From Myxococcus xanthus (GTDB taxonomy: Bacteria; Myxococcota; Myxococcia; Myxococcales; Myxococcaceae), in contig NZ_FNOH01000021.1 in the NCBI RefSeq assembly GCF_900106535.1, positions 1 through 64,000 on the forward strand: 64,000 bases of DNA. Reading direction: 5' to 3'. This document shows positions 1 through 64,000 of the stretch, piece by piece (within the stretch, counting starts at the first letter, position 1; each line of letters opens with the position of its first letter). The notes below the pieces were generated by a model, which searched no databases, was not told the DNA's origin, and saw only the letters and a list, made by a program, of their open reading frames with translations. A program made the translations under genes and the position numbers.

Positions 1-2111
1 GCGTCGAAGGCGACGGGGGCGAGTTGGAGGAAGACTTCGTCAGGGCCGAAGTGGATGAAGGGGTTGGCGAGGACGAGGCGAGAGACTGCGCGGTGAGGAA
101 TGCAGACGCCCTTGGGCCGGCCGGTGCTGCCGGAGGTGAACATGACGTAGGCGAGATCATCACCGCCCACGGTCGCGGGCAGAGGCGCGTCATGCGGCAA
201 GGCGGTGATGACGTCCGCGTCTGTGTCTACACACACATGCTTGCTGTTGGATGCAGGGAGCCCTTCCGCCAGTGGCTTCGTCGTGACGAGCACGCCGATG
301 CCGGCCTCCTGAAGCAGCAAGGAGATGCGCTCAGCGGGGTAGTGGTGATCGATGGGCACGTAGGCGCCGCCGGCCTTGAGGATGGCGAGAAGTCCCACCA
401 CCATGTCCGGAGAGCGCTCCAGGCACAGGCCCACGCGGGTGCCTCGGGAAACGCCGTACGTGCGCAGGTGATGCGCGAGTTGATTCGCACGACGCTCCAA
501 CTCCGCATAGGTGACGAGGGTCTCACCACTGACAAGCGCCACGGCGTCTGGCGCGCGAGCCGCCTGCTCGGAGAAGAGCGAGTGAATCGGCGTCTCACGT
601 GGAAACGCCGTGGACTTCGCGTTCCAGTCGACCAGGAGCTGTTGACGCTCCTCGGTGCGCAGTAGGGGCAGCTCGGAGAGTCGCTGGTCGGCGTTCTCAA
701 CCACGCTCTCCAGCAGGCGCACGTAGTGGCGATCCATCCGTTCGACGGTCTTCGCGTCGAACAGGTCCGCGCAGTACTCGATGCGGCCGATGAACCGGTC
801 CGGCCGGTCCTCGCGCAGCTCCATCAGCAGGTCGAACTGGGACACGCCCAGATCCAACTCCACGTAACGCGCGAGCAGGCCCGGAATCCGCAGGGCCGGC
901 TGAGGCACGTTCTGGAGGACGAAGACGGCCTCGAAGAACGGATTGCGGCTGGGGTCGCGGGGCGGTTGCAGCTCCTCCACAAGCTTGTCGAAGGGCACGT
1001 CCTGGTGTGAGTAGGCATCCAGGCAGACCTGCCGCACCCGGTGCAGGAATGAGCGGAACGTCGGGTCCCCCGAGGCATCCGCACGCATCACCAGCATGTT
1101 GACGAAGAATCCGATGAGCGGTTCGAGCTCGGGGGCCCGGCGGTTGGCGACAGGCGAGCCCACCGCGAAGTCCTGCTGGCCGCTGTAGCGGTGCAGCAGC
1201 GTCTGGTAGGCCGCCATCAGCACCATGAAGAGCGTGGCGCCTTCCTTCTGCGCCAGTTGCTTGAGCTTCCGTGCCAGCTCTGGCTCGAGCCGGAAGTGGT
1301 GCCACCCGCCGCGATACGTCTTCAGCGCCGGTCGGGGATGGTCCGACGGAACGACCAGCGCGGAAGGCTGCGGCGTGAGCTGTCGTCGCCAGTAATCGAG
1401 CTGACCGGCCAGTTCCCGCGTTTCGAACTGCTCGCGCTGCCACCGCGCGTAGTCCGGGTACTGGAGTTCCAACTCCGGCAGGGGCGAAGGCTGGCCCTCC
1501 TCGAAGGCTTTGTAGAGCGCCATCAACTCCTGGAGGAACACGCCCAGGGACCACTGGTCCGTTACGGAGTGGTGCAGGGTCAACAGCACCAGTGCGTGCT
1601 GCGCATCGAGCCGCAGGATGCCGACTCGCAGCAGCGGCCCGGCGGAGAGGTCGAACTCGAAGTTGGCCTCCGCGATGATGCGGCGGCGTACCTCATCTCC
1701 CTGCGCCTCCAGGGACAGCGCGGACAGGTCCTCTTCGGGGAGGGTGAGCTCCAGCGAGGGGGCGACCACCTGCACCGGATCTCCGCCGTGGCTCCTCAGC
1801 GTCGTGCGCAGGGATTCGTGACGGCGCACCACCTCGTTCACACAACGGGTGAGCAGGGCCCGGTCCAGCCGCCCGAAGAACTCCACGCTCACGTGGACGT
1901 TGTAGGCAGCCATGCTGCTGGGATCCAGCTCATGCAGGACCCACAGACGCTGCTGAGGGAAGGATGCAGGAGCGGGTTCGTTGCTTTCGCGCCGGACCAG
2001 GACGGGCGCCGCCGCGTGAGGCTGCGCCGACTGCTGCTCTTGGAGGAGCAGGTCGAGAAGGGCGCGCTGCGAGGGAGAAAGCTGCTCGAGGGCCCGAGAG
2101 ATGTCAGTCAT
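1..2111 (-). CDS. NRPS, condensation-adenylation module, cut by left window edge
   Basis: This is the first 703 codons of a non-ribosomal peptide synthetase that continues beyond base 1. The start is the ATG at 2111-2109, 60 bp after the stop of the upstream PKS gene, so the two are probably co-transcribed. Residues 1-35 form a helical, Leu/Gln-rich N-terminus that looks like a docking segment. A condensation domain spans about residues 50-480 (SFPQQRLW near its start). Its active-site motif is HHSVTDQ at residues 180-186, where the family norm is HHxxxDG, so the final Gly is Gln. An adenylation domain begins near residue 505; the A3 motif FTSGSTGRPKG lies near residues 658-668. The window ends within core A4 (residues FDA), so only two specificity residues (D, A) are seen and the substrate is unknown. 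The wording around A4 resembles the Val-type A domain near 51050. Confidence 0.93.
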   Translation of the reverse strand, partial: MTDISRALEQLSPSQRALLDLLLQEQQSAQPHAAAPVLVRRESNEPAPASFPQQRLWVLHELDPSSMAAYNVHVSVEFFGRLDRALLTRCVNEVVRRHESLRTTLRSHGGDPVQVVAPSLELTLPEEDLSALSLEAQGDEVRRRIIAEANFEFDLSAGPLLRVGILRLDAQHALVLLTLHHSVTDQWSLGVFLQELMALYKAFEEGQPSPLPELELQYPDYARWQREQFETRELAGQLDYWRRQLTPQPSALVVPSDHPRPALKTYRGGWHHFRLEPELARKLKQLAQKEGATLFMVLMAAYQTLLHRYSGQQDFAVGSPVANRRAPELEPLIGFFVNMLVMRADASGDPTFRSFLHRVRQVCLDAYSHQDVPFDKLVEELQPPRDPSRNPFFEAVFVLQNVPQPALRIPGLLARYVELDLGVSQFDLLMELREDRPDRFIGRIEYCADLFDAKTVERMDRHYVRLLESVVENADQRLSELPLLRTEERQQLLVDWNAKSTAFPRETPIHSLFSEQAARAPDAVALVSGETLVTYAELERRANQLAHHLRTYGVSRGTRVGLCLERSPDMVVGLLAILKAGGAYVPIDHHYPAERISLLLQEAGIGVLVTTKPLAEGLPASNSKHVCVDTDADVITALPHDAPLPATVGGDDLAYVMFTSGSTGRPKGVCIPHRAVSRLVLANPFIHFGPDEVFLQLAPVAFD

Positions 2112-2171
2112 CGAAGTCGATATCCAGAAAGTGGGGGGATCGGGTGCTCCAGCGGGGACTGGAGCTTCCGT

Positions 2172-6779
<4,608 letters not shown>

Positions 6780-7293
6780 GATTTCTTGAGTCCCCAAGAT
6801 GTTTTCGGGAGCCGGAGGACCCGCACGCTCGCGCGCAGCGGTTCCATTCCGGAGCACGCCGGGGCCCTGGCGCGCGAAACAGCAAGCAACGAAGCAGGCC
6901 CCCCAGCGCCTCAAGTAAAGCAGCTTTCAATGTGAAAGTCGCTAGAGCACGAAAAACTTATATGGTGCGTCAAGTTACTTTTTCTAGGTAAATTGACTAG
7001 GCAGTTATCGCTGGATTACGGCTGGGGTTACCACAGCAGGCAATGTCATACTGGTACCAGGATGAGCTACCTGGAGTGTAGTTGCCGTTCTCGGAGAGAG
7101 CGGGCGAGCACGCGGCAGGCAGGTGCATGTCGGGCATCCGGTGAATGGGATGCTGGCGTCCCCCTGACGTGAGTCCGTCCAGTCCTTCAGTGCATCGAAG
7201 CGCCGCCGAGTCTCGTCCCAGGGGCGCTCGGAGCAGCAGCTCGAGCGGTTCGAGCTCCATCAGCCGCGCGCAAGGAAGCAGGGGTAGACAAAC
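6780..7293. promoter_or_regulatory. Divergent intergenic control region between two PKS genes
   Basis: This 514-bp spacer separates the start codons of two divergent PKS genes. No coding sequence with codon bias or family similarity is seen in it. Bases 6910-7020 are clearly AT-richer than the rest of the window, which fits a promoter. A TTGACT hexamer lies at 6993-6998 on the plus strand and TTGACG on the minus strand (6973-6968), but neither has a convincing -10 box at the right distance, so transcription starts cannot be fixed. A 15-bp palindrome at 6924-6938 is listed separately. Confidence 0.6.
6924..6938. promoter_or_regulatory. Candidate operator, 6-3-6 palindrome
   Basis: CTTTCA-ATG-TGAAAG is a perfect 6-bp inverted repeat with a 3-bp spacer in the AT-rich part of the divergent PKS spacer. 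Its size and place suit a dimeric regulator. No regulator gene lies in the window, so the partner is unknown and function is inferred only from symmetry and position. Confidence 0.35.
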
Positions 7294-10200
7294 ATGGGTC
7301 GTCACACCCGGTATGAGGGGGACGCGAGTCTCGCGGTAGCCATTGTCGGCATGGCCGCCCGCGTGCCCGGTGCTGAAGACGTGGAGGCCTTCTGGCGCCT
7401 GCTGCGTGAGGGCAGGGAGGCCATCACCTTCTTCACCAGCGAAGCGATGAAGGCGTTGGGCGTGGAGCCCGGCTGGCTGGCCAATCCAAACTTCGTTCGC
7501 GCAGCCCCTGTCCTGGAGCGGCCGGGGCGCTTCGACGCGGCTTTGTTCGGATACGCCCCACGTGAGGCGGAGTTGCTGGACCCGCAGCACCGCATCTTCC
7601 TGGAGTGTGCCTGGTCGGCGCTGGAGCACGCGGGCTACGCCCCGGGCCGGTTGACGGTCTCTACCGGCGTCTTCGCGGGCTCCAGCTTGAGCACTTATCT
7701 GCTGTTCAATCTGCTCTCCCGGGCGGAGTTCCAGCAGGCCGAGGACACGTTCCCGGCCATGGTCGGTAACGACAAAGACTTCCTGGCCACGCGCGTGGCC
7801 TATCACTTCAATCTCAAGGGGCCCGCGCTCACCGTGCAGACGGGATGCTCGACGTCGTTGGTGGCCACGCACCTCGCCTGTCAGTCGCTGCTGGGCTACC
7901 AGTGCGACGTGGCGCTGGCGGGCGGCGTGTCCGTGCACATGCCCCAGCGCACGGGCTACCACTCTCAGGACGGCGGCATCACCTCTCCGGACGGGCACTG
8001 CCGCGCGTTTGACGCCAAGGGGCAGGGCACGCTCTTCGGCAGCGGCGCGGGCGTGGTGGTGCTCAAGCGCCTGGAAGATGCGCTGAATGATGGTGACACC
8101 ATCCACGCCGTCATCCGTGGCTCGGCCATCAACAACGACGGCGCCATGAAGGTGGGCTACACCGCCCCCGGGGTCGAGGGACAGTCGGAGGTCATTGCCC
8201 GCGCACAGGCCGTAGCGGAGGTGTCCCCGGACTCCATCTCCTATGTGGAGGCGCATGGCACCGCCACGCCACTGGGAGATCCCGTGGAGGTGCAGGCCCT
8301 CACGGAGGCCTTCCGAGCGGGGACGGACAAGCGTGGCTTCTGCGGGCTGGGCTCGGTGAAGACCAATGTGGGCCACCTGGACGCGGCGGCGGGAGTCACC
8401 GGCCTGCTGAAGACGGTGCTCGCGTTGGAGCATGGCGAGCTGCCTCCCAGCCTTCACTACGAGAAGCCCAACCCACGCATCGACTTCGAGAGCAGCCCCT
8501 TCTACGTCAACGCCGCGCTCAAGCCGTGGCCGGAGGGGGACACGCCTCGGCGCGCGGGGGTGAGCTCGTTCGGGATTGGTGGCACCAACGCGCACGTCAT
8601 CCTGGAGGAGGCGCCTGTCTCCCTCCCGGGCGATGCGGCGCGCCCATTGCAGCTCCTGGTGCTGTCCGCGAAGACACCCTCGGCGCTGGAGTCCCAGACG
8701 GCCGCGTTGCTGGCGCACTTGCAGGCCCACCCGGAGCAGCAGCTCGCGGATGTGGCCTGGACGCTTCAGGTCGGGCGCAAGCCCATGGAGATCCGCCGCA
8801 TAGTGGTGTGTGAGGACCGGGCGAGTGCCGTGGCGGCGTTGGAGTCCAAGGACCCGCAGCGCATGTTTACCTTGGCCCCGGGCAACAGCACGCCGTCGGC
8901 CGTCTTCATGTTCCCCGGCGGAGGCGCGCAGTACCCGGACATGGGCCGTGGCCTCTACGCCTCCGAGAAGGTGTTCCGCGAGGCCGTGGACTGCTGCTGT
9001 GAGCTCCTGAGGCCTCGGCTGGGCTTTGACTTGCGGCCCGTCATGTACCCGGACGCGGCGAATGCCGCGGATGCCGTGCAGCGCCTCAAGCGCACCTCGC
9101 TGGCGCTGCCGGCTCTCTTCACCGTGGAATACGCGCTGGCGCAGCTGTGGCAATCCTGGGGCGTGAAGCCCGAGGCGCTCATCGGCCACAGCCTGGGCGA
9201 GTACGCCGCGGCCTGCCTCGCGGGCGTCTTCTCCTTGGAGGACGCACTGGCGCTGGTGGTGCTGCGCGGCAAGCTCTTCGAAGAACTGCCCGGTGGCGGC
9301 ATGCTCAGCGTCCCGTTGCCCGAGGCGGAGCTTCGCCCGTTGCTGGGGGATTCGCTGTCCATTGCCGCGATGAACGGACCCGCGCAGTGCGCGGTCGCCG
9401 GGACGGTGGACGCCGTCGAGGCGCTGGCCGCCGAGCTGACCCGGCGCGAGGTGGAGTTCCGTCACATCCCCATCGACGTGGCGGCGCACTCGCACCTGGT
9501 GGAGCCCATCCTCGCGCGCTTCGAGTCCTTTGTGGGGACCCTGACGCGCAATGCGCCCACGTTGCCCATTGTCTCCAACGTCACCGGCACGTGGATGACG
9601 CCCGAGGAAGCGGTGGACCCGGCTTACTGGACGCGGCATCTGCGGCAGACGGTGCGCTTTGGTGACGGCATCCGCACGCTGGCCGCGCAGCCTGGGCGTG
9701 TCTACCTGGAGGTCGGTCCAGGCCGCACGCTGGGGACACTGGCGCGCCTGCAGCTCAATGGGCCCAAGGCCCCCTCGGTTCTCTCCTCGCTGCGTCACCC
9801 CCAGGACCCGGTGCCGGATGACGCGTTTCTCTCCACCACCGTCGGCCGGCTCTGGGCGGCGGGCATGGAGGTGGACTGGAGCGCGGTACATGGCGGTGCT
9901 CGGCGTCTGCGGGTGCCGCTCCCGACCTATCCCTTCGAGGGCCAGGATTACTGGCTGGCGCCGGAGGTGTCCTCCTCGCGTCGAAGGGGTATCGCGCGCA
10001 AGAGCGCGGACGTGGCCGGCTGGTTCTATCTTCCCGCGTGGCAGCGTGCGCCGTTGATGCCCAAGGCAGGGCCCGTGACGCCGCGCGGATGGGTCGTCTA
10101 CCAGGATGTGGGGGGCCTGGGGGCGGCCCTGGCGGAGCGGTTGGAGCGCCTGGGCCACGGTGTCATTCGCGTGACGCCCGGCCCCGGTTTCCGTCAGGTG

Positions 10201-11817
10201 ACGGAGCACGAGTTCACCGTGGATGGGCGAGAGCGTGAGGACCACGCCCAGTTCCTACGTGCGTTGAAGGCTCGGAGCTTCAACGTGGAGCGCGTGGTGT
10301 ACCTCTGGAGCCTCGATGTGTCCGGGGCGGACTTTGACGAGGCTCAGGCGCGCGGTTTCTTTAGCGTGCTGCGGCTGGCGCAGGCCCTGTCCGGTGCGGA
10401 GCTGCCCGGGCCCGTGGAGTTGACGGTGGTGGGGCGCGAAGCGCTGGAGGTGGAGAGCGCCGATGCGGTGGCTCCCGAGCGCGCCACGCTGCCGGCGCTG
10501 TGCAAGGTGATTCCGCAAGAGTTGGACACCGTGGCGTGCCGCTACGTGGACGTCAGCACGCCATCAGTGGACGCATTGGTGCGGGAGGTGACGTCGGATG
10601 CCCCGGATCCGGTGGTGGCCTGGCGCGGCCCACACCGGCAGGTGCAGGCGTACGAGCCGCTGCGCATCGAAGCGGACACGCCGGTGTCCTGGCCCCTCAA
10701 GCAGCGCGGCGTGTACCTCATCACGGGCGGCCTGGGCGGCGTGGGCTTGCGGATGGCGGATTATCTGGCGCGCACCAGGCAGGCGCGGCTGGTCTTGGTG
10801 GGGCGCTCCGGCGCGGAGCAGGACGCGGATGGCCGCCGTCAACGTGCGGTGCGAGCGCTGGAGGCCGCGGGAGCGGAGGTGCTGGTGGCTCGCGCGGATG
10901 TGGCGGATGAGGCGCAGTTGCGCACGGTCCTGGCGGAGGTGGATTCTCGCTTTGGCGCGCTGGATGGAGTCATCCACGCCGCGGGGCTCGCGGGCGACGG
11001 CGCGGTGTCGTTGCTTGGCGCCATGGAGCCGGCGACGTGCGCGCCGCACTTCCGGGCGAAGGTGCATGGCACATATGCACTGGACCGGGCGTTGGCGGGC
11101 CGTTCGTTGGATTTCGTGCTGCTGGTGTCCTCCAACGCCACGGTGCTGGGTGGCCTGGGATTGGGGGCCTACGCGGCGGCCAATGCCTTCCTGGATGCAT
11201 TCGCGGCGGCGCGCTCGCGGACCGGGGGCCCGCGGTGGCTGAGCACCAACTGGGATGGGTGGCCAGTGGATGCCGCCGAGGGCGCGAAGGCGGTCCAGAC
11301 CAGCATCGACCAGTTCGCCATGACGCCCGACGAGGCGGTGGAGGCCTTTCGCCGGGTGGTGGAGGCGCCGCTGGAAGGGCAGGTGTTGGTGTCCACGGGC
11401 AACCTGGACGCGCGCGTGGCGCAGTGGGTACGGCGCGAGGGCGCGGGCGCGAAGAAGGACGCGGGGGGCACGTTGCACTCACGTCCCGCGCTGGGCACTG
11501 AGTATGTGGCACCCACCGATGAGGTGGAGCGCGCGCTCGTGCGTGTGTGGCAGGAGCAGTTGGGACTGGAGCAGTTGGGCATTCACGACAACTTCTTCGA
11601 CCTGGGAGGGAATTCACTCCTGTGGCTGAAGATCGTCGGGCGGATGAAGCGGGAGCTGGGGCGGGACGTGCCCCTCACCAGCGTCTTCGAGGCCCCCACC
11701 GTGGCCACCCTGGCGAAGAAGCTGGGACAGGGACCGGCCCCAGCGGAGACCACCGCCTTCGAGTCCAGCCAGAGCCGTGGGGCTCAACGCAGAGAGCGTC
11801 GCAGCCGTCGCGAATAG
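7294..11817 (+). CDS. Type I PKS module, KS-AT-KR-ACP
   Basis: This single-module PKS has 1507 residues and starts at ATG 7294 with a GGGG stretch 9 nt upstream. The KS is complete (TGCSTSL near residue 186, EAHGTAT, NVGHLDA). The AT begins at FPGGG (about 538), has GHSLGE (about 631), and carries VAAHS in place of HAFH, so it belongs to the same AT subclass as the other two KR-containing modules of the cluster. The KR (TGGLGGVG about residue 1144) keeps the catalytic Ser, the Tyr in AYAAAN (about 1292) and the Lys in AKVHG. It is therefore the only one of three KR domains here that looks active, giving a beta-hydroxyacyl intermediate; stereochemistry is not predicted. The ACP serine is in LGGNSL near 1437. 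The C-terminal tail is Arg-rich. The next PKS gene follows after 55 bp. Confidence 0.95.
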   Translation: MGRHTRYEGDASLAVAIVGMAARVPGAEDVEAFWRLLREGREAITFFTSEAMKALGVEPGWLANPNFVRAAPVLERPGRFDAALFGYAPREAELLDPQHRIFLECAWSALEHAGYAPGRLTVSTGVFAGSSLSTYLLFNLLSRAEFQQAEDTFPAMVGNDKDFLATRVAYHFNLKGPALTVQTGCSTSLVATHLACQSLLGYQCDVALAGGVSVHMPQRTGYHSQDGGITSPDGHCRAFDAKGQGTLFGSGAGVVVLKRLEDALNDGDTIHAVIRGSAINNDGAMKVGYTAPGVEGQSEVIARAQAVAEVSPDSISYVEAHGTATPLGDPVEVQALTEAFRAGTDKRGFCGLGSVKTNVGHLDAAAGVTGLLKTVLALEHGELPPSLHYEKPNPRIDFESSPFYVNAALKPWPEGDTPRRAGVSSFGIGGTNAHVILEEAPVSLPGDAARPLQLLVLSAKTPSALESQTAALLAHLQAHPEQQLADVAWTLQVGRKPMEIRRIVVCEDRASAVAALESKDPQRMFTLAPGNSTPSAVFMFPGGGAQYPDMGRGLYASEKVFREAVDCCCELLRPRLGFDLRPVMYPDAANAADAVQRLKRTSLALPALFTVEYALAQLWQSWGVKPEALIGHSLGEYAAACLAGVFSLEDALALVVLRGKLFEELPGGGMLSVPLPEAELRPLLGDSLSIAAMNGPAQCAVAGTVDAVEALAAELTRREVEFRHIPIDVAAHSHLVEPILARFESFVGTLTRNAPTLPIVSNVTGTWMTPEEAVDPAYWTRHLRQTVRFGDGIRTLAAQPGRVYLEVGPGRTLGTLARLQLNGPKAPSVLSSLRHPQDPVPDDAFLSTTVGRLWAAGMEVDWSAVHGGARRLRVPLPTYPFEGQDYWLAPEVSSSRRRGIARKSADVAGWFYLPAWQRAPLMPKAGPVTPRGWVVYQDVGGLGAALAERLERLGHGVIRVTPGPGFRQVTEHEFTVDGREREDHAQFLRALKARSFNVERVVYLWSLDVSGADFDEAQARGFFSVLRLAQALSGAELPGPVELTVVGREALEVESADAVAPERATLPALCKVIPQELDTVACRYVDVSTPSVDALVREVTSDAPDPVVAWRGPHRQVQAYEPLRIEADTPVSWPLKQRGVYLITGGLGGVGLRMADYLARTRQARLVLVGRSGAEQDADGRRQRAVRALEAAGAEVLVARADVADEAQLRTVLAEVDSRFGALDGVIHAAGLAGDGAVSLLGAMEPATCAPHFRAKVHGTYALDRALAGRSLDFVLLVSSNATVLGGLGLGAYAAANAFLDAFAAARSRTGGPRWLSTNWDGWPVDAAEGAKAVQTSIDQFAMTPDEAVEAFRRVVEAPLEGQVLVSTGNLDARVAQWVRREGAGAKKDAGGTLHSRPALGTEYVAPTDEVERALVRVWQEQLGLEQLGIHDNFFDLGGNSLLWLKIVGRMKRELGRDVPLTSVFEAPTVATLAKKLGQGPAPAETTAFESSQSRGAQRRERRSRRE

Positions 11818-11860
11818 GGCGCGTGCCCGCACTGAAGCCCCCTTCGACCTACGAGAACCT

Positions 11861-11864
11861 GGAG
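11861..11864 (+). promoter_or_regulatory. Ribosome binding site supporting a TTG start
   Basis: GGAG lies 8 nt before the TTG at 11873. No comparable site precedes the in-frame GTG at 11777, which would also overlap the previous gene by 41 bp. This site is why the downstream PKS start is placed at 11873. Confidence 0.5.
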
Positions 11865-11872
11865 ACGACACC

Positions 11873-14800
11873 TTGGACAGCAAGCTCCCTCAGGAGTTCG
11901 ACGACGCCGACGTCGCCATCATCGGCATGGCCGGGCGCTTTCCCGGCGCTCGGGATGTGGACACGCTCTGGGCCAATCTCCGAGAGGGGGTGGAGTCCAT
12001 CCGCTTCTTCTCCAAGGAGGAGGCCCGCGCGGCCGGTGTGTCTGAGGAGCGGCTGGAGGACCCGTCCTTCGTGCGAGCCGCGGCCATCCTTCCGGAGCCG
12101 GAGTCGTTCGACGCGGCCTTCTTCGAGATGCCGCCACGCGAGGCGGAAATCACGGACCCCCAGCACCGTGTCTTCCTGGAAGCGTCCTGGGAGGCGTTCG
12201 AGCACGCTGGCTATTCACCGCGTGACTACGTCGGCGCCATCTCCGTGTTCGGCGGCGCCACGCTCAACACGTACCTGTTGATGAACCTGGCGCGGAACCC
12301 ACGCGTGCTGGAGTCCTTCGAGCCGGTGCAGGTGAACATCGGCAACGGGGGCGACTTCCTGGCCACCCGCGTCTCGTACAAGCTCAACCTGAGGGGAGCC
12401 AGCCACACCGTGCAGAGCGCGTGCTCCACCTCGCTGGTGGCGGTGCACCAGGCTTGCCAGAGCCTGCTCAATGGCGAGTGCGACATGGCGCTCGCGGGCG
12501 GTGCATCCGTCAACGTGGGGTTCTTCAACGGGTACCGGCACGCGGAGGGTGGCATGGCCTCTCCGGATGGCCACTGCCGGCCTTTCGATGCGAAGGCGCA
12601 GGGCACGCTCTTCGGCAGCGGCGTGGGCGTGGTGCTGCTGAAGAAGCTGCGAGCCGCGGTGCGGGACGGTGACACCATCCACGCCGTCATCAAGGGCTCG
12701 GCCACCAACAATGACGGTGCGCTGAAGGCGGGCTTCACCGCGCCCAGCGTGGATGGCCAGGCTCAGGTGGTGGCCGAGGCGCTCGCGGCGTCGGCACTGG
12801 ATGCGGATGACATCAGCTACGTGGAGGCCCATGGCACCGCCACGCCGCTGGGCGACCCCATTGAGGTGCAGGCGCTCACCAAGGCCTTCCGTGCCACCAC
12901 CCAGCGACGGCGTTTCTGCGCGCTGGGCTCGGTGAAGGGCAACATGGGCCACCTGGACGCGGCGGCGGGCATCACGGGCCTGATGAAGACGGTGATGGCG
13001 CTGAAGCACGGCGAGCTGCCGCCCAGTCTTCACTACGAGCGTCCCAACCCAGCCATCGACTTCGACAGCAGCCCGTTCTACGTCAACGCCACGCTCAAGC
13101 CCTGGCCCGCGGGGGACTCGCCGCGGCGCGCGGGCGTGAGTTCCTTCGGCGTGGGCGGCACCAACGCGCACGTGGTGCTGGAGGAGGCTCCCCGGTTGCC
13201 CGCGAGCGCACCCTCGCGACGTGCATGGCACCTGTTGCCTCTGTCGGCCCGGACGCCCTCGGCGTTGGAGTCGGTCACGACGCGGCTGGTGGAGTCATTG
13301 AAGAAACAAGGGGGTGTGAATCTGGCGGACGTGGCCTGGACGCTCCAGGCCGGACGCCAACGTTTCCTGCACCGTCGCTTCGTGTTGGCTCGCAGCGCGG
13401 AGGATGCGGTCGACGCGCTGTCACAGCCACAATGCCCTCGTGTATTCACCGAGGCGCAGGACGCGGTGGAGCGGTCCGTGGCGTTCCTCTTCCCGGGCCA
13501 GGGCTCGCAGCACGTGGACATGGGGCGAGCGCTTTACGAGGCAGAGCCCGTCTTCCGCGTCGAGGTGGACCGCTGCGCGGAGTTGCTGAAGCCCCACCTG
13601 GACGGACTGGACCTGAGAACGGTGCTGTACCCTCAGTCCGAGGCCGCCGAGGTCAGCGGGGCGAAGCTGGCGCAGACGGCGCTCACGCAGCCCGCGCTCT
13701 TCACGCTGGAGTACGCTACCGCGCGCCTTTGGATGTCCTGGGGCGTGATGCCGCAGTCGATGCTGGGACACAGCATCGGCGAATACGTGGCGGCGTGCCT
13801 CGCGGGTGTCTTCTCGCTGGAGCATGCGCTGAGACTGGTGGCCGCGCGTGGCCGGCTCATGCAGGGACTTCCTTCCGGTGCGATGCTGGCGGTGCCCCTG
13901 TCCGAGGACGAGGTTCAGCCGTACCTGCGCGCAGGCGGAATCGAGCTCAGTCTGGCGGCCCTCAATGGCCCCATGCAGTGCGTGCTGTCGGGGACGCACG
14001 CAGCCGTCGAAGCGGTGCGAAAGCAGCTCCAGGAGGCGGGGATTCAGTGCCAGCCGCTGGTGACGTCGCATGCCTTCCACTCGTCGATGATGGACTCCAT
14101 CCTCGACGCGTTCGCCGCGCAGGTGGCCACGGTGCCGCTGGCGGCGCCCATGCTTCCATTTGTCTCCAACGTCACCGGTACCTGGGTGACCGCCGAGCAG
14201 GCGACGAGCCCTCGTTACTGGGCCGAGCACCTGCGCGGGACGGTGCGCTTCGCGGACGGCTTGCACGCGCTCCTCACCGACGCCAGGCGCGTGTTGCTGG
14301 AGGTAGGCCCGGGCCAGGTGCTGGGGAAGCTGGCGAAGCGTCACCCCGCCTTCACTGCCTCACACGCGGTGCTGGCTTCCACGCCTCCGCCCAAGGACGC
14401 CGGGGCCACCGCCGGCATGGCGCCGCTGGCCTACGAGACGCTCGGCCGGCTGTGGCAAGCGGGCGTTCGCGTGGACTGGAAGGGGTTCCATGGCGCGGAG
14501 GTTCGCTACCGGGTGCCGCTCCCCACCTATCCCTTCGAGCGCCAGCGCTTCTGGATCGAGCCCGCCGCCGTCGAGACCGCGCCTCGGGGCACGATTGCAT
14601 CCCAGCCTGTGACGGCGGTGCCGGACGCCACGCCTCAGGCATCGCAGGCGGAACCGGGGGGCGAAGCAGTCCGTGCTCGCTCGTATCAGCCGCGCCCGCA
14701 GCTTCGCAGTGCGTATGTCATGCCGGGCACGCCACTCCAGCGGTCGCTGGTGGAGCTGTGGCAGGAGATGCTGGGCGTGGCGCCCATCGGCATCCAGGAC

Positions 14801-15067
14801 AACTTCTTCGAACTGGGCGGTGATTCGCTCATCGCCGTGCAGCTCAGTGGCCGCATCAAGAAGCAGTTGGGCTTGGACCTGCCTGCGTCGAGCCTCTACG
14901 AAGGCGTCACCGTGGAGGCCCTGGCGGCGTTGCTGAAGCCAGCGGAAGCGGAGGGGCAGGAGCGCCGTGAAGAGGCGCCAGCGGCGGATGCTTCGCTCCA
15001 GCGTCGCAAGCAGACCCTGGCGCGGCAGCGCAACCTTCGTCGCTTCGACGACGATGATGATGCGTGA
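11873..15067 (+). CDS. Type I PKS module, KS-AT-ACP (no reductive domain)
   Basis: This 1064-residue protein starts from a TTG at 11873, preferred because it has a good ribosome binding site and gives the same short acidic N-terminus (QEFDDAD) before the KS as other PKS proteins in the cluster. An in-frame GTG at 11777 would add 32 residues. The KS is intact (SACSTSL near residue 182, EAHGTAT, NMGHLDA). The AT has FPGQG (about 538), GHSIGE (about 632) and HAFHS, the malonyl-CoA signature. No KR, DH or ER is present, so a beta-keto intermediate is expected. The ACP serine is in LGGDSL near 981. The tail is Arg/Lys-rich and then ends in a run of Asp. It is probably co-transcribed with the KS-AT-KR-ACP gene just upstream. 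Confidence 0.93.
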   Translation: MDSKLPQEFDDADVAIIGMAGRFPGARDVDTLWANLREGVESIRFFSKEEARAAGVSEERLEDPSFVRAAAILPEPESFDAAFFEMPPREAEITDPQHRVFLEASWEAFEHAGYSPRDYVGAISVFGGATLNTYLLMNLARNPRVLESFEPVQVNIGNGGDFLATRVSYKLNLRGASHTVQSACSTSLVAVHQACQSLLNGECDMALAGGASVNVGFFNGYRHAEGGMASPDGHCRPFDAKAQGTLFGSGVGVVLLKKLRAAVRDGDTIHAVIKGSATNNDGALKAGFTAPSVDGQAQVVAEALAASALDADDISYVEAHGTATPLGDPIEVQALTKAFRATTQRRRFCALGSVKGNMGHLDAAAGITGLMKTVMALKHGELPPSLHYERPNPAIDFDSSPFYVNATLKPWPAGDSPRRAGVSSFGVGGTNAHVVLEEAPRLPASAPSRRAWHLLPLSARTPSALESVTTRLVESLKKQGGVNLADVAWTLQAGRQRFLHRRFVLARSAEDAVDALSQPQCPRVFTEAQDAVERSVAFLFPGQGSQHVDMGRALYEAEPVFRVEVDRCAELLKPHLDGLDLRTVLYPQSEAAEVSGAKLAQTALTQPALFTLEYATARLWMSWGVMPQSMLGHSIGEYVAACLAGVFSLEHALRLVAARGRLMQGLPSGAMLAVPLSEDEVQPYLRAGGIELSLAALNGPMQCVLSGTHAAVEAVRKQLQEAGIQCQPLVTSHAFHSSMMDSILDAFAAQVATVPLAAPMLPFVSNVTGTWVTAEQATSPRYWAEHLRGTVRFADGLHALLTDARRVLLEVGPGQVLGKLAKRHPAFTASHAVLASTPPPKDAGATAGMAPLAYETLGRLWQAGVRVDWKGFHGAEVRYRVPLPTYPFERQRFWIEPAAVETAPRGTIASQPVTAVPDATPQASQAEPGGEAVRARSYQPRPQLRSAYVMPGTPLQRSLVELWQEMLGVAPIGIQDNFFELGGDSLIAVQLSGRIKKQLGLDLPASSLYEGVTVEALAALLKPAEAEGQERREEAPAADASLQRRKQTLARQRNLRRFDDDDDA

Positions 15068-15089
15068 CCGCTGCACCACTTGCTGTGAT

Positions 15090-15115
15090 GGACGGCTCGC
15101 ATGAAGGGGCCGTCC
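15090..15115 (+). terminator. Candidate hairpin terminator between convergent genes
   Basis: GGACGGC (15090-15096) pairs exactly with GCCGTCC (15109-15115) across a 12-nt loop, extendable by a G-T and a C-G pair. It lies 23 bp after the PKS stop and in front of the convergent acyltransferase gene. There is no T-run, so termination is plausible but not shown. Confidence 0.4.
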
Positions 15116-15168
15116 CTCGTGGGCATCGTTTGGGGCGAGGGCGATGCGGAGGTCCCCACCTCGATGTT

Positions 15169-16407
15169 TCAGGGCGTCTTGCGGATGCGGCCATTCTGTG
15201 TGCCGCTAGCAGCCATGGCCATGGCCACGCGGGAGTAGGCAGACACGTAAGGCTGAAGCACCGTGCGTGACCAGCGCCCCGGAATCCACAGGTAGCTGTA
15301 CAGCCCGTGCCTGCGCGCGCCACGGCGCCGCTTCGTCTCGTACCCGCTGGCGCCCAGCCAGAGCTTCTTGACGCCGAGCTCATAGGCCCGGCGCAGGGGC
15401 TCGTAGAATGCGAGGTTGAAGTACAGCGGCGTCTCGGATGCCCCGGCCTCGGCGCGGCCGACCCGGTAGAACCACATCTCATCGTTCTTGTGGAGTAGCA
15501 GGGAGAAGCCGATGGGGTCGCCATTCTGGTAGGCGACCACAGCCTCGGCCTCGGGCGAGACGTGTTGGTCGAGCGCTGCCCAGAACGTGGATGGATGGCG
15601 GAGGTGCTCGTTGCCGTACTTGGAGTAGGTCACCTCGTAGAACCGCTCCAGTTGCTCCGCCATCTCTCCCATCCGGGAGACGCGCTCGAAGCGAACGCCC
15701 GTATCCCGAGCGTGAGCCATCTCCTTCTTGAGCACCCGCCGGACGTCGCTCTTGAACTGTCCCAGGTAGGCGTCGAAGTTGTCCCCCGGGACATCCATGA
15801 CGTTGTCGTCGTAGATGAAGATTTCCTGGAACGTCGCCGAGGTGAGCGCCTCTCTCAGCGTCGTGTCATCCCGTTCCACGCCGTAGAAATAGAGCGGCAG
15901 CCGTTCGCTGGTGGCGAGCTCCCGGAGCCCTTGGAGGATGAGCTCCCGCGCCTGCTTCGCGACGTCCACGGACTGCGCGGCACAGAGGATGCTGCTCCGC
16001 ATGCTGAGCGGGCTGGTGACGAAGACGCCGCCATCGAAGCCTGCTCCCGTGCGCCAGGCCACGTTGCGGTAGAGGTCCGCCGCAGCGATGGCTGCCCGGC
16101 TCCAGGCCGGCCCGTTGGCGAAGCCTTTCTTCCAACTGGTGAAGAGGAAATGCTCCAGCGAGTAGGGCGTGTAGATGGTCTTGCTGCGGGTGATGAAACA
16201 CGGGCACAGCGCGACGGGAGTGCCCTGCTGATACGCAATGGCATATCGCAGGGACAGCTCCCCCCGGGCCATGGCGGACAGGTCGACCGCGTCCAACATG
16301 CGGAACCAGCGCCGGCCGAAGAAGACGCTCGACTCGGAGGTGAGGGCATCCAGCTCCGCGTCGCTCAGGTGGCTGACGGAGTCGTGGAATTTCAGGGTAA
16401 GCGTCAT
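15169..16407 (-). CDS. FemAB-like / GNAT-fold acyltransferase
   Basis: This 412-residue protein starts at ATG 16407. The sequence resembles the GNAT-fold proteins often annotated as peptidoglycan biosynthesis/recognition proteins (FemAB-like). Recognisable features are a central YLGQFKSDVRRVLKKE segment (family pattern YLxxFxxxxRxxxrrE), a typical GDPIGFSLLL beta strand, and a C-terminal part where a gene-neutral GASGYETKRRRGARRHG motif sits before SYLW. Enzymes of this fold transfer acyl or aminoacyl groups; Fem-type members use aminoacyl-tRNA, and PacB of pacidamycin biosynthesis is a precedent in a peptide antibiotic pathway. Whether this one uses acyl-CoA or aminoacyl-tRNA cannot be told from sequence. 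It is read with the GST gene 31 bp upstream, and convergently with the PKS gene that ends 101 bp away. Confidence 0.75.
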   Translation of the reverse strand: MTLTLKFHDSVSHLSDAELDALTSESSVFFGRRWFRMLDAVDLSAMARGELSLRYAIAYQQGTPVALCPCFITRSKTIYTPYSLEHFLFTSWKKGFANGPAWSRAAIAAADLYRNVAWRTGAGFDGGVFVTSPLSMRSSILCAAQSVDVAKQARELILQGLRELATSERLPLYFYGVERDDTTLREALTSATFQEIFIYDDNVMDVPGDNFDAYLGQFKSDVRRVLKKEMAHARDTGVRFERVSRMGEMAEQLERFYEVTYSKYGNEHLRHPSTFWAALDQHVSPEAEAVVAYQNGDPIGFSLLLHKNDEMWFYRVGRAEAGASETPLYFNLAFYEPLRRAYELGVKKLWLGASGYETKRRRGARRHGLYSYLWIPGRWSRTVLQPYVSAYSRVAMAMAASGTQNGRIRKTP

Positions 16408-16438
16408 GGCCGGGGGGCTTCGTCGGGCGCGGATCCGC

Positions 16439-17125
16439 TCAGCCGTTGAGGAGCTGGACGGCGGGGTGCCGCTTGGAGCTGGCGAGGTGCCGCGCGAGGT
16501 TGGGGCGCTGCTTCATGCGCTCGAAGAACCCGAACAGCCCAGGGTAGGTGCTCTCCAGAAGATCCTGGAGGCCGTTGTCCACGAGCAGCTCCAGGAAGCC
16601 GAAGACGCTGGTGTCCGCCACCGTCACGGAGGGACCGACGAAGAAGCCATCACCGCTGCCGTTGCTCTTCAGCAGGCGCTCGAAGTGCGCGAGCCACTGC
16701 GGCAGTTCCTCGCCCAGGATGATGGGGAGCTGCTCGGAGAGCTGGTCTGGCGTGAGCGAGGTCAGGCTGCGCGCACGCGCCGTCACTTCCTCGACGCCGT
16801 CGATGATCATGTCGCAGGCGGTGGTCTCCCGCGCATCCTTCCCATAGAGGCCGCGGGTGCGCGCGACGTGACGCAAGATGGCCAGGCTCTGCACCACGCG
16901 GAAGCCGTCCGGCTCCTCCCACAGCGGCACCTTGTCGAAGGCCAGCATGCCAGCCGCCTTGATGGCCTCGAAGGCGGGTGTCTTCACCTTGGCCTGCACG
17001 TCATAGGCGCCCAGGTCGATGTCCTCGTACTCCGTTCCGGACTCGGCGAGCAGCAGACGGATCTTCTCAGCGACGCCTCGACCCGTGAAATACGACAGGC
17101 GCGGCAATGATGATTGAGCGTTCAT
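16439..17125 (-). CDS. Glutathione S-transferase family protein
   Basis: This 228-residue protein starts at ATG 17125. The N-terminal thioredoxin-like half contains LSYFTGRGVAEKIRLLLAES, with Tyr12 in the catalytic position used by alpha/mu/pi/sigma-type transferases, and VPLWEEPDGFRVVQSLAILR, which carries the Gln-Ser glutathione gamma-glutamyl contact. The C-terminal half has the N-capping-type motif VADTSVFGFLE and the expected length. It may conjugate, isomerise or protect a reactive product of the pathway, or serve self-protection; which is not evident. It is divergent from the LanB-like gene with only 71 bp between the start codons and is probably co-transcribed with the acyltransferase gene downstream. 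Confidence 0.85.
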   Translation of the reverse strand: MNAQSSLPRLSYFTGRGVAEKIRLLLAESGTEYEDIDLGAYDVQAKVKTPAFEAIKAAGMLAFDKVPLWEEPDGFRVVQSLAILRHVARTRGLYGKDARETTACDMIIDGVEEVTARARSLTSLTPDQLSEQLPIILGEELPQWLAHFERLLKSNGSGDGFFVGPSVTVADTSVFGFLELLVDNGLQDLLESTYPGLFGFFERMKQRPNLARHLASSKRHPAVQLLNG

Positions 17126-17152
17126 ACAGGGTTCGTGGTTGGAAGGGAGAGG

Positions 17153-17165
17153 CTCTATACTAGAG
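17153..17165. promoter_or_regulatory. Candidate operator in divergent GST / LanB-like promoter
   Basis: CTCTA-TAC-TAGAG is a 5-bp inverted repeat with a 3-bp spacer. It overlaps TATACT (17156-17161), a good -10-like hexamer for the rightward gene, inside the only 71 bp that separate two divergent starts. A regulator bound here would affect both genes. The repeat is short and could be chance. Confidence 0.3.
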
Positions 17166-17179
17166 TAAACGTATTATTC

Positions 17180-17187
17180 GGAAGGGG
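17180..17187 (+). promoter_or_regulatory. Ribosome binding site for a TTG start
   Basis: GGAAGGGG ends 9 nt before the TTG at 17197 and decides the start of the LanB-like gene. The next candidate, ATG 17239, has AGGA only one base away, too close to work well. Confidence 0.55.
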
Positions 17188-17196
17188 CAGACTTCC

Positions 17197-19503
17197 TTGA
17201 ACCCCGAAGCACCCGCGCTTGTCTCCCTTGCTCCAGGAATGGCCCTGTGGCCGTGGGCCGCGCTGCGTGGCGCCGGCTTTCCCGCTCAGGATGCGCTCCG
17301 TCTCGCGGCTCCGACAGCGGCCTCCGCCGCCGATACATGGCTCGCGTCTGGGGTTGAGACACCCGGTGACGCACTGCGCACCGTGTTCGACTCGGACCTG
17401 CTGGGTATCAGCGCGGCGCTGCGCTCGCTGGCGGGGGAGTCCCACCTGAGCGAGGCCCTCCTGTGGCAGAACCGCCATGCCTACAAGACGGGCGTGGAGC
17501 CGCTGGCGGCCCTTCCCGCCACCGCTCGGAACAGCAAGGCCCGGCAGCGTGAGCGGCTGGTGGCCTCCTACGTCCAGCGCTACAGCACCAAGAACGACAC
17601 CATCGGTTTCTTTGGTCCCGTGGGTTGGGCTCGGCTCACGCCGTCGAATGAAGGGCTGCGCTGGACGCCCGGACAGCGGCTCGTCTCCCGGCGCGCGGTC
17701 TATTTCGAGACATGGTGCCTGGATGCGCTCAGCGCCGCCCTGGCGCGCGACGCGTCCCTGCGTCGCTGGGCACCGCCCCGGCTGTTGCCTTACTTCCGGC
17801 TGGAGGGGCATGTGCTTCACGGCCCCATGCCGACGCCGGTGGAGCTGGGCCCGGAGCAGGCGCTGCTGCTGTCTCGGTGTGATGGTTCGGCCAGCGCCGT
17901 GAGCATCGCGCGGGAGCTCACGGCCGGTGATTCGCCCGCCTTCGCCTCGCAGGATGAAATCTTCACGGCGCTCGAACAAGCGGTGGGTTTCGGTGTCCTG
18001 CTCTGGGGCTGGGAGGTGCCGCTCGTCATCCGGCCCGAGGTGGTGCTGCGCGGTGCGTTGATGGCCATCGAGGATGCAGACGCGCGGGCCCGTGCGCTGG
18101 CGCCGCTGGAACGTCTGGAGCGCGCGCGGGCCGCTGTCGAAGCCGCGGCTGGGACGCCCACGGCCCTGGATGGCGCGGTCGCGGAGCTGGAGGCTGTGTT
18201 CCAGGAGGTGGCGGGGGCGCCGCCGACGCGCGCGGCGGGCCAGACGTATGCCTCGCGGACGCTCATCTACGAGGACTGTGAGCGGGATGGCGCGTTGGTG
18301 CTGGGCGCTCCGGTGATTGGCCGGCTCGGAGCCGTGCTGGAGCTGGTGCTGACCGGAGCGCGGTGGCTGGTGGGGGAGGTGACACGGGGTACGCGCGCGG
18401 GCCTGGATGCGCTCTTCAACCGGTTGTCCGAAGGTGGCGCACCTGTGTCGCTCACGGCGCTCCAGCTCGCCTTCGTCCAGGGACTCAAGGACCCGGCCTC
18501 TGAAGCGGAGCTGATGCCCGTGGCCAAGGCCGTCGCCGAGCATCGTCGGCGCTGGCGTGAGCTCTTTGCCCTGGATCCGGAGGTCCGCCGCCAAACGCGC
18601 ACTGTCGATTCGCTCCGGCCCCGCGTGCTCGAGGCCTTCGGCGAGGTGGGCCCGGCGTGGCGAAGCCGCTGGCATGCCTCACCGGACGTGATGATTGACG
18701 CGGCCAGCGAGGAGGCCGTTCGCGCCGGGGACTACCAGTTGGTGCTCGGCGAACTGCATTTGTGCAACAGCATCTCCTCGCTCTTCGTGGAACAGCACCC
18801 AGCGCCCGAGGAACTCTTCGCGCTCGCGGAGCGGTGTGCCACCGGGGTCGACGTGGTGCCCGTGTTCCCGAAGTCCGAGTGGAGCCAGCGGACGCTGCCG
18901 TGCCTCTTCCCGCGAGACAGCCTCTACTACCTCTCCGGGCAGGAGCCGCCGCCCCAGCCGGGCGCTCGCGCGCTCCGCGTGGGGGACATGGTGGTGGAGC
19001 GGCGTGACGGCACGCTGGAGGTCCTCGACCGCGTGAGCGGGCGCCGCTTCGACTTGATGGAGTTCATGGCCGTGTTCTTGGAGCAGCGCTGCGCCAGCAT
19101 CTTCGACCTGGCGCTGGCCGATGACTACTCGCCTCGGGTGACGGTGGATGGCGTGGTCGTCGCCCGTGAGCGCTGGAGCGCGCCTGCTTCCGAGCTGGGC
19201 TTCGCCGGACTCACGGACCCGATGACGCAATGGCTGGAGGCCCGGCGTTGGCAGCAGGGACTGGGCATTCCGCGCTTTGCGTTCTTCAAGGTGGCGACGG
19301 AGCGCAAGCCGTGCTTCGTGGACTTCGACAGCCCCTTGCTGGTGGAGATGATGGCGAAGCTGGTGCGGCGCACGGCGGAGGAGTCGCCGGCTTCACGCGT
19401 CCAGTTCTCGGAGATGCTGCCGGACCCCGAGCACCTCTGGCTCACCGATGCGGCTCAGCGCCGCTACACGAGCGAGCTGCGGCTGGTCTGCGAGATGTCT
19501 TGA
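17197..19503 (+). CDS. Lantibiotic dehydratase N-terminal (glutamylation) domain protein, LanB-like
   Basis: This 768-residue protein starts from TTG 17197. It resembles the Lant_dehydr_N family: ALWPWAALRGAGFP near the N-terminus, the signature YSTKNDTIGFFGPVGWA at residues 129-145, and the C-terminal DAAQRRYTSELRLV. Full LanB proteins have about 1000 residues and add a C-terminal elimination (SpaB_C) domain; the length here fits the glutamylation half only. In class I lanthipeptide pathways this half transfers Glu from Glu-tRNA to Ser/Thr. Small stand-alone relatives (PEARLs) use aminoacyl-tRNA to extend peptides. No precursor peptide or LanC gene is seen nearby, so a substrate made by the NRPS is more likely, for example its predicted Ser or the chain terminus. 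The ATP-grasp gene follows after 56 bp on the same strand. Confidence 0.8.
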   Translation: MNPEAPALVSLAPGMALWPWAALRGAGFPAQDALRLAAPTAASAADTWLASGVETPGDALRTVFDSDLLGISAALRSLAGESHLSEALLWQNRHAYKTGVEPLAALPATARNSKARQRERLVASYVQRYSTKNDTIGFFGPVGWARLTPSNEGLRWTPGQRLVSRRAVYFETWCLDALSAALARDASLRRWAPPRLLPYFRLEGHVLHGPMPTPVELGPEQALLLSRCDGSASAVSIARELTAGDSPAFASQDEIFTALEQAVGFGVLLWGWEVPLVIRPEVVLRGALMAIEDADARARALAPLERLERARAAVEAAAGTPTALDGAVAELEAVFQEVAGAPPTRAAGQTYASRTLIYEDCERDGALVLGAPVIGRLGAVLELVLTGARWLVGEVTRGTRAGLDALFNRLSEGGAPVSLTALQLAFVQGLKDPASEAELMPVAKAVAEHRRRWRELFALDPEVRRQTRTVDSLRPRVLEAFGEVGPAWRSRWHASPDVMIDAASEEAVRAGDYQLVLGELHLCNSISSLFVEQHPAPEELFALAERCATGVDVVPVFPKSEWSQRTLPCLFPRDSLYYLSGQEPPPQPGARALRVGDMVVERRDGTLEVLDRVSGRRFDLMEFMAVFLEQRCASIFDLALADDYSPRVTVDGVVVARERWSAPASELGFAGLTDPMTQWLEARRWQQGLGIPRFAFFKVATERKPCFVDFDSPLLVEMMAKLVRRTAEESPASRVQFSEMLPDPEHLWLTDAAQRRYTSELRLVCEMS

Positions 19504-19559
19504 GCAGCCCGAGGCCTTTCAACGGTTTCACCCTTGTTCATTGAAGGAGCCGTACGCCC

Positions 19560-20999
19560 ATGAGCGCGCCCGAGCCGATTCCCGGCGGACAATTCTCTCC
19601 AGAAGTCAAAGCGCTGCACGGTCAGCTTTCCCCTGCCGCCGCTGCGTTCCTGGAGTTCACAAAGCGCGTCCCCGAGGCCCTTTCGCGCCACAAGTTCAAG
19701 CCGCATGAGGCGTCGCCGTTCATCACCTATGAGCTGCATGCGTGGCCCACCTTCGTGGAGGGCCCGGTTGCACGACAGATGCGAGAGGTCGCCCCGGCGC
19801 TCTGCCAACTCATCAAGCGAGCCCCCCGGCGCCTGCTGGGGGCCACGGATCGCGCGGCGGCGTTCTACGGGCTTCCGCATGAGCGGGCGCACGCGGCGCT
19901 CGATGCCCTGGCGCGGACGGATGACGCCCGCGGAGCCATTGGCCGTGGTGACTTCATCCATGACGGCACGGCCTTCAAGTGCGTGGAGTTCAACCTGACC
20001 GCGGGTGTCGGGGGCTGGGAGACGGCCATCCACGTCCAACAGGTGCTGGCGCAGCCCGCGATGCAGCGCTTCGCCATGGAGCAACGGCTGCGCGTCCGTC
20101 AGCCGCGGACGCTGCGCGATTTCTTCTCCAACGTTGTCGACACCGTGCGGCGCGACGTCAACTGGGAAGGGGAGTGCAACATCGGCATCCTCTTCTCCCC
20201 GAGCACCTTGCCGGAAGCAGGCCCGGCGGAGCAGGTGAGCCGGTTCTTCACCGCTCAGCTCCAGGAACTCCTCCAGCCCGAAGGCGCGCGCGGCGAGGTT
20301 CTCCTGGCCACCTATGGCTCGGTGGAATCAGAGCCCGGCGCCCACCTCACGCTCCGGGGCAAGCGGCTGCACGCCGTTGTGGAGTACGACGCGCGAGACA
20401 GGCTGGCGATGGCGGGAGCGACCTACGTCGCGCAGGCCCAGGCCGCGTTCGATGCCCGGACGGTCAGCCTCCTCAACGGCCCGGCGCAGGATGTGCTCGA
20501 CGACAAGCGCAACCTCGCGCTGCTCTGGGAGCACGTGACGTCGCCCGCGCTGTCCGAGGCGGAACAGGAGTTGGTGCGCCGGAACGTGCCCTGGTCATGC
20601 CGGGTCGAACGGACGCACGTCGAGCGGGACGGGGCGCGGTACCTGGTTCCGGAGCTGCTGGCCTCGCAACGCGAGTCCCTGGTCCTCAAGCCGGGCCGGG
20701 ACTACGGCGGCGAGTCCGTTCTGGTGGGTGGGACGACCTCCGCCGCGGACTGGGACACGGCCGTGCGCAAGGCGCTCGACGTGGGCGGCTGGGTGGCGCA
20801 GGAGCGCGTGCACCCGACGCCCCTCCATACGCTGGGACCGGAAGGCACGGTGGTGCCCTACATCGCCGTCTGGGGGCTCTTCGTGCTCGGAGAGACCTAC
20901 GGCGGGCACTTCCTCCGCATGTGCCCCATGCGGCGGGGCACTGGCGTGGTGAACGTCGCGCAGGGCGCCATCGTGGGCGCCCTCATCGAACTGGAGTGA
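19560..20999 (+). CDS. Circularly permuted ATP-grasp type protein, copy 1
   Basis: This 479-residue protein starts at ATG 19560 with GAAGGAG just upstream. The C-terminal part has the nucleotide-binding pattern of circularly permuted ATP-grasp proteins: LVLKPGRDYGGESVLVGG near residues 378-395 followed by GGWVAQERV, with CVEFNLTAGVGGWE in the N-terminal half as a likely metal/acceptor site. Such enzymes activate a carboxylate as acyl phosphate and join it to an amine or thiol (glutathionylspermidine synthase is a known relative of the fold). A clear paralogue is encoded at 33426-34874. Position directly after the LanB-like gene suggests a joint amide-forming step on the NRPS/PKS product. The exact substrate is unknown; assignment to the superfamily rests on motif pattern rather than a search. 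Confidence 0.7.
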   Translation: MSAPEPIPGGQFSPEVKALHGQLSPAAAAFLEFTKRVPEALSRHKFKPHEASPFITYELHAWPTFVEGPVARQMREVAPALCQLIKRAPRRLLGATDRAAAFYGLPHERAHAALDALARTDDARGAIGRGDFIHDGTAFKCVEFNLTAGVGGWETAIHVQQVLAQPAMQRFAMEQRLRVRQPRTLRDFFSNVVDTVRRDVNWEGECNIGILFSPSTLPEAGPAEQVSRFFTAQLQELLQPEGARGEVLLATYGSVESEPGAHLTLRGKRLHAVVEYDARDRLAMAGATYVAQAQAAFDARTVSLLNGPAQDVLDDKRNLALLWEHVTSPALSEAEQELVRRNVPWSCRVERTHVERDGARYLVPELLASQRESLVLKPGRDYGGESVLVGGTTSAADWDTAVRKALDVGGWVAQERVHPTPLHTLGPEGTVVPYIAVWGLFVLGETYGGHFLRMCPMRRGTGVVNVAQGAIVGALIELE

Positions 21000-21014
21000 G
21001 GCCTCGGGGCCGCG

Positions 21015-21881
21015 TTACTGCTCGCGGTACTCGCGGCCCAGCTTCTGCTGCTTGCGGATGCGGCCCACCGCGCTCAGGGCAATGGAGGGGATGAGCTTCG
21101 GGCCCAGCCTGGCCAGCATCGACCAGGTCCACCACCAGTAGTTGGTGGCGATGGCGTCCTCCACCGTGTACACGCGGTGCCACCAGCCGTAGGGCAGGTA
21201 GAGAATCTCCCCGGCCTCCAGGACGAAGTCGTAGTCGGGGACAAGGCCGCCGGGGAGCTGGTCCGCCTTGCCCCCGTGGGGCGTCAGGTCGTGGGCGCTC
21301 ACGACGGACCACGGGTGGCTGAGCTTCGCCGGGCTCAGCTCCGCGTCCCGCTTGGGCGAATACAACTGCCACTGCTTGCGGCCCACCATGACGGCGTGCA
21401 GGTTGTGGGCGCGGTCCAGGTGGAGCTGGGTGAAGGTGCCGCGCGGGCCCATGAAGAAGAGCTGCTCGGTGAGCTTGCGCTGGACGGCGTAGTCGTCGAA
21501 GCGGACGTCCTGGTGCAGCTCCGGCAGGGTGCGGAACAGGTCATTGCCGATGAGGTAGCCCGGCGTTTCGCCGCCCTTCGCCTTCAGCGTGTCGACGTAC
21601 TCCTGCATGCTCATCTTCCGCACGCGGCCCACGCGCTCCACGCCGCCCGTGTCCTTGGCGTTGTATTGCAGCCACTCCACGGGGACGCTCACGTCGCGGT
21701 ACTTCGTGGCGAAGTAGTCGAAGGTCCACCGCTCGGCCGCGGGCCAGCCCTTCATGGCGTCGGTGAGGATGACGGGTTTATTGTTCGCTTCGATGCGCTC
21801 GTAGAAGGCCCGGCGGTTGTCGAGCGGCATGCGCTCAGGAACCAGGGGTTCTGCGCCCTTATGGGCGGTGGCGGTGCTCAT
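21015..21881 (-). CDS. JmjC/cupin-like Fe(II)/2-oxoglutarate oxygenase
   Basis: This 288-residue protein starts at ATG 21881 with GGGAGAG upstream. It has the iron facial triad of JmjC/cupin-8 oxygenases: His154-x-Asp156 in QLHLDRAHN and a distal His235 in YGWWHRVYT. The lead-in GRKQWQLYSP and the segment GEILYLPYGWWH are typical of the FIH-like family. Members hydroxylate amino-acid side chains in proteins or carrier-bound peptides, so beta-hydroxylation of a residue in the product is a fair guess. It is the last gene of the leftward unit that begins with the luciferase-like monooxygenase, and it converges with the first ATP-grasp gene only 15 bp away, with no room for separate terminators. 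Confidence 0.85.
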   Translation of the reverse strand: MSTATAHKGAEPLVPERMPLDNRRAFYERIEANNKPVILTDAMKGWPAAERWTFDYFATKYRDVSVPVEWLQYNAKDTGGVERVGRVRKMSMQEYVDTLKAKGGETPGYLIGNDLFRTLPELHQDVRFDDYAVQRKLTEQLFFMGPRGTFTQLHLDRAHNLHAVMVGRKQWQLYSPKRDAELSPAKLSHPWSVVSAHDLTPHGGKADQLPGGLVPDYDFVLEAGEILYLPYGWWHRVYTVEDAIATNYWWWTWSMLARLGPKLIPSIALSAVGRIRKQQKLGREYREQ

Positions 21882-21903
21882 GGCAGCTCTCCCGGGTGGT
21901 GCG

Positions 21904-22227
21904 TCAGGCCGCGCTCTCGCTCTGGCCCTGAGCCTTCTGCAGGCGCTCGAAGTTGTTGTCGATGCCGTGGCGCACGTCCGCCAGCATGTGGATTTCGAAC
22001 TCCTGGAACGCGAAGGACGGCCAGGCGCGCAGCAGCGTCAGCAGCGACTCATGCGAGTCGGCGTTGAGGATACAGAGGCCCATCTTCGGGAGGACGTAGT
22101 AGGCACAGTCGAAGGTGCCGTCCTGGAGGCGAGCGCCCACCCAGTCACGGACAGCGCGGTTGAGGGCGATGGGGTCCTGGGGCTGGGGGCCCGAAGTGCG
22201 ATCCTTGACGTAGACGAGGTACTTCAT
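21904..22227 (-). CDS. Small ferredoxin-like alpha/beta-barrel protein (muconolactone isomerase/YCII-like)
   Basis: This protein has 107 residues. The ATG at 22227 was chosen because AGGAG lies 8 nt before it and the protein then begins MKYLVYVKDRT, the usual first beta strand of this fold; a longer in-frame reading would run back into the thioesterase gene. The pattern strand, helix (RAVRDWVGARLQDG), strand (YYVLPKMGLCILNADS), helix (ESLLTLLRAWP), strand (EFEIHMLAD) matches dimeric alpha/beta-barrel proteins. Relatives include isomerases, cyclases, decarboxylases and proteins of unknown role next to secondary-metabolite genes. It could be a cyclase or isomerase for the polyketide part. Function is not assigned. 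Confidence 0.75.
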   Translation of the reverse strand: MKYLVYVKDRTSGPQPQDPIALNRAVRDWVGARLQDGTFDCAYYVLPKMGLCILNADSHESLLTLLRAWPSFAFQEFEIHMLADVRHGIDNNFERLQKAQGQSESAA

Positions 22228-22253
22228 CGGGAAGGCTCCTTTGAAAAGTGGGG

Positions 22254-23006
22254 TCAGCGAGTCGATGCGGGCCGCAGCCTGGTGAGGCTCCGGCGGATGT
22301 TCTGCAGCAGGCCGCGCGGCGTCTGTCGCAGGAAGAAGTGATCCCCCAGGAACGTCTGGGTGGCGAACGGACCGGAGGTGAGCTGGCGCCACGCCTCCGT
22401 CGCGTCATCGGGCACGTAGTCGTCGAAGCCGCGGAAGGCGGAGAGCGGGCACGCCAGGATGGGGCCCGGCTTCCACGCGTAGCCCTCGCACACGGCGGTG
22501 TCCGCCAGCATGGTGGCGCGCATCAAAGTCAGCAGCTCTTCCGCCATCTCGCCCGACACGGCGCGTGACTCACCCAGGCGCCGGGCTTCGGACGCGTCGA
22601 TGTCATGGGTGGCCGTGGCCGGTGTGTGGGCCTGGAGCGTGTGCGGCGCCCGGTAGCTGGCGACGAAGAGGTGCAGCGGCGCCGGCAGCCCGCGCTCGCG
22701 CAGCGCCCGCGTCAGCTCGTATGCGAGCAGTGCGCCCATGCTGTGTCCGAAGAGGGCGTAGGGCTTGTCCGTGTGCTTGGCCAGCACGTCCACCAGGGGC
22801 GCGATGACGTCCGGCAGCGCGCGCAGGGGTGGCTCGCGCAGGCGGTTCTCCCGACCGGGGAGCTGCACCGGGCACACCTCGATGTCTTGTCCCAGCTCCG
22901 CCTGCCAGGTGCGGAACAGGGAGGCGCTGCCACCCGCGTGAGGCAGACAGAACAGCCGCACCCAGGACGCCGGTGCGGGGACGTGGAAGGCCAACCAATC
23001 CGTCAT
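22254..23006 (-). CDS. Type II thioesterase
   Basis: This 250-residue alpha/beta hydrolase resembles the editing thioesterases of PKS/NRPS systems. It shows the N-terminal FCLPHAGGSAS, the PLPG-type LPGRENR motif, the nucleophile Ser89 in GHSMG, Asp195 or Asp196 in FRGFDDYV and His223 in GDHFFL. It probably removes stalled or wrongly primed acyl groups from carrier domains; no integrated TE domain is seen in the window, so a role in release cannot be excluded. Its ATG overlaps the stop of the glycosyltransferase gene (ATGA), which implies translational coupling. Confidence 0.93.
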   Translation of the reverse strand: MTDWLAFHVPAPASWVRLFCLPHAGGSASLFRTWQAELGQDIEVCPVQLPGRENRLREPPLRALPDVIAPLVDVLAKHTDKPYALFGHSMGALLAYELTRALRERGLPAPLHLFVASYRAPHTLQAHTPATATHDIDASEARRLGESRAVSGEMAEELLTLMRATMLADTAVCEGYAWKPGPILACPLSAFRGFDDYVPDDATEAWRQLTSGPFATQTFLGDHFFLRQTPRGLLQNIRRSLTRLRPASTR

Positions 23007-24280
23007 GACCGCACCTCGCGTCCCTGTCCGCCAACGAGCTTCTGGTACACAGCGAGGTTGGCAGCCACCATGCGCGGCAGGCTGAACAGCTCCACCACGC
23101 GTTGCTGGCCGGCGAGCCCCATGCGCCGCGCCCGCTCGCGGTCCTCCAGCAGGTTGAGCTGCGCGGCAGCGAGCGACTCGACGTCCACTTCGCGCGGACC
23201 TCCCGGTGCGCCGGGGAGCACGGGGACCAGCAGGCCCGTCTTCTCGTGGTCGACGATTTCCGACGGGCCTCCGGAGCGCGTTGCCACCAGCGGTAGACCG
23301 GAGGCCATGGCCTCGATGGCCGTGTAGCCAAAGGGCTCGTAGAGCGAAGGCACCAGCGCCAGATCCGCGATTCGATGGAGCAGCCCGAGCTGCTGGCGTG
23401 GCAGTTTGCCCAGCAGCTTGATGCGGTGGCGCAGGTGCGCGTAGCGCTGGGTCAGCGTCTGCACCATCTGCGTGGACTCTCGCGAGTCGGTGCCACCGGC
23501 CAGGAGGAAGCGCACGTTGGGGCGCCGTTCGAGCACGCGCTCGGCGGCGGCGAAGATGGCGCTGATGCCCTTCATGGGATGGAGCCGACCCGTGTAGAGG
23601 ACGACCGGGTCATCCGGCGTGGCCACTGTGGCGCGCAGCCGGGCGTAGTCCTCCGGCGCGTGCGAGGGCTGGAGGAAGGGGCCCGCGTCCATGCCGCAGT
23701 GGATGGTGTGCAGCAGCGACGCCGGCATCCCATAGGTCTCCCGGATGAGCTCGCTCATGGAGTCGCTCACCGAGATGACGTTCGTCGACCCGTCGTAGAA
23801 GCTGCGCTCCTCCTCGAGAATCTCCGGGTCGGGCGTCTGTCCCCACCATCGCTCGGCGGGCTCGGAGATGTAGTGGCTGGTCCCCAGCACCGGCACACCG
23901 GTCTCATGGGCCAGCGCTCGCGCGGCGCGGTGGGTGTGCCACTGGTGGAAATGGATGAGGTCTGGCTTCTCCTCGTGGATGAGCTCGCGGCCTCGGTGAA
24001 TCAGGTCGTCGTTGAAGACGCGGATGCCGCCCACCAGGGAGAGCTTTCCCGCCTGGGAGAGGCTGCCGCGGCTGGGCGGCATCATGTGCACGGTGAGGTT
24101 GGGCTCGCGGAGCACGGCGGGCTCGCCGGGCGTGTACGCCAGGACGGTGACCTTGCACCCGCCGCGCGCCAGCCCGCGGGCCAGCTCGTAGACATAGGTG
24201 CCCACACCGCCGGCCACGTTCGGCGTGTACTCCATGGCCAGGAGGAGCGCCTTCAGGGGTGGGGAGATAGGAGGTGCCAT
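23003..24280 (-). CDS. GT4-family glycosyltransferase
   Basis: This 425-residue protein starts at ATG 24280, 34 bp after the stop of the PKS gene upstream; a longer in-frame reading would overlap that gene. It is a GT-B retaining glycosyltransferase: NVAGGVGTYVYELARGL near the N-terminus (acceptor side), YTGRLHPMKG (start of the donor domain) and EPFGYTAIEAMASGLP with the EX7E donor-binding motif, followed by SGGPSEIV. It has the usual length. The likely role is addition of a sugar to the PKS/NRPS product, since it sits within the biosynthetic operon and overlaps the thioesterase gene. Neither sugar nor acceptor can be read from sequence, and no sugar biosynthesis genes are in the window. Confidence 0.9.
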   Translation of the reverse strand: MAPPISPPLKALLLAMEYTPNVAGGVGTYVYELARGLARGGCKVTVLAYTPGEPAVLREPNLTVHMMPPSRGSLSQAGKLSLVGGIRVFNDDLIHRGRELIHEEKPDLIHFHQWHTHRAARALAHETGVPVLGTSHYISEPAERWWGQTPDPEILEEERSFYDGSTNVISVSDSMSELIRETYGMPASLLHTIHCGMDAGPFLQPSHAPEDYARLRATVATPDDPVVLYTGRLHPMKGISAIFAAAERVLERRPNVRFLLAGGTDSRESTQMVQTLTQRYAHLRHRIKLLGKLPRQQLGLLHRIADLALVPSLYEPFGYTAIEAMASGLPLVATRSGGPSEIVDHEKTGLLVPVLPGAPGGPREVDVESLAAAQLNLLEDRERARRMGLAGQQRVVELFSLPRMVAANLAVYQKLVGGQGREVRS

Positions 24281-24314
24281 TGGGCTGTCTCTCAAAAAGG
24301 GTGTGGACGCGCGG

Positions 24315-27300
24315 CTAACGGCTGGCCGCGCCCTCCTTGGCGGTGAGCTCGGCCAGGATTCGCAGCAGGGCCTCCACCTCCGGGTCATCATGGCCGGGGC
24401 TCTTGCGCTGCTCGGCTACCAGGGCCGCCAGTCGAGCCACCGTCGGCGCCTCGAACAGCGATTGCAACGGCACCGTGAAGCCGAAGGTGTCCCGCAGCCG
24501 TCCCACCACCGTGGTGGCCAGCAGCGAGTGTCCACCGAGCGCGAAGAAGTCGTCGTGGACGCCCACCGGCCGCACGCCCAACACGTCCTCCCAGATGCGC
24601 GCCACCACCTGCTGGTCCTCGGTGTCGGGAGCCACGTAGGCCACGGCCAATGCGGGGCGGGAGTAGCCCGCGGCGGGGGCCTCACCGGGCTCCTCCGTTT
24701 CGGGGACGCGCTCCGCGGACGGCGCGGCGGCCAGGGCGCGGTGCCCGTCGGGGGAGACCCAGTAGCGCTTGCGCTCGAAGGGGTAGGTGGGCAGCCCGAC
24801 GCGTTGGCGCCGTGCCTCGCCGTTGAAGGCTTCCCAGTCCACATCCACGCCGGACATCCAGAGCTGTCCCAGCGCGCCGAGCAGCACGGTCGTATCCGCC
24901 TGTCGCGTGTCCGGATGACGGAGCGAGGTCACCGTGGTGGGCGCCTGCCGGAGCGCGCCAGGCTGTGACGCGAAGGTGGTCAGCGTGCGGCCGGGGCCGA
25001 CCTCCAGGAGCACCTGCGCGGGTTGTAGCTGCGCGAGCCCCGCGGCGAAGCGGACTGGCTGACGCAGGTGGCGGGCCCAGTAGGCCGGGTCCTTCGCCTC
25101 GGCGGCCGTCACCCACGTGCCGGTGACGTTGGAGAGGAAGGGAATCTGCGGCGCGGACAGCTTCATCCGGCGCAGGCGCTCGGTGAAGGGCGCGACGATG
25201 GGGTCCATCATCGCCGAGTGGAACGCGTGCGAGGTGTGCAGGCGACGTGACTGGACGCCACGTGCGTCCAGCCGGGCCTTCAGCGCGTCCACGGCGTCGT
25301 CGGGGCCGGCGACCACCGTCATCGACGGCGCGTTCACCGCGGCCACGGACAGCCGCGCATCCAGCGACGACACCAGCTCCGCTTCCGACAGCGCGACGGA
25401 GAGCATTGCGCCCGGCGGCAGGTCCTGCATCAACTGGCCCCGTGCGGCCACCAGGGCTAGCGCGTCCGGCAAGGTGAAGACGCCCGCGAGGCACGCGGCC
25501 ACGTACTCACCGATACTGTGGCCCACCATGGCCTCGGGCCGCACGCCCCAGGACATCCACAGCCGCGCGAGCGCGTACTCGATGATGAAGAGGGCCGGCT
25601 GGGCCAACCGCGTCTGCTGCAACTGCCGCTGGGCTTCCTCGGCGCGGTCCGCGGCGGGGAAGAGGACCTCGCGCAGGTCCACCTTGAGGTGCGGGATGAG
25701 CCGGGTGGCGCAGTCGTCCACGTCCGCGCGGAACCCACGCTCGTTCTCGTACAAACCCTGCGCCATGCCCGCGTACTGCGCGCCCTGGCCAGGGAACATG
25801 AACACGGTGGGGCGGCTGGTGCGCTCCTCGGTGGCGGAGAGCTGCCGGCTGATGTCGCCCAGCGCCGTGAGCGTGTCCTCACGTCCCTGACAAACGATGG
25901 CGCGGCGGTGCGGGTGGCGCCGCCTGCCCACTTGGAGCGTGTACGCCACGTCCGCGGGCTCCAGGCCCTTGTTCGCGCGGAGGTGCTCCTCCAGCCGGGA
26001 GGCCTGCGCGGCGAGCGCCGTGGGTGTGCGCGCCGACAGGATCAGGAGTTGGTGCGAGCGCGTGGACGAAACCGGAGCGCGGGAGGGCGGCTCCTCCAGG
26101 ATGACATGGGCGTTGGTGCCGCCCATGCCGAAGCTGCTCACGCCGGCGCGCCGAGGCTCGCGGGCGGGTGCCTTCCACTCGCGCAGCTTCGTGTTGACGT
26201 AGAAGGGGCTCGCGTCCCAGGGGATGTTGGGGTTCGGCGTCTCGAAGTTGAGGCTGGGTGGCAGCTTGCGGTGCTTCAGCGCCAGCGCCGTCTTGATGAG
26301 GCCCGCCACGCCCGCCGCCGCGTCCAGGTGGCCCAGGTTGGGCTTGATGGAGCCCAGGGCGCAGGTGCGCGGTCCGGCGGCCTCGTCGCCGAAGGCGCGG
26401 ATGAGGGCCTGCACTTCGATGGGGTCTCCCAGCGCGGTGCCGGTGCCGTGCGCCTCCACGTAGCCGATGCTCCCGGCCGATACGCCCGCGCTGCCCAGGG
26501 CCTCGGAGATGACGGCGGCCTGGCCCTCGACGCCCGGCGCGGTGTAGCCCACACGCGCGGCGCCGTCGTTGTTCACCGCGGAGCCCTTGATGACCGCGTA
26601 GATGGGGCTGCCATCCGCCAGCGCATCTTCCAGGCGCCGCAGCGCCACCACGCCCGCGCCGCTGCCGAAGACGATGCCCTTGGCCTGCGCGTCGAAGGGG
26701 CGGCAGTGCCCGTCCGGCGACAGGATGCCGCCATCCACGTAGCGGTAGCCGCCCTGAATCTGGAGGTTGATGGACACGCCGCCCGCGAGCGCGAGGTCAC
26801 ACTCCTGGTTGAGCAGGCTCTGACAGGCGACGTGGACCGCGACCAGCGACGTGGAGCACGCGCTCTCGATGTTGAAGCTGGGGCCGCGCAGGTCCAGCTT
26901 GTAGGCGGCCCGCGTGGTGAGGAAGCTGCCCGCGTTGCCCAGGTTGAGCTGGAGCGGGTCCGCCGTGCGCATCAGCTCCGCGTTCCCCATGAGGTTGAGC
27001 AGCAGGTAGGTGCTCAGGGCCTGTCCGCCGAAGACACCCACCAACAGCTCGGGAGTCGGCGCGCCATGGCCCGCGTCCTCCAATGCCTCCAGCGCGCACT
27101 CCAGGAAGAGGCGTTGCTGCGGGTCCATGACCTCCGCTTCGCGCGGCGTGTAGCCGAAGAAGGCCGCGTCGAAGCCCGCAACGTCGTCCAGCCGTGAGGC
27201 CACCTTCACGAAGTGCGGATCCTTCAGCACCTCGGTGGGCAGGCCCGCCTTGAGGACTGCCTCGTCCGAAAGCGGCTCAATGGACTCCACGCCGTCGCAG

Positions 27301-27395
27301 AGGTTGCGCCACAGATCCTCCAGGCTGCGCGCGCCTGGGAAGCGCCCGGCCATGCCGGTGATTGCGATCTCCATCCCCGTGTTGCTGTCCGACAC
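24315..27395 (-). CDS. Type I PKS module, KS-AT-ACP
   Basis: This 1026-residue single-module PKS appears to start from GTG 27395, preceded by GAGGGGG; the ATG seven codons later is an alternative. The KS is complete (SACSTSL near residue 181, EAHGTGT, NLGHLDA). The AT has FPGQG (about 533), GHSIGE (about 622) and HAFHS, which predicts malonyl-CoA. No KR, DH or ER is present, so the beta-keto group stays. The ACP serine is in LGGHSL near 953, and the protein ends soon after with an ordinary acidic/Lys tail rather than the Arg-rich tail of its neighbour. It starts 18 bp after the stop of the upstream PKS, so the two modules are translated together. Confidence 0.94.
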   Translation of the reverse strand: MSDSNTGMEIAITGMAGRFPGARSLEDLWRNLCDGVESIEPLSDEAVLKAGLPTEVLKDPHFVKVASRLDDVAGFDAAFFGYTPREAEVMDPQQRLFLECALEALEDAGHGAPTPELLVGVFGGQALSTYLLLNLMGNAELMRTADPLQLNLGNAGSFLTTRAAYKLDLRGPSFNIESACSTSLVAVHVACQSLLNQECDLALAGGVSINLQIQGGYRYVDGGILSPDGHCRPFDAQAKGIVFGSGAGVVALRRLEDALADGSPIYAVIKGSAVNNDGAARVGYTAPGVEGQAAVISEALGSAGVSAGSIGYVEAHGTGTALGDPIEVQALIRAFGDEAAGPRTCALGSIKPNLGHLDAAAGVAGLIKTALALKHRKLPPSLNFETPNPNIPWDASPFYVNTKLREWKAPAREPRRAGVSSFGMGGTNAHVILEEPPSRAPVSSTRSHQLLILSARTPTALAAQASRLEEHLRANKGLEPADVAYTLQVGRRRHPHRRAIVCQGREDTLTALGDISRQLSATEERTSRPTVFMFPGQGAQYAGMAQGLYENERGFRADVDDCATRLIPHLKVDLREVLFPAADRAEEAQRQLQQTRLAQPALFIIEYALARLWMSWGVRPEAMVGHSIGEYVAACLAGVFTLPDALALVAARGQLMQDLPPGAMLSVALSEAELVSSLDARLSVAAVNAPSMTVVAGPDDAVDALKARLDARGVQSRRLHTSHAFHSAMMDPIVAPFTERLRRMKLSAPQIPFLSNVTGTWVTAAEAKDPAYWARHLRQPVRFAAGLAQLQPAQVLLEVGPGRTLTTFASQPGALRQAPTTVTSLRHPDTRQADTTVLLGALGQLWMSGVDVDWEAFNGEARRQRVGLPTYPFERKRYWVSPDGHRALAAAPSAERVPETEEPGEAPAAGYSRPALAVAYVAPDTEDQQVVARIWEDVLGVRPVGVHDDFFALGGHSLLATTVVGRLRDTFGFTVPLQSLFEAPTVARLAALVAEQRKSPGHDDPEVEALLRILAELTAKEGAASR

Positions 27396-27413
27396 GCTGT
27401 CCCCCTCTTGCGC

Positions 27414-30400
27414 TCAGTTCCCCGACTGGCGCCGCTGCTGGATGAGCTCCCGACGCCTGGCTCCGCGGCTTCGCCGGTCACTGGTGGTGGCCGACGCCTG
27501 TTCCTGCCCTCGGGTCAGCAGCCGGGCCATGGCGCTGAGCGTGGGGTTCTCGAAGAGCGACACCACCGGCAGGTCCTTGCCGAAGCGGCGCTTCACCTCG
27601 TTGATGACCTTCAGGCCAATCAGCGAGTTCCCACCGAGCTCGAAGAAGTTCTCGTGCAGCGCCACGCTCTCCACGCCCAGGAAGCGCTGCCAGATGTCCG
27701 CCAGCTCGCGCTCCGCCTCGTCCATGCTGGCGGGCGCCGCGCGCTCGGCCGCCGGCGCGGCGTCTGTCTCCATGGGGCCCATCAAGTCTTGGAGCAGCGA
27801 GGCGCTGCGCGCCATGGCCGCTCGGAGGTCCTCGGTGGACACCACGACGTGGGTGGGGGCCTGCGCCAACACGCGCTCGAAGACGTCCACGCCCTCGGCC
27901 GGTGTCAGGGCATGGGCCAGCATCGCCTCCCGCATCGGGTTGGCGCCGTCCGGCATCTGCGTCGTTACGGCCTGGCCCACCTCGCGCCAGGTATCCCAGG
28001 CCAGGGAGATGATCGGCACGTTCCCCGTCGCCGCGGCCTGGTGAGCGAAGGCATCCTGGAAGGCGCACGCGGCGCAGTGGTCAATCTGCCCGGGCTCCGC
28101 CGTGTAGGCGGTGCGAGACGAGCAGAGCACGAAGAAGTCCAAGGGCGTGTCGCGCAGCAGCGCGTGCAGGATCCAGGTGCCCGACACCTTGGGGCGCAGG
28201 ACGTCCTCCACGGCCTTCTGCGTGCGGAGCTGGGCCAGTCCGCCCGCGGGCACGCCGGCGGCGTGGATGACGCCGTGGAGTTCGCCAAAGGCCTGTCGCG
28301 CCTGGCGCAGCACCTCGGCCATCTGCTCGGCGTCGCCCACGTCCGCCGGGAGGACCAGGACCTCGGAGCCGAGGGCCTCTAGCGCCAGCACCTGGCGAAT
28401 GCGCTGACTCACCCGGTCCTGCTCACCGTGCTCGGTGATCCAGGTGTCCCAGGTGTCACGTTCCGGCAGGGCATTGCGGCCCACCAGCACCAGCCGGGCC
28501 TGGACCTGCCGCGCGAGCGACTCCGCCAGCACCAGGCCGATGCCACCCAGTCCGCCGGTGATGAGGTACGTGCCTCGCGGACGCAGGCGCGACGGCGCAT
28601 CCGCGGCGGGCGCGGAGATGCGTACCTGCTCGAACGACTGTTCCCAGCGGCTCGGGCCCCGGAGCGCCACGGCGCCGTTGGAGGAACCCGTGGCCAGCTC
28701 ACCCACCATCCGCGCCACCAGGGCCTGGAGCGTCTTGCTACAGCGTGGGGCCTCCACGTCGATCGACCGACATGACAGGCCCGGCACCTCGTGCGGCAGC
28801 ACGCGGCAGGCACCCAGGAGCGTGGCCTTCTCCGGGGCCAGCACCTCATGTCCGGTGACGGCCTGCACGCCGCTGGAGACCACCGTCATTTGCACGGGCC
28901 CGGACGCGCTCTGGCCAGCCAGGGCCTGTGAGAGGAAGAGCAGGCTGAAGAAGCCGGTGCGCTGGGCGTGCTCCAGGCCCGCCAGTCCTTCTCCCGCGGA
29001 GTCCACGCTCCACAGGTGGACGATGCGCTCGGGCCGGCAGGAGTCCTCGGCGAGCGCATTCAGCAGCGCCGCGTAGGTCTCCGGGCGGGTTGGGTCCACT
29101 TCGAAGACGCCGTCATCCACGCGGCGGAAGTCGGAGCCCTGCGATACCCGGGTGACCCGGCCGCCGCTCTCCGCCAGCCGTGTCGCCAAGGCGTCTCCCA
29201 GCCCGCCGGTGTCGGTGAAGACGAGCCAGTTCTGGGGCGCGGCGGTGGTCGCGCGCGGTGCGAGCGTGCGCTTCCAGGATGGCAGATAGAACCAGTCCGC
29301 CGCGTCCTTGCGCCGGGCGAGCGAGACGTCGCTGGCGATCGCGATACCGGCTGCATTCGGCTCCAGCCAGTGCCGCTTGCGATCGAAGGGGTAGGTGGGC
29401 AGCACCACGCGCCGGCGCTGCTCTCCGGCTTGGAGACGCCGCCAGTCCATGGGCACACCCGCCGCCCAGAGCCGGCCCAGCGTGGTGAGGACGAAGCGCA
29501 TGTCGGAGCCGGGCTCACGAGGCGCCCGCATTGACGTGAGCACCACGGTGGGCTGGCCACGCTCCACCTGCAGGCGCGCGAGCGAGCCCAGCGTCCGCCC
29601 AGGACCGACCTCCAGCAGCACGCGCGACGGGTTCTCCAGCAGGCAACGCACGCCCGGACCGAAGCGCACCGTCTGCCGCAGGTGGCGCACCCAGTACCTC
29701 GGGTCGGTGGCCTCCTCCTCGGTCACCCATGTCCCCGTGACGCCAGAGACGAAGGGCTGCGTCGGCGTCTGGAGCTTCAGCCGCCCGACGAAGGCCGCGA
29801 ACGCCGGCAGGATGGAGTCGATGAGGTGGGAGTGCGCGGCCACGTCGATGTGGACGCGGCGGTGCTCGATGCCTCGCGTCGCCAGGTCGGCGGAGAGCGC
29901 ATCCACCGAGGCGGTGTCGCCGGCCACCACGCATTGCGACGGTCCGTTGACGGCGGCCAGGGACAGGTGCTCGCCCAGCATCGGCAGCAGCTCCTGTTCG
30001 GACAGGGCCACGCTCACCATCGCGCCGGAGGGAAGCTGCTCGAAGAGGCGGCCACGCTCGGCCACCAACGCCAGCGCGTCCTCCAGCGAGAAGACACCCG
30101 CGAGGCAGGCGGCCACGTACTCGCCCATGCTGTGGCCAATCATCGCCTCGGGCCGGATGCCCCAGGACTCCCACAGCCTGGCCAGCGCGTACTCCACCGT
30201 GAAGAGCGCGGGCAGGCCCACGGAGGGACGAGGAAGGGGCGCGCCTGCGTCCGCGTCGCCCGCCGGGTACAGCACCGTGCGAAGCGACGGTCCGCCGCGG
30301 CGCTGGAAGCTGGCGGCGCACGCGTCGAAGGCTTCGCGGAAGGCGGGCTCCTTCTCGTACAGCTCCTGCCCCATGCGCAGGTGCTGCGCGCCACCGCCGG

Positions 30401-32018
30401 GGAAGAGGAACACGACAGAACGGCCACCGTCCTTGGCCACGTCCGTGAACACGCGCTCGGGGTTCATCTCGGACAGCACCGTGGCCGCGTCCTCGCCACT
30501 CTCGCAGACCACGACGCGCCGGTGCGGGAAGGCCTTGCGGCCAATCTGGAGGGTGTAGGCCACGTCCGCCAGGGACTGCTCGGGGCGCGCCTCCAGGTGC
30601 GTGCCCAGGTTCTGGGTGAGCGCGTCGAGCGCGGCCGGCTTCTTCGCGGAGAGCACCAGCAATTGCCAGGGCCGCGACGGACCGGAGGGCGCTGGGGGCG
30701 GCGGCGCTTCCAGCAGTGCGTGGGCGTTGGTGCCACCAATGCCGAAGGAACTCACGCCCGCGCGGCGCCGGTGGTCATGCGGCTGCCAGTCCCGCAACGC
30801 GGCATTCACGAAGAAGGGGCTGCGCGCCCAATCGATGTTCGGGTTGGGCGTGCGGCAGTGGAGGGTGGGGGGGATGCGTCCGTGCTCCACCGCCAGGGCC
30901 GTCTTGATGAGCCCTGCTACGCCGGCCGCCGCGTCCAGGTGGCCGATGTTCGACTTGACCGACCCGAGCGCGCAGAAGCTGGTGGCCTCGGTGCCGGCGC
31001 GGAAGGCGCTCGTCAGCGCGGAGACCTCGACCGGATCTCCCAGCAGGGTGCCGGTGCCGTGCGTCTCCACGTAACCCACGGTGTCCGGCGTCACGCCCGC
31101 CAGGGCGTGGGTGCGGGCGATGACCTCCGCCTGTCCCTCGGCGCTGGGCGCGGTGTAGCCGAGCTTCGAGGCACCGTCGTTGTTGATGGCGGAGGCCCGG
31201 ATGACGGCGTGGATGTGGCTGCCGTCCGCGAGCGCGTCATCCAGCCGCTTGAGCACCACCACGCCCACGCCGCTGCCGAAGAGCGTTCCCTGGGCCTGTG
31301 CATCGAAGGGACGGCAGTGACCGTCCGGCGACGCGATGCCGCCGGGCTGGTGCACGTAGCCCGTGCGCTGGGGCACGTCCACGGACACGCCGCCCGCGAT
31401 GGCCACGTCACACTGGAAGCCCATCAGTGACTGGCAGGCCAGGTGGGTGGCGACCAGCGACGTGGAGCAACCCGTCTGGACATCCAGGCTGGGGCCCTTG
31501 AGGTCCAGGTGGTACGCCAGCCGCGTGGCGAGGAAGTCCTTGTCGTTGCCAATCATCACCTGGAAGCTGTCGCTCGACTCGAGCAGCTCCGGGTGCGTGC
31601 GCAGGTTGAAGAGCAGGTACGTGCTCAGGCTCGTGCCCGCGAAGACGCCCACCGAGCGCGACTCCGTATCCAGTCCGTGGCCCGCGCGCTCGATGGCCTC
31701 CCACGCGCACTCCAAGAAGATGCGGTGCTGCGGATCCATCAGCGCCGCCTCGCGCGGCGAATAGCCGAAGAAGCTCGCGTCGAACGCGTCCACCTGGTCC
31801 AGCACGGCTCCGGCGCGCACGAAGCCCGGCTGTCGCAGGCGCTCCTCGGGAACGCCGCGTGCCTTCAGTTCGTCGTCGGTGAAGAAGCGGATGCCTTCCA
31901 CACCCTCGCAGAGGTTCCGCCAGAAGGTCTCCACGTCGGGGGAGCCCGGGAAGCGGCCCGCCATTCCGACGATGGCAATGGCCAGATCGTCGCCTTCACT
32001 CAGGTTGTCTTCGCTCAT
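27414..32018 (-). CDS. Type I PKS module, KS-AT-KR(inactive)-ACP
   Basis: This single-module PKS has 1534 residues from ATG 32018; an in-frame GTG at 32036 would add six, and neither start has a clear ribosome binding site. The KS is complete (TGCSTSL near residue 184, ETHGTGT, NIGHLDA). The AT shows FPGGG (about 539), GHSMGE and VAAHS, the atypical subclass shared with the two other KR-containing modules. The KR keeps TGGLGGIG (about 1156) and the catalytic Ser, but the catalytic Tyr is His and the following Asn is Cys (DHCAACAF about 1314), so reduction is unlikely. The ACP serine is in LGGNSL near 1462. The C-terminus is a basic tail (RRRELIQQRRQ). Confidence 0.94.
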   Translation of the reverse strand: MSEDNLSEGDDLAIAIVGMAGRFPGSPDVETFWRNLCEGVEGIRFFTDDELKARGVPEERLRQPGFVRAGAVLDQVDAFDASFFGYSPREAALMDPQHRIFLECAWEAIERAGHGLDTESRSVGVFAGTSLSTYLLFNLRTHPELLESSDSFQVMIGNDKDFLATRLAYHLDLKGPSLDVQTGCSTSLVATHLACQSLMGFQCDVAIAGGVSVDVPQRTGYVHQPGGIASPDGHCRPFDAQAQGTLFGSGVGVVVLKRLDDALADGSHIHAVIRASAINNDGASKLGYTAPSAEGQAEVIARTHALAGVTPDTVGYVETHGTGTLLGDPVEVSALTSAFRAGTEATSFCALGSVKSNIGHLDAAAGVAGLIKTALAVEHGRIPPTLHCRTPNPNIDWARSPFFVNAALRDWQPHDHRRRAGVSSFGIGGTNAHALLEAPPPPAPSGPSRPWQLLVLSAKKPAALDALTQNLGTHLEARPEQSLADVAYTLQIGRKAFPHRRVVVCESGEDAATVLSEMNPERVFTDVAKDGGRSVVFLFPGGGAQHLRMGQELYEKEPAFREAFDACAASFQRRGGPSLRTVLYPAGDADAGAPLPRPSVGLPALFTVEYALARLWESWGIRPEAMIGHSMGEYVAACLAGVFSLEDALALVAERGRLFEQLPSGAMVSVALSEQELLPMLGEHLSLAAVNGPSQCVVAGDTASVDALSADLATRGIEHRRVHIDVAAHSHLIDSILPAFAAFVGRLKLQTPTQPFVSGVTGTWVTEEEATDPRYWVRHLRQTVRFGPGVRCLLENPSRVLLEVGPGRTLGSLARLQVERGQPTVVLTSMRAPREPGSDMRFVLTTLGRLWAAGVPMDWRRLQAGEQRRRVVLPTYPFDRKRHWLEPNAAGIAIASDVSLARRKDAADWFYLPSWKRTLAPRATTAAPQNWLVFTDTGGLGDALATRLAESGGRVTRVSQGSDFRRVDDGVFEVDPTRPETYAALLNALAEDSCRPERIVHLWSVDSAGEGLAGLEHAQRTGFFSLLFLSQALAGQSASGPVQMTVVSSGVQAVTGHEVLAPEKATLLGACRVLPHEVPGLSCRSIDVEAPRCSKTLQALVARMVGELATGSSNGAVALRGPSRWEQSFEQVRISAPAADAPSRLRPRGTYLITGGLGGIGLVLAESLARQVQARLVLVGRNALPERDTWDTWITEHGEQDRVSQRIRQVLALEALGSEVLVLPADVGDAEQMAEVLRQARQAFGELHGVIHAAGVPAGGLAQLRTQKAVEDVLRPKVSGTWILHALLRDTPLDFFVLCSSRTAYTAEPGQIDHCAACAFQDAFAHQAAATGNVPIISLAWDTWREVGQAVTTQMPDGANPMREAMLAHALTPAEGVDVFERVLAQAPTHVVVSTEDLRAAMARSASLLQDLMGPMETDAAPAAERAAPASMDEAERELADIWQRFLGVESVALHENFFELGGNSLIGLKVINEVKRRFGKDLPVVSLFENPTLSAMARLLTRGQEQASATTSDRRSRGARRRELIQQRRQSGN

Positions 32019-32164
32019 GGCTGTCGACGAACTCACGTTCAGGAAGCGAGGTGGGGTAGCGGTCCGGTGGCACCACGCACACTCCCCACGGAGCCCTCAT
32101 GCCGCGGGGCTCAGGGCGGTGACCGTGACGCGGGGCAGGGCTCCGCGTTGCGCGGAGGCGAGGC

Positions 32165-33196
32165 TCAGCTGGCTGCCTGGGCGGCGGGCGGCGTGCTCGA
32201 GAGAGAGAACGCGTCAGCGAGCAGCTCGTAGGAGCGCATCCGGGCGCGATGGTCGTGGACGATGGTGGTGACGAGCAGCTCGTCCGCCTGGAATTCGGCG
32301 GCCATGCGCAACAGCTGTTCCTTCACCTGGTCCGGTGAACCACACACGACGCGTTTGCGGTCGAACTCGAGCGTGGCCAGGTCCTCGGGCGTGTAGGCGT
32401 AGGCCTCCGCCTCCTCGATGGACGGAATGGGCGCTTCGGGCCGGCCCCTGCGAGTGTTGATGGTCAGCAGGTCGCTGCTCCGGGCTATTCGCCGGGCCTC
32501 CTGCTCGGTCGGGGCACAGATGACGTAGACGCTGACGGCGGAGTTGGGAGCCGCCTGCACGTGCGAGGGCTGGAAGCGCTCGCGATACCCCCGCGTCACC
32601 GGTCCACCGTGGATGGGGTTGAAGAAGTGCGCGAAGCAGAAGGACAGACCCAGCCGGGCCGCGAGCGCGGCGCTCTGCTCGCCCGAGCCCAGGGCCCAGA
32701 CCTGCGGCATGCCCGGCGCCATGGTCTTCAGGCTCAGCTTCTCGAACTCCGGCGTCGCGGGCGTGGTGCCCGACAGGAAGGCGACGAGGTCCTCCAGCTT
32801 CGTGGGGAAGTTCTCGTTGTTCATCGGCGGCCCGTAGGCCAGTGCGCGGGCCACCAGGTCCGTGCTGCCCGATGTCCGTCCGATGCCCAGGTCGATGCGG
32901 TTGGGGTGGAGCGTCTCCAGCAGCCGGAAGACCTCGGCGACCTTGAAGGGGCTGTAGTTCGACAGCAGGACGCCGCCCGTTCCCACCCGGATGCGAGACG
33001 TCGCCGCCGCGACATGCGCGACGAGGATTTCCGGCGCCACGCCCGCGAAGTGTCCTGAGCCGTGATGCTCCGCGAGCCAGAAGCGGTGATAACCGAGCTG
33101 CTCGGCGGCTCGAGCCAGCTCCACCGTGTTTTGGAAGGCCGCACGTGTCTGGGAGTCGCTGGCGACGATGGAGTGATCGAGAACACTGAGCTTCAC
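32165..33196 (-). CDS. Free-standing luciferase-like flavin monooxygenase (MsnO8-type)
   Basis: This 343-residue protein starts from GTG 33196 with GGAAGGAA upstream. It is a bacterial luciferase-like TIM-barrel protein: WLAEHHGSGHFAGVAPEIL near residues 40-58, IRVGTGGVLLSNYSPFKVAEVFRLLE and RIDLGIGRTSGST are typical of the MsnO8 branch of FMN-dependent oxidoreductases. Such enzymes hydroxylate or perform Baeyer-Villiger oxidation with reduced flavin from a partner reductase. It is of a different branch from the two monooxygenase domains built into the NRPS proteins of this cluster. It is the first gene of the leftward unit; the PKS gene follows after 146 bp. Confidence 0.88.
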   Translation of the reverse strand: MKLSVLDHSIVASDSQTRAAFQNTVELARAAEQLGYHRFWLAEHHGSGHFAGVAPEILVAHVAAATSRIRVGTGGVLLSNYSPFKVAEVFRLLETLHPNRIDLGIGRTSGSTDLVARALAYGPPMNNENFPTKLEDLVAFLSGTTPATPEFEKLSLKTMAPGMPQVWALGSGEQSAALAARLGLSFCFAHFFNPIHGGPVTRGYRERFQPSHVQAAPNSAVSVYVICAPTEQEARRIARSSDLLTINTRRGRPEAPIPSIEEAEAYAYTPEDLATLEFDRKRVVCGSPDQVKEQLLRMAAEFQADELLVTTIVHDHRARMRSYELLADAFSLSSTPPAAQAAS

Positions 33197-33289
33197 GGCG
33201 AGCGTTCCTTCCCGGGCAGACGGCGCCCTCGGGGCCGCTTCGAGACGGGCCGAGTCGTCGCGTGTCCGCGTTTCAAGATGGTGACAAAG

Positions 33290-33317
33290 CCTATATTAAC
33301 GCGGTTATCTGCGACAA
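33290..33317 (-). promoter_or_regulatory. Candidate promoter of the leftward operon
   Basis: Read on the minus strand, TTGTCG (33317-33312) and TATAGG (33295-33290) are separated by 16 nt inside an AT-rich island (33280-33355) that stands out against the GC-rich surroundings. Transcription from here would give a leader of roughly 85 nt before the GTG of the luciferase-like monooxygenase. The match to the housekeeping consensus is partial. Confidence 0.35.
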
Positions 33318-33425
33318 ATGGGATTTGGTTGATTATGCTTGAAAATTGAGAATAGGTGGCAGCCCGGAGTGCGCCTGAATACCAGGGGCTCTTTCATTCC
33401 CCGAGGCTCGGTGTGACATCGGCTG

Positions 33426-34874
33426 TTACTCGACGACGACGAGCGCGCACATCAACGCGCCTTGGGTCGCGTTGACCACGTCCTTGCCCTGACCGGTGGG
33501 GTTCAGTCGCACCATGGTTCCGCCGTAACGCTCACCGAAGACAAAGGCTCCCCAGATGAGGATGTGGGCGCCCACGGCGCCGTCGTCTCGCAGGAAGTGG
33601 TAGGGGCGGGGCTCGACGCGCTCCTGGACAATCCATCCGCCGTGCTCCAGGGCTTCCTGGATGGCGGCGTCCCAGTCCTCGGCGGTCATCGCGCGGCCAA
33701 TCAGCACCGACTTGCCGCCATAGGCGCGGCCCGCCTTGAGCACCAGGCCTTCGCGCTTCGAGGCGGTGAGCTCGTCGGGCAGCCACACGGATGCGCCGTC
33801 GCGCGTCGTCTGGGTGGCGCGCACGCGGCGCGTCCAGGGAATGTGCCGGCGGATGAGCTCACGCTCCTCGGGAGTAAGCGCGGGTGACGCCTCGTTCTCC
33901 GACAGCAGCGCGATGTTGAGCTTGTCGTCGAGCAGCTCCTGCGCTGGACCGTTGTAGAGACACAAGGTGCGCGCGGCGAGCGCGGCGCGGACGCGAGCGT
34001 CGAAGTCCGGGCCCACCACTTCGAGCCGATCTCTCGCGTCATGTTCCTGCACGGCATGCAGCCGCCGGCCGCGCATCGTGAAGCAGTGGCCCTCCGCGTC
34101 CTTCACCTCGCTGTAGGTGCCGATGAGCACCTCGCCCTTCGCGCCTTCAGCAGCGAGCAGTTCGCTCAGCGTGCTGTTGAGCAGCAGCGTCGCCATCTCC
34201 CTGCCCGCGGCTTCGGGCAGCTCATTGTCAGGGAAGAGCACGGCCAGATTGCATTCGCCTTCCCACGCAACGGTCCGTCGCACGTCCTCGACGACATGAC
34301 TCAGGAAGGCGCGCAGCGTGTCCTGCAGCTGGATGCGCAGGCCCTGCTCCTCGGTGAAGCGCTGGAGCACGGGCTGGTCCATCACCACCTGAGCCTTGAG
34401 CCCCGTTTCCCAACCGCCCAGGCCCGCCATCATGTTGACCTCAAGGCACTTGAGGCCGTCGGCCGAGTCGATGAAGTCCCCGCGGCTGAGCGCGCCGCGC
34501 GCATCCTCCGTGTTGGCCAGGACCTCCGCCGCCACGCGCGCCCGTTCCTGCGAGACACCGTAGTAGTCGGCGATGCGCCGAGGGTCGCCGTCCAGCAACA
34601 GCCGAGGCCCGCGCTTGACGAGCCGGCAGAGCTTGACCGAGACCTCCTCCAGCTCACGGTCGCGGCGCGAGTCGATGAGGAGTGGCCACCGGTGCAGCTC
34701 GTAATACATCAGAGGTGACGCTTCGAACTTGTGGAAGCGGTGCCGCGCGAACACCTCGGGCGTCCGCTCCGCGAACTTCAGGAAGGCCACCGCCGCCGCG
34801 GACAGCTCACCGTGCAGCGCCTGGATTTCATCGGAGAACTTCAGCTCGCCTGGGGATTCGTTGACGTGTGGCAT
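33426..34874 (-). CDS. Circularly permuted ATP-grasp type protein, copy 2
   Basis: This 482-residue protein starts at ATG 34874. It aligns over its whole length with the protein encoded at 19560-20999: shared landmarks are the N-terminal ALHGELSAAAVAFLKF, GALSRGDFIDSADGLKCLE, NMMAGLGGWE, LYNGPAQELLDDKLN and the ATP-grasp core LVLKAGRAYGGKSVLIG with GGWIVQERV. In copy 1 the core reads LKPGRDYGGES; here the Pro is Ala and the Asp is Ala, so nucleotide or metal contacts may differ. The two copies probably act on different carboxylates or one works on the product of the other. It stands alone between the leftward operon and the divergent giant NRPS gene, whose promoter region it shares. Confidence 0.7.
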   Translation of the reverse strand: MPHVNESPGELKFSDEIQALHGELSAAAVAFLKFAERTPEVFARHRFHKFEASPLMYYELHRWPLLIDSRRDRELEEVSVKLCRLVKRGPRLLLDGDPRRIADYYGVSQERARVAAEVLANTEDARGALSRGDFIDSADGLKCLEVNMMAGLGGWETGLKAQVVMDQPVLQRFTEEQGLRIQLQDTLRAFLSHVVEDVRRTVAWEGECNLAVLFPDNELPEAAGREMATLLLNSTLSELLAAEGAKGEVLIGTYSEVKDAEGHCFTMRGRRLHAVQEHDARDRLEVVGPDFDARVRAALAARTLCLYNGPAQELLDDKLNIALLSENEASPALTPEERELIRRHIPWTRRVRATQTTRDGASVWLPDELTASKREGLVLKAGRAYGGKSVLIGRAMTAEDWDAAIQEALEHGGWIVQERVEPRPYHFLRDDGAVGAHILIWGAFVFGERYGGTMVRLNPTGQGKDVVNATQGALMCALVVVE

Positions 34875-35175
34875 TTTCCGGGTAATAGCACTTTGACTCA
34901 GAGTGCGTATAAAGCGGCTGTTTTACGTGCTCGAAGCGACGGCGGCTCACGCGGAGGCTTCAACCTTCCGGGGCGTCGGCTGAGCTGATCCCGCAGCGCG
35001 AGCGGGGTGTTGGTCTGGAGCCGCGTCAGCAGCCGCTGCGCTCCGATGCGCGCGAGCCCAGCACCAGGACTCCGGACGAAAACCGGAATGTGGGTGCTCA
35101 TAGCTTATGCTGCGCGTTCCCCCCCAGCGAAGGTCTCCGGCTTTTCCACAGCTCCACCCCTTGGAACCTCTCACC
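34875..35175. promoter_or_regulatory. Divergent control region, ATP-grasp copy 2 / giant NRPS
   Basis: This is the 301-bp spacer between the ATG of the second ATP-grasp gene and the ATG chosen for the giant NRPS. No gene is seen in it. AT-rich bases 34875-34925 hold TTGACT (34893-34898) and TATAAA nearby, but only 9 nt lie between them, so they do not form a standard promoter pair. A 19-bp imperfect palindrome sits in the same stretch (listed separately). The remainder is GC-rich leader. Confidence 0.5.
34888..34906. promoter_or_regulatory. Candidate operator, 19-bp palindrome
   Basis: GCACTtTGACTCAgAGTGC is symmetric about base 34897 with eight of nine pairs matching. It ends 13 bp before the start codon of the second ATP-grasp gene, in the promoter region shared with the giant NRPS gene. 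The length and symmetry suit a dimeric repressor or activator. The regulator is not in the window. Confidence 0.45.
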
Positions 35176-52324
<17,149 letters not shown>

Positions 52325-52332
<8 letters not shown>

Positions 52333-55300
52333 GCTTGATGACATGCAGGGCGAGGACTCGAGCAGCGACATCGCGGTCATCGGCATGGCGGGGCGCTTCC
52401 CGGGCGCTCGCAACCTGGGTGACTTCTGGAACAACGTCCGAGGCTGCGTGGAGTCCATCTCGTTCTTCTCCGAGGACGAACTGGAGCGCTCACCGCTCAT
52501 CCCCGAGGACCTGTGGCGGCACCCGCACTTCATTCGCGCGGGGGGCATCCTCGAAGGTGCGGACGGCTTCGACCACGGCTTCTTCGACATCCCGCTGCGC
52601 GAGGCGCAGTGGATGGACCCGCAGCAGCGCGTGTTCCTCCAGTGCGCCTGGACAGCGCTCGAGGACGCGGCGTATGACCCGTCTCGTTACAAGGGGCGCA
52701 TCTCGCTCTACGCGGGCGCCGGTTCGTCCGGCCACCTGCTGAACCTGCTGAGCGAGGCACGGAAGGACGCGGGCGCGGGCCTGGAGTTGGCCACCGCGGG
52801 CCCGGAGAGCCTGGCGATGAAGGCGTCCTTCAAGCTCCAGCTCCGGGGCGAGAGCGTCGCCGTCTACACCGCGTGCTCCACCGGCCTGGTCGCCATCCAC
52901 ATGGCCTGCCAGAGCCTCCTGACGCGGCAGTCGGACATCGCGCTCGCGGGCGCGGTGCGCATCGCCAGTCCGCAGCGCACGGGCTACCTGCACCAGGATG
53001 GGCTCATCTTCTCGCCGGACGGCCACTGCCGCGCCTTCGACCACCGCGCGGGTGGCACCGTGGCGGGCAACGGCGCGGGCGTGGTGGTGCTCAAGCTGCT
53101 GTCGGATGCGCTGCGGGACGGTGACCACGTCCACGCGGTCATCAAGGGCTCGGCCGTCAACAACGACGGTCAACAGAAGGTCGGTTACACAGCGCCGAGC
53201 ATCGAGGGCCAGACGGAGGTCGTCGCGGACGCGCTGGCCTATTCGGGCCTGGGCGGTGACGACATCAGCTACGTGGAGGCCCACGGCACGGGCACGTCGC
53301 TGGGCGACCCCATTGAAATCGCCGCGCTGACGCGGGCGTTCCGGAAGACGACGGAGCGCTCTGGCTACTGCGCCATCGGCTCGCTCAAGACGAACCTGGG
53401 GCACCTGGATGCGGCGGCCGGCGTGGCGGGGTTCATCAAGGTGGTCCTGTCGCTTCAGCACGGCGAGCTGCCGGCGAGCCTCCACTTCGAGCGCGCCAAC
53501 CCGGAGATTGACTTCGAGCGCAGCCCGTTCTTCGTCAACACCGCGCTCAAGGCGTGGCCGCGGGAGAATGGGCCGCGCCGTGCGGGTGTGAGCTCCTTCG
53601 GCATCGGTGGAACCAACGCCCACGTCGTGCTGGAAGAGTCGCCCCCGGAGGCGGAGAAGGCGCGCGGCCACCGGCCATTGCACGTGGTGACGTTGTCCGC
53701 TCGGACGCCTTCCGCCCTGGAGGTGATGGCGCGCGAGCTGGCGACGCACGTGGAGTCCGCGCCGGGACTGGCGCTGGAGGACGTGGCCTTTACCCGGAAC
53801 GTGGGCCGTCGTTCGTTCGAGCATCGCCGTGCGGTGGTGGCGGCGGATGGGGCTGAACTGGCGGAGCGGCTGCGCAAGCCCGCGGCGGTGGAGGCGGGGC
53901 GGAATCGCCGCGTGGCCTTCCTGTTTCCGGGCCAGGGTGCGCAGGCGGTGGGCATGGGCCGCGAGCTGCACGCGGTGGAGCCGGGTTTCCGGAAGGACGT
54001 GGACGCGGCGCTGGCACGGCTGGAGCTCTCGCTTGCCGCCGAGGTGCGCGCGCTCCTGTTACCCGCGCAGGGGCAGGAGGCCGTCGCGGCCCAGAAGCTG
54101 GCGGACCCTCGCGTCGCGCTGCCCGCGCTCTTCGTCGTCGAGCACGCACTGGCCCGACTCTGGATGTCCTGGGGCGTCCGGCCGCATGCGGTGCTGGGCC
54201 ACAGCTTTGGTGAGTACGCCGCAGCCTGCGTGGCGGGGGTGCTGTCGCCGGAGGACGGCCTGCGGCTCGCGGTGGTGCGTGGCGCGCTCATGGCGCGGAT
54301 GCCCGTCGGCGCGATGCTCGCGGTGGGGTTGGAGGAGGCGGAGGTCCTTCCGTTGCTCGGCGAGGGTCTCTCACTGGCGGCCGTCAACGGCGAGGGCCGG
54401 TGTGTCGTCTCGGGCCCGGTGCAAGCCATTGAAGCGTTGCAGGCCACGCTGTCGAGCCGCGGCGTGGGCATGGTGCGGTTGCCGTCGGCCCATGCCTTCC
54501 ATTCCAGCGCCGTGGAGCCGCTGATGGTGGACCTGGCGCGGGCGGTGTCCTCGCTGCGCCTCCAGGCGCCGACGCTACCGTATGTGTCCAGCCTCACGGG
54601 CACGTGGATTCGCCCGGAAGAGGCCACCGACCCTACGTACTGGGCTCGGCAGATGCGACAGCCGGTGCGCTTCGCCGCGGGCCTGGAGACGCTTTTCGGG
54701 GAGGGGTGCAGTGTCCTGCTGGAGGTGGGACCAGGGACGGACCTGACGTCGCTGGCGCGGGGACGGGCGCGCAAGGAGCGGCAGTTGGTCGTGGCGCCTT
54801 CGCTGCGCCGCCGTCCCACGGAGAGCGATGCCCGTGGGCTGTTGCAATCCCTGGGAGACCTCTGGGCGGCCGGGGTGGACGTCGCCTGGGAGAAGTTCCA
54901 TGGCGCGGAGCCTCGCCGCCGCGTGTCGTTGCCCACGTATCCATTCGAGGAGAAGTCCTGCCGTCTGGAGTCGTCAGGCGCGCCGCTCGTATTGCCCGCG
55001 GCCTCCGGGCCGGTGGCAGGGGCCGCGCTGGCTGGCACCAGCTCCGTGCTTCCCCTCGCCACCCCTGGCGCATCGGATCCCGTCACCGTGGGGGAGATCC
55101 AGCAGCGCGTCATGGATATCTGGCGCGAGCGTCTGGGCGCAGTGGAGGTCGGCCCGGATGACGACTTCCTGGAGCTGGGCGGCAACTCACTGATGGCGGC
55201 GCAGATGCTGACCCGTCTGCGTGAGACGTTCTCCGTACAGCTCCCGCTGAGCGCGCTGTTCGAGGCCCCCACCGTGGCGGGCATCTCCGCGCGCATCGAG

Positions 55301-58300
55301 GCGATGCTCCAGGCGGCGGGTCCCCTGGAGGGCAGGGCGGCATCCGAGGTGATGTTCCGCATCGACCGCGCGGGTGAGCTGCCGCTGTCCGTGGTGCAGG
55401 AACGCGTCTGGCGGATGGAGCAGCTCGACCCGGGGAACCCGTCCCTCAACATGCCCCTGGCGGTCCGCATCTCAGGCGCGCTGGATGTCCCGGTCCTGGA
55501 GCGGAGCGTCAACGAGGTCATCCGCCGGCATGAGATGCTCCGCGCGACGTACCGCGTGGAGGACGGGCGTGTGCGCCAGCGGTTCTCCGCCGAGGTCCGC
55601 ATCCAGGTGCCCGTGGTGGACCTGCGTTCCCATGGCGGTGACCGGGAGGCGGAGGCGCTGCGGCTGGCATTGGACGAGGCGGTGCGGCCGTTCTCCCTGG
55701 AGCACGGGCCCATCGTCCGCGCCAGTCTGCTGCGACTGGCCGAGACCGAGCACCTGATGCTGCTCACGGTGCACCACATCGCCTCGGACACGCTGTCCAT
55801 GGTGGCTTTCTTTCGTGAGGCCGCGGCGAACTATCAGGCGTTCCTCGCGGGGCAGCCCGCTCCGCTGCCGGAGCTGGCTGTGCAGTACGTAGACGCGGCG
55901 GCCTGGGAGCGCCGCTCGCTCGCGGGTGGAACACTGGCGGCCCAGGAGGCGTACTGGCGCGAGGTGCTGGCGGACCTGCCTCCGTCGTTGGAGCTGGCGG
56001 CGGACCGGCCGCGAGGGGCCGAGCTGCGGCTGCGTGGTGCCCGCTTCCCGGTGGCCTTCTCGCGCGAGCTCAGCGCGGCGTTGATGGGTTTCAGCCAGCG
56101 CGAGGGGGTGACGCCCTTCATGACGCTGCTGGCGGCCCTGGCGTCGGTGCTCGCCCGGTACTCGGGGCGCGAGGACATCGTGGTGGGGACGCCGGTGGGC
56201 AACCGTGCCCGCGGCGAGCTGGAGCCCCTCATCGGCTTCGTGGCCCATGCGATGGCGCTGCGCACCGACCTGTCGGGTGACCCGTCGTTCCGAGAGCTGG
56301 TGGCGCGCGCTCGTGAGACGACGGTTGGCGCGTCCAGTCACCAGGACGTCCCCTTCGAGCACCTGCTGCCGTTGGTGGCCTCCGGCAGGGACCCGGCACG
56401 CTCGCGGCTGTGTGACGCGGCGCTGGTGCTGCACGCGCACGTCACCACGGCGCCGCCCTCCGTGGCGGGCCTGGACATGCAGTTGGTGGAGGTGCCGGGA
56501 ACGCCCGCGCAGTTCGGCGCCACGCTCGGTGAGCTGACGTTGCTGCTGAACGAGAGCGAGAGCGGCGGCTTCCACGGTTTCATCGAGTACGCCACCGACC
56601 TCTACGACGAGCCGCGCATCGCGCGCCTGTCGGCCCACCTCCAGACGTTGCTGGGGGCGGCCCTCGCGAACCCCGACCTTCGCGTGTCACGGATGCCGCT
56701 GGCGGCACCGGAGGAACGGAGCGCTGCCGCGCGGGGGCCTGCGTCCTCGGTGCAGAGCCTCCAGGCCGAGGGCCTCGCGATTTCCAGCATGCCGCCCGCC
56801 GGTGGGTCATCGAGCATCGGGCATCGGGACCTCGCGGATGCGGCTGTGCTGGCTCGATTCGCGTCGTGGGTGAAGCGGACACCGGACGCAGTGGCCATCA
56901 GCATGGGTGAGCGCCGCCTGTCATGGCGGGAGCTTTCGGAAAGGGCCCGAGGTCTCGCGGCCCGGTTGAAGCAGGAGGGCGTGGGCCGGGACGTGCCGGT
57001 GGCGGTGCGCATCACTCCATCCGTGGAGTCGGTCATCGCACTGTGGGGCGTGCTGGAGGCGGGAGGCGCGTGCCTCCCCGTGTCGGCCGGTGAGGTCGCG
57101 GAGCTGGCGTCCCTGCTGCCCGCGCAAGGACCTCGGTTGTTGCTGGTGCCTCGCACGGAGGACGTGCCGGCGTTGCCAAAGGGAATCCGCGCCGTCGCGG
57201 TGGACTCTGTCGATTCGAGCGCGGATTCGATGGAGCCCGTGCCCGGGGAGCGGCTGGCCTTCATCGTTCCTGCGCCCGACGCGCTGGGAGGGTACGGCCG
57301 GGTCATGCTGAGCCACCGGAACGTGGCGCACGTGTTGGCCTCACTGGATGCCCGGACGGGCGCGGGTGGGGGAGACGTGTGGTTGGCGGTGGGGGGGCCT
57401 TCGGCTGACCCGTCGGGACTGGACCTGCTGTGGGCACTCGCGCGTGGGATGCGTGTCGTCCTTCCGCCCGAGCAGCTCGCCGCGTGCTTCGCTGTCCTGG
57501 GCCGCAAGCCGGACACCCGGCGGCCTCTCGACTTCAGTCTTTCGTACTTCGCCAACGATGAGGATTCGCTGGGCGAGGAGAAGTACGAGCTGCTCCTCGA
57601 AGGCGCGAAGTTCGCGGACGCACATGGTTTCTCCGCGGTCTGGACGCCGGAGCGGCGCTTCCACTCCTTCGGTGGTTTGTATCCACAGCCTTCGGTGGTC
57701 GGCGGCGCGCTGGCGATGCTCACGCGGCACGTGCAGATTCGCGCGGGCAGCGTGGTGTTGCCGCTCCATGACCCCATCGAAGTCGCCGAGCAGTGGTCCG
57801 TGGTGGACAACCTGTCCCGTGGGCGCGTGGGGCTGTCATTCGCCACGGGGTGGCACGCGAACGACTTCTCGCTCTCACCGGGGACCTTCGACCGGCGGCG
57901 CGAGGTGCTCATTGAACGCCTGGAGGAAGTGCGGCGGCTGTGGCGCGGCGGCACGGTGCTGCGGCGCAACGGCGCGGGCAATGAAGTGGAGCTGGCGCTG
58001 CGCCCCAAGCCGAAGCAGGCGGAGCTGCCGGTCTGGCTGACGTCCACGGGCAACCCGGAGACGTTCCGGAAGGCCGGTGAGGTGGGGGCGGGCATCCTCA
58101 CCAACGTGCTCGGTCTGGGCTCCAACCTGGACGAGCTGGCGACGAAGGTGGCGCTGTACCGCGAGACGTACCGCAAGGCGGGACATGGCCCAGGCCAGGG
58201 GCACGTCACGTTGATGCTCCACACCTTCCTCGGCCAGGACCTGGACGAGGTGCGCGAGGCCGTGCGCGAGCCGCTGCTGCGATACTTCCGCAGCTCGGTG

Positions 58301-61300
58301 GACGTGTTCGCCAACCTGGTGGCCAGCCAGGGCCTTCAGGTGGACGTGCGCGGCCTCACGCCAGAGGACGTGGAGGTGATGCTCGCCCAGGGGGTGGAGC
58401 ACTACATCAAGGAAGGTGGCCTCTTCGGCTCGGTGGAGGACTGCGTGCGCGTGGTGGAGCGCGTGCGCGCCCTCGACGTGGACGAGATTGCCTGCCTCGT
58501 CGACTTCGGCGTGGCGCTGGAGCCGATGATGTCCAGCCTCCGTCTGCTGGACGTGGTGCGGCAGCGCAGCCAGGTGCAGGCCCTGCCCGCGGATGCGGTG
58601 CTGGCCGAAGGCGATGCTGGATTCGGCGCACTGCTGTCGCTGGTGCAAGACGAGGGCGTCACCACGCTGCGCTGCGCGCCGTCGCAGGCGCGTGCCCTGG
58701 CGGAGCTTCCTGGCGCCGAGGCGGCGCTGGGGAGCGTTCGTCTCTGGGTGCTCGGGGGCGAATCGCAGGACCTCACCAGTTCGGCGCAGCACGTGGCGAT
58801 AGCGTCCTCCTTGGTGGGCGCGGCGTGGCCGTCTCCCACTTCGGCGCCCGTGTACGTGCGGGATGCGTCCGGCGAGCCGGTGCCGGTTGGCGTGGTGGGA
58901 GAGCTGGCCCTGGGCGGCGCGGCGGTTCCGCTGGGCTTCTGGAATGACCCGGAGGCCACGCGGGCGCGCTTCATCTCCGTCCCCGGTTCGGATGAGCGCT
59001 TCTTGGTGACGGGCCAGCGAGCCCGTTTCCGCGTTGCCGGCGAAGTGGAGTGCGTTGCCCCCGCGCGTGCGACAAAGGCGCGGCGTCCTACCTCGCAGCC
59101 AGCCCGTGGCACCGTGGGCACCAGGCCCCCCACGCGGCAGACGGTGAGCGCGGAGGTTTCCTCGGCGACTGCCACGCCCGTGGTGCGGGTGGGGCGGGAC
59201 AAGCCGCTGCCGCTGTCCTTCCCACAGCAGCGCATCTGGTACCTCCACCAGTTGGACCCGGCGGGCATCGCGTACAACAACACCGTCACCCTGCGTCTCG
59301 ATGGCGCGGTGGACGAAGCCCTCTTGGAGGCCGCGCTGAACGCGCTGGTCCGCCGGCATGAAGTCCTGCGCACCACCTTCGCGCTCGAAGACGGCGGTGC
59401 GTACCAGGTGATTGCCGACGCCATGCCCCTGGTGCTGGAGCGGCTGGAGGCCCGAGGCGACACGCTGGAGGCGCGGGAGGCGGACGCGCTGAAGCAGGCC
59501 CTGACGGAGGCGCGCAAGCCCTTTGACTTGATGCTCGGGCCGGTGATGCGAGCCGTGCTGATTCGCATCAGCGAGGCTGTGTCCGTGCTGCACCTCACGC
59601 TGCACCACATCGCCTCGGACGGATGGTCTGGGGGCGTGCTCTTCCGCGAGCTGGTGGCGGGCTACGAAGCGCTCGCGGCGGGCCGGCCGTCGCCGCTGCC
59701 GGAACTCCCGATTCAGTACGCGGACTACGCTGTGTGGCAGCGCGGCTGGCTGGAGGGGCCGGGCATGGAAGCTCAGCTCGCGTACTGGAAGAAGCAGCTC
59801 GCGGGCGCGCAGGTGTTGGAGCTGCCAACGGACCGTCCGCGTCCCGCGCGCTGGACGGGCCGGGGTGGCCGTCTCCAGGTCTCCGTGGACAAGCCCGTGA
59901 TGGACGCGGTGTGGGCCGTGGGCCGTCGCGAGGGAGCCACGCCCTTCATGGTGCTGACGGCGGCGTTTCAGACGCTGCTGCACCGGTACTCCGGGCAGGA
60001 CGACGTCATCGTCGGCACATCCGCCGCGGGCCGCAACCGTCCGGAGCTGGAAGGGCTCATCGGCTGCTTCCTGAACACGCTCGCCATCAGAGGTGACCTG
60101 TCGGGAGCCCCCACCTTCGTGGAGCTGCTGCGCCGGGTGAAGGTGGCGTCGATTGGCGCGTATGCCCACCAGGAGATTCCGTTCGAGCGGCTGGTGGACG
60201 AGCTGCGCGTGCCGAGAGATCCGAGCCGCATGCCGCTGGTGCAGGCGATGCTCACGTTCCACAACACGCCGCCGGTCGAGGTCCGAACGCCAGGGCTGGG
60301 CGTGAAGATGGTGGAGCTGGACATCGGTGCCACCAAGGTGGACCTGTCACTGGAGTTGCGTGAGACGCCGCAGGGCCTCACGGGCGCATTGGAGTACCCG
60401 GCGGATCTGTTCGACCTGTCCACGGTGGAGTTGCTGTGGGAGCGCTTCGTCCGGCTGCTCCAGGGCATCGCCGCGAATCCGTCGCAGCGGGTGTCGGAGT
60501 TGCCGCTGCTGTCCGACGCGGAGCGCCAGCGGATGCTGGTGGAGTGGAACGACACCCGCGAGCCCTTCGCAGGGGACGCGACGCTGCATGGCTTGTTTGA
60601 GGCGCAGGCCGCTCGGACGCCGGACGCGGTGGCGGTGGTGGCCGAGGGCCAGCAACTCACGTACGCAGCGCTGGAGGAACAGGCCAATCAGCTCGCGCAC
60701 CACCTGCGCACGCTGGGCGTAGGTCCCGAGGTCCGCGTGGGGCTGTGCGCGGAGCGCTCCGTGGAACTGGTGGTGGGGCTCCTGGGCGTGCTGAAGGCCG
60801 GCGGCGCGTTCGTCCCCTTGGACCCGGCGTACCCCACGGCTCGGTTGACGCACATGATGCGGGACGCCGGTCTGTCCGTGGTGGTGACGATGGATGCCAT
60901 CGCGGACGTGCTCCCCGCGGGTGGCGAGCTGCTCGTCGCGCTGGACGGCGACAGACGCCAGCTCGCGCGCAACCCGTCGGAGCCACCTCGCGTGGGTTCG
61001 TTGCCGGAGCATCTGGCCTACGTCATCTACACGTCCGGCTCCACGGGTACTCCGAAGGGCGTGCTGGTGCCGCATCAGGGCCTCTGCAACACCCTGGGCA
61101 CCATCATCCGGGCGCATGACGTGCGGCCAGGGCGGCGTGTGCTCCAGGCGGCGGCGCTCGGGTTCGACGCGTCCGTCCTGGAGGTGCTGTCCACGCTGGT
61201 GGCCGGGGCGGAGCTGCACCTGGCGCCGCGCGAGTCGCTGCTGCCGGGAGCGCCGCTGCGCGGACTGTTGGAGTCGCGGGGTATCACCACGGTGACGCTC

Positions 61301-64000
61301 ACGCCTTCGTCCCTGTCGCAGTTGGAGCCGGAGGGCCTTCCCTTGCTGGAGACAGTCATCTCCGCCGGAGAAGCCTGCTCGCCGGAGCTGGCGCGGCGAT
61401 GGAAGCCGGGGCGGCGACTGCTCAATGGCTACGGGCCCACGGAGGCGTCCGTCTGCGCGACGCTCTCCACCGAGCTGGACGTGGAGCGCCCGGACATCGG
61501 CCGTCCCGTCGCGAACATGCGTGCGTACGTGCTGGACGGGCGGGGGCAGCCCGTGCCTCCGGGCGTGCCGGGCGAGTTGTACCTGGGCGGACCGGGCGTG
61601 GCGCGTGGCTACCTGGGACGGCCGGAGCTGACGGCCGAGCGCTTCGTCCCGGATGCATTCTCGGGAGAGGCGGGGGCGCGGCTGTACCGCACGGGCGACC
61701 GGGTTCGCTTCCTCGCGGACGGGCGCCTGGAGTACCTGGGCCGTACCGACTTCCAGGTGAAGCTGCGTGGCTTCCGCATCGAACTGGGGGAAGTGGAGGC
61801 GGTGCTGCGCCAGTACCCCGACGTGCGTGACGCGGTGGCCCTCGTGCGCGAGGACACGCAGGGAGCGCGGAGGCTGGTGGGGTACGTCGTGCAAGCCGCG
61901 GAGCTGGACGCATCGGCGCTGCGCTCGTTCATGAAGGAACGGTTGCCCGACCATCTGGTGCCCGCTGCCTTCGTCGCGCTGGACGCGCTTCCGCTGTCAC
62001 CCAGCGGGAAGGTGGACCGGGCGGCGTTGCCGGCTCCGGACGCCGCGCGCGGAGGCAACGCGAAGGTGTTCACCGAGCCGCGCACGGAAGCGGAGAAGGC
62101 GTTGGCCGCGCTCTGGACGCAGGTTCTTGGCGTGGAGCGCGTGAGCCTGCACGACAACTTCTTCGAGCTGGGCGGCGACTCCATCCTGGGCATCCAGATT
62201 GTCTCCCGGGCCAAGGCCCTGGGGCTGGAGCTGGAGCCGGCCATGCTCTTCGAGCGGCAGACGCTCGTGGAGTTGGCTGCCGCCGCCGGGACGGCGAAGG
62301 CAGGCACGGCGGAGCAGGGGCTGGTGGAGGGGCCCGTGCCGCTGACGCCCATGCAGCGCATCTTCTTCGACGAGTGGGCGTTACCTCAGCCGCACCACTA
62401 CAACCTGGCCGCGGTGCTAGAGGTGCGCCGCCCGGTGGATGCCGCGCTGCTGGAGGAGGCGTTGCGGGCGCTGGTGTCGCACCATGATGCGCTCCGGCTG
62501 CGCTTCACGCGGGCGCCGGAAGGCTGGCGTCAGTCCATCGCGGGCGTGCCCGAGCGAGTGCCCGTGAGGCGCGTGGACCTGTCTTCCGTGCTGGAGGCGG
62601 AGCAGGGCGCCGCATTGGAGTCCGTGGGTGCGGAGGTCCATCAGAGCCTGGACCTGGGCGAGGGGCTGCTGCTGCGCGCGGCCTTGTTCGAGCGGGGCGC
62701 GGGCCGGACGTCCCGGCTGCTGCTGGTGGTGCACCACCTTGCGGTGGATGGTGTATCGCTCCGTCCGTTGCTGGAGGACCTGGAGACCGCGTACTCGCAG
62801 CTGGAGCGAGGCGCTCCGGTGTCACTGCCTCCGAAGACGACGTCCTTCAAGGCGTGGGCGGAGCGGCTGTTGTCGCATGCTCGGACGGATGAGGTGGCGC
62901 GCGAGCTGCCGCTCTGGAAGGCCTCGCGTGACGTCACTTCGCTCCCTGTGGACCTGCCAGGCGGCGAGGACACCGCGGGCTCGGAAGCGCTGGTGACGGT
63001 GACGCTGGGTGTGGACGAAACGAAGCCGCTGGTGGGCGAAGTGCCCCTGGCATACCGGGCGCGCGTGGATGAGGTGCTGCTCACGGCGGTGGCACGCGCG
63101 GTGTCCCGCTGGACGGGAAGCCGCAACGTGCGGCTGGAGCTGGAGGGACACGGGCGCGAGGCCCTCTTCGGTGACGTGGACCTGTCTCGCACCGTGGGCT
63201 GGTTCACCAGCACCTTCCCGCTGGAGGTGGAGTTGCCGGAGGCGGGAAGTCCAGGAGACGCGCTCCGGACGCTGCGGGATGCGCGGCGACTGTTGCCGGT
63301 GAATGGCATGGGCTACGGCTTGCTGCGCTACCTGCGCGAAGACACGGCCCAGACGCTGCGCGCCGCGCCGCGCGCGGAGGTGGGGTTCAACTACCTGGGG
63401 CAGCTCGACGCGGCGGCTCGGGGGGCGGAGCGCTTCCTCCTCACGGAGGAACCAAGCGGCGCGTGGCATGGCGCGGGAGGCCGCCGGCCGCACCGTCTCG
63501 AGGTGAATGCCGTGGTGTCCGAAGGCCGGCTGAAGGTGGCCTGGGCCTACAGCACGCGCGTCCACCAGCGGGCGACAATCGAAGCCGTGGCTGACGACTT
63601 CCTGTCATCGCTGCGCGAGCTGATGGAGGGCCGGAGTACGCCGGACGCGGCGCGCCGTTCGCCTGGGGACTTTCCGCTCGCGCGCCTCTCGTCCTCCTCC
63701 CTGGATCGCTTGCTACGGCAGTTCCCGGCCGTGGAGGACCTGTACCCGCTCACGTCGCTTCAGCAGGGCATGCTGTTCCATGTCGCGCTTGCGCCCCAAG
63801 GCTCGGGTGTCTTCCATGAGCAACTGGCGTGGACGTCACGCGGGAACGTGGATGTCGCCGCGCTGCGACGGGCGTGGGCGGTGGTCATCGCTCGCAACGC
63901 CGTCCTGCGAACGTCCTTCATCCACGAGGGACTGCCGGAGCCGCTCCAGGTGGTCCATGCCAAGGCGGACCTGCCCTGGACGGAGCACGACCTGCGCGGT
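52325..64000 (+). CDS. Hybrid PKS-NRPS: KS-AT-ACP / C-degenerate A[MOX] / C-A-PCP-E / C..., cut by right edge
   Basis: This is 3892 in-frame codons from ATG 52325, overlapping the previous stop by 8 nt (ATGGCTGA), so translation is coupled. Approximate residues: KS 16-435 (TACSTGL, EAHGTGT, NLGHLDA); AT 527-875 (FPGQG, GHSFGE, HAFHS, malonyl-type); ACP 922-995 (LGGNSL), no reductive domain; C1 1018-1458 with HHIASDT instead of HHxxxDG; a degenerate A domain 1510-2260 holding a monooxygenase at about 1735-2083, with no carrier after it; C2 2294-2735 (HHIASDG); A 2755-3235; PCP 3252-3322 (LGGDSI); E 3335-3778 (HHLAVDG, EGHGREA); and the start of a D-L type C domain. The intact A domain reads DALTIAGVCK, closest in type to aromatic (Phe/Tyr-like) codes but unusual. 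It follows the FAAL-NRPS in the line. Confidence 0.94.
56880..59100 (+). other. Vestigial adenylation domain hosting an intact monooxygenase domain, no carrier protein
   Basis: The outline of an A domain is visible (LSWRELSERARGLAARL, LEAGGACLPVS), but the catalytic cores are gone: A3 YTSGSTG reads as PAPDALGGYG, A5 YGPTE as WPSPTSA, A7 YRTGD as LVTGQRA, and A8 and A10 are absent. The inserted luciferase-like domain (about 57530-58575) is well preserved (FADAHGFSAVWTPERRFHSFGG, SVVLPLHDPIEVAEQWSVVDN). Sequence after it runs through a Thr/Pro/Arg linker straight into the next condensation domain without a PCP. The A shell therefore seems kept only as a scaffold for the oxygenase. Confidence 0.88.

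Follow-up and report, generated by a model that had tools for sequence, protein, structure and literature searches.

The stretch analysed here, referred to as the window, comprised 64,000 nucleotides of a Myxococcus xanthus contig (NZ_FNOH01000021.1, positions 1 to 64,000). It contained a conserved block of about 20 kb (15169–34874) with two polyketide synthase (PKS) modules of its own (Table 1). In comparisons with other Myxococcus genomes, the homology of the block started at 15169 and ended near 34842.

Table 1. Genes of the conserved block and of its neighbours in the window.
Feature	Position	Strand	Basis
FemAB-like (PF04339) / GNAT protein, 412 aa, divergent member, first block gene	15169..16407	-	Pfam
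Glutathione S-transferase family, 228 aa	16439..17125	-	PF14497 6.3e-17, PF02798 3.7e-9
Stand-alone Lant_dehydr_N protein, PEARL type, predicted peptide/acyl aminoacyl-tRNA ligase, 768 aa	17197..19503	+	PF04738 2.1e-28
Putative circularly permuted ATP-grasp ligase 1, 479 aa	19560..20999	+	hhalign, motifs
Cupin_8 / JmjC-like oxygenase, 288 aa	21015..21881	-	PF13621 3.2e-41
Small conserved ORF, 107 aa (MKYLVYVKDRTSGP...)	21904..22227	-	DNA conservation
Stand-alone thioesterase, 250 aa	22254..23006	-	PF00975 4.3e-42
GT4-family glycosyltransferase	23003..24391	-	PF00534 3.9e-32, PF13439 3.7e-26
PKS module KS-AT-ACP	24315..27395	-	active-site Cys (SACSTS), HAFH in AT
PKS module KS-AT-KR-ACP	27414..32036	-	active-site Cys (TGCSTS)
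Luciferase-like monooxygenase, MsnO8 family	32165..33196	-	PF00296 1.3e-39; TIGR03558 394 bits (cut-off 167)
Putative circularly permuted ATP-grasp ligase 2, 482 aa, last block gene	33426..34874	-	51% identity to ligase 1
Left neighbour, outside block: NRPS C-A	contig start (cut)	-	
Left neighbour, outside block: PKS	2172-6914	-	
Left neighbour, outside block: PKS	7294-11817	+	
Left neighbour, outside block: PKS	11777-15067	+	
Right neighbour, outside block: giant NRPS/PKS, adenylate-forming (A- or FAAL-like) start, runs past window	35107..64000	+	

A FemAB-like gene, a LanB N-domain gene and two ATP-grasp genes had been named in the initial annotation, and all four were confirmed at the positions given there, by Pfam or, for ATP-grasp 1, by profile–profile comparison, ATP-grasp 2 being 51% identical to it. 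The glutathione S-transferase (GST) gene that separates the FemAB-like gene from the PEARL gene was absent from that annotation. The FemAB-like and GST genes lie on the strand opposite to the PEARL and ATP-grasp 1 genes, which are spaced 56 bp apart. The DNA of the 107-aa ORF, between the cupin and thioesterase genes, was kept across six genomes, and its product had no Pfam match at E ≤ 1. No recognisable loading module was found in the two PKS modules, and the core block contained neither an adenylation domain nor an NRPS. The left neighbour group spanned positions 1 to 15067; PKS related to it were found at other sites.

Profile PF04738 covered the protein encoded at 17197–19503 from profile position 5 to 647 of 649. 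It was the only family found with Pfam, which detected no C-terminal (elimination) domain in this protein. Residues D497, E519, H521 and R657 were invariant in its homologues (110/110), F696 was kept in 109/110, and E760 and R762 were present in every homologue long enough to reach them (108/108). By motif and spacing, D497, E519 and H521 lined up with Asp542, Glu564 and the conserved His of TglB, the Asp–Glu distance being 22 residues in both proteins, and E760/R762 corresponded to TglB Glu801/Arg803. R657 and F696 aligned with the adenine-binding Arg743 and Phe783 of TbtB, with an inferred numbering offset of 3. Full-length LanBs of the same genus, taken as a control, lacked the PEARL Arg and had no Asp in the aligned region; in the split LanB TbtB, the PEARL-specific positions hold Tyr and Leu (PMC11117183). 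Judged by its residues, the block protein is of the PEARL type and not a glutamylating dehydratase, and is predicted to be an ATP- and aminoacyl-tRNA-dependent amide ligase. The earlier proposal of a LanB-type aminoacyl-tRNA user thus gained support, and its “glutamylation” domain carried PEARL residues instead. A true (split) lantibiotic dehydratase, which would glutamylate hydroxyls and by elimination yield alkenes in a polyketide or peptide, would agree with membership in PF04738. We consider this very improbable, given the PEARL-specific Asp and Arg, the lack of any PF14028 (Lant_dehydr_C) match across the host genome (0 matches), and the fact that a non-systematic inspection of the block revealed no lanthipeptide precursor gene. 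Profile comparison showed no direct homology between the PEARL and the ATP-grasps.

The known PEARLs TglB, AmmB and BhaB likewise consist of the PF04738 N-domain alone and share the Asp/Glu/Arg ATP-site residues (PMC11117183, PMC11962472). They use ribosomal scaffold peptides, whereas none was identified for the block PEARL. By analogy, the substrate of the block PEARL could be a ribosomal peptide or a protein that serves as carrier (for example, the 107-aa product or a PKS ACP), with the ATP-grasps loading or releasing the modified amino acid. The 107-aa ORF was the one small conserved gene in the gaps inspected, and an M28 peptidase gene follows the PEARL gene in genus g5, which fits the cleavage of something. 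However, the 107-aa protein belongs to no recognised family and nothing points to it as a carrier, the gaps that were inspected showed no short precursor, and others found no carrier peptide in PEARL-bearing assembly-line clusters, whose PEARLs, such as SnaE, work without any. The block unit could modify a protein or carrier instead of a small acid, which we regard as unlikely.

ATP-grasp 1 matched CP_ATPgrasp_2 (PF14403) with 14.8 bits, below the gathering cut-off of 32, and ATP-grasp 2 had no PF14403 match in Pfam. In hhalign, ATP-grasp 1 aligned over 297 columns with the PF14403-matched proteins L218 and L217 (Prob 94.8, E 5.3e-8), of which L217 exceeds the PF14403 cut-off and L218 scores 29.5 bits, and it aligned with a related circularly permuted (CP) ATP-grasp group at Prob 99.2 and E 1.3e-19. 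It keeps E143-x-N145, K316, K377 and G383-G384. The order of E-x-N, K and GG and the collinear profile alignment are shared with type 2, glutathionylspermidine-synthase-like CP-ATP-grasps (PF14403, PDB 3n6x); the block proteins differ in falling under the gathering score and in matching 3n6x only weakly (E 1.1). The profile relationship and the motif residues mark both as divergent CP-ATP-grasps.

The FemAB-like protein matched PF04339 (1.3e-19, 71 bits, cut-off 27) and the GNAT profile PF13480 (9.2e-8). It shares the GNAT superfamily with the FemABX aminoacyl-tRNA transferases (PF02388; FemX, VlmA, PacB, DhpH-C; PMC12945691) but differs from them in carrying PF04339 instead of PF02388, to which Pfam gave no match at E ≤ 0.1. 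A profile search of solved structures returned neither FemX nor anything else useful. The profile searches therefore recovered the families originally named (PF04738, CP-ATP-grasp, FemAB-like), the last as PF04339 and not as tRNA-using PF02388, so that the suggested aminoacyl-tRNA use by this protein is unsupported and an analogy only. Since the AlphaFold models of ATP-grasp 1 and the FemAB-like protein were of low confidence (pLDDT 42 and 51), their fold assignment rests on sequence profiles. The part played by the FemAB-like protein in the block pathway is a guess.

The PEARL and both ATP-grasp genes occurred in 10 of the 27 genomes of the genus, ATP-grasp 2 being present in 10/10 block-bearing genomes. 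Comparable block genes had dN/dS values of 0.19–0.35 against M. qinghaiensis (FemAB-like gene: 0.21), indicating purifying selection. Because of this distribution and selection, the gene set is not a chance grouping.

The block is flanked on either side by a megasynthase group, both in the window and in several relatives, and the ligases had been described as lying inside a PKS/NRPS cluster, extending or capping its large product. This would make one large cluster where the parts coexist, and it agrees with the majority of PEARL homologues, which sit with NRPS genes, and with SnaE, which works in an NRPS/PKS pathway. However, three species had the block with no giant NRPS/PKS found beside it, and eight had an orthologue of the giant NRPS/PKS and no block. 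In M. qinghaiensis the left neighbour group did not adjoin the block, and two more species had no match to it there; the DNA identity of the block was 80–84% where the flanking megasynthases were absent. The block can thus be separated from the giant NRPS/PKS, and the position “inside” a cluster amounts to adjacency of distinct clusters. This disfavours a capping of the large product of the assembly line; a small PKS belongs to the block itself. None of the C motifs detected in the window contig or in the left and right extended stretches of M. sp. CA023 was of the ureido type EHHxxHDG (this type occurred in 1/70 homologous loci), so the chain-reversal logic of SnaE is not indicated. We therefore consider it rather unlikely that the ligases serve the giant NRPS/PKS, although the two may act jointly where all three subclusters sit together.

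Outside the block, six further Myxococcota genera were found to have a PEARL accompanied by one or two neighbouring CP-ATP-grasps, in distinct gene orders and distinct PEARL clades, some as aminotransferase/ATP-grasp/ATP-grasp/PEARL cassettes. The neighbourhood survey therefore showed the ligase set to be a conserved unit with a recurring PEARL and CP-ATP-grasp pair, but these recurrences were without PKS/NRPS. At 70 other PEARL loci, homologous and outside the block, no CP-ATP-grasp was near the PEARL (0/70). Counted domain-wise, 10/70 of these loci had KS, 58/70 C or A, and 60/70 either; an earlier whole-protein PKS count was inflated because whole PKS proteins match other carrier domains too. 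It is conceivable that the three kinds of ligase gene have unrelated jobs (for example, cell envelope for the FemAB-like protein and self-protection for the ATP-grasps) and were joined by cluster history. The FemAB-like gene was restricted to the Myxococcus block among 90 PEARL loci scanned, and related genomes also contain CP-ATP-grasps unaccompanied by a PEARL. The recurrence of the PEARL with CP-ATP-grasps in distinct gene orders and clades speaks against such a history, and we regard it as distinctly improbable.

PEARLs have been reported in about 2000 NRPS/PKS clusters, among them SnaE (Yu & van der Donk 2024, PMC11212132). SnaE of the sna (threopeptin) cluster of Stackebrandtia nassauensis, annotated as LanB like the block PEARL, adds Thr in an NRPS/PKS pathway and, as proposed here, makes its amide outside the NRPS and without a carrier peptide (PMC11212132). 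The Sna pathway relies on a ureido-forming C domain to expose a carboxylate, whereas the block has no NRPS; the Sna paper does not mention an ATP-grasp, whereas the block has two CP-ATP-grasps (PMC11212132). LanB-like ligases with PKS/NRPS are therefore already published, and that half of the claim of an undescribed combination is not new; for the full gene set, no describing paper was found in the open-access literature. The pairing of a PEARL with ATP-grasp ligases, recurrent in myxobacteria, appears to be undescribed. Several guessed M. xanthus locus tags returned nothing on this region in the accessible part of the open-access literature.

We propose, with a probability of roughly 0.5, that the block is a self-contained secondary-metabolite cluster in which stand-alone ligases form amides after the assembly line. 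KS-AT-KR-ACP, then KS-AT-ACP, and the thioesterase would produce a short acid. We infer that this polyketide of the block itself is the substrate of the PEARL, which would phosphorylate its carboxylate with ATP and join this to the amino group of an aminoacyl-tRNA. The two CP-ATP-grasps would then make one or two more amide bonds via acyl-phosphates, and tailoring would fall to the glycosyltransferase, the luciferase-like monooxygenase, the cupin oxygenase and the GST. As adenylation domains are lacking in the core block, the amino acids would come in via the ligases.

In the literature consulted, SnaE alone has been explained among the approximately 2000 cases of assembly-line PEARLs. With its two PKS modules and two additional ATP-driven ligases, and lacking an NRPS, the block is a compact system for probing the role of such PEARLs. 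More tentatively, PEARLs and pairs of CP-ATP-grasps may have been united at least three times in the Myxococcota into compact amide-building lines free of adenylation domains, drawing their amino acids from aminoacyl-tRNA and free pools and, in Myxococcus, wired to a two-module PKS. The aminotransferase/ATP-grasp/ATP-grasp/PEARL cassettes suggest a type of pathway that standard NRPS/PKS searches might miss as a unit.

The block (15169–34874) carries the genes in the order FemAB-like (−), GST (−), LanB (+), ATP-grasp (+), cupin (−), small ORF (−), TE (−), GT4 (−), PKS (−), PKS (−), LLM (−) and ATP-grasp (−), with the GST gene thus separating the FemAB-like gene from LanB. The four genes reported in the initial annotation (FemAB-like, LanB and two ATP-grasps) were found where it had placed them. 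In the core there were a TE and two PKS modules whose KS cysteines are intact, and no adenylation domain. The small ORF (107 aa) was kept across the block-bearing species examined and has no Pfam family. The PKS pairs on either side of LanB were similar (approximately 70% mutual DNA identity).

Coordinates of features in and next to the block
Feature	Position	Strand	Remark
NRPS/PKS genes, left neighbour	1–15067		
PKS pair, left	7294–15067		KS-AT-KR-ACP + KS-AT-ACP
FemAB-like	15169–16407	−	PF04339
LanB	17197–19503	+	PF04738
ATP-grasp 1	19560–20999	+	
Small ORF	21904–22227	−	
PKS pair, right	24315–32036		KS-AT-KR-ACP + KS-AT-ACP
ATP-grasp 2	33426–34874	−	
Giant NRPS/PKS	35107 onward		

LanB matched Lant_dehydr_N over its full length (2.1e-28) and lacked a C-terminal domain. 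D497, E519, H521 and R657 were invariant in 110 homologues, F696 was present in 109 of them, and E760 and R762 occurred in all 108 that were long enough to reach them. By its residues, LanB would belong to the PEARL type (amide ligases that depend on ATP and aminoacyl-tRNA) and not to the glutamylating dehydratases. Residues were matched to TglB by motif and spacing rather than with the TglB sequence, R657 and F696 through an alignment with TbtB. Full-length LanBs of the same genus kept the Glu and showed no Asp in the aligned region; in the clearest case, L208, the Arg position is occupied by Val. That LanB is half of a split dehydratase is unlikely because the host genome contains no Lant_dehydr_C.

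Other PF04738-type proteins were also observed. The same genome encodes a tandem pair of about 800 and 1070 aa (G000:C8:138491–144212), and most Myxococcus genomes have a comparable pair; the one member examined from another species (L068) retains a PEARL-like Asp and Glu-Leu-Arg. In M. vastator, a second PEARL-type LanB lies beside genes for an AHH nuclease and for Imm11 immunity (L063, on the 5.7 kb contig G015:C458). In many loci of Streptomyces, Amycolatopsis and relatives (L106–L144), a few kb separate one PEARL-type LanB gene from another, and a short protein matching carrier domains frequently lies in between.

The FemAB-like protein matched PF04339 (1.3e-19; no PF02388 match), and two other PF04339 members in the host genome scored far higher (457 and 430 bits versus 65). 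The proposed use of tRNA by this protein found no support. The two ATP-grasps (51% identical) matched Pfam weakly and retained E143-x-N145, K316, K377 and the GG loop. Profile comparison linked them to PF14403-matched proteins (Prob 94.8, E 5.3e-8; L217 above the cut-off, L218 at 29.5 bits) and to a related group from other genomes (Prob 99.2, E 1.3e-19), one member of which (from L200) matches PF14403 at 3.1e-6. Structure prediction was too poor for use, and family placement comes from these profiles.

The trio of LanB and both ATP-grasps was shared by 10 of 27 Myxococcus genomes. In M. qinghaiensis, 15169–34842 was kept at 80–84% DNA identity without the flanking megasynthases, with dN/dS of 0.19–0.35 for eleven block genes. 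In M. eversor and M. llanfairpwllgwyngyll..., the flanking megasynthases had no orthologous match beside the block; one flank showed approximately 67% similarity, in ordinary NRPS/PKS domains. Conversely, the start of the giant NRPS had 81–83% identity in eight block-less species, and in those read, homology to this region stopped near 35074–35189. PKS genes related to the left neighbour lay at other sites in further species (approximately 80% identity). Since each occurs without the other, block and giant cluster are separable by genome comparison; the placement "inside a PKS/NRPS cluster" holds only in that the block adjoins megasynthases.

Scanning 85,000 species genomes yielded 408 LanB relatives, with 76 loci kept. 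NRPS or PKS domains accompanied 60 of the 70 loci outside the block (C or A 58, KS 10), in agreement with the LanB-annotated protein published for about 2000 NRPS/PKS clusters (PMC11212132). LanB-type ligases in such clusters are already known; PEARL with CP-ATP-grasps is a combination for which no description was found in the searched open-access part of the literature. With the profiles used, none of these 70 loci had a CP-ATP-grasp, in a set that includes a few Myxococcota MAGs. The pairing occurred at 16 loci, six of them with the Myxococcus block; the remaining ten belong to six further Myxococcota genera and had no NRPS/PKS domains in the stretch examined. Five species of one genus (L198 on G160:C5, L062, L197, L199, L202) share a cassette, free of PKS/NRPS, of aminotransferase I/II, ATP-grasps A and B, a divergent 320-aa gene and PEARL, followed by an M28 peptidase gene, with ABC-transporter genes alongside where examined. 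The aminotransferase was also present in G028, G111 and G147, an A-type ATP-grasp flanked PEARL on both sides in G108, and the G057 locus was interrupted by a contig end. In a tree, the Myxococcus PEARL and two Acidobacteria proteins formed one group (support 0.987), distinct from the G108 (0.913) and aminotransferase-cassette (0.993) groups, so the pairing seems to have more than one origin. PEARL and A-type ATP-grasps are frequently but not exclusively linked, as the latter also occur without PEARL.

SnaE has been proposed to act as an acyl-phosphate/aminoacyl-tRNA ligase in an assembly-line cluster (PMC11212132). Its chain-reversal context is not indicated for the block, since the C motifs found in the window contig and in the extended M. 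sp. CA023 stretches included none of the ureido-forming kind. By homology, the block's PEARL would use ATP to form an acyl-phosphate and then couple it to aminoacyl-tRNA, and amino acids may enter via PEARL and the ATP-grasps.
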